Positions 1-64,000 of a stretch of 64,000 nucleotides of DNA are shown in pieces (position 1 is the stretch's first letter; every line of letters starts with the position of its first letter). The notes below the pieces were generated by a model. It made no database searches, was not told where the DNA came from, and saw only the letters and a list, made by a program, of their open reading frames with translations. Position numbers and translations under genes: made by a program. Source of the DNA: an uncultured Methanobrevibacter sp. (GTDB taxonomy: Archaea > Methanobacteriota > Methanobacteria > Methanobacteriales > Methanobacteriaceae); the NCBI RefSeq assembly GCF_946184425.1, contig NZ_CAMHFP010000001.1:1-64000 (forward strand). The letters are read 5' to 3'.

Positions 1-231
1 ATCTCTTTTAGATTTGATTTTAAAATATATTTGTCCGTTTTTTATTTTTTAATTAGATTTAATTTAGTTGAGTATGATTTATTATATGAGATATTTAGAT
101 TTTATTTTAATTTTAAAGATATTTTGGTAAGATATATATTATTATAAAGCAATATATACTATTATTGTAGTGGTAATTTTGTGGCTAATGGAAATAGAAT
201 AGATTTAAAAATTTCATAATGTGGGGTTATA

Positions 232-2205
232 ATGTCGTTAAAAGATATTGATCATTTAATTGAACCAAATTATTTTTCCTCAAATACTGATTTGATTGAA
301 GGTTTTTATAATTTAGTTCTCACAGAATCTGTTAGGTATGATAGGCTTGCTGGGTATTTTAGTTCTGGAAGTTTATCTGTAGCTGCAAAAGGAATGACCA
401 ATTTAATAAAAAATAATGGACATATAAGATTGTTATGTGGCGTTCAGTTGAGTGAAGAAGATTGGGATTCAATCTCAAATCCAGAACAATTCAAAGACTT
501 AATTAATAAAAATTTTTTAGATGAATACGAAAATTTAGAAGACGAGTTGACTTGGAATTATACTAAAGTTTTAGGTTGGATGATTGCAAATGGAATTCTT
601 GAAATGAAAATAGGTTTAAATTATATGGAAGGTAAATATGTGCCTGGTAATATTTACCATCCGAAATTAGGAATTTTCTATGATTGTGATGATAATTGTA
701 TAGTTTTCGTAGGTTCAGTAAATGAAAGTGCAAGAGGTTGGTCAATAAATACTGAAAATTTATCCACGTATAAAAGTTGGCAAAATGATGTACATATTCC
801 GTCTAATATTTCTGCTTTTGAAGATTTTTGGAATGACAATAATGATAATGTAAAAGTATATGATGTTCCTGACGAATCTTTAGATTTTTTAATTGAACAT
901 TCTCCTAAAGATAAGGTTGAACTAGAAGAAACTATTGTAAGAATTAAACAATTAGAAAAACCTGCTTATAAGAAAAAAGAAGTAAAAACTCCTTATGCAT
1001 ATCAACTTGATGCTATTGATCGTTGGTTTTCAAATGGTAAAAGAGGAATTTTAGCGATGGCTACAGGTACAGGTAAAACATTCACATCATTGAATTGTTT
1101 AAAAAAAGTTTTAAAAGAGGAAGAGGTTCTTACAGTAATTGCATGCCCATATACTCATTTAGTAGAACAATGGAAAGAGGAAGTTCTAGATATGGATTTG
1201 GGTAAAACTCATGAGTTTTATGGCGTGAATTCAAAATGGGGTTCTGATTTTGATAGACTTGAAAGGAAATTAAATAATAATGTAAAGTTTGAAAAACCAC
1301 AAATTATTTTAACAACTCAACAAACATTTCATACTCCTGAGTTTATATCTAAAATTAACAATCTAAAAGAAAAAAATTTTAATAAAAATTTATTATTAAT
1401 TGTTGATGAAGTTCACCACGTAGGGTCTGCAGGATATAGTGAAGGATTACTCGATGAATATGATTATAGATTAGGTTTAAGCGCAACCCCTAGAAGATAT
1501 ATGGATTATGAAGGCACTCAAAGGATAATGAATTATTTTGGAAGAGATATTTTTGAATTTACTATTAGGGACGCATTACATAGGAGACATGGGCCTAAAA
1601 TGGAACCATTTCTGACTCCATATTGTTATTACCCAATTAAAGTTAAACTTACAGAAGAAGAAGCTAAAAATAGAAGTAAAGCAAATAATGCTGAGGACAA
1701 ATATAAGATATTGGGTGAAATATTGGATAATATGGAAAAACCAATTGATCATTTAATAATATTTTGTTCTCCTAAACAAAGAGAAAGAGTGTTAAAAATT
1801 TTAAATGAAAAGAAAATTAATCCTAAAGCAGAATTTACTTATAATGAAGATTTAAAATTAAGAAAACAATTATTAGATGATTTTGATAAAGGAGATTGTA
1901 AAGCATTAGTGGCTATGAGATGTTTAAATGAAGGAGTGGATGTTCCATCAACAGATAAAGTTATTATAATGTCCAGCTCATCTAATCCTGCTGAATATAT
2001 TCAAAGAAGGGGTAGGGTTTTGAGGAGATCACCTGGTAAGAAAAGGGCATATATTTATGATTTAGTAGTTGTTTCTGATAATAATGATTCAAAATTGAAT
2101 AACTTTTTTGATTCTGAATTAGATAGGTTAATAGAGTTTGTTACTGATTCAGATAATGCTGATGTTGAAGGCATACCTAAATTAAAAGAATGGGGATTAT
2201 TATGA
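232..2205 (+). CDS. PLD-nuclease/SF2 helicase fusion, defence-type
   Basis: A 657-residue protein with two modules. The N-terminal part has a phospholipase-D-like nuclease signature: H143-x-K145 (HPKLGIF) followed by GSVN at 161-164. The rest is a superfamily 2 helicase: Walker A ATGTGKT at 277-283, DEVH at 392-395, an LSATPRR motif III, and QRRGRVLRR as motif VI. Such PLD-helicase fusions are known from restriction and phage-defence loci, where they are thought to translocate on and cut DNA. It is the first gene of a five-gene operon; the next gene starts on its stop codon. ATG 232 follows a GGGG stretch. The gene is very AT-rich with TTA/AAT-type codons, unlike the genes after 5.68 kb, which suggests transfer. 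The family is clear, the exact system is not. Confidence 0.8.
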   Translation: MSLKDIDHLIEPNYFSSNTDLIEGFYNLVLTESVRYDRLAGYFSSGSLSVAAKGMTNLIKNNGHIRLLCGVQLSEEDWDSISNPEQFKDLINKNFLDEYENLEDELTWNYTKVLGWMIANGILEMKIGLNYMEGKYVPGNIYHPKLGIFYDCDDNCIVFVGSVNESARGWSINTENLSTYKSWQNDVHIPSNISAFEDFWNDNNDNVKVYDVPDESLDFLIEHSPKDKVELEETIVRIKQLEKPAYKKKEVKTPYAYQLDAIDRWFSNGKRGILAMATGTGKTFTSLNCLKKVLKEEEVLTVIACPYTHLVEQWKEEVLDMDLGKTHEFYGVNSKWGSDFDRLERKLNNNVKFEKPQIILTTQQTFHTPEFISKINNLKEKNFNKNLLLIVDEVHHVGSAGYSEGLLDEYDYRLGLSATPRRYMDYEGTQRIMNYFGRDIFEFTIRDALHRRHGPKMEPFLTPYCYYPIKVKLTEEEAKNRSKANNAEDKYKILGEILDNMEKPIDHLIIFCSPKQRERVLKILNEKKINPKAEFTYNEDLKLRKQLLDDFDKGDCKALVAMRCLNEGVDVPSTDKVIIMSSSSNPAEYIQRRGRVLRRSPGKKRAYIYDLVVVSDNNDSKLNNFFDSELDRLIEFVTDSDNADVEGIPKLKEWGLL

Positions 2206-2378
2206 AAAGCAATATAAATTCAGTAATTTTACGAATTTTAAACGACGAAATGGAAATAAAAGAAAATGAAAAAAATTATATTTTAGATGCATTGAATTTG
2301 GAATATGATAATAGTGATAAGGAAAGGCCTCATTTAAATAAAGATTATTTAAAATTTGTTGAGGAGTATAGTGATTAA
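2202..2378 (+). CDS. Small acidic protein of the defence-like operon (58 aa)
   Basis: An unrecognised 58-residue charged protein with no membrane segment. I chose ATG 2202, which overlaps the upstream stop codon as ATGA and has GGGG 7 nt upstream, rather than the in-frame ATG at 2190. Its stop at 2376-2378 is one base before the next gene's preferred ATG at 2380, so translation is probably coupled on both sides. Position between a helicase and an SMC-like ATPase suggests an accessory subunit or adaptor, which is inference only. It ends LNKDYLKFVEEYSD. A chance ORF is unlikely given the tight packing and ribosome-binding sites. Confidence 0.6.
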   Translation: MKSNINSVILRILNDEMEIKENEKNYILDALNLEYDNSDKERPHLNKDYLKFVEEYSD

Positions 2379-2379
2379 A

Positions 2380-4404
2380 ATGATTATCAAATCTTTAAAA
2401 ATGAAAAATTATCGACCATACAGGAACCCTCCTATAATTAATTTTGCATATGGTGATAAAAATTTAACTATAATAGAAGGAGATAATGATTTAGGTAAAA
2501 CTACTTTTTTAAGTGCAATATCTTGGTGTATATATGGTGATGAACCATATAAAAATCCTAGTAAACCAAGATGCAATTTGGGTGCTGCTAGTGAGTTAAA
2601 AAAAGGTGGAATTTTAACAGTTGAAGTTGAAGTTGTAATGGAAGATAATGAGGGCAATGATGTAATATTTAATAGGCAACAAAATTATAAAAAAACTTCT
2701 TCTGAAAAAATGCGTAAAGATGGGAAAGAGAATTTTAAAATTCGCAAAGTATCTGATGTTAATGATGCCCCATTGGGTGATCCTGAAGGTTATAGGGAAA
2801 CAAGATTGCCTAAACGTTTACAAGAATATTTTTTATTTGATGGTGAACGATTGTTAGAATGGTTTACTGGAGATACTGATACAGTTAAAAAAGAAATAGA
2901 AAAATTATCTCAATCTAATTTAATTCAAAACGTGATTGATCGTACTGAAACACAAAGAGATAATTTAAATGATGATTTAAAAGAATTAAATAAGGAATTA
3001 GCTGATTTAAATGAAAAAGAATCTAATTTGATTTCAGCAAATAAAGAAGATACAAAAAATTTAGAAGATAATAAAAATAAAATTGTTGAATTAACAAATG
3101 AAAATGAAGTTTTAGAAGATTTATTAAGTCCTAAAGGTGAGACTCCTGAAAAATTATTGTCTCAAATTAATGGTTTGGAAGAGGATATTGAATTTGCAAA
3201 CGACCAATTAAATGATTTAAATCAAAATCATATGAAATTTTTATTAGATAATTTTTCTCGTGTTTTGAGTCAGGACATATTAAAATCATTTTCAAATAGA
3301 AAGATCGATGATGATTCAATTGAAGATGATTCGATAGATGATGAGCATATTTATTCAATTTCATCTAAAGACCTTGAATATATTTTAAATAGAAAAAAAT
3401 GTATGTGTGGAAATGATTTTAATGAAGATGATTTAGCGTTTGAATTATTATCTAAACTTCAAAAAAAAGCAGTTAAATATGAAGTTAATTCCACACTTAC
3501 TAAAACAATTAAAGATTTAATTAATGATTCTAATGATATGATTAATAGAATACCTAAATCATTTCAAGATGATGTTTCCACATATTGGAATAATGTTAAT
3601 AAAATCGAAGAACGTATTGAAAAGAAAACTGAACTTTTAAAACCTAAAAAGAAAAAATATAAATCCCTTTCAGAGAAACAAGATGAGGAAAATAAAACTA
3701 GAAATAAAATTAACAATAACACTAAAATTATTGATGGTCTTAAAGAAACTAATGTTATTCTTCAACAAAATTTGGATGAATTCGAGCCAAAAATGCAAGA
3801 TATTAAACGTGAACGAGAGTTGTTGGAAATCAATATTGGTGATGAAAAAAAGATTTCTGATAAAATAGAGTTTTGTAACACTATTATAGATCATTGTGAA
3901 TTTTTAAAAGCAGAATTGGGTAGACAAAATCATAAATTAATCGAAGCTGCTGTTAATAATCAATTTAAAAAAATATATAATGGTGATGGAACTAGAAGAA
4001 AATATGATGCTGTATTAATTGATGAGAAATTTAATATTTCTTTGGAGGAAACTGATGGTTTAGTGGTAACTTCAATTACTCCATCAAGTGGTGCTCAATT
4101 AGCTATTGCATTATCATTTATCACTGCAATAAACTCTTCTACTGATTTTAAACTTCCTCAAGTAATGGATACTTCAATTGGTCGTTGGGGAAATAGATTA
4201 AGAAGAAATTTTGCTGAGGCACTACCTCATTTATTGGAGGATAATCAATTAATCTTTCTCTTTTTAGATAGTGAAAATTCTCCTGAATTGCATGATACGC
4301 TTTTTGAACATGTTGGGTTAGAATATGAACTACAATTTGTAACAAAAGATGAAACAACAATTGTTGATGTTACCGAAGAAAGAATAGGTGAGAAATATGA
4401 ATAA
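2380..4404 (+). CDS. DndD-like SMC/Rad50-type ATPase
   Basis: A 674-residue ATPase of the DndD/RecN/Rad50 type. The N-terminus has a P-loop GDNDLGKT (about residues 34-41) followed by SAISWCIYG, and further on YFLFDGERLLEWF, a hallmark of DndD-like proteins (FxFDGE). A long charged coiled coil is interrupted by a CMCG zinc-hook-like motif near residue 341. The C-terminus has an ABC signature (SSGAQLAIALSF) and a Walker B-like MDTSIGRW in place of the usual IDTPLGR. DndD couples ATP hydrolysis to DNA nicking or handling in phosphorothioation systems, but no DndB, DndC or DndE is in the window. Start: ATG 2380 gives the family-typical MIIKSLKMKNY; GTG 2371, only 4 nt after GAGGAG, is an alternative. 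The next gene overlaps by 8 bp. Confidence 0.75.
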   Translation: MIIKSLKMKNYRPYRNPPIINFAYGDKNLTIIEGDNDLGKTTFLSAISWCIYGDEPYKNPSKPRCNLGAASELKKGGILTVEVEVVMEDNEGNDVIFNRQQNYKKTSSEKMRKDGKENFKIRKVSDVNDAPLGDPEGYRETRLPKRLQEYFLFDGERLLEWFTGDTDTVKKEIEKLSQSNLIQNVIDRTETQRDNLNDDLKELNKELADLNEKESNLISANKEDTKNLEDNKNKIVELTNENEVLEDLLSPKGETPEKLLSQINGLEEDIEFANDQLNDLNQNHMKFLLDNFSRVLSQDILKSFSNRKIDDDSIEDDSIDDEHIYSISSKDLEYILNRKKCMCGNDFNEDDLAFELLSKLQKKAVKYEVNSTLTKTIKDLINDSNDMINRIPKSFQDDVSTYWNNVNKIEERIEKKTELLKPKKKKYKSLSEKQDEENKTRNKINNNTKIIDGLKETNVILQQNLDEFEPKMQDIKRERELLEINIGDEKKISDKIEFCNTIIDHCEFLKAELGRQNHKLIEAAVNNQFKKIYNGDGTRRKYDAVLIDEKFNISLEETDGLVVTSITPSSGAQLAIALSFITAINSSTDFKLPQVMDTSIGRWGNRLRRNFAEALPHLLEDNQLIFLFLDSENSPELHDTLFEHVGLEYELQFVTKDETTIVDVTEERIGEKYE

Positions 4405-4834
4405 TAATGATGATAAAGGTACAATAATATGCACTGATGATATATATTATCAGCATACTGGTGAAGATAATAAATATTCATATCAACATTTGGCGAAACA
4501 ATTAGGACTAAATAATCTTGAATTGTTTACAATAACTGTTCTCATAGGTAAATATGTAGTTAAAAGTCGTGAAGATATTAGTAACACTGCTACTTTAATT
4601 CAATATAAGAGCGCTTTAAACATGGGAGAACCAATTAAAATATTGCAAATTTTAGCAATTGAGGAAACTGATGATATTAACATATTAAACAATAAACGTA
4701 AAATGTTTGATATATGGGAAGGATATGCTATGGCAGGAATGAAAGAATTTTGCAAATGGTATTATTCTAATTCTATTGATATTCCAGCTGAACTTGAAAA
4801 AGTGATGATTGCTGCTTTAAATTCATCAAAATAA
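4397..4834 (+). CDS. 145-aa protein, possibly Dnd-associated
   Basis: A soluble 145-residue protein that I do not firmly recognise. ATG 4397 overlaps the end of the DndD-like gene by 8 bp and follows AGGTGAG at a good distance. Features are an internal run LGLNNLELFTITVLIGKYV and a C-terminal MFDIWEGYAMAGMKEF. The last stretch resembles the iFEEYAnGGl pattern of the small protein family called dnd system-associated protein 4, seen beside DndD-like genes; this is a weak eye-level similarity. Its position between the ATPase and the fifth operon gene suggests an accessory subunit. The composition matches the rest of the AT-rich operon. Confidence 0.6.
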   Translation: MNNNDDKGTIICTDDIYYQHTGEDNKYSYQHLAKQLGLNNLELFTITVLIGKYVVKSREDISNTATLIQYKSALNMGEPIKILQILAIEETDDINILNNKRKMFDIWEGYAMAGMKEFCKWYYSNSIDIPAELEKVMIAALNSSK

Positions 4835-4844
4835 ATGTGATTTT

Positions 4845-5627
4845 ATGACACTGGAAGAATATATTATACTAGAGGGGGATAAATTCATAGTAACTCGCAC
4901 ATTTGATAATGATAAATATGTTTTTGGCACCTTTGATACACTAGAAGAAGCTATTAAAAAAAGAGATGAGTTGAACTATGATGGATGGCCATTATATCCT
5001 GAATTTATTGTAGAAGAGGAAATTGATCAGTCCCATATAATTAAAATAGGTAGCGAGGATTATGAAGTATATGATCCGTCAAAAGTTAAAATTTCAAATA
5101 ATTCTAATTATAAACGAGATGTCATGAATTTAATTGAAAATATTAAATTTATAGAAGAATCGTCTAAAATTCCTTTTCCTCAGTCTGATGATTTAAATCG
5201 CTTTATTTTCATAGGACAAACTCTTTTAAAGAAAGATTTGAATAAAGAAGATATTAAAAAATTAAATCAAATTGGAAATAGAATTGTAAATATGTACACC
5301 AGTACAGGATTTTATTTTCATATTTTTGAGAAATATAAACAAGACAATAAAATTTATTATAAGTTATCGGATAAAGGAAGATCTATTTTTGAATTAGATG
5401 AGTATCAACGAAATATAAATATATGTAAATGTATTTTGGAACATGAAATTTTTTATAGGATTTTTAGGGAATGTTTAGAAAAAAAAAGTATTTCTAAAGA
5501 GAATATAGTTAATATAATGTTACAATATGACTTGAATTTAAATTCTATGGTAACTATTAAACGAAGGGCTAGTTGTGTTTCAAGTTGGATGCATTGGATT
5601 TTTCGTTTAATGGGAATTGATATTTAA
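4845..5627 (+). CDS. Operon-end protein, AP2-like motif plus helical C-terminus
   Basis: A 260-residue protein starting 10 nt after the preceding stop, so most likely the fifth gene of the cassette. Residues about 10-50 form a short strand-strand-helix element (VFGTFDTLEEAIKKRDEL...W) also found twice in the protein at 33673-34608. It resembles the pattern of AP2-type DNA-binding domains of integrases and HNH nucleases, so DNA binding is a reasonable inference. The C-terminal 100 residues are helical and end with IKRRASCVSSWMHWIF, a pattern I associate with winged-helix-like domains of restriction-associated proteins. No catalytic residues recognised. It could give target recognition or regulation. 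Confidence 0.6.
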   Translation: MTLEEYIILEGDKFIVTRTFDNDKYVFGTFDTLEEAIKKRDELNYDGWPLYPEFIVEEEIDQSHIIKIGSEDYEVYDPSKVKISNNSNYKRDVMNLIENIKFIEESSKIPFPQSDDLNRFIFIGQTLLKKDLNKEDIKKLNQIGNRIVNMYTSTGFYFHIFEKYKQDNKIYYKLSDKGRSIFELDEYQRNINICKCILEHEIFYRIFRECLEKKSISKENIVNIMLQYDLNLNSMVTIKRRASCVSSWMHWIFRLMGIDI

Positions 5628-5684
5628 TTTTTTCCTGAAAATATATAACGTAAGCTGCCAAATATTTAACCAGAGGAAAAACTT

Positions 5685-6077
5685 ATGAAAACTTTAAATG
5701 TTGTGGCGGCCATCATAAAAAAGGACAACAAAATCCTGGCAACCAAAAGGGGATATGGTGAATTCATTAACATGTGGGAGTTTCCGGGCGGAAAGATAGA
5801 GCCGAATGAAACCAAAGAGCAGGCTCTCATAAGAGAAATAAAAGAAGAACTCGACTGCACAATCGAACCCACAAAATTTGCCCTGAATCTTGAATATCAG
5901 TATCCTACATTCTACCTTAAGATGGACTGCTTTGAAGCGATAATCACTGAAGGAACTCCAAAGCTATTGGAGCACAACGATGCAAAATGGCTTGCCAAAA
6001 GTCAGTTGGACGAGGTAAACTGGATTCCGGCAGACCTGACAATCATTGATTATTTGAAAAAAACCATGGAGGATTAG
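5685..6077 (+). CDS. NUDIX hydrolase, MutT-like
   Basis: A 130-residue single-domain NUDIX hydrolase. The Nudix box is complete: GGKIEPNE followed by REIKEELD, matching Gx5Ex7REUxEExGU. Members of the MutT branch hydrolyse oxidised or modified nucleoside triphosphates to monophosphates; the substrate here is unproven. The ATG at 5685 follows GAGG. A TATA-like AATATATAAC lies near 5640. The next gene starts 1 nt after its stop and a third gene overlaps that one, so NUDIX, small coiled-coil protein and DUF3427-type helicase form one operon. Codon usage (ATC, CTC, AAC) differs sharply from the AT-rich genes just upstream. Confidence 0.88.
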   Translation: MKTLNVVAAIIKKDNKILATKRGYGEFINMWEFPGGKIEPNETKEQALIREIKEELDCTIEPTKFALNLEYQYPTFYLKMDCFEAIITEGTPKLLEHNDAKWLAKSQLDEVNWIPADLTIIDYLKKTMED

Positions 6078-6078
6078 C

Positions 6079-6222
6079 ATGAACAGACTACAATTGGCTA
6101 AAGATAAAAAGGCAGAACTTGAAGACAGGCTCCAAAAGGTCAAAGGAACTCCAAGAGAGGAGGAATTCCAACTGCAGCTTGACAAAATTAACCAACTGAT
6201 TGAACATCTTGAAAATGAATAA
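6079..6222 (+). CDS. 47-aa coiled-coil microprotein
   Basis: Read directly from the sequence: ATG 6079 to TAA 6222, 47 residues, beginning MNRLQLAKDKKAELEDRLQK and ending QLIEHLENE. It is highly charged, with leucine/isoleucine spacing compatible with one or two amphipathic helices. The start is 1 nt after the NUDIX stop, and GGAG about 10 nt upstream is a plausible binding site. The following helicase start (ATG 6215) overlaps its last 8 bases, so it is probably translationally coupled. Too short for most gene finders. A role as helicase partner is inference; the family is not recognised. Confidence 0.6.
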   Translation: MNRLQLAKDKKAELEDRLQKVKGTPREEEFQLQLDKINQLIEHLENE

Positions 6223-9178
6223 TCTCAACACCGATGATATCATTAACGGAGCAAGAACAGCATTCATTGACGAACACATCAGCTCCAGCTCTGATTTTAA
6301 ACCAAAATTATTATATAATGACAAAAATTCAAAGGTCATTAATTCCATTAGAGATGAGCTTAAAAACTGTGACGAGTTCATATTCTCATCTGCTTTCATC
6401 ACCATGGGTGGCATAACGCCGCTTCTTGAAGAATTCAGATATCTTGAGCTAAAAGGCATCAGGGGAAAGATTCTCACAACCGATTATCTTAACTTCACAG
6501 AACCCAAGGCATTAAGAAAGCTTCAAAGCTTTAAAAACATTGAAGTCAAGCTATACCTGCAGGAAAAGGAAGGCTTTCACACCAAAGGGTATCTTTTCAA
6601 AAAGGACAATGTCTATAAGGGAATTGTCGGAAGCTCCAATCTGACAATGTCGGCGCTTTCCATCAACAAGGAATGGAATGTGGAGTTTACATCACTCAGC
6701 GAAGGCGAGATGCTTGGTGATTTAAAGCAGGAGTTCAACTCACTGTGGGATGAGGCTGAAAACCTTGAAGATATCCTTCCGGAATATGAAAAAATCTACA
6801 ATGACAATAAAAAGTTCACAGACCTTAAAAGAATCACCCGCAGGATTAAGGAAGACAACATTACTCTCACTCCAAACTACATGCAGGAGCAGTTTCTTGA
6901 AAACATAAGAAATCTGATTAGGAATGGCGAGGACAAAGCTATTCTGGTATCTGCCACAGGTACCGGTAAGACCTATGCCTCCGCATTTGCCGTTAATGAT
7001 TTCAAGCCAAAAAGATTCCTGTTTCTTGTTCACAGGGAACAAATTGCCAAACAGTCAATCAACGCCTACAAGCATGTCTTTGCCGATCATGACAAGTTCG
7101 GACTTTTAAGCGGAAACTCAAAGGATAAGGATAAGGATTATCTTTTCTCAACAATCCAGACTATGTCTAAGGAGGGCGTTTACACAGAATTCGAGCCGGA
7201 CCATTTTGACTACATTATTGTCGATGAGGTTCACAAGGCAGGTGCATTGTCCTACTTGAAGGTGATTGACTATTTCAAACCGAAATTCCTTCTGGGAATG
7301 ACCGCATCGCCTGAGCGTACCGACGGCTTTAACATCTATGATCTTTTTGACAACAACATCGCCCACGAAATCCGCCTTCAGGAAGCCCTGGAAGAGGACC
7401 TTTTATGTCCGTTCCACTACTTCGGAATAACTGACGTCGAGTTGGAGGACAGCACTGTGGATGATGACTTCACTGACTTCAATCTGCTGGCCAGTGACAA
7501 GCGCGTCGATTATCTCATTGAAAAATCAGAGTTCTATGGATATTCCGGCGATAGAAGAAAGGCTCTTGTGTTCTGTTCAAGAAAGCGTGAGGCGGAACTT
7601 TTATCAAAGGAGTTCAACAGGAGAGGATATGCTTCTGAAGTTCTTACTGGTGACGATTCGCAGGAAAAACGTTTAGAAACAATAAACAGACTTACCAATG
7701 ATGAAAATCCAAATAAACTGGAGTTCATTTTCACAGTTGACATCTTCAATGAGGGGGTTGACATTCCTGAAATCAATCAGGTGCTGCTTGTGCGGCCAAC
7801 CGAGTCTCCAATCATTTTCATCCAGCAGCTTGGAAGGGGTCTTAGGAAATACAAAAACAAGGAATACGTTGTCATACTTGATTTCATCGGAAACTACAAG
7901 AACAATTTTATGATACCAATTGCCCTTTCAGGGGACAGATCCTATGACAAGGATAAAATCAGAAAATATCTGATGCAGGGAAATAAAATCATTCCGGGTG
8001 CTTCATCAATCAACTTCGATGAGATTTCCAAAAAGCGTATATATGAGTCAATCAACAACACTTCATTTTCGAAGGTGGCTCTGTTTAAGGAAAAGTACAA
8101 TAATTTAAAATACAAGCTCGGACGTATCCCTTCATTATATGACTTCGCAATCAACGGAGATTTTAATCCGGAACTGATTATAAATCACAGCAAATTTGAT
8201 ACATATGATAGGTTCATTGAATATGTCGAAAAGGACTACTCTAGCAGTTTCGGCCATTTTGAAAATGCATCACTGAAATTCATCTCCAAAAAACTAATCA
8301 AGGGAATAAGGCCTCATGAACTTGTGATACTGAGTTGCCTCAAATATAACAAATACTTCACAGTAAATCAAGTTGAAAACTATCTTTATGAGAGGTATGG
8401 CCTTGAAAATCAGTTTGATTCAATAAAAAGTGCCATAAATGTATTGAGCATGAATTTTTACAGAAAAGAGACAAGCGATGAATATCAGGCAAACACGGTT
8501 ACAAGCTTTCTTTCAAAGGATGAAATGGACTACGAAAACATCTACTTCAACTTTGATAAAAATATTTACAAGAACTTAAATATCAATAAGAATTATAAAT
8601 TTGAAATTTCAGACAACTTCAGAGTATCTTTAGCCAATTCAGCATATTATGAACATGTAAGTGATGCTTTAAAGTACGGGCTGCACAAGTATGAAAGCGT
8701 TTACATGTCCGACAGTCCATTTAAATTATATGAAAAATACTCAAGGGAAGATGTGCTGAGGATAATGAACTGGGAAAGATTCATGAATGGTCAAAACATT
8801 GGTGGATACAAGATAAAATACGATACCTGCCCGATATTTGTAACTTACAACAAAAAAGAAGACATTTCAGAAACAATAAACTATGAAGATCATTTTATTT
8901 CAAAAGAAGTGTTCAATTGGATGAGCAGAAACAACAGGAAAACATCTTCTCCTGAACTGGAACCTCTAATAAATTACAATGGTGTTGATATTGAACTGTT
9001 TATCCAGAAAAGCAATGACGAGGGAATCGAATTTTACTACATTTCAAAACTGACTCCTATTACATATATGCAGGTTTACAGGACAATTGAAGGAAAGGAG
9101 CATCCTATTGTCAATTTCAAATATAAAATCGAAACTCCGGTCAATGATGAACTTTATTCATATTTTGTAAATGACTGA
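6215..9178 (+). CDS. PLD-nuclease/SF2 helicase with DUF3427-type C-terminus
   Basis: A 987-residue protein with three parts. Residues about 60-160 are a PLD-like nuclease with H122-T-K124 and GSSN at 139-142. Next is an SF2 helicase core: SATGTGKT at 246-253, DEVH at 337-340, MTASPERTDG as motif III, QQLGRGLRK as motif VI. The rest matches the DUF3427 layout, starting after DFIGNYKNNF. Such proteins are common in bacteria and archaea and are linked to restriction, repair or phage defence; the precise activity is unsettled. ATG 6215 overlaps the microprotein gene by 8 bp; TTG 6200 would add five residues without a better binding site. It is a different family from the 232-2205 helicase despite the same domain order. 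Confidence 0.88.
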   Translation: MNNLNTDDIINGARTAFIDEHISSSSDFKPKLLYNDKNSKVINSIRDELKNCDEFIFSSAFITMGGITPLLEEFRYLELKGIRGKILTTDYLNFTEPKALRKLQSFKNIEVKLYLQEKEGFHTKGYLFKKDNVYKGIVGSSNLTMSALSINKEWNVEFTSLSEGEMLGDLKQEFNSLWDEAENLEDILPEYEKIYNDNKKFTDLKRITRRIKEDNITLTPNYMQEQFLENIRNLIRNGEDKAILVSATGTGKTYASAFAVNDFKPKRFLFLVHREQIAKQSINAYKHVFADHDKFGLLSGNSKDKDKDYLFSTIQTMSKEGVYTEFEPDHFDYIIVDEVHKAGALSYLKVIDYFKPKFLLGMTASPERTDGFNIYDLFDNNIAHEIRLQEALEEDLLCPFHYFGITDVELEDSTVDDDFTDFNLLASDKRVDYLIEKSEFYGYSGDRRKALVFCSRKREAELLSKEFNRRGYASEVLTGDDSQEKRLETINRLTNDENPNKLEFIFTVDIFNEGVDIPEINQVLLVRPTESPIIFIQQLGRGLRKYKNKEYVVILDFIGNYKNNFMIPIALSGDRSYDKDKIRKYLMQGNKIIPGASSINFDEISKKRIYESINNTSFSKVALFKEKYNNLKYKLGRIPSLYDFAINGDFNPELIINHSKFDTYDRFIEYVEKDYSSSFGHFENASLKFISKKLIKGIRPHELVILSCLKYNKYFTVNQVENYLYERYGLENQFDSIKSAINVLSMNFYRKETSDEYQANTVTSFLSKDEMDYENIYFNFDKNIYKNLNINKNYKFEISDNFRVSLANSAYYEHVSDALKYGLHKYESVYMSDSPFKLYEKYSREDVLRIMNWERFMNGQNIGGYKIKYDTCPIFVTYNKKEDISETINYEDHFISKEVFNWMSRNNRKTSSPELEPLINYNGVDIELFIQKSNDEGIEFYYISKLTPITYMQVYRTIEGKEHPIVNFKYKIETPVNDELYSYFVND

Positions 9179-9431
9179 TTATTTTTAATCAAATCATTTT
9201 ATTTATCTTTTAATTGAACCTTCATTAACATTAAAGATACCTCTCTCAGATTTAACATTTAAAAAACTCATGGATATAATCAAAGAATTAGAAATCAAGT
9301 TTAGTTTTAACAAACTCCACAGTTAATGTCTGAATTTAGCCATTCTCATTTTCTAAAACTTTTAATTAAATATTTTCATTTAAGTCACTTATATAATAGG
9401 ATAACTATAACATCCTCATGGAGTGTTAATT

Positions 9432-10073
9432 ATGGCTGTCTCTGAGAATTTAAAGGAAAACTGGTTAAATCGCATTGACGAACATAAGGGAACAGTTTCT
9501 GAAAATACTTTACTGGTTCCGTATGATATTGAAAACGTTTATGAAGCATTGCTTAAATTGCCCGAAAGAATTGCACATGGAATACTTTTCGATCAGGACC
9601 ATGATTCCCATTCAGTATTGTTTGGAGCAAAAAAATCAATTTGGACTGGGGGACTCACTTTTAAAGGCTATGCAACACTTGAACCTAATTCCGATAACGG
9701 AACCTTTGTGTATATGTATGTTAAGGTGCAGCTGTCCGACAGGATTTTACAGGAACTTTTCAATGAACTGACAGACATTCTTGAAAAAAATTACAGCAAA
9801 TCCACATCACTGTCCGATTCAAAAACAGAATCTTCATATGGCATTGACGTTTACGGAAGTGATGATTATGACAAAAAGAAAAACAAATATACAAGCAAAC
9901 AATCCAAGTATTCAGGTGTTTATTATATTATCATAGGTTTAGTGCTGTTATTTGCGGGAAGTACTGGAAATTTTGTTTTGAGATTTACCAACAGCAGTGA
10001 GGCGCTTATATTGTTTTCTCTGCTTCCTTTGGGATATGGAATATATAAATTGTATAATGGATTTACGCAATGA
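9432..10073 (+). CDS. Membrane-anchored protein with two C-terminal TM helices
   Basis: A 213-residue protein. ATG 9432 follows GGAG at a good distance and lies about 35 nt after a TATA-like TTATATAAT (9390-9398); GTG 9423 would start inside the ribosome-binding site. The first 110 residues look like a small alpha/beta domain (VPYDIENVYEALLKLP... then SIWTGGLTFKGYATLEP), loosely recalling SHOCT- or SRPBCC-like modules, which I cannot confirm. A polar linker rich in S, K and Y leads to two hydrophobic segments near the end (YYIIIGLVLLFAG and ALILFSLLPLGYG). The N-terminal domain is probably cytoplasmic. It is convergent with the TIR operon; a hairpin separates them. Confidence 0.65.
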   Translation: MAVSENLKENWLNRIDEHKGTVSENTLLVPYDIENVYEALLKLPERIAHGILFDQDHDSHSVLFGAKKSIWTGGLTFKGYATLEPNSDNGTFVYMYVKVQLSDRILQELFNELTDILEKNYSKSTSLSDSKTESSYGIDVYGSDDYDKKKNKYTSKQSKYSGVYYIIIGLVLLFAGSTGNFVLRFTNSSEALILFSLLPLGYGIYKLYNGFTQ

Positions 10074-10118
10074 ACAGTGCTGACTTGTTGAAGTCTATCA
10101 AATCAAAAAAATAATATG

Positions 10119-10145
10119 AATTGCAATGATTTGACCATTGCAATT
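10119..10145. terminator. Perfect 10-bp hairpin between convergent genes
   Basis: AATTGCAATG at 10119-10128 and CATTGCAATT at 10136-10145 form a perfect 10-bp stem with a 7-nt loop. It lies between the plus-strand gene ending at 10073 and the minus-strand TIR gene whose stop begins at 10145. A bidirectional transcription end or an RNA-stability element is the simplest reading. No long T-run follows on either side, so termination itself is not certain. Confidence 0.45.
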
Positions 10146-11005
10146 TAACTGATAACATAGTCGTTGTGTGAAAGAACCTTGTTGTTCAAATCGGTCAGCT
10201 TGAATCCGACATGAGTCACGTTGTTGGTTGGAAGGTCTCCCTGCCATATGATGCCCTGTCTGAATTCGTCAGCTGTTGAGTTCACCTCAAAGACATTGTT
10301 GTTGTTTTTGTCATAAAATCTGATGTTCATTATGTAGTTTTGTGAGTCTTTCGGCAGATTGTAGGACTGGCCGTAGACTGCATAGTTATTTCCTTTGACT
10401 TGAACATCGGTCATGTTCATGGCAATCACACCGTCTGCTGTTGTGTTTTGGCCTGTCGGCACGATGATGAACAGATATATCAAAATCACTATTGCAGCAA
10501 TAGGAATTGCTATTGCAATGTATTTTTTGATGCTGTTTTCTTTCTTTTTAGGGTTGATTGCTTCAAAGGCTTCAATTGTCTCCCGACTGATTTCAACATT
10601 TTTAACAGGCTTTTGCACAATTTCTGATGTTTTATTGACCAGTTTTTTCAGTTGCCTTTTGGTGTTTGGAAATGACTGGATTACCGTTTGTGTCCTCAGG
10701 AGGAATTCCAGCTTTTGAGTTGATTTCACCTCGTCGATGTTGAACACGATTATCGGAATTTCGCTTGAAAATGCAATGTCCAGTTCAGTCAGGACATAAT
10801 TTGTTTCCTTTGCGTTTTCACCAAAAATCAAAACGAAACATTTTGATTCGCTTATCGCCTGTGTAACGGTATCTATGCTTGCGCCTGAAGCCATGTCCTT
10901 TGATTTGCTCCATGGCTTTATGCCGTTTTTTTCAAATAGTCGATAAAGTTCATCGCTTAGGTGTTTCTCTCTTTTATCATAGCATATGTAGATGTCATGG
11001 TTCAT
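10145..11005 (-). CDS. TIR-domain single-pass membrane protein
   Basis: A 286-residue protein. Residues 3-110 are a TIR domain: IYICYDKREKHLSDEL at the start, W32 in the IKPWSKSKDM loop, and a glutamate at position 74 in NYVLTELDIAF, the place of the NADase catalytic residue in bacterial TIR proteins. One membrane helix follows (about 167-187, YIAIAIPIAAIVILIYLF), then a 100-residue outer domain resembling small FxLYD-like surface modules. This layout would put the TIR domain inside and the sensor-like domain outside. It is the last gene of a four-gene operon, 12 nt after the first TIR gene, with GAGG before its ATG. NAD cleavage or signalling is inferred, not shown. Confidence 0.8.
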   Translation of the reverse strand: MNHDIYICYDKREKHLSDELYRLFEKNGIKPWSKSKDMASGASIDTVTQAISESKCFVLIFGENAKETNYVLTELDIAFSSEIPIIVFNIDEVKSTQKLEFLLRTQTVIQSFPNTKRQLKKLVNKTSEIVQKPVKNVEISRETIEAFEAINPKKKENSIKKYIAIAIPIAAIVILIYLFIIVPTGQNTTADGVIAMNMTDVQVKGNNYAVYGQSYNLPKDSQNYIMNIRFYDKNNNNVFEVNSTADEFRQGIIWQGDLPTNNVTHVGFKLTDLNNKVLSHNDYVIS

Positions 11006-11017
11006 GATAAAACCTCA

Positions 11018-11842
11018 TTATAATTGAATATACTCCTCATATAGGTATTCGAAGAGCTTTTCGTCTGAAAATGTAAACCTTAAAATTGATTTCCTTGTCA
11101 GGAATTCGTTTCTGATTAGAATTCCGTGGATTATTGCAATTGCCCACAGCAGGAAGAATATCAGAATGAACAGGTTCAGTATCGCATGCAGTATGAACAG
11201 GAAATCCATGACTTCAAATTCAAGAAGCAAAATCATAATACTTGGAATCAGATACACCAGTCCCATCACAGTCCAAAGTCTCTTGTGCGATGTAAGTCCC
11301 ATATATATGAAAGATGCCCAGTATACTGGAGTGAATAGCAGGATTAAAGACAAATAATCCTTTTTGTGTCTTGTCATGTCCTCTTCCTGGTAATTTGTCA
11401 AATCAGTAAGTATCGGAGCGTCGTTTTTCTCATTGCACAGATGCAGTGCATCCTTAATCAGAGTTTCGTATTCCGCTTCGGGATCGGGAAATGCCGGAAG
11501 CCACTGTGAAACCTTTAAGAAATATGCCATCTCATCTCTCGGCTCGGCATTGTCAATATTGAAGGATATGATTGGCTTGTTGTATGAGTATGCCATTTCA
11601 ATTTCATTGTTGACGTATCGTGACGCCTGTGAAAATGACGAATACACCAAAACGACGATTTTGGTTGACCTTATCGCATCGCCTATTTCCTCGATGTAGA
11701 TTTTTCCCGATGAAATGTTTCTGGGTGCAATCCAGCATTTGAGGCCGTTTTTTTCAAGAAGATAACAGATTCTGTTTGCAATGTCACTGTTTCTTGTCGA
11801 ATAGCTTATAAAGACATTATGCTTTTGATTTTCCTGGTTCAT
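11018..11842 (-). CDS. TIR-domain multi-pass membrane protein
   Basis: A 274-residue protein. The N-terminal TIR domain (residues 8-140) has VFISYSTRNSDIA, the loop CWIAPRNISSG, and E80 in RYVNNEIEMAY at the catalytic-glutamate position. The C-terminal half has three or four membrane helices (around LILLFTPVYWASFIYMG, VMGLVYLIPSIMILLLEF and FLFILHAILNLFILIFFLL). The start codon overlaps the upstream stop as ATGA (11839-11842), so it is translationally coupled to the 164-residue membrane protein. TIR domains in prokaryotes usually act as NAD+ hydrolases or cyclases in abortive defence; fusion to a membrane part and linkage to a surface protease are unusual. The substrate is unknown. Confidence 0.82.
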   Translation of the reverse strand: MNQENQKHNVFISYSTRNSDIANRICYLLEKNGLKCWIAPRNISSGKIYIEEIGDAIRSTKIVVLVYSSFSQASRYVNNEIEMAYSYNKPIISFNIDNAEPRDEMAYFLKVSQWLPAFPDPEAEYETLIKDALHLCNEKNDAPILTDLTNYQEEDMTRHKKDYLSLILLFTPVYWASFIYMGLTSHKRLWTVMGLVYLIPSIMILLLEFEVMDFLFILHAILNLFILIFFLLWAIAIIHGILIRNEFLTRKSILRFTFSDEKLFEYLYEEYIQL

Positions 11843-12333
11843 GTTTTCACCTGACTGTTGAATGCGGTATCCACAACGAATTCCCTGTTGTCTGCCTCAA
11901 ACAGATAGACAACGCTGTCCTTTGTAAAGGTCAGATTGTTCTTGTCGAATGAATCATACGGAATGATGAGGGAATGATACATGAATCCCTGACCTTCGTC
12001 AAACTTCAATGTAATGAGGTAACATGTTTCGTTTTTATAATCGATTGTACCTTCGTTTATTGAAGCGTAATTCTTCAAAAGATTTCCTACCCTTTTGTCT
12101 GTTGAGTTCAGCTTGCTTACATCCATATTGTAGAAGTTATCCTGCGGATTTCTGAATTCGACGGTATTGCCAACGACAGTATATCCTGAACTTGAAGGAT
12201 AAGTCATATTAATCGAATCGGTAATTTCCGCTTTCTGCTCCATATACTTATGGCTCATCAAGCAGTATCCTCCATAAAGAAGCAATATGATTGTTGTCGC
12301 TATTATTATGTACTCCATCTTTTTTCTATTCAT
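11839..12333 (-). CDS. N-terminally anchored extracellular protein (164 aa)
   Basis: A 164-residue protein I do not recognise. It starts MNRKKMEYIIIATTIILLLYG, a membrane anchor, followed by a soluble domain of about 130 residues, probably outside the cell, with several N-x-S/T sequons (NMTYPS, NSTDKR, NETCY). The start is 24 nt downstream of the giant protease/adhesin stop and its end overlaps the first TIR gene, so it links the surface protein and the TIR genes in one transcript. The fold around YTVVGNTVEFRNPQDNFY looks beta-rich. It may be a partner or chaperone of the surface protein, which is inference. Confidence 0.6.
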   Translation of the reverse strand: MNRKKMEYIIIATTIILLLYGGYCLMSHKYMEQKAEITDSINMTYPSSSGYTVVGNTVEFRNPQDNFYNMDVSKLNSTDKRVGNLLKNYASINEGTIDYKNETCYLITLKFDEGQGFMYHSLIIPYDSFDKNNLTFTKDSVVYLFEADNREFVVDTAFNSQVKT

Positions 12334-12357
12334 TTTAACACCTGATAAGCATGATTT

Positions 12358-15300
12358 CTATTTTATTACGGTAATTATCACTTTTCTAATTGCCTTATTG
12401 TAATATTTGTTGCCTGAAAATCCTATTGTGCCGATGAATTTTCCTTTTTTGGCCAGTTTGGTTATCTTAAATATAGCCTGGCCTTTTGCATTGGTTTTTG
12501 CAGCATAAATCTTGCCGTTAATGGCCATCTTGACCCATGTGTTTTTCATCACTTTGCCCATATTGTTTTTCAAAATCACTGCATATTTTTTCACTTTCAT
12601 ATTCATCCTGAATGTCTTTTTGTATGAGGTTATCTTAGGAGTGGCCTTTTTGACAATCACTTTTACGGTTTTGACTGATGATTTGTATTGGCTGTTTGCC
12701 GCAAATGCGATTACTGCAATGTATGATTTCGGCATTAGGTTAATCGCCAGACTTGCCTGTCCGTTTCTGTCTGTGGTCAGTGTGAAAATCCTTCCGTTGA
12801 GTTTGACCTTGAGGATGCAGTTTGCAAGCACTTTCCCGTTTTTATCTTTAAGGGCTATCATCAGCTTGTTTTTTGTTCCATATGTCTTTATTAGGCCGGA
12901 TGATACGATGGTAGGTGCTGTTCTTCCATGATTGTCAGTAATTTCCAGAACGCCAGGTTTTGCAATGCTTCTGGTAGGATGGTCGTTTGACAGTTTTCCG
13001 CTGATTTTGTATATTCCGTAATTCAGTGAAGAAGTCTGCAGTGGATATCCTCCAAGATTTATGTCGTATGGAATTGTAAACATGACCTTGTTTGCGTTCT
13101 GGTCGGTTAGGGTAATTTTCAAATCTCCCATTCCATACGCATAGACTGAGTTTCCGTTTTCATCTTCAAGACGTGCCACAGTAATGTTCTGGCCTTTGAC
13201 TAATTTGGCACTTGTGAAGGTCATGTACAGAGGCATGTTGTATCGGATTTCATTTTCATTGTAATATATTGCAACATTTTCAGCATCAATCCTGTTGTTT
13301 TTCATATAAAGATTTCCGTAAACGGGATTTCCGTCAGTGTAATGGTATGCAAATTCAATAGGGATAACATTACTGTTGGATGAGATATTTGAATCCCTAA
13401 TGTGGAGATGTCCTAATGAATATATGTCGCTTCCCGTGTTCTGGCTGTTGTTTGCAAAATAGGATAAGCTTATATAACCAAATCCCATGAAACAGATTGC
13501 GCCTCCGGTTTCATCGGCATTGTTGCCTGTAAATTTGCTGTTAAAAACACTGACATAAGCCATGTTCTTTTCGGTGTCCGTATATGAAACGATTGCACCT
13601 CCAACGATTGCGCTGTTGTTAATAAAGTTGGAATTTGAAATGGTATATCTTCCGTTTTTGGTCAAATAGAAGGCTCCTCCTATTTTTGCCAGGTTTCCAA
13701 CAAAGCTTGAATTCATAATAACTGATTCACCTTCTATGTATACTGATCCTCCGCTTGTTTCTGCATAGTTATCTCTAAAGCGTGATGATGTGATGTTGAT
13801 GTTTTTAAAGTTGATGATTGCACCTCCATGTTCCGCAGAATTGCTGATAAAGACGGAATTGTATACGTTGTCTGAATTGTAAATTGCTCCTCCGACATAT
13901 GATGCACTGTTTGAAATAAATTTGGAATTGGCCACAGTTTTCACGAAGTAAAGTGATCCTGCATTAGTGGCATGATTGTCTTTGAAAGTGCAGTTGTCTA
14001 CAAGTTTTGCATTAGTGATTGCACCGGCTGCATCCGCACGGTTGCTTTCAAAGAGGGAATCATAAATAAGAGCTTCACTGTACACTCCGATGTACCAATT
14101 TGGCGCATATTCAAACAAGTCGCTGACATAAATCGCTCCTCCTGAATATGAAGCGGAATTGTTTGCAAATGTTGATTTGTAAATTTTAAGATATTTGCTG
14201 ATATGTATCGCTCCTCCATATCCTGCATTGTTGTTGGTGAAATCTGAATCGTGAATGTTTAATTCATCGAATGAATAGATTGCACCTCCGCCATCAGTGC
14301 CTGTTATGCTTTGCACAAGTTTAATCACGTAATTGCTTTTGAAATCACTGTCATAAACATTGATTTTATTGTGTGCGGCCACTGCTCCTCCGGACTTTTC
14401 TGCAATGTTTTGTGAAAATCCGCATCTGTTAAAGTCAACGTATTTGGAATTGGAAAATACTGCTCCTCCGGAAATGGCGGAATTGTTTTCAAATTCACAA
14501 TCTGTGAAGTTATTGCGGTAATTGGTGGATAATACTGCACCTCCATTATATTTTGCAGTATTTCCGTAGAATTTTGAAGATGAAATCAATCCGGTTCCAC
14601 TTCCCTCAATATACATTGCAGAACCGTGAACTTCAGCATCATTGCTTTTGAATAGGGAATTTTTAATGCTTGTGCTGCTTCTGGTTATCAGATATAATCC
14701 TCCGCCATTGTTTGCTGTATTGTTGATGAACCTGCAGTCATTCAGTGTGATGTCAAAAAGTGAGTAAAGACCTCCTCCGTTTTGGGAAGCTTTTGAATTG
14801 ATGAAGCTGCAGTTGTTCAGGGTAACGTTGCGTGCAGCAATGTAGATTCCTCCTCCGTTTACTGAACTGGCATTTATGATTGTGATGTTGTTTAAAATGA
14901 CATTGTCGGCTGCGACATAAAATCCTGTGGCATTGGAAAGTCCGTTTATTGTATGTCCGTTTCCGTTGATGGTCATTGGCTTGCTGATGATGATTCCGTA
15001 TTCTCCGTCATCAAACTTCCCGTCATAGAAATAGTCTCTCTCAAGACTGACTGTTGATTTTTCATCAGCATCGTTAATCAGGTCTTGAAGGGCATTGAAT
15101 GATGTTCCTGCCTTGTCATACTTAACTGTAAAGTTAAACCGGATGATGTTGGACTCAAATACATTGTCGCTGTATTGGGCAAACAGTGAATGTTTTCCTT
15201 CATCCAGTTTGACGTTAAGATTAGAGACTCCATTTCTGATTTGAGCATAATAAACATTTCCGTCTATAATGAACCTCATCAGACGATAGTTGAATTTGTC

Positions 15301-18300
15301 GACATCCATGCCGTCAAAATAAGTTTTGATATTGATATTTTTTGTATTGGCTGAGTCAAATTCGTCCATGCTGATTTTGATATCTGTCGAATTGATGTTT
15401 TGTGTAAATGCCTTTATACATGCAACATTGCATGAACCCGCATAGTCATACAAATCAAACCAGTTTTCTCCGTCGAGGCTTATAAATGAAACGTTCTGGC
15501 TGAAAGTTTTTTTGGAAATTTCTTCTGCTGAACAGACAGGAATACAATTGTATCCTTTATTGTGATTGTTTACGGCAATTGTGAACTTGTCGCCCTTGTC
15601 CAGTTTGATAAATGTGTGGAAAGGTATGGTGGAATAACCTGCAGATGAAGTTCCGTTTTGTTCGAAAACAAATTCGTCGTTTTTATAAACAGTTACTGTA
15701 AAATTGGTCTGTCTGTCAAAATATGTTGAAAATGCAGAAAGAAGAGCATCGCTGTCTGCGGTGAATGTGTTTTTAAACGAAATTGTATCCATATAATGGT
15801 AGAATTCGCTGACTCCTGCAAAGTCATACTGGTAAATTTTGGTATATGGGTTGTTGTCGCTGAAGATGAATGTATATGCATGCAGGTTTGGATATATCTG
15901 TTCGGATATCTTTTCATCATATGAAAGGTATCCGAAACCGTTGTTTTCCCAATCTGGCCCCCAACTGTTCTTGAATATCCAGGCTCCATTTGCAGGTTTG
16001 CCAAGGGAGTCATATCCAACGTAATTGTCGTCCCATCCTACAAGTGAAACTGAATGGTAATCATTTCCCCATTTGAATGTCACTGAAACCGCACCGTTGT
16101 CCCTTATCGCAAGCTTGTAAAGTGTGTTGTCTCTGCTGTTTGATCTTGCAGGCAGAAACTTGACATTTTGAATATGGAACAGCGGATTTTCCAGAATGGA
16201 TATTACAGAATAATCGTCATAATTCTCTTTTGATTCCTCAATCGGACCCAACCAACTTGTCAGATAACTTAAAAGCATAGATTCATATCCTGCGTAATTT
16301 GTTTCAATTTTAATTCCATAAACTGAATATGCCGCCATCAGGTTCTTGGCATTTTCCACTGAAAATTCATATCTGACGCCTGTTGCCTTGCTGAGACATG
16401 CTTCAAGAGTGGCCATTCCTGAAAATGCCCAGCAGTTACCTCCATTTTTCTGGTCTTTAACGGAACTGACATAACCATAGTCATTTGAATTGTAATATGA
16501 TGACAATATCTCTATCTGGGATGGAAGGGATTCAGGATATGCAATTGAGCCATTGACCATACTGACTGGATTAAATGAAGCTGCCTCATAAAGATTGTCA
16601 TATTTTATGCTTAAAAAGGTATCTCCGAAGTCCATGGTCAAATTCTTGGTGAAGTTATAGTTTCCGTTTTCAGAATTGCCGCAAATGTCTATGCTGTAGT
16701 TTCCAATCACCTGGTATCCATTGAAAAGAGCATCTCTTGGACCGGTATACAGATTGCCGGCTAATCCTTGGTTATATAATGATATGTCCAAATCTTCAAG
16801 TAGGTACACGTTCAATTGTGGATTGATCAGTTTGTCGCTGAAACTGATGTCGACCGAAATGTTGTTGATTTTATGGATGTTGTTAATTGAAGTCAGCCTT
16901 TTTTCCTCATCGGTGCCGTAAATCATCATGGTGACCAGATTATCATAAACCTCATAAACCGGATATGGGAAATGCAGGTCTGTGCCTACTTCAGATGCCA
17001 TTGTGTAAAATAATGGATTACTTATGATATGGTAATCCTTGCCGTTTAAAGTTGCCCTGAATTCGGCAAAGACATGGTAATCATTTGCATAATAATTGGA
17101 AATGCTGTTCTGTTTTTTTCCGTCATAAAATATGGATGACCCTTCTTTTGCAAAGCTGTCTCCAAATGTATTGTCAATCATTGTGAAGTTATTTGGAATC
17201 CTTGTGTATATTGAACCGCCGGCCAAAGCATGAGATACATAAAACTGGTTTCTATAGTAATTCATGGTTCCGTAAATGTCATAGATAACTCCTCCGTAGT
17301 AGTTTGCACGATTATTGTAGTAGGTGGAGCGGTATGAATTTAAAATGGAATTTATGTTGCAGATGGCACCACCGAATTCCGCAGTGTTGGTGTTGAATTT
17401 TGAATTAAAAATGTACAGTTCACTTTTTGAATTGTAGATTGCTCCTCCTCCGTCTGTCATTGACACGGAATTGTTGAAATTGCTTTCCCTGACGGTTATG
17501 TTGGAATTCATGGAAGCGATACATCCTCCAAAACTGAAGGACAGTGATCCATTAAAGTTGGATCTGTCTATAAAAATATTGGAGTTTTCACAATAGATCG
17601 ATCCTCCGTAATATGCTGTATATGTATTGTACTGATTTGAAGTGAAATCTTCACCATTGTCATTGGTAAATGGTGTGAACTGTCCATTGTAAATGTTCAA
17701 ATTGGAATTTTCACAGTAAATTGCACCTCCTTTATATGTGGAGGAGAATTGAATGAACCGAGTATTTGAGATTGAGATATCTGAATTTATCGCAGCAATT
17801 ACTCCGCCATTAAATGCATTGTAAGAATTTTGAAAAGTGCAGCCGTCCATAATAAGGGTGTTTTTGTTGCTTTTTGGAGTATCACAGATGATGACTCCTC
17901 CATATGAACTGTCAATTAGGCCGGAACCGGATTCAATCTCTGGAAGATTACGCAAATCAAATGCTTCGATTTCATCAAAAAAACAATTATTGGCCTTTAA
18001 TGTGCCCTGGTTGAGAATATGAATATTGTTTAAAGTCAGGCCATTCAATTCAAGATATGATGATTCCTTGATTATGAAAGAGTATTGGTCGGATATTTTT
18101 GAGTTTATTTTTATATCTACTCCATTTCTTATCAATTTAACTCCATCAATGATGGTGCAGGTGCTGTTGAGCTCATATATTCCATCTGCAAAGTATGCTG
18201 TAACTCCAGGTGCGAGTCTGTCTGCATATAAATATTTGTAAGGATTGCTTTTAGACCCATCACCGTCAGATTGGGTATTTGCATCAATGTAGATTATGCT

Positions 18301-19599
18301 GCTTGTGTGTGTTTTGCCTGAATTTGAAATCTCGGTATTATATGTGTCATTCCCTGTCAGGTTTGCAGTATTTCCTTTGAATGTACAGTTGCTTGCACCT
18401 TCTCCATACATTGCCCCACCATATTCCGTTGCTTCATTATATCCGAAGAATGAATTTTCTACTTTCACATTGTATGTTGCACCACCCATTCGTGCGGAAT
18501 TGTATACGAAATAGCAATTGTTAGGCAAAAAGTACTGATGTCCATACATTGCTCCTCCATAGAATGCGTAGTTTCCAATGAATCTGCAGTTTTCAGTTTT
18601 CAAACCTTCGTATATTGCACCTCCGTAATCTGCATAGTTCTCAATAAATGTACAGTCGGTGGCGGTGGCCTTATATGATGCTCCGCCGAAATTTGCATTA
18701 TTTGCAGTAAACTCGCAGTTTTTAGCGGAACCGTATTTCATTGCACCTCCGTAATCTGCTCCGTTTTCAACAAATGTACAGTTTTTGCAATTAACGTTAT
18801 ATGTTGCGCCGCCTTGCCATGTCGCTGTGTTTTTTGTAAATAGGCAATCGACAACTGCAACGTAGTCGGAGAACAGTATGTTGATTGCACCTCCTTCATT
18901 TGCATGATTGCCGGTGAAACGGCAGTTGGCAATGGTATATTTTCGGGTATTTGAACCGATGTAAATGGCGCCGCCGGAATGGTGTGCGGAATTTCCGATA
19001 AAGATGCAGTTTTCAAAAGAGCCTCCGCATCCCGCTCCGCCCATATATCTTGCTGTGTTTTCAATGAATATGCAGTTTATACAGTCTGTAGCATAGGTTG
19101 CACCACCATATCCTGCGGTGTTTCCGGTAAATATACAATTTTCTGCAATGCTTCTGCCGTTTATTGCACTTCCATCAGCATTTGTCTTGGCATTCTTAAA
19201 AATGATGTCGTGGAAGGATACTGTACAATCTTTAACATTAAAAATTCTGGAGGCGTTGCTTCCATCCAATGTATGGCCGTTACCCCATATGGTCACGTCA
19301 TGTTTAATGGTGATTCCGTCGGAAATAAGGGAATCGGATTCGGGATTAAATGTGTAGTTGTGATTCAAATAGATTTCGGCATTTTCATTGCCGTTAATGT
19401 CTTTTTCCAAATCTATAAATGTTTTTGGGCTTTCTTTGAGGATAGTTTCATTTGAATTTTCCAAAATCACTTCATTTGGGGATGACACCTTGCCAATGAT
19501 TTCTGACGTCATGTTCGAGTCATTTGCACTGACTGCCGATATCGTCATGATTATCATAACAAAAATGAATAAAATAAATAGGGCTCTTTTGTTAAACAT
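12358..19599 (-). CDS. Giant adhesin-like protein with papain-like protease domain
   Basis: A 2413-residue secreted protein. After a signal peptide (LFILFIFVMIIMTISAVSA) come beta-helix repeats of the polymorphic outer membrane protein type (N-x-A-x-x-GGAI ladder) to about residue 850. A C1A papain-like peptidase then follows with a full active site: Q1050, C1056 (GGNCWAFS), H1182 (DYHSVSLVGWDD) and N1211 (FKNSWGPDW). A second beta-helix spans about 1520-2130, and two lysine-rich Ig-like domains close the protein. Proteins like this line the surface of Methanobrevibacter. The protease may trim surface proteins or attack peptides in the habitat; the target is unknown. It leads a four-gene operon with two TIR proteins. 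I see no clear ribosome-binding site before ATG 19599, so the mRNA may be leaderless. Confidence 0.9.
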   Translation of the reverse strand: MFNKRALFILFIFVMIIMTISAVSANDSNMTSEIIGKVSSPNEVILENSNETILKESPKTFIDLEKDINGNENAEIYLNHNYTFNPESDSLISDGITIKHDVTIWGNGHTLDGSNASRIFNVKDCTVSFHDIIFKNAKTNADGSAINGRSIAENCIFTGNTAGYGGATYATDCINCIFIENTARYMGGAGCGGSFENCIFIGNSAHHSGGAIYIGSNTRKYTIANCRFTGNHANEGGAINILFSDYVAVVDCLFTKNTATWQGGATYNVNCKNCTFVENGADYGGAMKYGSAKNCEFTANNANFGGASYKATATDCTFIENYADYGGAIYEGLKTENCRFIGNYAFYGGAMYGHQYFLPNNCYFVYNSARMGGATYNVKVENSFFGYNEATEYGGAMYGEGASNCTFKGNTANLTGNDTYNTEISNSGKTHTSSIIYIDANTQSDGDGSKSNPYKYLYADRLAPGVTAYFADGIYELNSTCTIIDGVKLIRNGVDIKINSKISDQYSFIIKESSYLELNGLTLNNIHILNQGTLKANNCFFDEIEAFDLRNLPEIESGSGLIDSSYGGVIICDTPKSNKNTLIMDGCTFQNSYNAFNGGVIAAINSDISISNTRFIQFSSTYKGGAIYCENSNLNIYNGQFTPFTNDNGEDFTSNQYNTYTAYYGGSIYCENSNIFIDRSNFNGSLSFSFGGCIASMNSNITVRESNFNNSVSMTDGGGAIYNSKSELYIFNSKFNTNTAEFGGAICNINSILNSYRSTYYNNRANYYGGVIYDIYGTMNYYRNQFYVSHALAGGSIYTRIPNNFTMIDNTFGDSFAKEGSSIFYDGKKQNSISNYYANDYHVFAEFRATLNGKDYHIISNPLFYTMASEVGTDLHFPYPVYEVYDNLVTMMIYGTDEEKRLTSINNIHKINNISVDISFSDKLINPQLNVYLLEDLDISLYNQGLAGNLYTGPRDALFNGYQVIGNYSIDICGNSENGNYNFTKNLTMDFGDTFLSIKYDNLYEAASFNPVSMVNGSIAYPESLPSQIEILSSYYNSNDYGYVSSVKDQKNGGNCWAFSGMATLEACLSKATGVRYEFSVENAKNLMAAYSVYGIKIETNYAGYESMLLSYLTSWLGPIEESKENYDDYSVISILENPLFHIQNVKFLPARSNSRDNTLYKLAIRDNGAVSVTFKWGNDYHSVSLVGWDDNYVGYDSLGKPANGAWIFKNSWGPDWENNGFGYLSYDEKISEQIYPNLHAYTFIFSDNNPYTKIYQYDFAGVSEFYHYMDTISFKNTFTADSDALLSAFSTYFDRQTNFTVTVYKNDEFVFEQNGTSSAGYSTIPFHTFIKLDKGDKFTIAVNNHNKGYNCIPVCSAEEISKKTFSQNVSFISLDGENWFDLYDYAGSCNVACIKAFTQNINSTDIKISMDEFDSANTKNINIKTYFDGMDVDKFNYRLMRFIIDGNVYYAQIRNGVSNLNVKLDEGKHSLFAQYSDNVFESNIIRFNFTVKYDKAGTSFNALQDLINDADEKSTVSLERDYFYDGKFDDGEYGIIISKPMTINGNGHTINGLSNATGFYVAADNVILNNITIINASSVNGGGIYIAARNVTLNNCSFINSKASQNGGGLYSLFDITLNDCRFINNTANNGGGLYLITRSSTSIKNSLFKSNDAEVHGSAMYIEGSGTGLISSSKFYGNTAKYNGGAVLSTNYRNNFTDCEFENNSAISGGAVFSNSKYVDFNRCGFSQNIAEKSGGAVAAHNKINVYDSDFKSNYVIKLVQSITGTDGGGAIYSFDELNIHDSDFTNNNAGYGGAIHISKYLKIYKSTFANNSASYSGGAIYVSDLFEYAPNWYIGVYSEALIYDSLFESNRADAAGAITNAKLVDNCTFKDNHATNAGSLYFVKTVANSKFISNSASYVGGAIYNSDNVYNSVFISNSAEHGGAIINFKNINITSSRFRDNYAETSGGSVYIEGESVIMNSSFVGNLAKIGGAFYLTKNGRYTISNSNFINNSAIVGGAIVSYTDTEKNMAYVSVFNSKFTGNNADETGGAICFMGFGYISLSYFANNSQNTGSDIYSLGHLHIRDSNISSNSNVIPIEFAYHYTDGNPVYGNLYMKNNRIDAENVAIYYNENEIRYNMPLYMTFTSAKLVKGQNITVARLEDENGNSVYAYGMGDLKITLTDQNANKVMFTIPYDINLGGYPLQTSSLNYGIYKISGKLSNDHPTRSIAKPGVLEITDNHGRTAPTIVSSGLIKTYGTKNKLMIALKDKNGKVLANCILKVKLNGRIFTLTTDRNGQASLAINLMPKSYIAVIAFAANSQYKSSVKTVKVIVKKATPKITSYKKTFRMNMKVKKYAVILKNNMGKVMKNTWVKMAINGKIYAAKTNAKGQAIFKITKLAKKGKFIGTIGFSGNKYYNKAIRKVIITVIK

Positions 19600-19742
19600 A
19601 ATTTAATTTATCTTTTTCATTAATAATTAATTTTATGTCAAATATTTTTGTCTAAAACTGATATTCATTCAAATTTTTTAGTTTAAAGGAATTACAGTTT
19701 TGATTAATTTATTATAGGCAAAATTAGAAGTTTGTATAAAAA

Positions 19743-20855
19743 TTAGGATTTGATTTTTTCATATCCCAAATTACATACCAGTATTATTAAAAACAGTGTG
19801 AATATCAAAACCGCAATGGTGCGGTAGTCGCCGGTGTTAATGGCCTTGACGGTTTTTGAGTTGGATGGGTCATTGTTTCTTGAACTGGAATCCTGAGTAA
19901 AAAGGCTTTCAATTGCATTGGTGAGAAGGTTACTATTGATTTGTTTGGAAACTGATGAGCTTACGCCGCCATTTCCGGAAGGTGAAACTGCATTTCCTGA
20001 GGCGCCTCCATGGGAGGTACTTCCATAGTGTGAATCATGCCGAGTTTCACTTTGATCGTCACTGGTACTGACAGGTCCCGGTCTTTCAGGTTCGGTATTG
20101 GGAGATGGACGTTCATATGGTTGAGGCATATTTTCCCAATCATATTCCCGACTTTCTCTTTGGGCGATACTTGCATAGTGGGTGTTATGCTGGGTTTCAC
20201 TTTGCTGTGCACTGGTACGGGTGGTGTTTGAAGTAATTTTTGATGTAACTTGTATGCTGCATCTCAAAGCGTTGTTTGACAGGTCAATGTCGTTGGAATC
20301 GGTTGTTCCATTGACGAAAACTATGAAAGTTCCTTTAACATTTATATTTGTCATTATTGTTAAAGTTGCATCAGTGCCTTCATTCAAGTCTCCGATATTC
20401 CAGATTCCTCTTTTATAATCATATGTTCCGACAGTTGCGTAAGAGGATATGAATTGGAAATCATTCGGCATATCCACATAAACTTTTGTGTTTTTTGCAA
20501 TTCCGTCATTGGCCTTTGCGGTGATGATGAACGGAACTTTAAAACTCATCTCGTTGATGCCGTATGTATTCTTTTCAATGTCTCCAAGTTCCATATCGAC
20601 AATTAAATCAACAGTATTTTGTGAAGGTTGGTTTGCGGAATTGTCTTTAATGATTTCTTTATTGGTATTTTCAAGTACATCTTCATCAACCGGGAGATTT
20701 GCATTGACGCTTCCAGCATCTGCACTGTCAACAGACAGGTATGTGGGTTCTGAAGAATTTGCATTATTGGTGATGTTTTCGCTTGCTGCGGCACTTCCAA
20801 GCAGAAGCAGAGCAGTTAAAATCAACACCAAAGCAAAAGGATACTTGAACTTCAT
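19743..20855 (-). CDS. DUF11-domain surface protein with C-terminal TM anchor
   Basis: A 370-residue surface protein. The signal peptide (YPFALVLILTALLLLGSAAAS) is followed by a variable region and one DUF11-like domain (about 90-205, with VDMPNDFQF and IWNIGDLNEGTDATLTI). A low-complexity linker rich in S, N, Q and H holds two degenerate copies of a QSET(Q/R)H-(N/D)-(T/S)HY motif. One membrane helix near the end (TIAVLIFTLFLIILVCNLGY) probably anchors the protein. I chose ATG 20855, 5 nt after GGTGA; the longer frame begins at TTG 20867. It is on the same strand as the protease operon but 144 bp upstream, so probably a separate unit. Confidence 0.75.
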   Translation of the reverse strand: MKFKYPFALVLILTALLLLGSAAASENITNNANSSEPTYLSVDSADAGSVNANLPVDEDVLENTNKEIIKDNSANQPSQNTVDLIVDMELGDIEKNTYGINEMSFKVPFIITAKANDGIAKNTKVYVDMPNDFQFISSYATVGTYDYKRGIWNIGDLNEGTDATLTIMTNINVKGTFIVFVNGTTDSNDIDLSNNALRCSIQVTSKITSNTTRTSAQQSETQHNTHYASIAQRESREYDWENMPQPYERPSPNTEPERPGPVSTSDDQSETRHDSHYGSTSHGGASGNAVSPSGNGGVSSSVSKQINSNLLTNAIESLFTQDSSSRNNDPSNSKTVKAINTGDYRTIAVLIFTLFLIILVCNLGYEKIKS

Positions 20856-21367
20856 TTTATTCACCAATATTTCACACTCGATTGAAATCGTAAAATCTGT
20901 TATTAAATTTTATATGATTTATGTTATTTTGCTTTTCATTAATTAATGTTTCCATAATTTTGTAAAATTTTCATTACATAAAAAATTCATGTTATTATTG
21001 TATATTATTTTTTTTATTAATTATACAATTCAAATATTTTAAATATTATTTGATGAATTCGTTTAAAAATTAAGTGTGATTTTTTAATTTTTGTTTCGGC
21101 GGTGGCTGTGTGGCAGAAATCATATTCTAAAAAGCATTAAAATCTAAGTATAAAGGGAGAAAAAGATTTGGTGAATTTATAAAAATAAGGTGGGTCATTC
21201 ACCAATCTTTTGAAGTGATTAATAAGGTAAGTTTCCTCATTAATAGGTTAATTCGAGTTTTCCTTTGAATCTCTTCAAGGTGTAATTAAATATATGAAAA
21301 TGCTTCTATTTAAAGATTTCCGAATGTAAGCACTCACTTGCATGTTTAAATCAAAAAATAATTACTT
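20856..21367. other. Intergenic stretch of about 500 bp
   Basis: There is no convincing protein gene between the surface protein and the TetR gene. The part next to 20855 is strongly AT-rich and should hold the surface-protein promoter. The rest has a somewhat higher GC stretch (21100-21260) containing the inverted repeat listed separately. I see no tRNA or known RNA family here. Confidence 0.5.
21168..21205. promoter_or_regulatory. 9-bp inverted repeat, possible operator or RNA hairpin
   Basis: TTGGTGAAT at 21168-21176 and ATTCACCAA at 21197-21205 are exact inverse complements separated by 20 nt. The element lies downstream of the TetR-like gene and upstream of the surface-protein gene, both on the minus strand. 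It could be a terminator-like hairpin or a binding site. Arm length is modest, so chance is not excluded. Confidence 0.3.
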
Positions 21368-21892
21368 TCAAGCTTTAATACTGTTCATAAGTGCATATAA
21401 AACACTATCTGTGAAATCATGGTTTTTTAAAGAGGAATCTTCATTATAAACTTTCCACAAAACAATTGACTGGAAGGTTATGGAAAATACCATCACGCTC
21501 AATGCTGTGGAATCGATATCTCTGACTTTTCCCTTTTCTATTTGTGCTTCGAAGAAAGCTTTAATTTTCAAGATAATCGCACTGGTAATTCTTGAAATTA
21601 AGAGTTTTCTGTTGGTTATGTCTCTCACTTCTTCCATTGCAAGCTTTATTACGCTGAACTCTTCATCCGGAAGATGTAACAGTTCATAGAAATTCCTTTT
21701 AATGTAATCCTCAATCTCCTCATCTCCGGTGAAATCAAAAATATCCTCAAGTTTGCTAATAAGTATATTCATGTAATAGTTTTTAGTCGCTTCAACCAGA
21801 TTCTTTTTATTGTCGAATTTTCTAAAAACAGTTGCCTCATTGACTCCAGCTTGCTTTGCAATCTTTTTTGTGGTGGTCTTTTGCAATCCCAC
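21368..21892 (-). CDS. TetR/AcrR-type regulator, 5' end probably frameshifted
   Basis: A TetR-family regulator. The helix-turn-helix TTTKKIAKQAGVNEATVFRKFDNKKNLVE is intact in sequence (shown here in two overlapping parts: TTTKKIAKQAGVNEATVFRK, then FDNKKNLVE), followed by an all-helical ligand-type domain. The open frame begins only at GTG 21892, after helix 1. The missing part (IIKATFELLQEVG) is encoded in frame just upstream, but with no start codon before a TAA. Another frame from ATG 22005 supplies a plausible N-terminus (MKTELMTRNQVKKKL... FIEKHK). One base missing from the A-run at 21927-21930 would join them. The gene is therefore frameshifted, mis-sequenced, or uses the internal GTG with a shortened DNA-binding domain. 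Targets are unknown. Confidence 0.65.
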   Translation of the reverse strand: MGLQKTTTKKIAKQAGVNEATVFRKFDNKKNLVEATKNYYMNILISKLEDIFDFTGDEEIEDYIKRNFYELLHLPDEEFSVIKLAMEEVRDITNRKLLISRITSAIILKIKAFFEAQIEKGKVRDIDSTALSVMVFSITFQSIVLWKVYNEDSSLKNHDFTDSVLYALMNSIKA

Positions 21893-22177
21893 TTCCTGAA
21901 GAAGCTCAAATGTTGCTTTGATAATCTTTTATGTTTTTCTATAAAAAAGTAAAAGTTATTCAGTTTTTTTTTCACTTGATTTCGTGTCATTAATTCAGTT
22001 TTCATTTTTCAAAATTTCCGGTATCATGAATTTATAAAAAATAGCAAATGTTTTTGACGGCAGTTATTTTGGAGTATTGGCAATCAGATTATGCTTTCTT
22101 TGCAGGTTAAAAATCAGATATTTTTGCCAGACACTATTTTTAAATAAAATATTTTACATATCTAATTATCAAGTGGT

Positions 22178-24382
22178 ATGATGAAAATTAGCAAGATTAT
22201 TTTTTTTATTATGATTTTAATTATTTCCCTATCCTGTGTCAGCGCATCAGATAATGCTACTCAATCACTTCATGACAATAATACCATTTCAACAGGAGAT
22301 GCGGAAATTGCAAATGAAATAAATGTAACATTTGATGAAAAGGTCTATGAACAGGAATTGACAAACATCACGGTCGAAATTCCTGAAAACACATCAGGAA
22401 ACTTGGAATTGAGGATAAATGATTACACATTTTTCAATCAGTCAGTCAACTCATCAGTAAACATTCCGATGGGGCTGCCTCCTCAGAAGTTTCCAGTTGT
22501 GGTTCCAAACGTCTGGCCGCCTTTTGACTCATCAATATATAAGGTATCTGCATTCTTCAACGATGTGGAGTTGGACGTGAACCATGATTTGATTGTGATG
22601 AAGTATCCTAAAGACCACTCTCCGGTATTTCTGATTCCCGAAGAGGTGCTGCAGTTCGGCAAGTCCTATGCGTTCATGCCTGCAGTTCTCTTTCCAAGAT
22701 CTGCCGGTGGCGTTGTGGAAGTCTATCTGGATGAAAAGCTAATCAACAGAACCAGTGTAAAAGGTCCTTTCGTCTATTTGAACGAAACACTGATAACTTC
22801 TCTTGGCATGGGGACCCATAAGCTGATGATGAATTATTCCGGTGACGATTACTTCCTTCCTTATTCCGGCATTTTAACATTCAATGTAACAAATGCTGTA
22901 ATAGGAATTCCTCAAAGCATTTATCTTGACCATGACGACTGCATCACTGTTGACACACAGTCCAGCGGGTATGTAAGCGTATATGTCGATTCAAAATTGG
23001 TCAAAAAAGGGGCACTTGACAAAAAAGGCGAGTTCCTTTATTCCCTTTTCAAAGATGTCACCTGCGGGGAGCATGAAATCATGGTAGTCGTTTCAGCAAA
23101 GGACTTCACAAGAACAAAAACAGTTAAGGCAAATGTAACATATTCTATGAATATGGACTCATATTCCACTTTCAGATACGGTCAAAATAACCATGTTTCT
23201 GTTTACATGCCCCATGACATGTCTTTAAATCTGTTTAAAGTAACAATCAACAACAAAACAGCCACTGCTAAAAAGGAAGATAATTATCTTCTGATTGATA
23301 TATCAAATTTAGCCGTCGGCAACTACACAGTCAGCGTCACATATCTCGGAGACACCAAGTATTATCCGATGTCAGTCAGCGGTAATTTCTCAGTTGCATA
23401 TGAAATCGACATTCCATATTTTGCAGATTTCAATTGCGGTTCTGCTGCGGATATAATACTTCCAAGTGATGCAAACGGAAGTTTTGAAATATACCTTAAT
23501 GGAGTACTCTACAAATCCGTAAAATTGACCAACGGTAAGGCTTCAATAAAACTGGATAATTTGAATCCGGGCAAATACAATATATCTGCAAGATATGTCG
23601 GAAGCGATTATGATGTGGATGAAAAGAACGCAACTCTGATTGGATGGCCTGACATGACATACGAAACCACTGTACGTGTGGGAGATAAGAATGTGCTTCA
23701 CTTCAAAATCCCTAAAAACTGCAAAGGTAGCATATCACTCAAAATTGGTCAAAAAACATATTCATCAACCATTAAAAACGGTGTTGCAACAATTGACCTT
23801 TCAAAACTCAGCGTTGGAGACTGGGACTTTGACCTGAACTATGTCGGAAGTGACGGATATAATGAAACATACTTCATAGGGGTCTATGTTTCTCAGGTTC
23901 CTATAAAAATCGTGGCTTTAAACAATAAACTAACCTACGGTGTCGGAACATATAAGGTTAAAGTAACCGGAACTGACGGAAAAATAGTTAAAAATGCTTT
24001 GGTGACATTTAAAATCAACGGCAAAACATTTAAAAAAGTCAAAACAAACTCACTTGGTATTGCAAGCGTTAAGATCCCGACAATATATGCTCCTAAGTTG
24101 TATTCAATAACTGCAGTATATAAAAATGCCGTTCTGACTAAAAAGGTACTGGTCAATCATCTGATTACATTAAAGGTATCTAAAAAATCATCAAAACTAA
24201 TCATTTCCGCCAAAGCACTTAAAGGCAAAGTTGTCGTATTTAAAGTCGGTGGAAAAACATTCAAGGTAAAAACCAATAAGTTAGGTGTCGCTAAGATAAT
24301 TGTCAAAAATCCTAAAGTCAAAAAACTTGTTGTTGGCGCAAGCTATCTCAAGGACAGTGTCAGAAAAATCATTGTCCTCTAA
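22178..24382 (+). CDS. Secreted adhesin-like protein with Ig-like repeats (734 aa)
   Basis: The signal peptide IIFFIMILIISLSCVSAS is followed by successive Ig-like domains of about 90 residues with the recurring ending (A/N)YxVxxxYxGD/S (for example GNYTVSVTYLGDTKYYP and GKYNISARYVGSDYDV). The last 160 residues are lysine-rich, with TFKINGKTFKKVKTNSLGI and FKVGGKTFKVKTNKLGVA, a two-domain module shared with the next two genes. There is no C-terminal membrane helix, so wall retention may be by charge or binding to pseudomurein (inference). ATG 22178 is followed by another ATG at 22181; AAGTGG lies just upstream. A T-rich tract after the stop is a likely terminator. Confidence 0.85.
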   Translation: MMKISKIIFFIMILIISLSCVSASDNATQSLHDNNTISTGDAEIANEINVTFDEKVYEQELTNITVEIPENTSGNLELRINDYTFFNQSVNSSVNIPMGLPPQKFPVVVPNVWPPFDSSIYKVSAFFNDVELDVNHDLIVMKYPKDHSPVFLIPEEVLQFGKSYAFMPAVLFPRSAGGVVEVYLDEKLINRTSVKGPFVYLNETLITSLGMGTHKLMMNYSGDDYFLPYSGILTFNVTNAVIGIPQSIYLDHDDCITVDTQSSGYVSVYVDSKLVKKGALDKKGEFLYSLFKDVTCGEHEIMVVVSAKDFTRTKTVKANVTYSMNMDSYSTFRYGQNNHVSVYMPHDMSLNLFKVTINNKTATAKKEDNYLLIDISNLAVGNYTVSVTYLGDTKYYPMSVSGNFSVAYEIDIPYFADFNCGSAADIILPSDANGSFEIYLNGVLYKSVKLTNGKASIKLDNLNPGKYNISARYVGSDYDVDEKNATLIGWPDMTYETTVRVGDKNVLHFKIPKNCKGSISLKIGQKTYSSTIKNGVATIDLSKLSVGDWDFDLNYVGSDGYNETYFIGVYVSQVPIKIVALNNKLTYGVGTYKVKVTGTDGKIVKNALVTFKINGKTFKKVKTNSLGIASVKIPTIYAPKLYSITAVYKNAVLTKKVLVNHLITLKVSKKSSKLIISAKALKGKVVVFKVGGKTFKVKTNKLGVAKIIVKNPKVKKLVVGASYLKDSVRKIIVL

Positions 24383-24383
24383 T

Positions 24384-24403
24384 TTTTTTTTATTTTTTTG
24401 CTG
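24384..24403 (+). terminator. T-rich termination tract
   Basis: Two long T-runs directly follow the stop of the 734-residue adhesin gene. Archaeal RNA polymerase stops on such U-rich tracts without needing a hairpin. The next gene has its own leader and ribosome-binding site 60 nt further on. Confidence 0.45.
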
Positions 24404-24467
24404 TTTTTGCATAATTTTTATTATCCCTTAATATTATAACTAATATTGTATTGGAATGGGGATAAAC

Positions 24468-27400
24468 ATGAATGTAAAAAAGATAATGTTTTTTAGTATT
24501 TTGCTTTTAATTTTAACAGTAGGTTGTGTAAGTGCAACGGATAACTTAACTCAGGATGTAAGTCTTCCGGATGATAATTCACATGATATGGAAAGTAGAA
24601 TCCTTGAAACAATCGATGATGAGAGTCTGGGGGATGTCACATATGAATTTGACGTCAGTCCAAACCCTCAAAAGGAAATTGAATACGGCAGGGACTTGCT
24701 TTTGAATGTAATCCTGCCTAGTGACATAAGCGGAAACATATCCTACACTGTCAATTCCAAAAGTTTCAGCATAGGTCAGGACAAGCTTTATTCCGATGCG
24801 GAAAACTATGGCGAACCATCCATTCGTATCAATGCCAATGATTTGAAATACGGACTCAATACATTATCATTTACATATGTGGGTGAGGACTATCCTCAAA
24901 AGACAATAACTAAATCCTACACTCTTGAAAGCAGCATAAAGCTCAATGAACGTTATGTGGGATGGAGTGATGACGGACATGTGACATTAACCCTTCCGGC
25001 AGATGCCAACGGTAACCTGGTTATTTATGAACTGATTTTTTATGACTTGCCGGATGACATTTGGGGATATGGTGCAAGATACAACCAGATTGCGGCTGCC
25101 CCACTTACAAACGGTTTTGCAAATGTTTCAGTTTCCAATTTAAACCCCGGACGCCATTACATTTATGCCAACTATACTGGCAGTGATTACAGGGTCAATT
25201 TTGAATTCAGCCTCAATAACATGGCTCTTGAAAAGGCGATATATGAGAAGGAATATGATGCGTATTTTGAAGTAATCCCAAAGATTGATTTGCCAAGCAG
25301 AATATATACTTCCAACGAATATATAATTGATTTCAGATTGCCTGAAAGTTATAATGGCATTTTAACAGTAAATGTGGGCAATGAAGAGAGAAATTTCACA
25401 GTAAGTAATGGGAAAGTTTCATTTAAACTATTCAATATAGAATCTGCAGGTCATGTCGCAGGAGAAGAGTTTGATTACATAAACATTAAGGTATTCTATA
25501 ATGACAATCGCTACAACTATAAGTTCGATAACTCATATGTGGTTTTCGTATCTGATGCCCAGTCAGTAAGCGAGTTTGATGTGATAAACTATACCAAAAA
25601 GGTTTTGAAAGGTGAAATCAACGACATCAGTATGGCATTTCCAGAAGGGTCCTCCGGAAGGGTGGATATTTTTCTTGACGGTGAAAAAATTGATGAGGTG
25701 TCAGTCAGTGGCAATATTTTGGGTTATGACCTTTCAACACAGAGCATTGATTTGGGTTCTCATAAACTGACATTTCAATATGTGGACGATGGGAATATCG
25801 TAAAAACAAAATCAATAGATTTTGAAGTGACATACATTGATGTGGACTATCAGGACACAATTGAAATAGGTCCTACTGCTGGTGGAAATACAATAAACGT
25901 AAGGCTTCTTGATGATGCGACAGGTAGCGTAAGGATATCAATAGACGGTGGAACTGCAGCTCAGGGAACAATCGAGGATGGAGGATACATCTTTGATATT
26001 AGAGACATTTCCATCGGAAACCACGACATCGAGGTAAGCTATTCAGGTAATTATCCTGCATATTCACTCAAATTCACAATAAACGCAATTCCTCAACAGA
26101 ACATCCAGCTCAACGACATAATTTACGGTCAGCACAATAACGTTACCTTGGAATTGCCTGAAGGCTCAACAGGAACCGCAACACTGACAGTTGGAACCAA
26201 GAAATTCACAGCCAAAATCAATGACGACGGTGAAGCTGTCTTTGATGTGTACGGTCTCAGTCAGGGAAGCTATTCCTGGACTTTGGACTATCAGGGCGAT
26301 GATGTATTTCCTGCTTATAAAAGCACAGGATCTGTAAGGGTTGTCTATAAGATTATAAGTAATGCGGATTACAGGGACAGGGTATATGCTGATGAGGATG
26401 TCACATTCACTTTGGTGCTGCCGACAAATGCGAAAGGTAGTCTCGTTCTCAGCCGGTACAGTGAAAGCAAGGGAAGCTTTGAGATAATTGACTCCGCTAG
26501 GGTGATAAATGGAAAAGCTCAAATAGTCTTTTTCAATCTAAATGTTGGTGAAAATGTATTCAAAGCCGAATATTCAGGACAGGATTATGCTGTGATTGCA
26601 TTCAATGATTCTGTTCAGGTCATAAATCGAGCAATACTTCCTGAAAACAAAGGAATTCTTGTTGGAAATCCTGCAGAATATGAAATTCAATTGGAAGATG
26701 ATGCCAATACGACATTAAGGGTTTATATGGAAATAGATGGCAGCTACCGTTTGATTCAGCAGAGTGAATTAATCAACGGACATGCAACAGTCACATTGGA
26801 CAATCTGTCTGTGGGATTGTACAATCTCAAATTCGAGTCCGGAAGCGGATGGTCCCATAAGGTTTATCTTTCTGTCGATGATAGTGTTTCATGGAAAATA
26901 ATTCCGAAGGTGAAACTGGGTGAAAACAATGTGTTTGAAGCCAGATTGCCGTCAAACACATCTGGAACATTCACAATTACAGTATCTCATCCGGTATATT
27001 CATATTCACAAAAAACTCTTCACTTACTGACTGTGAAATATGACAATGGATTTGTGGCAGTTCCCTCATCAATGTTATATGTTGGAGAATATAAGGTTTT
27101 GAATTTTACATTCAACGACACCACATACGGTGTCAACGAATTCACAATTCCTGATGCAGACCTTGCCAAATTCATAATCGAAAACAGGCCAAGCGTTAGG
27201 GTTTCAAAGGTAAATTCCACTTTAACAATAGAATTTCCAAAAGACGCAACAGGGGAAGTCATTATTCCATTGGCGGGCAGGCAGTACATAAGGACTTTGG
27301 ATATGGGCAGAACTGTTATATCAGGTGTTGATCCTAATCTGGAAAGCATCATCCTCACATATCTCGGAAGCAAGATGTATTCTCAGATTGTCAATGGAAA

Positions 27401-28022
27401 AATTGAGGTTATGGATTTGAATGTTTATAATGCTTCACAGCCTTCTCATAATCCTGATACACAAAATTCCTCTTCCCAAATCCGAGTCGCAGCTAAGGTG
27501 ATTGCAAAAGACACTGTTGTGGTCTATTCTGCCAAAGGAAAATATAATGTGGCGGTCTATGGAACTGATGGAAAAGCTGCTGCGGGTGTTTATGTGGTCT
27601 TTAAGATTGCCGGAAAACAGGTGGCTAGAATCAAGACAAATTCCAGAGGCATTGCAAGCTATACTGTAAACCTGAATCCTGGCGTTTATAAGCTTTCAGC
27701 CACATCTTTGGGAAAAACAGTAACTAAAAAATTAACAGTAAAACATGTTTTAGTTCTTAAAAGTGTCAAAATCAAAAAATCAGCAAGATATCTGGTTTTG
27801 CAGGCTGCTTTAAGCAAAATCAATGGAAAATATCTCGTTTCTAAAAGGATAGTCTTCAAGTTCAACGGCAGAAACTACATTGCAAAAACAAACAAGTATG
27901 GAATTGCAAAGCTGACTGTCAAATCAGTCATCCTTAAAAAACTCCGAGTGGGAAGAAACGTCGCATACCAGGCAACATATCTAAAAGACACTGTTAAAAA
28001 ATCTGCAAAGGTTTTAAGATAA
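24468..28022 (+). CDS. Secreted adhesin-like protein with Ig-like repeats (1184 aa)
   Basis: It has a signal peptide (IMFFSILLLILTVGCVSAT) and about ten Ig-like repeats of 85-100 residues, each with a conserved LP-x-(D/N)-A-x-G start (for example LPADANGNL, LPTNAKGSL, LPSNTSGTF) and an LxxGxYxxxxxYxG end. The lysine-rich C-terminal module (FKIAGKQVARIKTNSRGIAS and KFNGRNYIAKTNKYGIAK) matches its neighbours. ATG 24468 follows GGGG; ATG 24456 lies at the Shine-Dalgarno itself and is less likely. Tandem paralogue of the genes on both sides, probably by duplication. Expected role: surface attachment to partners or matrix, by analogy with other methanogen adhesin-like proteins. Confidence 0.85.
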   Translation: MNVKKIMFFSILLLILTVGCVSATDNLTQDVSLPDDNSHDMESRILETIDDESLGDVTYEFDVSPNPQKEIEYGRDLLLNVILPSDISGNISYTVNSKSFSIGQDKLYSDAENYGEPSIRINANDLKYGLNTLSFTYVGEDYPQKTITKSYTLESSIKLNERYVGWSDDGHVTLTLPADANGNLVIYELIFYDLPDDIWGYGARYNQIAAAPLTNGFANVSVSNLNPGRHYIYANYTGSDYRVNFEFSLNNMALEKAIYEKEYDAYFEVIPKIDLPSRIYTSNEYIIDFRLPESYNGILTVNVGNEERNFTVSNGKVSFKLFNIESAGHVAGEEFDYINIKVFYNDNRYNYKFDNSYVVFVSDAQSVSEFDVINYTKKVLKGEINDISMAFPEGSSGRVDIFLDGEKIDEVSVSGNILGYDLSTQSIDLGSHKLTFQYVDDGNIVKTKSIDFEVTYIDVDYQDTIEIGPTAGGNTINVRLLDDATGSVRISIDGGTAAQGTIEDGGYIFDIRDISIGNHDIEVSYSGNYPAYSLKFTINAIPQQNIQLNDIIYGQHNNVTLELPEGSTGTATLTVGTKKFTAKINDDGEAVFDVYGLSQGSYSWTLDYQGDDVFPAYKSTGSVRVVYKIISNADYRDRVYADEDVTFTLVLPTNAKGSLVLSRYSESKGSFEIIDSARVINGKAQIVFFNLNVGENVFKAEYSGQDYAVIAFNDSVQVINRAILPENKGILVGNPAEYEIQLEDDANTTLRVYMEIDGSYRLIQQSELINGHATVTLDNLSVGLYNLKFESGSGWSHKVYLSVDDSVSWKIIPKVKLGENNVFEARLPSNTSGTFTITVSHPVYSYSQKTLHLLTVKYDNGFVAVPSSMLYVGEYKVLNFTFNDTTYGVNEFTIPDADLAKFIIENRPSVRVSKVNSTLTIEFPKDATGEVIIPLAGRQYIRTLDMGRTVISGVDPNLESIILTYLGSKMYSQIVNGKIEVMDLNVYNASQPSHNPDTQNSSSQIRVAAKVIAKDTVVVYSAKGKYNVAVYGTDGKAAAGVYVVFKIAGKQVARIKTNSRGIASYTVNLNPGVYKLSATSLGKTVTKKLTVKHVLVLKSVKIKKSARYLVLQAALSKINGKYLVSKRIVFKFNGRNYIAKTNKYGIAKLTVKSVILKKLRVGRNVAYQATYLKDTVKKSAKVLR

Positions 28023-28235
28023 CTGGAATTTTTTTCAATTATTTTTATATTTTTTTTAATTATTTATAATTTCTTTTTATTTTTTAAAAAATATTCTTAT
28101 AATTTTATTAAAGTTGAATTATGTATTTAGTTTATCTTATTTTCCCGAATAATTCATTAAACTTATATGTTACATGTAATAAAAATAATACATGTATTCA
28201 AGTTGAATATAATTAAAAATAATTTGGGGATAAAA

Positions 28236-31200
28236 TTGAATTTAAATAGGATAATGTTGTTGTCCATATTTTTGCTTGCGATTTTAACAGTAGGTGTGGC
28301 AAGTGCAAGTGAAAATATCACGGACAACCTAGAAATTAAAGATACGGTTTCTCAAGATGATAACCTGGCCGCTTCTAATGATTTGGTTTCAGATGAAGTT
28401 TTGAGCAATCCTAAAGATGTTGAAATCAAACTTCCGGACAATATAAAGGCAGGTGAAACTTTTTATATTAATGTAACTCTGCCAGAAGATGATTATGATA
28501 ATGAGGTTTATTATTCTGGTAATGTATTCTATCACTTTGATGATGATGATGAAGAGGATGATTTGCCTGCGGGTGGCGGATTCAATACAATTCCATATAA
28601 AACAAACACCTTTGGATCATGTACTCTTCATGTCAGTTTCGTTCCTGATGATACTAGTCTCTTAAATCCAAAGGAAGTATCCAAAGAATACAACATTAAT
28701 GACTATGCTATAGAAGTCACTGCGGAGGATGACGAATGGTTTTATGGTAAAAGCACTGAACTCTCTTTCAGCATACCTTCAGATACTGGAAAATATGTTG
28801 TAGATGTAAACGGTAAACTATATAATTTAGATTTGGAAGAATATGAGGAGTCTATCAATTACGGCCCTGCAAATGCTGCTAATGTCGTAGTAAAAGTCAC
28901 ATACAATGGTGACGGTAAAAAACTCAAGGCAAAAACAGTTACAAAAGTATTTGAAATCCTTCCTTATGTAAACTGCCCTAAGGAAGTTCCTTTTGCAACT
29001 TCAAAGGATGTAACAGTCGCTTATGCTGACGGTGAATCTATTGATTTCAAAATTAAACATTATGATAATGAAGTTGAGGATGATGTTGTCATTGATGAAA
29101 AAACAGTTACAGTAAAAGATTCAAAGGCAGTATATTCCATTCCGTCCAATCTGCAGTTCGGTGACTACTATGAACTTGTAGTTAGTCATAATGGTAATGA
29201 ATATTTTAACTCTTTTAAGATTACTCCACAAATAGATGTTCCAAACACATTTTACAGCAAGGAAACATATAATATTCCAGTTACCTTCCCTGAACAATAT
29301 AAAAACATGGATATAGAAGTTTTCATTGGCGATAACACTGTTTTTGAAGGCAAATTGGATTCCAATGCAAAAACAAACATAATATTGTCCAATCTGGAAG
29401 CTAATGATGGAACAACATTTTACATTAAGATTTCATCTGGAGATGATTTTTTAACAGAATATCAAAAGGATGTAAAAGTTTCAGATAACGATCCTTCTTC
29501 TGTAGACTTATCTGCAGATATTTCAAAGCAATTTGTAAAAGGACAATCTTTAGATTTTGAATTAGCTCTGTTTGATGATATTTCCGGTGAAGTAGTGGCA
29601 TACATAGATGGTGTTGAAGTTGCAAGAGAAGATGCACGCGAGTATGTTTCATTCTATCTTAAAACTGATGATTTAAAAGTAAACTCTCACACATTAACCT
29701 TAAATTATACTGGAGATGACTATTATAAACCTGCAAGCGTTTCATATGTGTTTGATCTGGTTGAATACAAGGTCGTCATTCCAGAAAATCCATGCTATAA
29801 TAATGGGGACAGGATATATGTTGAATTCCAGGAAGACGCAACAGGTACCTTAATTTTCTATGCTGATGGAAAAGAAGTACAAAGATTCTCTGTTGAAGAT
29901 GACAGGTTCGAAAGTGAAAACGGATATGCTGTAGGTTGTTTGGTGGATGATTTGAATCTTGCTTTAGGACCTCATGACATTAGAGTTTATTATACAGGAA
30001 ACAAAGCTAAACTGGATTTAACTAAAAAAATCAATCTGGATTATACTGTACAGTTTGCTATAGAGGAGTATTATTATTATGGTGAAGATAACTTTATTGA
30101 AATTACAGTTCCACAAGATGCAACAGGTTCATTTAAGATAAATATTGATGGAAAAGAAGTAGAATACACTACGGAAGAGTCTGATTTAAGGGTAAATATT
30201 TCAGAGTTCTTCGGTGAACATGTAGTGACTATTGAATATGCCGGTGATTCCAAATATAATCATCCATTAACTGTTAACACTACATTCAATGTTATTTCAT
30301 ACATCAATTTTGATGATAATATTCCATACAATTATGATGGAGAAGTCATTTCATTATTATTGCCTAAAGATGCAAAAGGTAATCTGGTTGCTGAAATCGA
30401 TGATCAAGTCTATGTCAAAAAAGGATTTGAAAATGGAAAAGCTGTTATTTCATTTAAAGATTTAGATATTGGTAATTATAATGTTCGTGCATATTATGAA
30501 GGCGATGATTATGATGTGGATGAGGTAGTCAGGGATTTACAAATTGAAGGAAAAATTGAACAATCCCATAAAGACGGAGAAATTCCATATAATCAGGCGG
30601 TTGATTTTTATATAAACCTTCCGAAAAATACCGTGGGTACACTGAAAGTAACTTTAAACGGCAGGGAATTCACCAAGGAAATGGTCGACGGTTATGCAAA
30701 AGTAACAGTTTCCGGATTCAGATTAGGTGAAAATTCATATGCAGCGGAATTCATATGTGACGCTGGTGATGATAGACCTGATTACAGCACTAATACTGAA
30801 GGATCTTTAGATGTAATTCCTGTTGTAAAAATATCTGATAATATGGTCGTATTCGGCAAAAATATAGTTTCTGTATTTGCTCCTTCAGGATTTAACGGTT
30901 ACATTGAATATGAAATTGATTATGCTACCTATAAACAGGTGAAAGCAAATTCACAAAAAACAGACATATCATTAGGCAGTCTGACAGCAGGTGCCCATGA
31001 ACTTTACATCAGAGTTTTTGATGAAGATGAATATGTTTTTGGAGAATACTATGATTTGAACGTATCCAAAGCAGCTGCTCCTAAATTATTTGCAACTTCA
31101 GCTGTTGTCTATTGCGGCGATTACTATAATCGGGCAAAAGTATTGGGTGTTGACGGCAAACCTCTCAAAGGAGCTAAAGTGTTATTCAAAGTGGGCGCTA

Positions 31201-31604
31201 ACAAGTATGTTATCAGATTGACCAATGCCTACGGTATTGCAACATTGCTCATGAACTACAAACCTGCAAAATATGTTGTTCTTGTCAAGTATTCAACACA
31301 AACCGTAAAACCTATAGTTCTTGTTAAAAAGGTTCTTACACTAAACAATTTAATTGTCAAAAAATCTGCCAAACAGATTATATTGGCTGCAGCCCTTAAA
31401 AAAGGAAAAATTCCAATTAAAAACAAATGGGTTGTTTTCAAATTCAATGGCAGAACATTCAAGGCAAAAACCAATTCCCTTGGTGTTGCTAAGGTTGTTG
31501 TTAAAAACGTATTTTTCAAAAATCTTAAAGTAGGCAGAAACGTTATCTATCAGGCAACATACCTTAAAGATTTTGCAAGAAAAGTTGTTAAAGTAAGAAG
31601 ATAA
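28236..31604 (+). CDS. Secreted adhesin-like protein with Ig-like repeats (1122 aa), TTG start
   Basis: Third tandem paralogue: signal peptide (IMLLSIFLLAILTVGVASAS), an acidic first region, about ten Ig-like repeats with the VP-x-DATGSF type motif, and the same lysine-rich end (WVVFKFNGRTFKAKTNSLGV). I chose TTG 28236: its context GGGGATAAAA-TTG-AAT aligns base for base with GGGGATAAAC-ATG-AAT of the preceding paralogue, and it puts the signal peptide at the N-terminus. The longer frame from 28167 has no binding site and adds a non-signal extension. The protein is much more acidic and less GC-rich than its neighbour. A hairpin with T-run follows the stop. Confidence 0.83.
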   Translation: MNLNRIMLLSIFLLAILTVGVASASENITDNLEIKDTVSQDDNLAASNDLVSDEVLSNPKDVEIKLPDNIKAGETFYINVTLPEDDYDNEVYYSGNVFYHFDDDDEEDDLPAGGGFNTIPYKTNTFGSCTLHVSFVPDDTSLLNPKEVSKEYNINDYAIEVTAEDDEWFYGKSTELSFSIPSDTGKYVVDVNGKLYNLDLEEYEESINYGPANAANVVVKVTYNGDGKKLKAKTVTKVFEILPYVNCPKEVPFATSKDVTVAYADGESIDFKIKHYDNEVEDDVVIDEKTVTVKDSKAVYSIPSNLQFGDYYELVVSHNGNEYFNSFKITPQIDVPNTFYSKETYNIPVTFPEQYKNMDIEVFIGDNTVFEGKLDSNAKTNIILSNLEANDGTTFYIKISSGDDFLTEYQKDVKVSDNDPSSVDLSADISKQFVKGQSLDFELALFDDISGEVVAYIDGVEVAREDAREYVSFYLKTDDLKVNSHTLTLNYTGDDYYKPASVSYVFDLVEYKVVIPENPCYNNGDRIYVEFQEDATGTLIFYADGKEVQRFSVEDDRFESENGYAVGCLVDDLNLALGPHDIRVYYTGNKAKLDLTKKINLDYTVQFAIEEYYYYGEDNFIEITVPQDATGSFKINIDGKEVEYTTEESDLRVNISEFFGEHVVTIEYAGDSKYNHPLTVNTTFNVISYINFDDNIPYNYDGEVISLLLPKDAKGNLVAEIDDQVYVKKGFENGKAVISFKDLDIGNYNVRAYYEGDDYDVDEVVRDLQIEGKIEQSHKDGEIPYNQAVDFYINLPKNTVGTLKVTLNGREFTKEMVDGYAKVTVSGFRLGENSYAAEFICDAGDDRPDYSTNTEGSLDVIPVVKISDNMVVFGKNIVSVFAPSGFNGYIEYEIDYATYKQVKANSQKTDISLGSLTAGAHELYIRVFDEDEYVFGEYYDLNVSKAAAPKLFATSAVVYCGDYYNRAKVLGVDGKPLKGAKVLFKVGANKYVIRLTNAYGIATLLMNYKPAKYVVLVKYSTQTVKPIVLVKKVLTLNNLIVKKSAKQIILAAALKKGKIPIKNKWVVFKFNGRTFKAKTNSLGVAKVVVKNVFFKNLKVGRNVIYQATYLKDFARKVVKVRR

Positions 31605-31633
31605 GGAATTTTCCTTATTTTTATTTTTTTTTA
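31601..31633 (+). terminator. Hairpin plus T-run terminator
   Basis: ATAAGGAA (31601-31608) and TTCCTTAT (31611-31618) form a short palindrome that overlaps the stop codon of the adhesin gene. Runs of T follow up to 31633. This is a likely end for the adhesin transcript. Confidence 0.5.
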
Positions 31634-31760
31634 ATCCGGATTTTAGTCATTTTTTCTGTTTTTGTGTTTTTTCGCATTTTTGCACTTCAACAATTCCTAT
31701 TTTGTAGTTTGCACATATCATTCAGTATATCTTATTTAAAATATAATCTAGGAGGTTGTC

Positions 31761-32132
31761 ATGTCAAGAAAGCGTCGTATTCACAATCCCTTCAATTTCG
31801 GATTTAAAGTAAGGTATAATGATTTTCCTAGGGAATTGCATAACTCTTTGAATGTTCCCGGAATTTTCAAAAAGAAATCCAATGTTAAGGTTTTTCGAAA
31901 AAATGACTCGACATTGGAGATGGATAGTTCGCATGTAGCAAATCCAGACTATGAAACATTGTTTGAATCTGTTGAATATTTCAAGGATAGGCTCAATGAT
32001 GTTGAAGCCGAAAATCTGGAGTTCAGCAGTAAACTTAGGGATTTGGAGGTTGCAAATTCCATTGCTAATGGTAAGATTAGTGATTTGGAAGCTGAAATAG
32101 TTAAATTAAAAAGTCAGTTGAATAAAAAATAG
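31761..32132 (+). CDS. Small coiled-coil protein (123 aa)
   Basis: A 123-residue protein with a strong ribosome-binding site (AGGAGG, 5 nt before ATG 31761). The N-terminal 55 residues are basic (MSRKRRIHNPFNFGFKVRYN). The second half, from about residue 70, is a coiled coil with regular hydrophobic spacing (VEYFKDRLNDVEAENLEF... ISDLEAEIVKLKSQL). No signal peptide or membrane helix, so probably cytoplasmic despite following the adhesins. It has its own promoter region. I do not recognise the family. The basic head could bind nucleic acid, which is a guess. Confidence 0.65.
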   Translation: MSRKRRIHNPFNFGFKVRYNDFPRELHNSLNVPGIFKKKSNVKVFRKNDSTLEMDSSHVANPDYETLFESVEYFKDRLNDVEAENLEFSSKLRDLEVANSIANGKISDLEAEIVKLKSQLNKK

Positions 32133-32190
32133 TTTATTTAAAATTCTTTAACTATTTCTCATTTTTTTTTTAAATTATTTGAAGACCAAT

Positions 32191-32253
32191 TTATTCTGAA
32201 TCTTCTTTTTCTTGGTCTTGTTTTGCTTTTAGGTTTTCAATTCCTATTATCAT
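32191..32253 (-). CDS. Possible 20-codon small ORF with strong Shine-Dalgarno
   Basis: The minus strand reads GGAGG, 7 nt, then ATG and 20 codons (MIIGIENLKAKQDQEKEDSE) to a TAA. A TATA-like TTTATATA (32355-32362 on the minus strand) would start a transcript near 32333, giving a leader of about 80 nt that contains a 7-bp hairpin. Such a complete expression unit in an otherwise empty region is unlikely to be pure chance, but nothing shows that the peptide is made. It may instead be an RNA with regulatory function. Confidence 0.35.
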   Translation of the reverse strand: MIIGIENLKAKQDQEKEDSE

Positions 32254-32280
32254 ATTTTTTCCTCCATATGTGTGTGGGGG

Positions 32281-32325
32281 AGTGAGGTGATTTGCATATA
32301 ATCTTATTGTTGGGGGATCCTCACT
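32281..32325 (-). ncRNA. Hairpin in the leader of the 20-codon ORF
   Basis: AGTGAGG (32281-32287) and CCTCACT (32319-32325) pair perfectly across a 31-nt loop. On the minus strand this hairpin begins about 8 nt after the predicted transcription start and ends about 16 nt before GGAGG. It could control access to the ribosome-binding site. I see no match to a riboswitch class that I know. Confidence 0.3.
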
Positions 32326-33575
32326 TCCTTGTATTCTTTTTATTACATTAATACTATATAAATATTTCGTTAATTTTTAGGTATTCCTAAATATCATAAT
32401 TATAATTTTAAAGTTGATGTTTCTAGGGTGTTATTTTAAAGTAACGTGTCAGAATCTGCAATAAAAAATTTTAAAATTAATCTGGTTGATGATAAAATTC
32501 ATATATGTAGATGTATTGTGTAGTTTTTGATATCAATATATGCTAATCTATATGATGTAGTATAATATAGCATGTTAATCGGTTATTGTAAGAAAAATTT
32601 TTTCAAGTAATCTCCTCATTTTCTTGGATTTTTCATAAAAATATTGGTTTCAGTCTAATTTTTTTAAATCAAAATTTCTTTAGCGCATATTTTTTTTATC
32701 AATCTGTAGGTGTAAACTGATATAATTTTTCAAGTTGTATGTTTATGATATTGCCGGTTGAAAATGGATAGGGTGTCTATTATTTCAGTAGGGTGGTGTC
32801 GGCTAAAAAAGTAAAAATTCTATAAATTTTTTTATCTCATGCAATTTTTTTAGCAAAAATTAATTTTTCCTGCAGCATTTTTTCTGGCATATAATTTCCA
32901 TTTTTGTGATTCATAAGAAATTTTTTCATCTAACGGTCAATATTTCAGGTTGAAATATGGCAATAAGACGTTTTTAGTCATTATCTAGAATGAAATTTTT
33001 TTACAATAATTTCCTTATTTTTCTTTAATTTTACTTTTTTATATCACTTTTCGGTAATTTGAGTTATAAGATAAATTTTTCATTTAAATATTGATTTGAA
33101 AGTTTTATATTTTTTTAAACTCAAATTCAAGAAATATGTTTAAAATATATTTCATTTTTTCAATTTTTCTTTATATTTTTATAAAAATTTATTGAATAAA
33201 TTCAGTGAAATTGCCATAAATTGGCAAAAATTGTTTGTAGTACGTTAAATTTAAAATGTGGTGTTGAATGTTTGATATTTATTTTGTTTTAATTTTTAGA
33301 AGGGAATTATAACAAAATATTAAATGTAAATTATTGTTTATTCAATAAATCAGAAATTTAGATATGAATCTAATTTTAAAAGATTTTCAGGGTCTTTCTG
33401 TAAGAAATTTTTATGACAGTAACTCAATGTTATTGCCATATGGATGCTGTTCTCAAGCATGTCAAATCATTTTGCAAAATTGAATTTTTTTATCACAATT
33501 CCTAATAAAACAAGTTGATTGAAAGATTTAACATAAAAATTAATTTTCATTTTAAAAAATTCGGAATTTTAACTT

Positions 33576-33598
33576 TTTACACTTGAAATGTACCTCTC
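33576..33598 (+). promoter_or_regulatory. Single ORB-like element (origin recognition box)
   Basis: TTTACACTTGAAA at 33576-33588, followed by TGTACCTCTC, matches the six repeated elements at 38672-38951 but in opposite orientation, including the flanking GAG(A/G)GGT block on the complementary strand. The core equals what I recall as the mini-ORB of Methanothermobacter, bound by Cdc6-1. It sits at the edge of the long AT-rich region. Confidence 0.5.
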
Positions 33599-33672
33599 TT
33601 TAAAGGATTATTGGTGAAATGTTCGACATATTAAACAAAATTTATATAATATTCCAAAGTAAAATAATTTTG

Positions 33673-34608
33673 ATGAGTGAAAAGTATCTTCGCCAAAATA
33701 GGAATAGTTACACGGTAGTCAAAAATTCAAGGGTGTTCGGAAAATTCGAATCTAAAGACGAGGCAATTTTTGCACGTGACATTCTAGTCGAAAACAACTG
33801 GAAGACCGACGAAATTGATGATGAAATTTTTGAAGCTGACGGCAAATATATGGTTTTCAAAGTCATTGACAATAAGTTATGTTATCTGGGGGAGTTCAAT
33901 GAAATACCTCATGAAGACATGATTTTGAAACTTGCCAAAAGGCATATCCGAAATCCAAACAATTCAAGATATGGTCTCAACATCACTAAACTTTTTGACA
34001 CATTCATCATAAAAAAACAGATTGCAGGTGATGAATATATTTTCGGCTTATTTGACAGTCTTGAAGATGCAACATTTTCAAGAAATTTTTTAATGGATCA
34101 CAACTGGGATGTTGGAGAGTTTGGTGAAATTGAATATTGTGATGAAACTGATACATATAAAATTGTAGAGGTCATTGACGATAGAATCTATATTCTGGCA
34201 ACATATGAAAGTGAAGTCGAGGCGAAAAGTTCCCTGGATGATGCAAGACATGAATTTCTCAATAAGATTTCAAAACACAAAAACGGTCTTGCAAACTATC
34301 CTCATCTGGATGTGCTGACAGACAGTATTGAAAATCTCGAAAACAGATTTCAAATGAAAACTTCAGATGAAGTCTGGAATTTTCATGAAACTCAAAATCC
34401 TCTTGAGGACATAATATTTAATTTGACACCTTGGCAGAAAATTATCTATGATGCTGCGGGTGATGAGTTTTCATTTAAAGATTTGGAAAAATCCCTTGCA
34501 CGATATAAAAGTAAGAATTTCGATAAAAAAATCAGAAAGTATCTAAACCAACTTATAGATTTGGGGCTTGTTGAAAAATTGGACGATGATGTCTATAAGA
34601 GGTTGTAA
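33673..34608 (+). CDS. Protein with two AP2-like repeats and C-terminal wHTH-like part
   Basis: A 311-residue protein. Two copies of a short element occur in the N-terminal half: VFGKFESKDEAIFARDIL...NNW and IFGLFDSLEDATFSRNFL...NWD. The same element is at the start of the protein at 4845-5627. They resemble AP2-type DNA-binding modules, so DNA binding is inferred. The last 80 residues (from LTPWQKIIYDAAGDEFSFKD) look like a winged helix. ATG 33673 lies about 28 nt after a TATA box (33641-33648), which fits a leaderless mRNA; ATG 33619 with GGTGA upstream would give a 329-residue protein. Function unknown; possibly a regulator. Confidence 0.65.
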   Translation: MSEKYLRQNRNSYTVVKNSRVFGKFESKDEAIFARDILVENNWKTDEIDDEIFEADGKYMVFKVIDNKLCYLGEFNEIPHEDMILKLAKRHIRNPNNSRYGLNITKLFDTFIIKKQIAGDEYIFGLFDSLEDATFSRNFLMDHNWDVGEFGEIEYCDETDTYKIVEVIDDRIYILATYESEVEAKSSLDDARHEFLNKISKHKNGLANYPHLDVLTDSIENLENRFQMKTSDEVWNFHETQNPLEDIIFNLTPWQKIIYDAAGDEFSFKDLEKSLARYKSKNFDKKIRKYLNQLIDLGLVEKLDDDVYKRL

Positions 34609-34644
34609 ATCAAAATTTTTATATACTTTACAATATTAATATAG

Positions 34645-34723
34645 TAATGTGTTAAAATAAACTATTTTAACACGTTTAGTCTGTATAATTAGGGGGCTTT
34701 GTTTCGGCAAAGCTCCCTTTTTT
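34645..34723 (+). ncRNA. Candidate small RNA with own promoter and terminator
   Basis: A TATA-like TTTTTATATAC (34616-34626) predicts a start near 34648. A perfect 11-bp hairpin starts there: GTGTTAAAATA (34649-34659), loop AAC, TATTTTAACAC (34663-34673). After 18 nt comes a second hairpin, GGGGGCTTTG (34692-34701) with CAAAGCTCCC (34708-34717) and loop TTTCGG, followed by six T. The unit of about 75 nt lies between two convergent genes. The second hairpin could serve as terminator for both. A small RNA is the simplest view; a plain terminator pair is the alternative. Confidence 0.5.
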
Positions 34724-34725
34724 AT

Positions 34726-34914
34726 TTATTCTCTATCGGATAACAATTCTCCAGCCACTCCAATACTTTCTTTTGGATATGCTTGGACTAAAACTGTTAT
34801 AGCTTCTATTGGTAAGTCATATGCATCAGCAACGACTTTTGAAACATTTTTTACCATTTCTCTTTTTTTCTCAACACTTATTCCATCGTTTCCAGCTATT
34901 GTAATTACAGGCAT
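34726..34914 (-). CDS. 4-oxalocrotonate tautomerase-like protein
   Basis: A 62-residue protein of the tautomerase superfamily. ATG 34914 gives a mature N-terminus with the catalytic proline at position 1 after Met removal (MPVITIAGNDG); GTG 34923 would bury it. Length and the later AITVLVQAYPKESIGVAG pattern fit the small hexameric 4-oxalocrotonate tautomerase group. Members use Pro1 as a general base in keto-enol tautomerisation; the substrate in methanogens is unknown. GGTGA lies 6 nt before the ATG. It is divergent from the dUTPase-like gene, with a 62-bp shared promoter region. Confidence 0.85.
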   Translation of the reverse strand: MPVITIAGNDGISVEKKREMVKNVSKVVADAYDLPIEAITVLVQAYPKESIGVAGELLSDRE

Positions 34915-34976
34915 TTTTATCACCGTTTAAAATTTATAATGTAGATAGTATAAATAAATTATTAAAAGGTTTTGAT

Positions 34977-35438
34977 ATGATGCTTGGTGAAAAGGAACTT
35001 ATAAAACTGTTTCCAAATTTTAAAGATTTGGTTCAGCCATCCGGAATTGACTTAGAACTGGATAAGATATATATTCAACAGACTCCTGGATCTCTGATTG
35101 ACAACGAAAAGAATTTGCCTGAACTTGAAGAGATGAAAGGCAATATTTACACCTTAAAACCTCATACTGCTTACTTGGCAAGCATAAAAAGGAAGATTAA
35201 GATTCCTAAAGGATATACTATGCTTTATCTTCCCCGTTCAACTCTTTTAAGGTCTTTTGTATCTGTCCAAACGGCGGTTGGTGATCCTGGATTTTATGGA
35301 ACTTTGATGTTCATGATTTACAATCATGGTGACTTTGAATATAAAATCAAATCCGGTGACAGAATTGCCCAGGCGGTGGTGTTTCCAGTTGAAGGATCAG
35401 GTGAATATAACGGGTCATACCAGGAGGAGGAAGAGTGA
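34977..35438 (+). CDS. dut: dUTPase/dCTP deaminase-family protein
   Basis: A 153-residue trimeric dUTPase-fold protein. Recognisable are the start LVQPSGIDLELDKIYI, the nucleotide-binding stretch LPRSTLLRSFVSVQT, VGDPGFYGTLMF, and KSGDRIAQAVVFPV, as in archaeal dUTPases and dCTP deaminases. The likely reaction is hydrolysis of dUTP to dUMP, keeping uracil out of DNA; a deaminase activity cannot be excluded by eye. The next gene starts on its stop codon (GTGA), so both are translated together. ATG 34977 is followed by a second ATG; AGG lies 7-9 nt upstream. Confidence 0.82.
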   Translation: MMLGEKELIKLFPNFKDLVQPSGIDLELDKIYIQQTPGSLIDNEKNLPELEEMKGNIYTLKPHTAYLASIKRKIKIPKGYTMLYLPRSTLLRSFVSVQTAVGDPGFYGTLMFMIYNHGDFEYKIKSGDRIAQAVVFPVEGSGEYNGSYQEEEE

Positions 35439-36967
35439 ACGTCAGTGAAAAGATAGTTGAAATTTTAGCTGATGAAGGAATCACCGATGTATTCGGAATT
35501 CCCGGCGAGCAGATAATGCCTCTTTATAAGGCTCTTTCAACTTCAAATATTAATCATATTTTAACAAGACATGAACAGGCGGCAGCACATGCTGCAGATG
35601 GATATTATCGCTCAACCGGCAAGATTGGAGTATGCATTTCAACCGCTTCTCCGGGAGCCTTGAACTTTACAATGGCACTTGCCACCGCATATAAGGACAA
35701 TGTTCCTATTTTGGTTTTAACCGGAGACAATGAGCTGAAGTATAGGGGAAGTGACCATTTCCAATCAACCCCTCAACTTGAAATTTTCAGAAATATCACT
35801 CGGGAATCATACAATCCTTTAAACGGCACTGAAGCGATGTATGTGTTGAGGGCATCAATATTTGCACTTAAAAACAATCCTAAGGGACCAATCCACATTA
35901 ACCTCTCAAAAGATATTCTGCAGGCAGTTGATTTTGAAGACTTTGAGTTATGCTATCTGTGTGAAGATGATCTCTCCAACATCACAAAAGCCCAGAATCT
36001 GATTGACAACTCCAAAAAACCGCTGTTTATTCTTGGTGCGGGTGCAAGGTCTCAGGCTCAAAACATCCGGATGATTTGTGAAAGATATCAAATTCCAGTT
36101 ACCACAACATTCCATGGAAAGGGTATAATCTCAGAATATGATGACTTGAATTTGGGACTGGTTGGAATACGTGCAACTCCAAGGGCAAAATATGCATTTG
36201 AAAATGCTGACTGCATTATTGCATTGGGTATAAAGGCTAGTGAAAGAACATTGCCGCACATTCCGGATAATCTGATTCATGTAAACATCAATAAAGACGT
36301 ACTTATTGGTGATTTTCCTATTCATGGTAAAGTTGAAGACTTTTTGGTAAATATTAACTTTAAAAAGACAGATTGGATTGATGATATTCTAAATATTGAT
36401 AATGATATTATAATTGAAGGAATAAATGATGATTTAAAGCCTCAAGCTGCAATTTCTGAAATTCTAAAAAGGTTTGATGACAATATAATAGTTTCAGATG
36501 CGGGAAGCCATACAACCTGGACAACACTTTTGAAAAAGTCAACTAAAGCTGGTCAATTGTTATTTTCAGGAGGACTTGCACCTATGGGCTATGGACTGCC
36601 TGCTGCTATCGGTGCAAATGTTGCCAGTGGAGAGAAGATAATTCTTATCAATGGGGATGGGGATTTTCAAATGAATCTTCAGGAGCTGGCTACCCTAAAG
36701 GAAAATAATCTTGATGTAATCATATTCATATTAAACAATTCAGAATTTGGAATAATCCGTCAATGGCAGGAAATGTTCTATGAAATGGATCCATATCAGG
36801 TCAAGTTAAGCAATCCCGACTTTGTAAAACTTGCTGCATCATATGGTATTGATGGTGTGAGAGTTGATAATCTGGATGACTTGAGATTATTGCTTGAAAA
36901 GAATCTTTCAGGACCTCTTGTTGTTGAAGTGGTTGTGGAAAGTGAAAATATTCCTCTTCCTGAATAA
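35435..36967 (+). CDS. Thiamine-diphosphate enzyme, acetolactate synthase-like
   Basis: A 510-residue ThDP-dependent enzyme with the three-domain layout of acetolactate synthase. The catalytic glutamate lies in TRHEQAAAHAADGYYR, and the C-terminal ThDP/Mg site reads GDGDFQMNLQELAT...NN. The GTG start overlaps the preceding stop as GTGA and follows a purine-rich AGGAGGAGGA, so translation is coupled. It is shorter than typical IlvB (about 550-570 residues) and has no regulatory-subunit gene nearby, so it may be a paralogue with another 2-oxoacid substrate. Linkage to a dUTPase-like gene has no obvious metabolic logic. Confidence 0.85.
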   Translation: MNVSEKIVEILADEGITDVFGIPGEQIMPLYKALSTSNINHILTRHEQAAAHAADGYYRSTGKIGVCISTASPGALNFTMALATAYKDNVPILVLTGDNELKYRGSDHFQSTPQLEIFRNITRESYNPLNGTEAMYVLRASIFALKNNPKGPIHINLSKDILQAVDFEDFELCYLCEDDLSNITKAQNLIDNSKKPLFILGAGARSQAQNIRMICERYQIPVTTTFHGKGIISEYDDLNLGLVGIRATPRAKYAFENADCIIALGIKASERTLPHIPDNLIHVNINKDVLIGDFPIHGKVEDFLVNINFKKTDWIDDILNIDNDIIIEGINDDLKPQAAISEILKRFDDNIIVSDAGSHTTWTTLLKKSTKAGQLLFSGGLAPMGYGLPAAIGANVASGEKIILINGDGDFQMNLQELATLKENNLDVIIFILNNSEFGIIRQWQEMFYEMDPYQVKLSNPDFVKLAASYGIDGVRVDNLDDLRLLLEKNLSGPLVVEVVVESENIPLPE

Positions 36968-37325
36968 TTTTTCATTGTTTTGATGTTGATTCTGTGAAAT
37001 TCAAAATTAATATCTTATCTGGTTGTCGTTTCACCAATCATCTTTAAAATTTTCAATTTATGGTCAGATGTGTAAATTTCACAGGTCTATATATTTTTAA
37101 TTTCGAAAATTCCCTCTGTAAATCTAGGTAGGGAGTTTATTGGAGTTTTGCCAAATAATTTTGAAAATTTGCTCTATTTTTGGTTAATGGTTGCACTACC
37201 TATTTTTCAGTTTAAAACATTAAACAGGTATTTTTTTCATATAATATATTTGTATGCTGGGGATTATGATATTTAAGTTGGTTAGACATTTTTAAAATCA
37301 ATTTCACATATTTAAAACAATTTTC
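36968..37325. other. Intergenic stretch of about 360 bp with an inverted repeat
   Basis: No protein gene is evident between the two convergent genes. CTGTGAAATT (36992-37001) and AATTTCACAG (37075-37084) are exact 10-bp inverse complements 73 nt apart. A possible weak stem TCCCT/AGGGA lies near 37110-37134. These may form a 3' RNA structure. Nothing in it matches a known RNA family that I can recognise. Confidence 0.35.
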
Positions 37326-37568
37326 TCATTTTAGATAATTTTCCACAAATTCTTTAATAATTGCCTTAATGTCGCTAACTTCATCTAGGGGAGCTAAGTA
37401 AAATTCATCATTTTCTTCATAAATTATTCCCAATGGTTTGAGTTCTGCAGATGAAATTTTTTCATTTACCTCCAGGATATTTTCCTCGAAGACGAATATG
37501 AGTCCATTGACATTTTTGAATTTGAATTCGGTGTTTTGATTTATCTTGAACAGATTTTCATCGCTCAT
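37326..37568 (-). CDS. 80-aa acidic protein of the GerW/DUF2953 operon
   Basis: A hypothetical acidic protein of 80 residues, without signal peptide or membrane helix (begins MSDENLFKINQNTEFKFK, ends IIKEFVENYLK). The start overlaps the end of the DUF2953 gene by 11 bp and has GAGGTG upstream, so it is the third gene of a GerW-DUF2953 operon. I do not recognise the family. Coupling suggests a function together with the other two proteins. Confidence 0.6.
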   Translation of the reverse strand: MSDENLFKINQNTEFKFKNVNGLIFVFEENILEVNEKISSAELKPLGIIYEENDEFYLAPLDEVSDIKAIIKEFVENYLK

Positions 37569-38142
37569 CTAAAACACCTCTTATAAGATTTCGGATTTCC
37601 TTTTTTGAAACTAGTTTGATTGCAGGGATTAAAAGTTTTAAAGGATATATTTCAAACTCATTTTCTCCTTTGGCATCAAGTCTGCTTCCATTGAAGGTCG
37701 GTTCGGCACTTATGCGCAAATTTTTATCAAGTGGGTTGATAATTGCTAAAACCGCCCAGATTATTCCGATGTATTTTCCGGTTTCTGCATAATCATCCAT
37801 TCCAAAAATAAGATGGTTTTGAATTTTTTTGATTTTAACTGATTTGATAGTTTTCTTTAAAAATTCCATCAAATCTTTAAAACAAGGTTTTGCCAGTTCA
37901 AGTATTTTTTTAAAATCTCTTTTTTTGCCTTCATTTTCCTTTTCATTTTCATCGGCACAGTCGTCCTGTGAAGGAAATGTCAGCGAATAAACTTTAATTT
38001 TTTTTAAAATAAGTATTTTTAAACATCCATTAATTTTGCTTTCTTTTTTAGTGTAGATAAATGATATTTTTATTCCTATAACTAGCAAAATAATGATGAA
38101 TAAGATGATTATTAATATAATCATCCATAGGATGTTTAACAT
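37558..38142 (-). CDS. DUF2953-like membrane protein
   Basis: A 194-residue protein starting with a long membrane helix (ILWMIILIIILFIIILLVIGI) followed by KISFIYTKKESKINGCLKIL, the usual start of DUF2953 proteins, and a soluble region ending near EFEIYPLKLLIPAIKLVS. In Bacillus the related YtfI is encoded next to YtfJ/GerW; here the same order (GerW gene, 3-nt gap, this gene) is conserved in an archaeon that makes no spores. The function is unknown. AGGAAT precedes ATG 38142. Confidence 0.75.
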   Translation of the reverse strand: MLNILWMIILIIILFIIILLVIGIKISFIYTKKESKINGCLKILILKKIKVYSLTFPSQDDCADENEKENEGKKRDFKKILELAKPCFKDLMEFLKKTIKSVKIKKIQNHLIFGMDDYAETGKYIGIIWAVLAIINPLDKNLRISAEPTFNGSRLDAKGENEFEIYPLKLLIPAIKLVSKKEIRNLIRGVLDER

Positions 38143-38145
38143 GTA

Positions 38146-38571
38146 TTATTCCTGTTCGTCTGTGAGTTTATCAGATGTTGTAAAATCCGGTTCGATGTAT
38201 TCTCCTTCATCATATGCAGTTCCACTTTGGGATTCCAAATAGCTTTTTACCAGATCTGTAATAATTAAACCTAAATCGGATAATGCTTTGTTTGTTTCAG
38301 TTCCTTTGCTTAAGTCGAGTACACGAACTCCATCAGCTGTATTTCCTTTTTTAGGAATCATTACCATTGATATTGGTTCTACTCCTGCTCCAGCACCCAT
38401 CAAGTCGGTACCTTCATTTCCCATAAGGCTTTCGCCGGCTCCAAATCCAACACCCATTTTTATAACTGGAATTAAAACTTTGTCTTCAGTTTCGATTGGA
38501 GTACCGATTACATTATCAACATTTATAAGTTTACGTAATTCTTCAACAGTTGTTTTAATATTGTTTGGCAT
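38146..38571 (-). CDS. GerW/YtfJ-family protein
   Basis: A 141-residue GerW (YtfJ) family protein. Conserved parts are TVEELRKLINVDNVIGTPIE, the glycine-rich centre VGFGAGES...GAGAGVEPISMVMIPK, and an acidic tail. In Bacillus the relative YtfJ is needed for germination protein behaviour in spores; homologues in non-spore-formers and methanogens have unknown roles. It is the first gene of a three-gene operon read away from the repeat array at 38660-38973; its promoter should lie between 38572 and 38670. ATG 38571 has GGATGTGA upstream. Confidence 0.85.
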   Translation of the reverse strand: MPNNIKTTVEELRKLINVDNVIGTPIETEDKVLIPVIKMGVGFGAGESLMGNEGTDLMGAGAGVEPISMVMIPKKGNTADGVRVLDLSKGTETNKALSDLGLIITDLVKSYLESQSGTAYDEGEYIEPDFTTSDKLTDEQE

Positions 38572-38659
38572 AGTTTCACATCCTATCTTATTGGTTTATT
38601 ATCTGTTGTTAATCTTTAAAATATTTTTACTTTGAATTTCAGTATTACTTTTTTTGTTA

Positions 38660-38973
38660 TAATGACATAAGTTTCAAGTGTAACTTTTAAGTTTTAATTA
38701 TGTTACATCATTTTGAGAGGTGTATTTCAAGTGTAACTTTTCACATCTAAGTTATAAGAATTTTTCATGAGAGATGTGTTTCAAGTGTAACTTTTCACAT
38801 ATAACTTATAACTTTTTACTCAAGAGGTGTGTTTCAAGTGTAACTTTTCACATATAACTTATAACTTTTTACTCAAGAGGTGTGTTTCAAGTGTAACTTT
38901 TCACATCTAAGTTATAAGAATTTTTCATGAGGGGTGTGTTTCAAGTGTAACTTTTCACATATAACTTATAAGC
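38660..38973. repeat. Six 53-54-bp tandem repeats with ORB cores; candidate replication origin
   Basis: TTTCAAGTGTAAC occurs at 38672 (followed by a variant), 38725, 38779, 38832, 38885 and 38939, a spacing of 53-54 bp. Copies 2-6 are preceded by GAGAGGTGTA, GAGATGTG or GAGGGGTGTG-type blocks and followed by TTTTCACAT. The complement GTTACACTTGAAA matches the mini-ORB that I recall for Methanothermobacter Cdc6; the G-rich block resembles the G-string of full ORBs. All six point the same way; an inverted single copy is at 33576. AT-rich DNA flanks both sides, and orc1/cdc6 is at 43607. An upstream regulatory array for the GerW operon is the main alternative. Confidence 0.7.
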
Positions 38974-39023
38974 AATATATTTTTTATATCATAAAATTTT
39001 CAAAAAAAATAGTAAAAACAGAA

Positions 39024-40166
39024 TCATAAGTATGATTCTGTAATAGATGCTACACCAGCACCAGCTTCATCAATTACACCTAAACCTTTCAAGGTCATAC
39101 CGATAGCTGCAAAGGTTTGGGTTAATTCTTTGTAGGTAACATTTCCCATGTGTCCGATTCTGAAAATATTTCCTTTTAAGTGATCTTGTCCGCCAGCTAA
39201 CTCTACGCCATATTTGTCACGTGTAGTTCCTCTGAAATCAGCATCAGTAATGCCTTCAGGCATTTTTACTGCAGTAACAGTAGCGGATGAAACAGCTTCA
39301 TCAGCGAATAATTCTAATCCTAATGCTTTAACAGCTGCAACACTTGCTTTTGCTGCTTTGTGGTGGCGTGCAACTCTATTGTCTAATCCTTCTTCTAAAA
39401 CCATTTTTAAAGCTTCATTCATTGCATAAGTAAGTGAAACTGATGGTGTGTATGGGGTTTGAGGAGGTACTTTGTCCCCACTTTTTTTAGCTGCTTTCAT
39501 ATCTAAATAGAAAGTGTTTGTTTCCACTTTATCAGCAGCTGCCCATGCATCATCACTGAAGGTAATTGCGCCCATTCCCGGTGGTGCTGCAATACATTTT
39601 TGTGATCCGGTAAGACATACGTCAATGCCGAATTTGTCCACGTTTACTTCATCTCCCGCAAGAGATGATACGGTATCTACGATGTATAATGCATCATAAT
39701 TTTTCATTACTTTACCGATTTCTTCGATAGGTGCAGCGACACCTGTGGAAGTTTCGTTGTGGATTACACTTACAGCTTTTATGTCTTCATCTGCATCTAA
39801 TGCTTCTTTAATAGCTTCGGGAGTTACAGCAGTTCCCCATTCGACCGCCAATTCTTGTGCGTCGATTCCATGAGTTTGAGCTATTTTCATGAAACGTTCT
39901 CCGAATTTTCCTCCTACAACATTTAACATTTTTTCTCCAGGTGCTACAGTATTTGCAATACCTGCTTCCATAGCTGCAGTTCCAGATCCAGTTAATAAAT
40001 AAGAATCATTTTGGGTTTGGAAAACTTTACTCATTAATTCAGTAGTTTCAGTTAAAATTTCACCATATTTAGCGCCTCTGTGGTTAACAACAGCTTGAGA
40101 CATTGCATTAAGCACTCTTGGGTGTACTGTTGTTGGTCCTGGAAGCATTAATAAAATATCGTTCAT
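39024..40166 (-). CDS. Class V aminotransferase (alanine-glyoxylate/serine-pyruvate type)
   Basis: A 380-residue PLP-dependent enzyme. LLMLPGPTTVHPRVLNAMSQ and the HRG motif at the start, GSGTAAMEAGI, HNETSTGVAAPIEEIG, DTVSS, and the PLP lysine in LTGSQKCIAAPPGMG define the alanine-glyoxylate/serine-pyruvate aminotransferase family. In methanogens such enzymes may serve amino-acid synthesis; substrate cannot be told from sequence alone. GGAGGAAT precedes ATG 40166. It stands alone, ending 50 bp from the repeat array. Codon choice is regular and suggests good expression. Confidence 0.88.
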   Translation of the reverse strand: MNDILLMLPGPTTVHPRVLNAMSQAVVNHRGAKYGEILTETTELMSKVFQTQNDSYLLTGSGTAAMEAGIANTVAPGEKMLNVVGGKFGERFMKIAQTHGIDAQELAVEWGTAVTPEAIKEALDADEDIKAVSVIHNETSTGVAAPIEEIGKVMKNYDALYIVDTVSSLAGDEVNVDKFGIDVCLTGSQKCIAAPPGMGAITFSDDAWAAADKVETNTFYLDMKAAKKSGDKVPPQTPYTPSVSLTYAMNEALKMVLEEGLDNRVARHHKAAKASVAAVKALGLELFADEAVSSATVTAVKMPEGITDADFRGTTRDKYGVELAGGQDHLKGNIFRIGHMGNVTYKELTQTFAAIGMTLKGLGVIDEAGAGVASITESYL

Positions 40167-40341
40167 TAAATTCCTCCAATTTTCTAGAAAATTAGCTTAT
40201 TTTCAAGCTATTTATATTTTTAATCTTTATACTTATTAAAGATTTTTAATATATGATTTTATTCATAATTATGTGGAGTTGCAATGTACATTTTAGTGCA
40301 TTGTTTAAAATTGTGTACTATTTTATACTTATTGTTTAAAT

Positions 40342-41034
40342 ATGATTGAGGATAAACTATATTACATGCAATTTAGTGGAGAAGAGCTTACCTTCAAAAG
40401 GGTTTTCAATTATGTTTTTGGTTTGTATCTTATAACATTGGGGGTAGCATTTTCAATCAAATCGACTTTGGGCTCTGCTCCTGTAAGTTCAATTCCTTAT
40501 GCTATGAATCTAATCTGGCTGATTGAAATAGGTGTTGCCACATTTCTATTCCATGCACTTCTGGTTTTTATAGAATGGATGCTTTTAAAGGATGACTTCA
40601 AAAGGAAACATTTCCTGCAGGTATTTGTTGGTGTGCTTTTTGGAGTATTCACAAGTTTTTCAGTATCACTTATGAATTTCATTCCTTCTGCAGATACCAT
40701 AATTATTGCTCTTCTTATGTCTGCACTTTCAATACTTTTCATTGCTCTGGGACTTTTCTTTTATGTTCCGACAAATCTCATTCCTCTTTCTGTTGAAGGG
40801 GTTACACAGGCCATTGCAATTGTGTCTGAAAGGCCATTTTCCAAAATCAAGGTTTATATTGACATTACTATTGTTGCAACAGCATTAATTTTGAGTTATG
40901 GATTTTTAGGACAATGGGGAAGCGTTGGTTTCGGAACAATTTTAGGAGCACTTTTTATTGGAACAACTGTAAAGTACATTCATAAAATTCATTTTCACAT
41001 TACTGGCAATGCAGTAGATTTAAAGAAGATGTAA
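40342..41034 (+). CDS. YczE/YitT-like integral membrane protein (230 aa)
   Basis: Five or more membrane helices, with the family-typical start GLYLITLGVAFSIKSTLGSA-PVSSIPY and later YVPTNLIPLSVEGVTQAIA. It resembles the YczE (DUF6198) group of membrane proteins, whose role is unclear; transport is a guess. ATG 40342 lies about 13 nt after a TATTTTATAC-like sequence, so leaders are short or the true start is further in. The next gene, 15 nt downstream, is a paralogue, so the two probably form a pair from duplication and may assemble together. Confidence 0.75.
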   Translation: MIEDKLYYMQFSGEELTFKRVFNYVFGLYLITLGVAFSIKSTLGSAPVSSIPYAMNLIWLIEIGVATFLFHALLVFIEWMLLKDDFKRKHFLQVFVGVLFGVFTSFSVSLMNFIPSADTIIIALLMSALSILFIALGLFFYVPTNLIPLSVEGVTQAIAIVSERPFSKIKVYIDITIVATALILSYGFLGQWGSVGFGTILGALFIGTTVKYIHKIHFHITGNAVDLKKM

Positions 41035-41049
41035 GATAAACTATATATT

Positions 41050-41697
41050 ATGATTAAAAGGATTTGTTTATTTACTGTGGGTTTGTTTATAATGTCTCTT
41101 GGAGTGGCATTTTCAATAGTTTCAACCCTCGGAACAACTCCTATCAGTTCAATTTCCTATTCTCTGGCATTGATAACCAATATAAATATTGGAATAACTA
41201 CTTTCATATTCAATGCAGCACTGATTTTCATTCAGATAATTATTTTAAGGTCAAGATTTAGGAAAAAAAGATTGCTCCAGTTCATAAATTGTGTAATGTT
41301 TGGTTATTTTACTGATTTGGCTCTTTACTTGGTTTCATTCATTCCATTTAATAATACATTTTCGTATTTCATTCTGTTTTTATTAATAAGTATATTTTTA
41401 ACAGCTTTAGGAATATTTATATACATGCCGGCCAATATAGCTCCTCTCCCCGGTGAGGGTTGTGTTGAAGCTGTTGCAATTGTTACAAACTGGAGGTTTT
41501 CATCAATCAAAATAGCATTCGATGCTTTAATGGTTATTGTTTCTCTGGTGATGTGCGGTTTGTTTTATACAAATATTTTAGGTGCTGTAAATGTCGGAAC
41601 AATTATCTCTGCATTTATGGTTGGATTTACTTTAAGACAGATTTCCAATCTGTATTCCAGATTAACCGGAAGGCAAATCAATGTGGTAAATCAGTAA
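41050..41697 (+). CDS. YczE/YitT-like integral membrane protein (215 aa)
   Basis: Paralogue of the preceding gene with the same helix pattern: FIMSLGVAFSIVSTLGTT-PISSISY at the start, YMPANIAPLPGEGCVEAVAI in the middle, and a C-terminal FTLRQISNLYSRLTGR. Only 15 nt separate the two genes. The end overlaps by 7 bp with the convergent Rpn-like gene (41691-41697), a tight arrangement that suggests a recent rearrangement on that side. Function unknown; likely a membrane complex with its neighbour. Confidence 0.73.
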   Translation: MIKRICLFTVGLFIMSLGVAFSIVSTLGTTPISSISYSLALITNINIGITTFIFNAALIFIQIIILRSRFRKKRLLQFINCVMFGYFTDLALYLVSFIPFNNTFSYFILFLLISIFLTALGIFIYMPANIAPLPGEGCVEAVAIVTNWRFSSIKIAFDALMVIVSLVMCGLFYTNILGAVNVGTIISAFMVGFTLRQISNLYSRLTGRQINVVNQ

Positions 41698-42638
41698 TTC
41701 AATATCTTGTCGATTTTAGCTAATGTGTCTTTATCCAAGTTATTTTTTTCTTTAATTTCCATTAATATTTTTTTTGTCTGTTTTATCTGTTTTTCGCTTT
41801 CTTTTAGTTGTTTTTCGCTTTCTTTTAGTTGTTTTTCGCTTTCTTTTAGTTGTTCTTGGTTTTGTTTTAGTTGTTTTTCCTTTTGTTCCAACTGTTCTTT
41901 CTTTTCTTCTAATTTCTCTCCATATAAATCGTATGCGATTATTTCTAGATCTGATTTAAATTGCATCATATTCAGTTCTCCTAATAATTCACTTCTTTTT
42001 TCATAATCCTCAAAATATTTAAAAATCATTATTTGCAATACAAATGATATGTCTCTTTTTAATTCATATCTTATATTCTTATTCCTTTTAATTATTTTAC
42101 ACATTTTTTCAGTAATTTTTTTAGCACACTCTGCCGGGGCAAAAAATGGTAGAAATCCTATGTCAAGTATTTCAGATTCTGATAATTTTATGTCATGTTC
42201 TGTTTTATATACAATATTTTTGTATTTTTTCTTTATTTCATTTTTTGTAAGATATTTATAAATGGGTCTTATTAGGTCAGTTTCACTTATGTGATATTCC
42301 TTGATTGAATTTTTTGGGTCTACGGTTATGATAATTATTGTTGTTACAGGCATGTTGTAGAAATATTCAGCAAAAATTCTATAGTCTGCAAATCTTTTCA
42401 TTTCATTTATTCCTACACTTTTTGATTGTGCTTCAATATTATTCAATTGATTTCCAGTTGTTTTGTATAAGCTATCCATTTTAAGATTTCTCATATCTCG
42501 AGTAATAACTTCGGTAGGATAGGATATTTCGTATTCATCTTCTAGCTTCAAATACCTGTGCAATAGTCTATTAAATACCATTATGGAGTATTTGTAGGAG
42601 ATATCATTTGGCTGAAATATGTGTATAGTCAAATCCAT
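41691..42638 (-). CDS. Rpn/PD-(D/E)XK nuclease-like protein with coiled-coil tail
   Basis: A 315-residue protein. The middle part MDSLYKT...NQLNNIEAQSKSV suggests the D-(ExQ/K) core of PD-(D/E)XK nucleases as in Rpn/transposase-like families; MKRFADYRIFAEYFYNMPVT follows. The C-terminal 80 residues are a charged coiled coil with perfect seven-residue repeats (KQLKESE), from a 21-bp DNA repeat. Rpn-type proteins promote recombination in bacteria; similar genes are frequent in Methanobrevibacter. Single gene with its own AT-rich promoter region. It overlaps the membrane gene by 7 bp at the ends. The nuclease call rests on motif pattern only. Confidence 0.65.
   Translation of the reverse strand: MDLTIHIFQPNDISYKYSIMVFNRLLHRYLKLEDEYEISYPTEVITRDMRNLKMDSLYKTTGNQLNNIEAQSKSVGINEMKRFADYRIFAEYFYNMPVTTIIIITVDPKNSIKEYHISETDLIRPIYKYLTKNEIKKKYKNIVYKTEHDIKLSESEILDIGFLPFFAPAECAKKITEKMCKIIKRNKNIRYELKRDISFVLQIMIFKYFEDYEKRSELLGELNMMQFKSDLEIIAYDLYGEKLEEKKEQLEQKEKQLKQNQEQLKESEKQLKESEKQLKESEKQIKQTKKILMEIKEKNNLDKDTLAKIDKILNY
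41789..41851 (-). repeat. 21-bp tandem repeat in a coiled-coil tail
   Basis: Three exact 21-bp units (starting 41789, 41810 and 41831) plus degenerate flanking copies. Each unit encodes seven residues, KQLKESE, exactly one heptad, so gain or loss of a unit leaves the frame and the coiled coil intact. Length variation between strains is expected. Confidence 0.8.
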
Positions 42639-42850
42639 AGTTTTTCCTCTATTAATTTCAGATTTCTAGAAATCATAATATGGTACATTAATGTATTTTA
42701 AAATTATATTAAAGCAAATATAAAATGTTTTGCTTGTAAATAACATCAATTTTTAATTTTTATATAAATTTAACAATTTTAAATCAATTTTTTTTTAAAA
42801 ATAATAAATTATTTAATTGTTTAATTCTTATATTAATATGAGGTTTAAAA

Positions 42851-43570
42851 ATGGATTTTGGACTGTGGGAGATTTATTATAAAGAGATTCTTGATGATTT
42901 CGGTTTTTCAAGAAAAGATGATGAAAACTCAGCAAAAGTGTTGGATGAGATATTGTCTGATGAAGGATGTCTAACTTTGGATAATTTGAGCCAAATTGTT
43001 AATTTTTCAGATAAATATATTGTATTTGGTGCTGGACCATCTCTTAAAGAGCATATTATTCAGTTAAAGGAAAATTATGATTTGAAAGATTACATTTTGG
43101 TTGCGGCAGACGGTGCGACAACCGCCCTTATAGAGGAAAGGATTTCTCCGGATATTGTAGCTACAGATTTGGATGGAAATCTTGATGATATTCTTTTGGC
43201 TAACTTAAGGGGGGCCAATATTGTTGTTCATGCTCATGGAGACAATTTGGAGCAGGTTATTAAATTCACTCCTTTTTTCAATAATGTGTTGGGCACCACC
43301 CAGGCACAGCCTGTCGGTAATGTATATAACTTCGGAGGCTTCACAGACGGTGACAGGGCAATATTCCTGGCAGTTGCGTTAGGCGCCAGCGAAATTACAT
43401 TAGCTGGAATGGACTTTGGAGATATTGTAACAAAATATTCAAGGCCTTATCTCAAAACTGATTTGGCAAATGCTGATGACTTTAAAAAGAAAAAATTGAT
43501 GTATGCAGAGAAGTTAACCGATTGGATAATTGAGAATGAAAATGTTGATATTATTAATTTGTGCAAATAA
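42851..43570 (+). CDS. mptE: 6-hydroxymethylpterin diphosphokinase MptE-like
   Basis: A 239-residue DUF115-family protein. YIVFGAGPSLKEHI, AADGATTALIEERISPDIVA-TDLDG, HAHGDN and ITLAGMDFGDIV are the conserved parts of MptE, which transfers diphosphate from ATP to 6-hydroxymethyl-7,8-dihydropterin in tetrahydromethanopterin synthesis. GAGG lies before ATG 42851. It precedes orc1/cdc6 by 36 nt, possibly as one transcript, although the two have no known metabolic link. Confidence 0.88.
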   Translation: MDFGLWEIYYKEILDDFGFSRKDDENSAKVLDEILSDEGCLTLDNLSQIVNFSDKYIVFGAGPSLKEHIIQLKENYDLKDYILVAADGATTALIEERISPDIVATDLDGNLDDILLANLRGANIVVHAHGDNLEQVIKFTPFFNNVLGTTQAQPVGNVYNFGGFTDGDRAIFLAVALGASEITLAGMDFGDIVTKYSRPYLKTDLANADDFKKKKLMYAEKLTDWIIENENVDIINLCK

Positions 43571-43606
43571 TAATTGATTTATAATAGTTAAAATAAATTA
43601 GATAGT

Positions 43607-44716
43607 ATGGGAATTGAAGATATTTTGATGTATGATGAAAGTCTTTTTCAAAACATAAATGCTTTTGATCCGGATTATATGCCTCAAAACTATAATTTTA
43701 GAGATACTCAAATGGAGGCAATGGCAATGTCAATAAGGCCTGCAATCCGTGGAGGTCAACCATCAAATGCAATTGTTTTAGGATCACCTGCTACAGGAAA
43801 AACAACAGCAATCAGAAAAGTGTTTGAGCTTGTTGAAAAAACTACAGAAAAGGTAGTATGTGTTTATATTAACTGTCAGTTGCATACAACTCGTTTTGGA
43901 ATATTTTCGCAGATTTATAAAAAGATGTTTGGTCATCTTCCTCCGGAAACAGGTGTTCCTTTTTCAAGAATATATGACCAGATCATGAAAGATCTTCAAA
44001 AGAATGAGAAATCATTGGTAATTGCATTGGATGATGTTAATTACCTTTTCCAAAGTAAAAATGCTAATAAGGTATTTTATGATATGTTGAGGGCATATGA
44101 GGAGTATCCTGGAGTCAGAACTGCAATTTTCGCTATTCTCTCTGATTTGGAATTCAAATATGCTTTTGATAAGAATGTCAATACAGTCTTCATTCCTCAG
44201 GAAATAAATTTTCCATTGTATTCATACTCTGAAATAGAAGAAATATTAAGAAATAGGGCTCAGGCAGGATTTTATCCAAATGTTTTAAGTGATGAGATAC
44301 TGGAACAGATTTCCATGTATACCTATGAAAATGGGGATTTGAGAATTGGAATCAACCTTTTAAAGTCATGCGGTAATATTGCGGAAGCTAATGCAAGCCG
44401 TGAAATTACTCAGGATCATTATGACCAGGCAATTGAGTCATTGGTTTCAATTAATATTCAGCAAACACTCGATTCATTAAATGATAGTGAAAGAAGTCTT
44501 ATAAAAATAATTGCTGATTATGATGGAGTGTATACGGCTGGTGAACTGTCTGGAATATTTAAAGAAAAAACAGGATCCAGTTATGCTTCATATAATAGAA
44601 CTTTGGATAAATTGGAATTCGTAAGATTAATTGATACCAAATTTACAGGAAAAGGGGTTAAGGGAAATTCTCGTGAAATTATATTGCGTTTTAACCCCGA
44701 TGATTATGTCATCTAG
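43607..44716 (+). CDS. cdc6: Orc1/Cdc6-type replication initiator
   Basis: A 369-residue AAA+ protein: Walker A GSPATGKT, Walker B LVIALDDVN, sensor region FAILSDLEFKYAF, and a C-terminal winged helix (LIKIIADYDGVYTAGELSGI) that would bind origin DNA. It is expected to recognise ORB elements and load the MCM helicase. Candidate ORB elements occur 5 kb upstream at 38672-38951 and at 33576. No intein. Length is normal for the family. The start follows a short spacer after MptE, without a strong ribosome-binding site. Confidence 0.92.
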   Translation: MGIEDILMYDESLFQNINAFDPDYMPQNYNFRDTQMEAMAMSIRPAIRGGQPSNAIVLGSPATGKTTAIRKVFELVEKTTEKVVCVYINCQLHTTRFGIFSQIYKKMFGHLPPETGVPFSRIYDQIMKDLQKNEKSLVIALDDVNYLFQSKNANKVFYDMLRAYEEYPGVRTAIFAILSDLEFKYAFDKNVNTVFIPQEINFPLYSYSEIEEILRNRAQAGFYPNVLSDEILEQISMYTYENGDLRIGINLLKSCGNIAEANASREITQDHYDQAIESLVSINIQQTLDSLNDSERSLIKIIADYDGVYTAGELSGIFKEKTGSSYASYNRTLDKLEFVRLIDTKFTGKGVKGNSREIILRFNPDDYVI

Positions 44717-44744
44717 TTTTCCTGTGGGAAATTAGTTTCTGTTA

Positions 44745-44783
44745 ACATTAGATTTTTGCATGGTAAGCCTGTAAATCTAATGT
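44745..44783 (+). terminator. Perfect 11-bp hairpin after cdc6
   Basis: ACATTAGATTT (44745-44755) pairs exactly with AAATCTAATGT (44773-44783) across a 17-nt loop. A T-run follows about 25 nt later (around 44809-44816). It lies between cdc6 and a convergent small gene, so it probably ends the cdc6 mRNA or protects its 3' end. A separate small RNA is possible. Confidence 0.45.
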
Positions 44784-44836
44784 GCAGCTTTAAGGGTTTG
44801 GTATTGTATTTTTTTTAAAAATAGTTCACACCAAGT

Positions 44837-45013
44837 TTACATTAAACCTGGAGTTGCTGCGACAACAGAAATAACTGATAAAAGTAATGCAGCTATTACA
44901 ACAAGCATTACCATGCAAGATTGAACATCATAGTCACTGTATTTTATTTCGTCTGTCAATGAACTTTTTTTTCTTAAATCAGCTTTTAATGAGGTGTCTT
45001 TATTGCTTAACAT
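44837..45013 (-). CDS. Small single-pass membrane protein (58 aa)
   Basis: A 58-residue protein: a charged cytoplasmic-type start (MLSNKDTSLKADLRKKS), an acidic/tyrosine stretch (DEIKYSDYDVQ) and one membrane helix near the end (MVMLVVIAALLLSVISVVAA) followed by TPGLM. ATG 45013 is preceded by GTGA; the longer frame starts at GTG 45022. It resembles no family I know. It lies between cdc6 and archease on the opposite strand. Small membrane proteins of this form often escape annotation. Confidence 0.5.
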   Translation of the reverse strand: MLSNKDTSLKADLRKKSSLTDEIKYSDYDVQSCMVMLVVIAALLLSVISVVAATPGLM

Positions 45014-45100
45014 ATCAATCACTATACTTAATATTATTGGAATACTAATATAAAGAAAGAGAAAGAGAGCATTTGAGAAGTAATATTTTTGGTGAAAATT

Positions 45101-45523
45101 ATGAAAAAATATGAATATTTTGATGTAACTGCTGATATTGGATTTAAAGCATATGGAAATACTCTCGATGAAGCTTTTGAAAATGCAGGATTGGCAATTT
45201 TTAATATAATTTCCGATACTTCTAATATATCTTCATATGTTGGTAAAGTATTTGAAATAACTTCAGAAGATGAAGTGTCTCTTTTATATGATTATCTTGA
45301 GGAGCTGTTGTTTTATCATGAGGTGGATTTCATGCTTTTCAGCAAGTTCGAGGTTGAAATTGAAAAAGTTGGTGAGGATTTTCATCTTAAAGCAAGAATC
45401 ATGGGAGAACCAATTAATTGGGAAAAACATGAGCGAAAAACTGAAATTAAAGCAATAACTTATCATAAGATGGATGTTAAAAAAATAGGGCATTATGAAC
45501 TTCAGGCTATTGTGGATTTGTAA
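45101..45523 (+). CDS. Archease
   Basis: A 140-residue archease. Typical parts are YFDVTADIGFKAYGNTLDEA at the N-terminus, LLYDYLEELLFYHE in the middle, and AITYHKMDVKKI near the end, with the metal-binding acidic residues (D near residue 11) in place. Archease activates the RNA ligase RtcB by helping guanylylation; rtcB is two genes downstream. I chose ATG 45101 with GGTGAA upstream; TTG 45089 and GTG 45092 lie inside the ribosome-binding site. Confidence 0.9.
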   Translation: MKKYEYFDVTADIGFKAYGNTLDEAFENAGLAIFNIISDTSNISSYVGKVFEITSEDEVSLLYDYLEELLFYHEVDFMLFSKFEVEIEKVGEDFHLKARIMGEPINWEKHERKTEIKAITYHKMDVKKIGHYELQAIVDL

Positions 45524-45556
45524 TTTTTATATAATATAAAAAATATATTTATTATT

Positions 45557-45877
45557 ATGAAACGAAGAAAAACTATTTCAAGAACTTTTGAAATGATTCT
45601 TGGAATCATAGGTTCTCTGATAGGAATATTTTCAGGTTCTTTTTTAATTTTCATTGAAAATTTTGGCCATGTTCACACTTCTTTTTTAGGATTTGTGGCA
45701 ATTCTTGCTTCCATTCTAGGGCTTTTTTCAACTTATTACCTTACAAAAAACGAGGAAGTGGCAGGTATTGGATTTTTGGTTGCAACAATGTTTGTAATTG
45801 TTGGAGCAGACCACATTAACGTGTTAAGTGCACTATTTTTATTGGTCGCTGGTATTTCAACACTTTTCAGAAAATAA
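45557..45877 (+). CDS. Small membrane protein, DUF4064-like
   Basis: A 106-residue protein with a basic start (MKRRKTISRTFEMILGIIGS) and four hydrophobic segments, the overall pattern of DUF4064 membrane proteins. It lies 33 nt after archease and before rtcB, but nothing links it to RNA repair. The mRNA leader is short. The role is unknown. Confidence 0.6.
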   Translation: MKRRKTISRTFEMILGIIGSLIGIFSGSFLIFIENFGHVHTSFLGFVAILASILGLFSTYYLTKNEEVAGIGFLVATMFVIVGADHINVLSALFLLVAGISTLFRK

Positions 45878-46120
45878 TTTTTATTTAACTTATTTATTTG
45901 TTTTTCATTCATAAGCAATCTTTTTTTTAAATAATCATGTTGATATTATAGTTTAATTTGGAATTCTAAGATTTTTAGATTATATTTAATGTAAATTTTC
46001 TTTCATGAATTCAATATTTTAATGTAAATTAATGCATATCTAGTTAAAATTAGCGGGATTACCAAAACTTTATTTAAATATCAAATATAAAAATTAAAGT
46101 ATAATAATTCTGTGATTTTT

Positions 46121-47569
46121 ATGACTATTAAAGATGAAATTAAAAAAGTTAGAGATAACGTTTATGAGATTACCGGGGCTTACGATAAAAAAATGAGAGC
46201 TTCTGGAAGATTTTATATTGATGATGAAAGTTTTGAAAATTTGGAAGAGGGTGCTGTTCAGCAGATTGTTAATGTTGCCTGCCTTCCGGGTGTTCAAAAA
46301 TACTCAATTGGATTGCCTGATATTCACTTCGGATACGGATTTCCTATAGGTGGAGTTGCAGCTTTCAGCATGAGGACTGGTATTGTATCTCCTGGAGGGG
46401 TTGGATTTGATATTAATTGTGGAGTAAGAATGATTAAATCCAATTTGACTATGGGAGATATTGACGGCCACATTGACGAGCTTACAGAAAAACTATTTGA
46501 AAACATTCCTTCAGGTGTAGGGAGCAAAGGAAAAATCAGACTTGAAGACGGCGAAATTGACAAGGTCCTTGATTTGGGTGCGGAATGGGCTGTTGAAAAT
46601 GGATACGGATGGCCTGAAGACTTGGAAGTTTTAGAGGAAAACGGTAAGATGGAGGACGCAGACTCAAGCATAGTCTCTGATAAAGCTAAAAAAAGAGGAA
46701 TTCCTCAATTAGGTTCACTAGGTTCCGGAAATCACTTTTTAGAAATTCAGGTTGTCGATGAAATTTATGATGAGAAAGTGGCTGAAGTGTATGGCCTTAA
46801 AAAAGGAATGATTGTTGTAATGATTCACACAGGTTCCAGAGGATGCGGTCACCAAATCTGTTCTGATTACTTAAGAATTATGGATAAAGCTTATAAAAAT
46901 TATAAAATCAATATTGCAGACAGACAGCTAGCTTGTGCACCATTGGATTCAAAAGAAGCTATGAATTATATCATGGCTATGGCAGCGGCTGCTAACTATG
47001 CATGGGCAAACAGACAGATGATAACTCATTGGGTTCGCGAAACCTTTGAAGAAGTTTTAGGAAAATCTGCAAAAGATATGGAAATGGACATATTGTATGA
47101 TGTTGCCCACAATATTGCTAAAATGGAAACTCATAAAGTTCGCAATCGTGAAGAAGATCTTCTGGTTCACAGAAAAGGAGCAACCCGTGCTTTTGGCCCA
47201 GGTCGTGAAGAAGTTCCTGAAAAATACAGGGAAGTCGGACAACCTGTATTGATTCCGGGCACAATGGGAACCTCATCATACGTATTGCATGGAACCGATG
47301 TTGCAATGGAAGAAACATTCGGGTCCACAGCTCATGGTGCTGGAAGGATATTGTCAAGGTCTCAGGCTAAAAAAGATTACTCTGCAGATGAGATTTCTCA
47401 GGATCTCGAAAGCAAGGGCATCAAACTCAAGGCAACAAGCAAACATGTGGTTGCTGAAGAAGCTCCTGGAGCTTATAAGGATGTAGATAGTGTGGTTCGT
47501 GTATCTGACAGCACAGGAATCGCTAAATTGGTAGCTCGTGTTAAACCGATTGCAGTATGCAAAGGATGA
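46121..47569 (+). CDS. rtcB: RNA-splicing ligase RtcB
   Basis: A 482-residue RtcB. All hallmark motifs are present: [13 protein letters not shown] (metal-binding Cys), [36 protein letters not shown] and the C-terminal [19 protein letters not shown] with the guanylylated-histidine region. It joins 2',3'-cyclic phosphate and 5'-OH ends in tRNA splicing and RNA repair, with archease as activator. No intein is present, although inteins occur in some archaeal RtcB. ATG 46121 follows GTGAT; GTG 46112 is in the ribosome-binding site. The next gene starts 4 nt after the stop. Confidence 0.93.
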
Positions 47570-47573
47570 TATT

Positions 47574-48332
47574 ATGATAGGCATAATTGGCGGCAGTGGA
47601 GTATATGAAATTACAAATGCCGCAGACAGCTGCACTAAAAAAATAGTTGAAACAGATTATGGTGATGTGGAAGTCTCCATTTTGGAAATCTTTTCCAAAA
47701 AAGTGGCTTTTATTCCTCGCCATGCTTCAGGACATAGCATTCCACCTCACAAAATCAATTTCAGAGCAAACATTGATGCATTGAAAAATGTTGGTGTAAC
47801 AAAGATTGTCGCTACAAACTCTGTGGGGTCAATGAATCTGGAGATGCCTCCCGGATCATTTGTTATTCCCAATGACTTTTTAGATTTTTCACAGAATAGA
47901 GCAAAAACATTTTATGAGGATAAAGTGGTTCATATTGATGTTACAGAACCTTACTGCAGTGATTTGAGAGATGTGCTGGATAAATCTGGAGATGTGATTC
48001 TGGGAGGAACATATGTATGTACTGAAGGGCCAAGATTCGAAACTCCTGCTGAAATTAAAATGTTTAAGATGCTTGGAGGAGATCTCGTCGGTATGACTGG
48101 TGTTCCGGAAGTAACTTTGGCCCGTGAAAGAGAGATGTGTTACAATTCAATATGTATAGTTTCCAATTATGCATCTGGAATTTCGGATGATGCTCTTACA
48201 ATCGACGAAGTCTTTGAAATGATTGCCGAAAAAGAAGTTGAACTACTTGAATTGATATATAATTTCATTAAAAATGTTGATGATTCATCAGATTGCACAT
48301 GTCTTCATGCATTAGATGGTGCAGAAGTATAA
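47574..48332 (+). CDS. Methylthioinosine/methylthioadenosine phosphorylase-family enzyme
   Basis: A 252-residue purine nucleoside phosphorylase of the MTAP type. GIIGGSGVYEI, FIPRHASGHSIPPHKINFRA, and TEGPRFETPAEIKMFK define the family; VGMTGVPEVTLARE and NYASGI close the substrate site. Methanogen members are known to act on 5'-methylthioinosine, in salvage of S-adenosylmethionine by-products. ATG 47574, preceded by GGATGAT, follows the rtcB stop by 4 nt, so they are co-transcribed. Confidence 0.85.
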   Translation: MIGIIGGSGVYEITNAADSCTKKIVETDYGDVEVSILEIFSKKVAFIPRHASGHSIPPHKINFRANIDALKNVGVTKIVATNSVGSMNLEMPPGSFVIPNDFLDFSQNRAKTFYEDKVVHIDVTEPYCSDLRDVLDKSGDVILGGTYVCTEGPRFETPAEIKMFKMLGGDLVGMTGVPEVTLAREREMCYNSICIVSNYASGISDDALTIDEVFEMIAEKEVELLELIYNFIKNVDDSSDCTCLHALDGAEV

Positions 48333-48342
48333 GTGTGATAAT

Positions 48343-48912
48343 ATGTATAAGGTTATTTTATTAAATGCCAGTCCTAGGGCAAATTCCAATACTCTTGCTG
48401 CTTTGAAGGTTTGCGCTGAAGAAATTCAAAAGGAGGGTGTCGAAACTGAAATTATTTCCCTTAGGGGAAAGCACATCCAGTCATGTACTGCATGTTTAAG
48501 ATGTGTCGAAACAGGAAACTGCATTCTTCCAGACGGGCTCGACGAGATTATTGAAAAAATAAGGGGTGCCGACGGATTTATTCCTGCAGCTCCGGTTTAC
48601 TTTGGAACTGCCAGAGGAGATATTATGTCTGCACTTCAAAGAATAGGCAAAGTGTCACGGGGTGGCGATAAATTTCTGGATTGGATGGTTGGAGGTCCCA
48701 TTGCGGTTGCAAGACGTGGAGGTGTTACCTTAACTTTGCAGGAAATGCTGATGTTTTTTGCAATCAACAATATGATTGTTGCCGGCAGCACTTACTGGAA
48801 TATGGTGATTGCAGGGCCTGAAGGAACTGCTCTTAAAGATGAAGAGGGCATAGAAACTATTAAGTTATTCGGACAAAATGTTGCAAGAATTATTAAAAAA
48901 GTGAGGGGATGA
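48343..48912 (+). CDS. NADPH-dependent FMN reductase/iron-sulfur flavoprotein-like
   Basis: A 189-residue flavodoxin-like protein: VILLNASPRANSNTLAALK is the flavin phosphate loop, and CTACLRCVETGNC resembles the compact cysteine motif of methanogen iron-sulfur flavoproteins. APVYFGTARGDIMSAL follows. It probably carries FMN and perhaps a 4Fe-4S cluster and moves electrons; the partner is unknown. Start ATG 48343 follows GTGAT, 10 nt after the phosphorylase stop. The next gene begins 1 nt after its end. Confidence 0.83.
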   Translation: MYKVILLNASPRANSNTLAALKVCAEEIQKEGVETEIISLRGKHIQSCTACLRCVETGNCILPDGLDEIIEKIRGADGFIPAAPVYFGTARGDIMSALQRIGKVSRGGDKFLDWMVGGPIAVARRGGVTLTLQEMLMFFAINNMIVAGSTYWNMVIAGPEGTALKDEEGIETIKLFGQNVARIIKKVRG

Positions 48913-48913
48913 A

Positions 48914-49234
48914 ATGAGATTGGCTGTAGTGTCATCAGACGGTGAAAATGTTGATTTGCACCTTGGCAAGGGAAAATCCGTTTATATCTATGACTGGAAT
49001 GAAGATTTAATTTTTGTCGAGTCAAGGGATGTTGAAATAGCACAAGATTCCAAGCATCAGGGCGGTAAAGTCTTGAAAGCTTGCAGTGATTGTGATGTTT
49101 TAATCGCTGTTCAATATGGTTTTAAATCAAAAATTAAGGCAGATGATCAAGGTATTAAGCTTGTCATGGATGAAGGTCCGATTGATGAAGTCTTAAAAAG
49201 GTACATTAATCATGTAAACTTCATGAAAAGTTAA
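48914..49234 (+). CDS. NifX/NifB-type dinitrogenase cofactor-like protein
   Basis: A 106-residue protein of the dinitrogenase iron-molybdenum cofactor biosynthesis fold: MRLAVVSSDGENVDLHLGKG at the start and VLKACSDCDVLIAVQYG in the centre. Such small proteins in methanogens are common outside nitrogenase clusters and bind metal clusters. The start is 1 nt after the preceding stop with GGGG just before; these genes form a unit with rtcB. No other nif genes are in the window. Confidence 0.82.
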   Translation: MRLAVVSSDGENVDLHLGKGKSVYIYDWNEDLIFVESRDVEIAQDSKHQGGKVLKACSDCDVLIAVQYGFKSKIKADDQGIKLVMDEGPIDEVLKRYINHVNFMKS

Positions 49235-49287
49235 TTAATAATCTATAAATAACACGAGTTATAAATTATATAACAGTGGTGATTTAA

Positions 49288-50676
49288 ATGGATTTGTCCT
49301 ATTTATGTAAATTGTCTGCTGATGAAATTTTGAAAGGCTCTTTTGGAATTGAATGGGAAAGTCTCAGAGCTTATGCAGATGGTAAATTATCTTTAACACC
49401 TCATCCTGAAGTTTTTGGGGACAAATTGAAAAATCCATTGATAACTACTGATTTTTCTGAAAGCCAGATTGAGATTATAACTCCTACTTTTGACTCAATT
49501 GATGAGGCTTTCAACGTATTTTCTCTTTTGGCTGATTTGGTTAATGCATCACTTCCTGACGATGAATATCTTTGGTTTCAGTCAATTCCATGCATATTGC
49601 CCTATACAAGTGAAATTCCTATTGCAAAGTATGGTGAAGAAGGGAAGGCTTCAGAGGAATACCGTATTGAGCTGGCTAAAAAATATGGGTTCAAAAAACA
49701 GATGATTTCAGGTATTCATTTTAATTTTTCATTTGCTGAAGATAGTCTTCATAAATTATACGACATTGCTGGATATGAAAATTCATTCACTGATTTTAAA
49801 AATGAAATCTATTTAAAAATAGCCCGTAATTACTTGAGATACTGCTGGATGATAATTTATTTGACTGGTTGTTCGATTGGTCTGCATGATTCTTTTTCTA
49901 AAGATTGTATTCATTTGATGGATGCTCGTGATATGTATGGCAGCTATTATAGTACTAAAGGGCCTTCTTTTAGAAATTCTTCATGCGGATATAAGAATTT
50001 AAAGGATTTGCGCCCTAGTTATAAATCTGTTGATAAATTTACAAGAGATGTGCAATCATTTATAGATAAAGGGGATTTGTCTGAAGCTAAAGAATTATAT
50101 ACTCAAATCAGATTAAAACCAAAAGATCCGAAAGATTTATTAAATTCACTTAAAAATGACGGAATCGAATATATTGAAGTAAGAACATTGGATATTAATC
50201 CTTTTTATAAATGCGGTCTTATCCGTAATGATATGAAATTCTTGCATTTGTTTTTGATATATATGCTGATAAAAAATGAATCTGATTATGACGATTGGCA
50301 AAGGGAAGCTAAAATTAATGAAGAACTGGTGGCTGAAAGAGCTTATGATGAATCTATGAGGCTTTTAAAAGATGGTGAAGAGATTACTCTTAATAAATGG
50401 GCTTCAGATATTATAAACGAAATGCATGGTATGTGTGAAGTCTTGAACATTGATGCGACTGATACATTGAAATTAATGCATGATCGGGTTTCAAATCCTA
50501 AATTGACCTATGGTCAGAGACTATTGAAGCTGATTAGCGAAAGAGGTTATATCAATACTCATATGATGCTTTCTATGAGCAACAAAAAGACTAGCAAAGA
50601 TTTTGTTAATGCTATGGATGGCAGTGAATGTGAACTGTATGAAAAATATGTTCCGATTGCACTTTTTAACAGATGA
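49288..50676 (+). CDS. gshA: Glutamate-cysteine ligase (bacterial type)
   Basis: A 462-residue GshA-like protein. LKGSFGIEWESLRAYADGKL (the substrate/ATP E-x-E region), TTDFSESQIEIITP, GIHFNFSFAED, and IEYIEVRTLDINPF match the bacterial glutamate-cysteine ligase family, close to the N-terminal half of Gram-positive GshAB. No ATP-grasp glutathione synthetase part is fused and none is nearby, so the product would be gamma-glutamylcysteine. Methanogens are not usually credited with this pathway, so gut bacteria are a likely source. GGTGAT precedes ATG 49288, and a TATA-like TTATAAATTATAT lies at about 49260. Confidence 0.82.
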   Translation: MDLSYLCKLSADEILKGSFGIEWESLRAYADGKLSLTPHPEVFGDKLKNPLITTDFSESQIEIITPTFDSIDEAFNVFSLLADLVNASLPDDEYLWFQSIPCILPYTSEIPIAKYGEEGKASEEYRIELAKKYGFKKQMISGIHFNFSFAEDSLHKLYDIAGYENSFTDFKNEIYLKIARNYLRYCWMIIYLTGCSIGLHDSFSKDCIHLMDARDMYGSYYSTKGPSFRNSSCGYKNLKDLRPSYKSVDKFTRDVQSFIDKGDLSEAKELYTQIRLKPKDPKDLLNSLKNDGIEYIEVRTLDINPFYKCGLIRNDMKFLHLFLIYMLIKNESDYDDWQREAKINEELVAERAYDESMRLLKDGEEITLNKWASDIINEMHGMCEVLNIDATDTLKLMHDRVSNPKLTYGQRLLKLISERGYINTHMMLSMSNKKTSKDFVNAMDGSECELYEKYVPIALFNR

Positions 50677-51102
50677 TGTCTTTTAAAGTTTTTTTCATTA
50701 AACGGTTTTTAAGGAGTATTTGTTTATTTTAAGCATTATTAATTGTTTTCAGTTTTTCTGCTGTAACATTTTTTTAAAAATATATTTTTTTAAATTCGAG
50801 TTTTTTTCAAAATTTATGCGATTTTTAATAATCTTTATATATCATGAATAAAATAATTAAAAATAACCTTTATGGGCGGGTTTTAAAAAATAAAACTTAA
50901 TTACAAATATTTACTTTAAATAACGTGAGAATAACTCACAATAGTCGAATAACTGATTATAAATCAGTAATTATTTATAATCTTTATTGCAGTTTAATTT
51001 GAATTATATAGATGAAATGCTGTATTTTTAGACTATTTTTAAAATTTTAATAGCGAATGCTATATTTATTATATATTACTTATAAAAAGAACGGATGATA
51101 TA
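50677..51102 (+). other. 426-bp intergenic region with two hairpins, possible RNA
   Basis: No protein gene is evident. CTTTATATATC at about 50834-50844 could be a promoter with a start near 50866. Two small hairpins follow: GTGAG/CTCAC (50925-50939) and ACTGAT/ATCAGT (50952-50968, loop TATAA). A second TATA-like TATTTATTATATATT near 51062-51076 is the likely promoter of the ribosomal protein gene. The stretch between may be a small RNA; evidence is weak. Confidence 0.35.
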
Positions 51103-51684
51103 ATGGCAAAGGCAAAAGCAAGACGTAGAGTACGTGATACATGGAAAGAAAAATCCTGGTATACTATTAAAACACCAGTAAACTTTGAAGATAAAGAAAT
51201 TGGAGAAACTCCTGCAAGAGATCCAGAACTTCTCATCGGAAGAGGAGTTGAAGTAACTATGAGAGAATTAACTGGAGATTTCTCAAAACAATATATTAAA
51301 CTCAGATTTGAAATTGATAATGTTGCAGGTGAAGTTGCAAACACCAAATTCACCGGTCACAAAACCACTACAGATTATGTAAGAAGCATGATTAGAAGAG
51401 GAACTTCCAGAATCGATGCTTCAGCTATTGTAAAAACCAAAGATGACCGTAAAATCAAACTTCAAGTATTGGCTGTAACTATCAGAAGAGCTAAATCTTC
51501 CCAACAAAAATACATGAGAAGTGTTATTGAAGGTTTACTCAAAGAAACCGCAGCTGAAAAATCATTTGACGATTTAGTAAAAGTTTGCGTAAATGGTAAA
51601 TTAGCATCTGAAATTTACCACAATGCTAAAAAAATCTACCCTCTCAAAAGAGTAGAAATCATCAAAAGTAAAGTAATTGAATAG
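51103..51684 (+). CDS. rps3ae: 30S ribosomal protein S3Ae (eS1)
   Basis: A 193-residue ribosomal protein of the eS1 family. WYTIKTPVNFEDKEIGETPA near the start and RTSRID-type RRGTSRIDASAIVKTKDDRK in the middle are characteristic, as is its small-subunit role near the mRNA exit. It is oriented away from the candidate origin at 38.8 kb, as is common for highly expressed genes. GGATGAT lies before ATG 51103. T-rich DNA after the stop (51695-51720) is a likely terminator. Codon usage is strongly biased (AAA, GAA, AGA). Confidence 0.95.
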   Translation: MAKAKARRRVRDTWKEKSWYTIKTPVNFEDKEIGETPARDPELLIGRGVEVTMRELTGDFSKQYIKLRFEIDNVAGEVANTKFTGHKTTTDYVRSMIRRGTSRIDASAIVKTKDDRKIKLQVLAVTIRRAKSSQQKYMRSVIEGLLKETAAEKSFDDLVKVCVNGKLASEIYHNAKKIYPLKRVEIIKSKVIE

Positions 51685-52138
51685 ATTACTTTTCACTTCT
51701 TTTTTTATTTTATTTTATTTGTTTTTCCTGTCTGTATTTTTTATATTCGATATTTTAACTGTTTAAATTATCGTATCTCTTTTTGATTTAATTCAACCTA
51801 TTTTCGTATTTTATTATATGTATTTATACAATTTCTGCATTGTTTATTTTTTTGTTCAGTTATATTTCATATAATACTGTTATTGTAGTACTTTTTTTAC
51901 TAATTCTAATGAATTGGTTTCATATTTTCTATTGTAGAATGAATATTTTTTATTTTTTTAATTAGTATGCTTTCGTTTAATTGTTTTAGGATTATTTTTG
52001 ATTGAACATTATTTTAATAATTCTTTTAATAATATGAAATATATTTAATTTTTTATAAATATATTGTAAAAAGAAAACATATATACTCCTTTTAATTAAT
52101 AATATATATAGTAAAAGGTTTAATGAATGAGGTAAATT
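51685..52138. other. Intergenic region before the giant adhesin gene
   Basis: The first 40 bp are T-rich and probably end the S3Ae mRNA. The central part is AT-rich without reading frames worth noting. A TATA-like AATATATATAG at 52103-52113 and GAGGT at 52129-52133 serve the adhesin gene. I see nothing else in it. Confidence 0.5.
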
Positions 52139-55100
52139 ATGAATAAAAAAACAATACTTATTTCTTTTTGCTTGTTTTTTGTATTCTTTTCAGTATTATC
52201 CTCTTCTTCGGCTTCTGATATCGCAGGAAATGCGACTTTAGTTGGTGTTGATGATAATCAAAATGATTTGAAAGCGATCAACACGCAGCAGGAGCTTCTC
52301 AAGGTTTCTTCAGGAACTTTCAGTCAGTTGAATGATATTGTAACAAATGATTCCATACCTTCGGGTGGGGTAATTAGCTTGAATTCAAGCTATAAATACT
52401 CTGATACCGATTCTGGAATAAATGGTATTTCTATAGGCAAAAGCATAACAATCAACGGTAACGGATACACATTGGACGCTTCCAGCAGGTCATCAATATT
52501 CAATATATTGGGCAATTCCCATGTAATATTGAAAAATCTCACATTTGTCAACGGATATGGTGATGATGGTGGTGCCATTAATGTAGGGGCAGGTTCAAGC
52601 ATTGAGCTTATTGACTGTATATTCTTAAATAACACTGCAACAAACAATGGTGGGGCAGTATTTATTAACAGCGATAGTCTAACATCAGATTCATTAATCA
52701 AGTCTTCCACATTTAAGGATAATACTGCAGCAAACGGCGGTTCAATATATGTCATGAGTTCAACATTGAATATTTCAGCATCTGAATTTACAGACAATAT
52801 TGCAAAATCCTGTGGGGGATCATTATTTGTTGATGGCATTCTTCACATTATCCAAACTGCCTTTGAAGGCAACCGTGCTTATAGTGGTGGAGCGATTTAT
52901 TTAAACGATACTTCTAAGACTAATTCTACAATAGAAAATTCCAAATTCAATAATTGTAACGCTACTGTTGATGGTGGTGCAGTTTACATAAGTGCAGATA
53001 ACGTTCATGCAAAAAATTTGATATTCGAAAATAATGTTGCAGGTGATGACGGTGGTGCAATATACTGGGAAGGTAACACTGGTGTTATCTACAATGTCAC
53101 CTGTAGAAACAATAAAGGTATAAGTATTGATAAACCTGACGGTACTACTTCAAGTACTCGCGGTGGTAGTATCTGTCTTACCGGTTCTAATGTAATCCTT
53201 TCAGATTCCAAGTTCACTTCAAGTTCAGCATATATGGATGACAATAAGAATTACTCTAAGGTTGATGGTGGTGCTCTATTCATCACAGGTAATGATGTAG
53301 TTGTTAGTGGTACTACATTTGATGCATGTAATGCTACCAATAATGGTGGTGCAGTATATGTCATTGGTAATAATACATCAATAATCAACTGTGATTTTAA
53401 AGACTGTATCGGAAGGGATGCAGGTGCTTTATACATTAGTGGAATTAATTGTAACTTGTCCAATTCTACCTTCACTGATAATGTAGCTTATGATGACGGA
53501 GGTGCAATATATTGGGAAGGTGATTATGGATATATGTATAACCTTACATGTGTGAATAATAAGGGTGTAAGTGGCTATGATCCTCTTGAAGGTGAATACT
53601 CCAACTCCAAAGGTGGAACTATCTGCCTTACAGGTTCTAATGTTACTTTGGACATCTCATCTTTCACCCAAAGTTCTGCAAAGGCTGATGGTGGTGCATT
53701 GTTCATTACCGGTAGTGATGTTAAAGTAATGCATTCTGACTTTGATGACTGTATTTCTACCGATAATCATGGTGGTGCAATATATATTATTGGTAATCGC
53801 ACTTCCGTTTCAAGCTGTACATTTGATAATTGCCATGTCAACAATCAGGATGTCGATAATCATCGTGGTGGAGCAATTTTTGTAGAAGGAAATAGTGCAC
53901 ATATTTCAGATTCATCATTTACCCATACTCATGCGCTCATTGGTGGAGCCATTTCCATTGAAGGTGATGACACTATCGTAGATAATTCCATATTCAGTAA
54001 TAATAATGCTATTGGACCTTTAGGCGGTTCCGGTGGAACTATTAATGTACAAGGTGCAGGTACTACTGTTTCAAATTCTAAATTCTTACAGGGGACTGCT
54101 GTTAATTATGGTGGTGCCCTATCTATATGGGGGCCAAACACAACTATTGTCAACAGCACATTTGACCAGTCAAAAACTACCTTATATAATGGTGGTGCGG
54201 TATTCGTAAATGGTGAAAATACGACTATTTCAAATTCAAATTTCACTAAATGTACTTCTTTAGGAGACCAATACGCCCGTGGTGGTGCAATTGATGTTCA
54301 GGGTGAAAATGCCAATATTAAAGATTGTAATTTTGATGATTGTGACTCACACTTCGGTGGGGTTATTCATGTAAGTGGTACAGATGCTTTCATAGGTAAT
54401 TCCAATTTTAAAGGAAGCGATGCTTATAGTGGTGGAGCGATTTTTGTGGAAGGTAATAATACTGTAATATCAAAGTCCAATTTCACAGATAGCGTTGCCA
54501 CTAACTATGGTGGAACAATTTATGTATCTGGAGCCAATGCCAATATTTCTGAATGTAATTTCAATAAAACCGTTGTTAAAAATTACAATGGTGGGGCTAT
54601 ATATATTGAGGGTGAAAACACTAACATAGAAAAATCCAACTTCACTTCCGCTGAAGCTTTAAACAAAAATAACCATGGTTGGGGTGGTGCAATATATATT
54701 CAGGGAGTAAATGCAGTTATTGACGAATCTAACTTTAATGACTGTAAGGCTTTTGAAGGTGGAGGAGCTATTTATTCATATGGTAATGGTGCAAGAATTG
54801 AGGATTCCACATTCAACTCAAGCACTGCTAAATATGGTGGTGCTATTTATTTAACCTCCTGGGGTGCATTGGTAACTCGCTCCAACATAAGTAATTGTGT
54901 AGCTGACCAAAACGGTGGTGGAATTTATGTTGCTGAGGGTAGTATTCAGATAAGTGAAAGTAATTTTGACGAATGTACAGTTAAAGGTACAGGTGCATCC
55001 AATGGCGGTGGAGCCATTTATATTAATGGTCTCGATACCCATATTTCCGCATCTAACTTCACCCATAACACTGTTCCAAGTGCCGCCCGGGGTGGATCAA

Positions 55101-58100
55101 TTTTCATCAAAGGTGAAAGGACAATCATTGAAGGTTCTGAATTTGTAAGGGGCAGCGCCAATAATGGTGGAGAGATTTATATAGAAGGTGCAAATGCTAT
55201 TGTTGACACTTCTACATTTATCAACGGTTCATCAAGAGTGTCAGGCGGTTCCATTTATATTAAAGGTGATGAAGCAACAGTAAGGAGTTCCAGTTTTGAT
55301 AATATTTCCTCTGTAAATAATGGTGGAGCAATATTTGTAGATGGTAAGCAAACTGATATACTGTCCTCTTCATTTTATAACTGTACTGTTGGCAGCAGAT
55401 TTAATGGTGGTGCAATCTATATTGATGATATCGGAACCACTGTTGCATATTCCAATTTCACCCAATCACGAGCCAATGAAGGTGGGGCAATATATATTCG
55501 TGGTGTAAATACTACAATCACCTACTGTAATTTAGACCACAATGTTGCTAATAGTGCGGGTGCAATTAAGGTTTTCGGTGATGATACAATACTATCAAAT
55601 TGTAATTTCACATATAACCATGTAACATCATCCACAGGTGGTGCTTTGGACATAGGTGGTGCAAACGTATCCGTATACTACTCCTGGTTTGATCACAACG
55701 AGGCAATAACCGAAGGTGGTGCAATCAACTGGCTTGGTGGACATGGAGATGATTCAATTATAGGGTCAACATTTACTAACAATGTGGCTAATGGTGCTTC
55801 TAGAGGTGGGGGTGCTATTTACTGGACACAAGGTATTCCTATTGCGTCTGGAGGTTTAATTAAAGATTGTATATTCATTAACAACACTGCTGCAGCAAAA
55901 CATGGTGGGGCTATTGACTGGTATCAGGCATTGGATAGTTTAATCGAGAACTGTCTGTTCATCAATAATACTGCTAATTCTGACGGTGGAGCTCTCTATA
56001 CTGGTGACCAAGGGGGTAATAGTGTAAACCTAACCATAATATACTGCCAATTCTACAATAACACTGCAGGTAAATATGGTGGTGCTATTGCAAATCAAAT
56101 GGCCAATTCATATATATTTAATAATACATTTGACGGAAATAAGGCTAGATCTGGTGGAGGAACCATATTGATGAAGGAAGGTCCTGCCAATAACTGTGTA
56201 ATCGACCATTGTTATATTTTCAATTCTCATGTGGAAGACTTCGATGCTGGCTACGGTGAAGGTGGTGGAGCAATTCTTCTTGGTGTAAAGGGTGATTCAA
56301 ATATTACCATTTCAAATTGTGCAATTTTGAATTCCACAATAGTCAAAGGACCTGGTGGTGCAATTGCAATACTCGGAAAAGACTGTTCCTTAATTAACGT
56401 TTCAATTCAGGATGTATCAACACAAAATGATGATGGTGGTGCAATATACTGGAAAGGTACAAACGGTAAACTTGATAACGTTACCATATTCAATGCCTCA
56501 TCAAATTCCATTAACGGTTTAAAATCCTCTAACGGTGGTGCTATCCATATATCTGGTTGGTATGCTACCTTAAATGACATTAAGATTTTCCAATCTTCTG
56601 CAAACAACGATGAAAATTGTACAAAAACCAATTATGGTGGAGCATTGTATGTTGGTGCAAACGGTGTTGTAGCGACCAATATCGTCATTGACAATTCAAC
56701 TTCCAGCAATGTTAAAATGAATGGTGCTGGAGGAGCAATCTATTGGGATTCAATGAACGGTCAATTAACCAATGCAAGCATTTCAAACACATTTGCATCA
56801 GGTAATGGTGGTGCAATCTATTGGAAAGGCGGTTCACCGATAATCAATAATGTCTCAATTACCTATTCAAAAACAGAAGTGACAGGTTCACCAAACAGTG
56901 CTGATGGTGGTGCAATATATTCAACTGCCATTGGTGAGTTAAATAATGTATATATAAACGGCGCAAGCGTTCATAAAGATAATGGTGATGTTCGCGGTGG
57001 TGCAATCTATCTTAGAGATGGCAGAACATTGAATAATGTTACTGTTGTGGGATCACGTGCTTCAAGCGATAATGGAACTTCCTACGGGGGAGCTATTTTC
57101 TTTGAAAAAGACAGAGGTTCCACCAATGTTTGGCTTTATAATTCCACATTTGATGAAAACAATGCTGATTTAGGTGGGGGAATATACTTCAATAAAGTAT
57201 GTGGAAGAATATATGGTACTTCATTTAATGGTAACGTAGCTAATAGGGACGGTGGAGCTTTATACACTATTGGTGAGGATGGCTATATATATGATTCCTC
57301 TTTCGCTCATAACAGCGCTAAAAATGGTGGTGCAATATTTGCTCAAAATGTTCATCTTCAAATCCTTAATTCAATTATGGAATTCAACACTGCTGAGCAG
57401 AAAGGTGGTGCAATATATTATAACTATGTCAATAAAGCGGGATCAAGTATTATAAAGGACACTGATATTGTAAACAACACTGCATTCCAGGGTTCTGCAA
57501 TATATGCAACAAAATTAAACAAATTCACTTTGGAAAATGATGTTCTTCTTGACAATCAGGCAAATTCCAATAAATTTATAGAAAAGGCTGTAGGTGTTGA
57601 TGCAGACGGCAAAAATTACACCAGTGCCGTATTTATAGGATTCGATAATTTATTAAATGCAATCTGGCAGGAAAATACTGCTACTGCCCTTACATGTACT
57701 AATGTAACATATTGGGGAGAAGATGGAAAATCTGTAATGAACGGTGTTCCGCATCAAAGCGACAGGGAAGTAAATATTAACGTAACTATTGAAATGTACA
57801 ACGAAAGAGGCGAGCAACTGACTACAGTGCCTCTGACAACCGATAAAAACGGTAAGGTCAAATATATTTTCGATGCTGAAGACGGAAAAACCTACTATTT
57901 CGCTTATGTTCACAAAAGCGACAGGTATTACACCTATCTTAGGGATACCTTGTCCAACAGCAGCCTGGTCATCATATATGTATACACTCCAATATATTAC
58001 TCTCAAAACCAGACAGTTTTTATTGAATTGACAGACGGCGCATGGGGTAACTTAAATGGAACAGTCACTGTAACCTTCAACGATACAGCACACACTACAT

Positions 58101-61100
58101 TTACAGTTGATGTGCTGAACGGTACAGGATATAAATATAATATCACTGATTTGCCTATTGGAAAATATAATGCAACTGCTTCATATGCCGGAGACATTAA
58201 CCATACTGGCGATACTGACTGGGTTTTATTTGAAGTGCTTCCATATAATGACTTGGAAATTACTAAAACCGTTGATGTAACAGCGGATTATGTAAATGTT
58301 ACAGATGTAATAACATACTCAATAACCGTAAGAAATCACGGTCCAAGTAAGGCTTATGGCGTAAACGTAACAGAAAGGTTAAGTCCATATCTTAAAATGC
58401 AGAAAGCTAAAGCAACAATCGGTGAATATAATTTAACTGGTGGATACTGGTATATCGGCGAGCTTGATGCAAATGACTTTGAAACATTGACTATCACCGC
58501 TGAAGTAATCCATATGGGTCCTATAACCAATACTGTATGGGTAACCGGTTTAGGAAAAGACATCAATGAAACCAATAATATTGATTCAGCACACAACTTC
58601 ACAGCCCTTTCAATAGTTGATTTAAGTATAACTAAGGCAGTTAATGTTACAAAAGACATTATAAATGTGCTTGATGTAATCCAATTTGATATTGTAGTTT
58701 ACAATGACGGCCCTTGCAATGCAACAGGTGTAATTGTAGAGGAATTAATTGATGCTCATTTGGAAGTTCTTTCAAATACTACAACTCATGGTAAATATGA
58801 GGCTGGTACCTGGAATATAGGTGATTTGGAAAACGGTTCCAGTGCAACTTTAACCATTGTTGCTAAAGTAATCTATTCAGGGGTTATTTCCAATAAGGTT
58901 CACGTTTCAGGATTTGAAAATGAAACAGACTACACAAACAATGATGCTGAAATCAAAAACATGACTGCAATTGCTAATGTTGATTTAAAAATCACCAAAG
59001 ATGTTAATGTTTCAGGTGTAGTGGCTGTAACTGATAAAATCAAGTTTACAATCACAGTTACAAATAACGGTCCGTGCAATGCAACCGGTGTTTATGTGGG
59101 TGAAACTTTAAGTCCTCATCTTAAAATGATTTCTAATAAGACAACTGCTGGTGAATATAAAGACGGTACTTGGGTCATTGGTAATTTAAACAACGGTGAA
59201 GTCCATAACTTGACAATCATTGCTGAGGTAATTTCAGCCGGAACTATCTCTAATGCCGTTGCAATCATCGGTAATGATAACGACACTAACAGATCCAATA
59301 ACAATGACAGTATTGAAAACCTCACAGCTATTGACATTGTTGATTTAGAAATCAATAAAACAGTTGATGTTACAACAGGATTTGTTAATGTAACCGATAA
59401 AATTGTATTTACTATTGATTTGAGGAATAAAGGTCCGTGTGATGCTACCAATGTGAATGTGACTGAACTTTTAAGTCCGCATCTTAATATGATTCATTAT
59501 TATACATGGGGAAGCAGTTATGATGAGAAAACGGGCATTTGGTACATTGGCAATTTATCTAAAAACGATTACCGTCAATTGGTCATTGTAGCTCAGGTGG
59601 TTTCAGCTGGAACTATTTCCAATGTGGTTGTTGTAACAAGTAATGAAAATGATACTAACACATCCAACAATAAGGATGAAATCGATAATATTACTGCATT
59701 ACCTATTGTTGACTTGCAGATTACTAAGAAATCCAATTTCACAGGCAGTGTAATTAATGTTACTGATTACATTAAATATACCATTACAGTATTCAATGCA
59801 GGTCCATGTAATGCAACTAATGTTGAAGTTAGCGAACGTTTACCTAATCAACTTAAATTAATCAATGTGACTGGAAATGGTTATTATGATGTAAACAAAG
59901 GTATTTGGTATATTGGCAATTTAAACAATCAGTCTACTGCTGTTTTAAATATTACAGCTCAAGTAGTGCGTGATGGAGTATTTTCAAATGTTGTTGTTGT
60001 AAACAGCACAGAGAATGATACTAATCCATATAATAACAGAGATCAAACTGACGGTATTACTGCAGTATATGTTGTTGACTTGCAAATTACAAAAGAAGTA
60101 AACACTGATAAAACTGAGATTGACATTACTGAATCCATTGTATTTACTATTAAGGTTTATAATGCAGGTCCTTGTAATGCTACTGGAGTGTATGTTGCTG
60201 AACCTTTAAGCAATATTCTTATATCTCAGGGTGATATTAAAACTCCTGGAACTACATATGATGGTTATACTTGGTATATTGGTAATTTAACTAGTGGATC
60301 AGAAGCTATTTTAATGATTATTGCAAAACCTGCATACACAGGTATTATTGAAAATGCTGTTAATGTAACTGGCAATGAAATAGATACTAATCTTTCTAAT
60401 AATAAGGATAATATTACTCCTATTCGTGTTGATGCTCATATAGATGTAGGTATAAACAAAACAGTCAATGTTACAACTGGTGTTGTTAATGTTGGTGATT
60501 TGGTAGAGTTTACCATTACAGCTTATAATAATGGTCCTTCTAATGCTAGTGGTGTTTATGCACTTGAAGATTTAGACCCTCATCTTGAGTTGTATTCTTA
60601 TGTTGCAACTAATGGTACTACTTATGTGGGTAATACTTGGAATATTGGTAATTTAAATGCAGATGCTACTGCTACATTAAACATTACTGCTCGTGTTATC
60701 AAAGCAGGTAATTTCTCAAATTATGTTAAAATAGTTGGTTATGGTAATGATAATAATTTATCAAACAATAACTATACAATTCCGAATATCACTGCAATTT
60801 CTGTCGTTGATTTGGAAATTGCTAAAGAAGTTAATGTAACAACCAATATTGTTGAATTCGGAGATATTATTAAATTTACAATTACTGTTAGGAATAATGG
60901 TCCTTGTGATGCTCATAATGTAAATGTAACTGAGGTTTTAAGCCCTCATCTTAAATTAACCAAAAACGAAACAGAAAACGGTTATTATAGTCTAACTGAT
61001 GGTATCTGGTATATTGGTGTTTTAAACAACCAATCCACAGCTGTTTTAAATATTACTGCTCAAGTAATTTCAGTTGGAACCATTTCCAATTTCGTTAACG

Positions 61101-64000
61101 TAACAAGCAGAGAAAATGACACTAACAAGTCAAATAACAATGATACAATTCCAGATATTACTGCAATACCAATTGTTGACTTGCAGATTACCAAAGGAGT
61201 AAATATCACTTCCGATGTAATCTATGTGCTTGATGAAATCAAATACACTATTACAGTATATAATGCAGGTCCTTGCAATGCTACTAACGTCAATGTCAGT
61301 GAGATTTTAAGTTCTCATCTTAAATTGATTAAAAATGAAACTAATGCAGGTTATTATAACGTAACTGAAGGTATTTGGTATATTGGCGATTTAACTAACA
61401 AATCCACAGCTGTTTTAAATATAACTGCTAAAGTGGTAAGTGATGGAATCATTTCCAATGTTGTTATTGTTAATTCAACTGAAAAAGATACTAATTTATC
61501 TAATAATAAGGATGAAATCTCCAATATTACAGCAGTACTTCTGTTTGACCTGCAAATTAACAAGACTGTAAACGTTTCTACTGTTGATGTGGGTGTAAAT
61601 GAGACAATCATGTTTAATATTACTGTCTACAATGCCGGTCCTTGCAATGCTACTGACGTATATGTTTATGAGACTTTAAGCGATAAACTTGCTTTGAATA
61701 GGTCTGTTGCTAGTATGGGTAAATGGGACGGCAATATATGGTACATTGGTGATTTAGAAAACGGATCCAGTGCTACTTTGACAATTGTTGCAAGAATTGC
61801 CTACTCCGGTATTATTGAGAATGTTGTTAATGTAACTGGTAATGGAACTGATACCAACCTTACAAACAATAAGGACAATATCACTCCTCTTAATGCAACC
61901 ACTCATGTAGATTTGGCTATTAACAAGACTGTTAATGTTACTATTGGTTTTGTTAATGTAACTGACCTTGTTAAATTCACTATTATTGCTCGAAATATTG
62001 GTAACTTTAATGCCACTGGTGTATATGTTCTTGAAGAGTTGGATTCTCATCTTGAAGATTATACTTATAATGCAACTTCTGGTACATATGACGGTCATAA
62101 ATGGGATATCGGCTATTTAAATGCTGGAGCTACTGCTACATTGAACATTACTGCTCGTGTTATTAAAGCAGGCAATTTCACAAATTATGTTGTAATTAAA
62201 GGAAATGATATTGATAATAATGAATCCAACAACAATGATACTATTCCAAACATTACTGCATTGCCTATCGTTGATTTGGAAATTGCCAAAGAAGTTAACG
62301 TTACAAATAATACCGTTTTCTACGGCGATACAATAAGGTTTACCATTACAGTCAGAAACAACGGTCCTTGTGATGCTACTGGTGTAAATGTAACTGAAGT
62401 TTTAAGTCCTCATATTAACTTAATCAAAAATGAGACAACTGTCGGTAAATATGATGGTTCTGTTTGGGATATTGGTAATTTGGCTAAAGGACAAGTAGCT
62501 TATTTAACTATCCTGGCTAATGTGACTTCTGTTGGAAACATTACAAACGTTGTTAATGTAACCAGTACAGAAAACGATACCAACAAGTCCAATAACAATG
62601 CAAGCATTCCAAATATTACTGCAAAACCTATTGTGGATTTAAGAATCAATAAAACAGTCAACGTTTCCAGTACTGATCTTGATGTAACTGATGTGATCAA
62701 ATTCACTGTTACTGTAGTCAATGACGGTCCTTGCAATGCGACTAATGTATATGTAAAAGAAGTTTTAGATTCTGCTTTAAGATTGGTTATATGGAATGCA
62801 ACTAAATATGATAGTTTTGGATATGATAATTATACTTGGGTTATCGGCAATATGGCTGTTGGAGAAAATGCTACTTTAACAATCGTTGCTAAAATTGTCT
62901 ATTCCGGTGTAATCGAAAATGAGGTATATGTAACCAGTAATGATACTGATATTAATAAGACCAATAATTATGACAATATCACTCCTATTACTGCCACTAC
63001 AAGAGTGGATTTAGGCATAAACAAGACTTCTAACGTTACATGCATTGTAAATGTAAGCGATTTAGTTAAATTCACTATTACTGTATATAATAATGGTCCT
63101 TGTAATGCCAGCGGTGTTTATGTGCTTGAAGCTTTAGATTCTCATCTTGTTGAATATTCTCATGTTGCAACCTCTGGAACTACATATGATGGTTATACAT
63201 GGTATATTGGATATTTAAACTCTGGTGCTACTGCTACATTGAACATTACTGCTCGTGTTGTTGAAGCAGGTAATTTCTCAAATTATGTTGAAGTATTTGG
63301 TTATGATGAAGATACCAACACATCCAATAACAATAAAACTCTTCCAAACATTACTGCACTGCCAATTGTTGATTTGGATATTGCCAAAGAGGTTAATGTA
63401 GCTAATGTCACTTATGTGGGAGATTCAATCGTATTTACGATTACAGTTAGAAACAACGGTCCTTGTGATGCTACTGATGTAAATGTAACTGAAGTATTAA
63501 GCTCTCATCTTAAAATGGTTGAATATAGTACATGGGACAGTTATTATGATGTAACTGAAGGTGTATGGCATATAGGTACATTAAACAAATATGACTGGCG
63601 TCAATTGATTATTGTGACCGAAGTAGTATCAGTAGGAAACATTTCCAATGTTGTTAGTGTAAACAGTACAGAAAACGATACTAACAAGTCCAATAACAAT
63701 GCAAGCATTCCTGAAATTGAAGTATTGCCTGCCGTTGACTTGCAAATCATGAAAGATGTAAACGTAACTTCTGGTTACGTTGAAGTATATGATTTCATTG
63801 AATATACAATCACAGTCTACAATAATGGTCCATCCAATGCTACCAATGTGAAAGTAAGTGAAGTTTTAAGCTCTTATCTTAAATGCATTAGAAACTATAC
63901 AGAATTTGGCCATTATAATGTAACTGAGGGTATTTGGTATATTGGAAACTTAACAGTTGGTTCCAGCGCAAACTTAACTATTGTTGCTCTTGTAATGAGA
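52139..64000 (+). CDS. Giant adhesin-like protein, beta-helix plus DUF11 repeats (partial)
   Basis: Open from ATG 52139 to the window edge, 3954 codons without a stop; the C-terminus lies outside. The signal peptide is ILISFCLFFVFFSVLSSSSA. Residues about 70-1850 are a right-handed beta-helix of the polymorphic outer membrane protein type, with NGGAIYI-like strand repeats. An Ig-like domain (about 1890-2030) leads into DUF11 domains (VDLxITKxVNV ... GPCNATxVxVxExL ... WYIGxLxxxxxAxLxI), at least sixteen of about 120 residues, the last cut. The DUF11 part is very rich in N-x-T/S sequons. Such proteins are taken to mediate surface contact. GAGGT precedes the ATG and a TATA-like sequence lies 25-35 bp upstream. 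Confidence 0.92.
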   Translation, partial: MNKKTILISFCLFFVFFSVLSSSSASDIAGNATLVGVDDNQNDLKAINTQQELLKVSSGTFSQLNDIVTNDSIPSGGVISLNSSYKYSDTDSGINGISIGKSITINGNGYTLDASSRSSIFNILGNSHVILKNLTFVNGYGDDGGAINVGAGSSIELIDCIFLNNTATNNGGAVFINSDSLTSDSLIKSSTFKDNTAANGGSIYVMSSTLNISASEFTDNIAKSCGGSLFVDGILHIIQTAFEGNRAYSGGAIYLNDTSKTNSTIENSKFNNCNATVDGGAVYISADNVHAKNLIFENNVAGDDGGAIYWEGNTGVIYNVTCRNNKGISIDKPDGTTSSTRGGSICLTGSNVILSDSKFTSSSAYMDDNKNYSKVDGGALFITGNDVVVSGTTFDACNATNNGGAVYVIGNNTSIINCDFKDCIGRDAGALYISGINCNLSNSTFTDNVAYDDGGAIYWEGDYGYMYNLTCVNNKGVSGYDPLEGEYSNSKGGTICLTGSNVTLDISSFTQSSAKADGGALFITGSDVKVMHSDFDDCISTDNHGGAIYIIGNRTSVSSCTFDNCHVNNQDVDNHRGGAIFVEGNSAHISDSSFTHTHALIGGAISIEGDDTIVDNSIFSNNNAIGPLGGSGGTINVQGAGTTVSNSKFLQGTAVNYGGALSIWGPNTTIVNSTFDQSKTTLYNGGAVFVNGENTTISNSNFTKCTSLGDQYARGGAIDVQGENANIKDCNFDDCDSHFGGVIHVSGTDAFIGNSNFKGSDAYSGGAIFVEGNNTVISKSNFTDSVATNYGGTIYVSGANANISECNFNKTVVKNYNGGAIYIEGENTNIEKSNFTSAEALNKNNHGWGGAIYIQGVNAVIDESNFNDCKAFEGGGAIYSYGNGARIEDSTFNSSTAKYGGAIYLTSWGALVTRSNISNCVADQNGGGIYVAEGSIQISESNFDECTVKGTGASNGGGAIYINGLDTHISASNFTHNTVPSAARGGSIFIKGERTIIEGSEFVRGSANNGGEIYIEGANAIVDTSTFINGSSRVSGGSIYIKGDEATVRSSSFDNISSVNNGGAIFVDGKQTDILSSSFYNCTVGSRFNGGAIYIDDIGTTVAYSNFTQSRANEGGAIYIRGVNTTITYCNLDHNVANSAGAIKVFGDDTILSNCNFTYNHVTSSTGGALDIGGANVSVYYSWFDHNEAITEGGAINWLGGHGDDSIIGSTFTNNVANGASRGGGAIYWTQGIPIASGGLIKDCIFINNTAAAKHGGAIDWYQALDSLIENCLFINNTANSDGGALYTGDQGGNSVNLTIIYCQFYNNTAGKYGGAIANQMANSYIFNNTFDGNKARSGGGTILMKEGPANNCVIDHCYIFNSHVEDFDAGYGEGGGAILLGVKGDSNITISNCAILNSTIVKGPGGAIAILGKDCSLINVSIQDVSTQNDDGGAIYWKGTNGKLDNVTIFNASSNSINGLKSSNGGAIHISGWYATLNDIKIFQSSANNDENCTKTNYGGALYVGANGVVATNIVIDNSTSSNVKMNGAGGAIYWDSMNGQLTNASISNTFASGNGGAIYWKGGSPIINNVSITYSKTEVTGSPNSADGGAIYSTAIGELNNVYINGASVHKDNGDVRGGAIYLRDGRTLNNVTVVGSRASSDNGTSYGGAIFFEKDRGSTNVWLYNSTFDENNADLGGGIYFNKVCGRIYGTSFNGNVANRDGGALYTIGEDGYIYDSSFAHNSAKNGGAIFAQNVHLQILNSIMEFNTAEQKGGAIYYNYVNKAGSSIIKDTDIVNNTAFQGSAIYATKLNKFTLENDVLLDNQANSNKFIEKAVGVDADGKNYTSAVFIGFDNLLNAIWQENTATALTCTNVTYWGEDGKSVMNGVPHQSDREVNINVTIEMYNERGEQLTTVPLTTDKNGKVKYIFDAEDGKTYYFAYVHKSDRYYTYLRDTLSNSSLVIIYVYTPIYYSQNQTVFIELTDGAWGNLNGTVTVTFNDTAHTTFTVDVLNGTGYKYNITDLPIGKYNATASYAGDINHTGDTDWVLFEVLPYNDLEITKTVDVTADYVNVTDVITYSITVRNHGPSKAYGVNVTERLSPYLKMQKAKATIGEYNLTGGYWYIGELDANDFETLTITAEVIHMGPITNTVWVTGLGKDINETNNIDSAHNFTALSIVDLSITKAVNVTKDIINVLDVIQFDIVVYNDGPCNATGVIVEELIDAHLEVLSNTTTHGKYEAGTWNIGDLENGSSATLTIVAKVIYSGVISNKVHVSGFENETDYTNNDAEIKNMTAIANVDLKITKDVNVSGVVAVTDKIKFTITVTNNGPCNATGVYVGETLSPHLKMISNKTTAGEYKDGTWVIGNLNNGEVHNLTIIAEVISAGTISNAVAIIGNDNDTNRSNNNDSIENLTAIDIVDLEINKTVDVTTGFVNVTDKIVFTIDLRNKGPCDATNVNVTELLSPHLNMIHYYTWGSSYDEKTGIWYIGNLSKNDYRQLVIVAQVVSAGTISNVVVVTSNENDTNTSNNKDEIDNITALPIVDLQITKKSNFTGSVINVTDYIKYTITVFNAGPCNATNVEVSERLPNQLKLINVTGNGYYDVNKGIWYIGNLNNQSTAVLNITAQVVRDGVFSNVVVVNSTENDTNPYNNRDQTDGITAVYVVDLQITKEVNTDKTEIDITESIVFTIKVYNAGPCNATGVYVAEPLSNILISQGDIKTPGTTYDGYTWYIGNLTSGSEAILMIIAKPAYTGIIENAVNVTGNEIDTNLSNNKDNITPIRVDAHIDVGINKTVNVTTGVVNVGDLVEFTITAYNNGPSNASGVYALEDLDPHLELYSYVATNGTTYVGNTWNIGNLNADATATLNITARVIKAGNFSNYVKIVGYGNDNNLSNNNYTIPNITAISVVDLEIAKEVNVTTNIVEFGDIIKFTITVRNNGPCDAHNVNVTEVLSPHLKLTKNETENGYYSLTDGIWYIGVLNNQSTAVLNITAQVISVGTISNFVNVTSRENDTNKSNNNDTIPDITAIPIVDLQITKGVNITSDVIYVLDEIKYTITVYNAGPCNATNVNVSEILSSHLKLIKNETNAGYYNVTEGIWYIGDLTNKSTAVLNITAKVVSDGIISNVVIVNSTEKDTNLSNNKDEISNITAVLLFDLQINKTVNVSTVDVGVNETIMFNITVYNAGPCNATDVYVYETLSDKLALNRSVASMGKWDGNIWYIGDLENGSSATLTIVARIAYSGIIENVVNVTGNGTDTNLTNNKDNITPLNATTHVDLAINKTVNVTIGFVNVTDLVKFTIIARNIGNFNATGVYVLEELDSHLEDYTYNATSGTYDGHKWDIGYLNAGATATLNITARVIKAGNFTNYVVIKGNDIDNNESNNNDTIPNITALPIVDLEIAKEVNVTNNTVFYGDTIRFTITVRNNGPCDATGVNVTEVLSPHINLIKNETTVGKYDGSVWDIGNLAKGQVAYLTILANVTSVGNITNVVNVTSTENDTNKSNNNASIPNITAKPIVDLRINKTVNVSSTDLDVTDVIKFTVTVVNDGPCNATNVYVKEVLDSALRLVIWNATKYDSFGYDNYTWVIGNMAVGENATLTIVAKIVYSGVIENEVYVTSNDTDINKTNNYDNITPITATTRVDLGINKTSNVTCIVNVSDLVKFTITVYNNGPCNASGVYVLEALDSHLVEYSHVATSGTTYDGYTWYIGYLNSGATATLNITARVVEAGNFSNYVEVFGYDEDTNTSNNNKTLPNITALPIVDLDIAKEVNVANVTYVGDSIVFTITVRNNGPCDATDVNVTEVLSSHLKMVEYSTWDSYYDVTEGVWHIGTLNKYDWRQLIIVTEVVSVGNISNVVSVNSTENDTNKSNNNASIPEIEVLPAVDLQIMKDVNVTSGYVEVYDFIEYTITVYNNGPSNATNVKVSEVLSSYLKCIRNYTEFGHYNVTEGIWYIGNLTVGSSANLTIVALVMR
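58249..64000 (+). repeat. Array of about 360-bp DUF11-coding repeats
   Basis: Repeat starts (the D/V-L-x-I-x-K motif) are near 58249, 58620, 58980, 59340, 59711, 60077, 60435, 60810, 61180, 61548, 61912, 62274, 62637, 63008, 63375 and 63737. The distance is close to 365 bp each time. Repeats differ in sequence but share short identical runs such as GGTCCTTG-AATGC and AATAACAATG. Copy number probably varies by recombination. The array continues beyond the window. Confidence 0.85.

Follow-up and report, generated by a model that had tools for sequence, protein, structure and literature searches.

Titration of an initiator by ORB elements is represented in the literature that we searched by one case, which is haloarchaeal and lies beside its own origin (PMC3936714). 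The Haloarcula hispanica element oriC2D contains 11 ORBs in 722 bp downstream of cdc6E, was without origin activity in tests, and lowers the activity of oriC2, a negative control that is likely exerted through Cdc6E titration (PMC3936714). The number of ORBs in elements of this type varies among species, being three in Halorubrum lacusprofundi (PMC3936714). ORBs are approached by A. pernix ORC1 via R345, R346, R367, and R369 (PMC9738581), and the oriC of M. ruminantium has been placed upstream of cdc6-1 by skew (PMC2812497).

The ORB array described here is located in the window, which is the whole 64,000-nucleotide stretch of uncultured Methanobrevibacter sp. DNA that was analyzed. Six exact copies of TTTCAAGTGTAAC start at positions 38672, 38725, 38779, 38832, 38885, and 38939, all on the (+) strand and with successive steps of 53, 54, 53, 53, and 54 bp, and these are the sole exact matches in the whole 2.23-Mb genome (83 contigs). 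A clear GAGAGGTG-type block accompanies five of the six copies, that of copy 1 being degenerate (ATGACATAAG). The array presents a compact target of about 320 bp and is housed in a 452-bp intergenic gap (38572-39023) with a GC content of 24%, flanked by a gerW-like gene on one side and an aminotransferase gene on the other. The initial annotation of this DNA, made from the sequence, had reported the six copies and their 53-54-bp steps, the G-rich block ahead of five of them, the gene-free AT-rich setting, a nearby orc1/cdc6 gene, and a ribosomal protein gene running outward. All of these hold: the positions are exact, the unit with the degenerate block scores 25 bits vs 33-35 bits for the others on the matrix described below, the cdc6 gene starts at 43607, 4.66 kb rightward, and the ribosomal protein is S3Ae (51103-51684, +). 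The genes and signals around the array are as follows.

38146-38571, − strand: gerW/ytfJ-like gene, left neighbor
38615-38629, − strand: TATA-like tract upstream of gerW, kept with or without the array; putative core promoter
39018-39041, − strand: aminotransferase gene end, terminator-like hairpin; consensus match only
39024-40166, − strand: aminotransferase gene (alanine-glyoxylate type), right neighbor
43607-44716, + strand: cdc6-2 (P0001), with 1/4 ORB-contact arginines

Several genes separate the array from cdc6-2, the distance being 4.7 kb. One of the proteins encoded in between (41691-42638, 315 residues) has a repetitive EKQLKESEKQLKE tail and is found in only part of the clade. No RNA gene or tRNA was found at the array. 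The possibility that the array is the core promoter of gerW was rejected, as the TATA-like tract is conserved in species without the array. Elsewhere in the window, a defense-like cluster (232-9178) encodes PbeA-like and PbeC/DndD-like proteins of phosphorothioate-type systems and a helicase resembling a type IV restriction enzyme, and it is followed by two adjacent TIR-like proteins (10145-11842, weak ThsB/TIR matches). Very large surface-protein-like genes occupy 12358-31604 and 52139-64000 (2413, 734, 1188, and 1145 residues), with one such open frame of at least 3954 residues running past the window edge.

The relationship of the repeats to known ORBs was examined with a 24-position matrix trained on the oriC ORBs of other genomes, taken from cdc6-1-linked origins only. 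Its top seven matches in the window are the six units (25-35 bits) and a solitary inverted ORB (33 bits), the next match scoring 8.8 bits; the genome's own oriC ORBs score 30-32 bits on this same matrix. The matches are located as follows.

38661-38684, + strand: ORB unit 1, degenerate G-box and exact core, 25.1 bits
38714-38737, + strand: ORB unit 2, 35.1 bits
38768-38791, + strand: ORB unit 3, 33.9 bits
38821-38844, + strand: ORB unit 4, 34.7 bits
38874-38897, + strand: ORB unit 5, 34.7 bits
38928-38951, + strand: ORB unit 6, 32.8 bits
33576-33599, − strand: inverted full ORB standing alone, about 5 kb to the left of the array, 33 bits

Judged by sequence, the six units are genuine ORBs of the Methanobacteriaceae type. 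The proposal that the repeats are ORB elements is thereby borne out, the same motif marking cdc6-1 origins across the family; the complement of the repeat core, as had been suggested, is presumably close to the Methanothermobacter mini-ORB bound by Cdc6-1. In eight genomes of the genus, a 22-bp ORB form (3 mismatches at most) was counted 10-16 times each, as against 0-2 times for a reversed control; the ORB matches lie mainly at oriC, its satellites, and the array. The same element is present in 16 genomes of 15 other genera, typically near cdc6-1, and an ORB cluster near cdc6-2 was found in none of these 16.

The arrangement of the units was also compared. All units of this and the related arrays examined are co-directional; no minus-strand ORB, and hence no convergent pair, occurs in any of them. 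Intervals of 52-55 bp account for 61 of 76 in the window array and related arrays, which agrees with the suggested spacing of about five helical turns, but intervals of 39-46 bp are also seen, so strict phasing, the other part of that suggestion, is not obligatory. Nor is the arrangement distinctive in itself, as had been thought, because cdc6-1 origins of some other genera likewise have co-directional ORBs 50-54 bp apart.

The solitary ORB at 33576-33599 (−) lies about 20 bp ahead of the start codon of an open reading frame at 33619. A solitary inverted ORB is present about 4.6-8.5 kb left of the array in 7 of the 13 genomes checked, and farther away in one more. Solitary ORBs are also located about −10, +1.9, and +9.5 kb from oriC, on one strand throughout (contig C10 and oriC flanks). 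These oriC satellites are kept across the genus, an array-less species included, and may form an oriC-flanking ORB set.

The anatomy of the units was derived from 109 array units of this and related genomes and compared with 113 oriC units. An array unit consists of an ORB box and core, as at oriC, followed by a conserved stretch, CTTTTCACTTATAACTTATAA, which is missing from the 113 oriC units. The ORB core is near invariant across array units, and the spacers drift. We call the additional stretch box 2. Behind the last unit, most array loci carry an AT-only near-palindrome of the GTAATATATTTTTTAC type, which is absent from every array-less gap.

38735-38757, + strand: box 2 of unit 2 (AACTTTTCACATCTAAGTTATAA), array-specific
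38789-38811, + strand: box 2 of unit 3
38842-38864, + strand: box 2 of unit 4
38895-38917, + strand: box 2 of unit 5
38949-38971, + strand: box 2 of unit 6
38972-38987, no strand: array-associated AT near-palindrome (GTAATATATTTTTTAC type, 2 mismatches), 3′ of the last unit

The AT-rich element flanks the array on one side only, after the last unit, and the 40-mer at 38976 (38976-39015) ranks in the bottom 0.5% of the window for stability. A sample of 800 kb from the closed genome of a relative, G043, has the near-exact GTAATATATTTTTTAC form only at the array. The G043 array is followed by tandem ATGTAAAAAATAYATTACTTATAAGTTATAC units without ORB cores. Box 2 as a common intergenic repeat was rejected, there being no enrichment outside arrays.

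The genome encodes two orc1/cdc6 genes, one of the cdc6-2 type in the window (P0001) and one of the cdc6-1 type on contig C10 (P0002). Upstream of cdc6-1, in 22 genomes, two forward ORBs 48 bp apart are separated by about 105 bp of AT-rich DNA from two inverted ORBs 47 bp apart, and these oriC units are without box 2. GC skew, sampled from stretches of G043, switches once at cdc6-1 (39.7-40.8 kb) and in the opposite sense near 1.15 Mb: values between 40 kb and 1.1 Mb are mostly positive, and those beyond 1.18 Mb, across the end of the sequence and up to about 40 kb, are negative. The G043 array, at 271.7 kb, falls within the positive arm, about 230 kb from cdc6-1/oriC. With correction for gene strand and pooling over flanks of at least about 20 kb, GC3 skew changes from −0.068 to +0.071 across oriC (9 genomes) and does not flip across the array (+0.027 to −0.002, 13 array genomes), although this test would miss a rarely used origin. 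Hence the GC-skew check proposed by the initial annotation places the inflection at cdc6-1.

OriC and the array are the ORB clusters of this genome, and both skew and architecture point to the former as the active origin. The claim that the array is the chromosome's main replication origin, to which the ORBs, the AT-rich gap, and the cdc6 gene at 4.7 kb had pointed, is thus hardly tenable: the window's skew is positive on both sides of the array, part of the genus has no array and yet has oriC at cdc6-1, and in M. ruminantium too oriC has been placed at cdc6-1 (PMC2812497). In all likelihood, the array is a Cdc6-1-type binding locus and not the main origin. A replication terminus or fork barrier is unlikely, the array of G043 (0.27 Mb) being remote from the skew terminus (near 1.15 Mb). 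A plasmid or phage origin was likewise discarded, as the database search returned no similar record; three viral-contig matches to the pattern are repeats within long open reading frames and are unrelated.

In alignments, Cdc6-1 keeps all four of the ORB-contact arginines (YRR, SRGR) and Cdc6-2 keeps one of four (NR, GKGV), a pattern that is largely conserved in the genus. The expected binder of the array is therefore Cdc6-1, which is encoded elsewhere. The case for Cdc6-2 as the obvious binder by virtue of its proximity is weakened, its winged helix being without three of the four arginines. Box 2 could serve another protein, Cdc6-2 included.

Related loci were collected from assemblies of Methanobrevibacter, including many MAGs of rumen type, with cdc6-2 81-89% identical. 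The genus shares the gene order dcd-TPP enzyme-DUF2953-gerW-[array]-aminotransferase-YczE-mptE-cdc6-2-archease-rtcB, and whenever an array is present it occupies the gerW-aminotransferase gap, with 2-6 co-directional units. In array-less species this gap can be as small as 115-132 bp and contains no ORB. Outside the genus the exact paired pattern was not found; within it, 42 of 67 genomes have the pattern, one of them, G040, at oriC alone. Looser scans added some further arrays. The search in related genomes that the initial annotation had called for thus located the array in one Methanobrevibacter clade at the same site. In the cdc6-2 tree all array genomes fall into this clade (98/95), which has no array-less member among genomes with a readable gap, so a single gain of the array is the simplest reading of its distribution.

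The distance of the array from oriC makes it probably a site of initiator control or holding and not a start point. Our preferred reading of the comparative analysis, to which we assign a probability of roughly 0.47, is that the array acts as a remote Cdc6-1-binding, initiator-sequestering regulatory (titration) locus akin to datA or oriC2D. This reading draws on (i) the rank of the ORBs on a matrix from other genomes and the rarity of full ORBs, (ii) the canonical oriC and skew switch elsewhere, together with the Cdc6-1 arginines, (iii) clade-wide conservation at the same site with a near-invariant core, gerW having its own TATA-like tract, and (iv) the Haloarcula hispanica oriC2D precedent (PMC3936714). 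Speaking against titration, the copy number falls to two in some species, which is modest for a titrator, and some intervals measure 39-46 bp; box 2 and the AT element are unneeded for simple titration and hint at an extra function; and a cdc6 paralogue at 4.7 kb and an unstable AT tract are features that origins often have.

These last features lead to the main rival of titration, a conditional or dormant second origin (a half-origin or iteron-like) with Cdc6-1 on the ORBs and perhaps Cdc6-2 on box 2, in which loading beside an AT-rich unwinding element would result in firing under some conditions only. We consider such an origin unlikely. In its favor are the AT element, which is of a type peculiar to array loci and which the core sides of the ORBs face, the cdc6 gene less than 5 kb away, and the co-directional ORBs that form part of cdc6-1 origins in other genera; archaea are known to possess dormant origins (PMC4595724). 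Against it, the skew switch seen at oriC is absent at the array (13 genomes), and none of the arrays has convergent ORBs; furthermore, the array lies 3-6 kb from cdc6-2 with several genes in between, not directly upstream, and array-less species retain cdc6-2.

The position of the array upstream of gerW in all array genomes examined, and the existence of transcription regulators of the Orc1 family (PMC9738581), would fit a role of array-bound Cdc6 in regulating the gerW-DUF2953 operon, comparable to Sulfolobus Orc1-2 and DNA-damage genes. This is improbable: the promoter-like tract of gerW is kept in species without the array, the distance between array and gerW varies widely among species (to about 400 bp in locus L049), and the motif is concentrated around oriC and the array instead of being dispersed upstream of many genes. 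Slightly less probable still is a centromere-like site of chromosome organization or segregation, either with Cdc6 co-opted or with another protein recognizing box 2. The tandem, regular, co-directional units, the gap on the origin-proximal side of the replichore, and the array-specific box 2 would suit such a site, but conservation within the unit is highest in the half that is the oriC ORB, and no segregation gene was recognized adjoining the array. A search for CbiA-type (ParA-like) proteins gave broad family matches alone.

Returning to titration, we propose the following model. Cdc6-1 molecules would most probably be loaded next to one another on the six ORBs, which share one orientation and are spaced about five helical turns apart. 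The array is in the origin-proximal part of the replichore and would be copied shortly after initiation at oriC; the two resulting sets of sites would draw Cdc6-1 off oriC, damping re-initiation. Box 2 and the AT element may bind a partner or tune occupancy. A more elaborate version, which we advance tentatively, is a remote, dedicated Cdc6-1 control locus that is unlinked to the origin under its control; its composite units and AT element, together with the solitary ORBs conserved in position around oriC and near the array, would keep account of the initiator across the whole chromosome, and Cdc6-2 may take part by binding box 2. The array bears on the largely open matter of how archaea limit initiation, and its clade-specific presence far from oriC offers a natural with/without comparison in gut methanogens. 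For origin-prediction tools it matters that a nearby cdc6 gene and ORBs do not by themselves mark an origin.

What the array has in common with iteron-type plasmid origins is a series of initiator boxes in one direction and with helical spacing, and an AT-rich tract behind them; unlike these origins, it is chromosomal, has no similar plasmid or phage record, and shows no skew sign of initiation. Like Escherichia coli datA, which titrates DnaA, it carries initiator boxes away from oriC in the origin-proximal replichore (PMC3936714), but datA belongs to the bacterial DnaA system, to which there is no homology, and the corresponding role of the array is a putative one. With the oriC of Methanobacteriaceae (the Methanothermobacter mini-ORB origin and M. 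ruminantium oriC) it has the GAGA[GC][GA]TGYR-TTTCAAGTGTAA element in common, whereas the oriC of the genus, upstream of cdc6-1, has ORB pairs (47-48 bp) that converge on about 105 bp of AT-rich DNA, marks the skew switch, and is without box 2. Like oriC2D, finally, the array is an intergenic ORB cluster with a species-variable copy number. Unlike oriC2D, which adjoins the origin and the initiator gene that it controls, the array is about 230 kb from oriC/cdc6-1 (in G043) and beside a cdc6 paralogue with a different DNA-binding face, and its units are all co-directional, repeat every 53/54 bp, and are each fused to a second conserved box.
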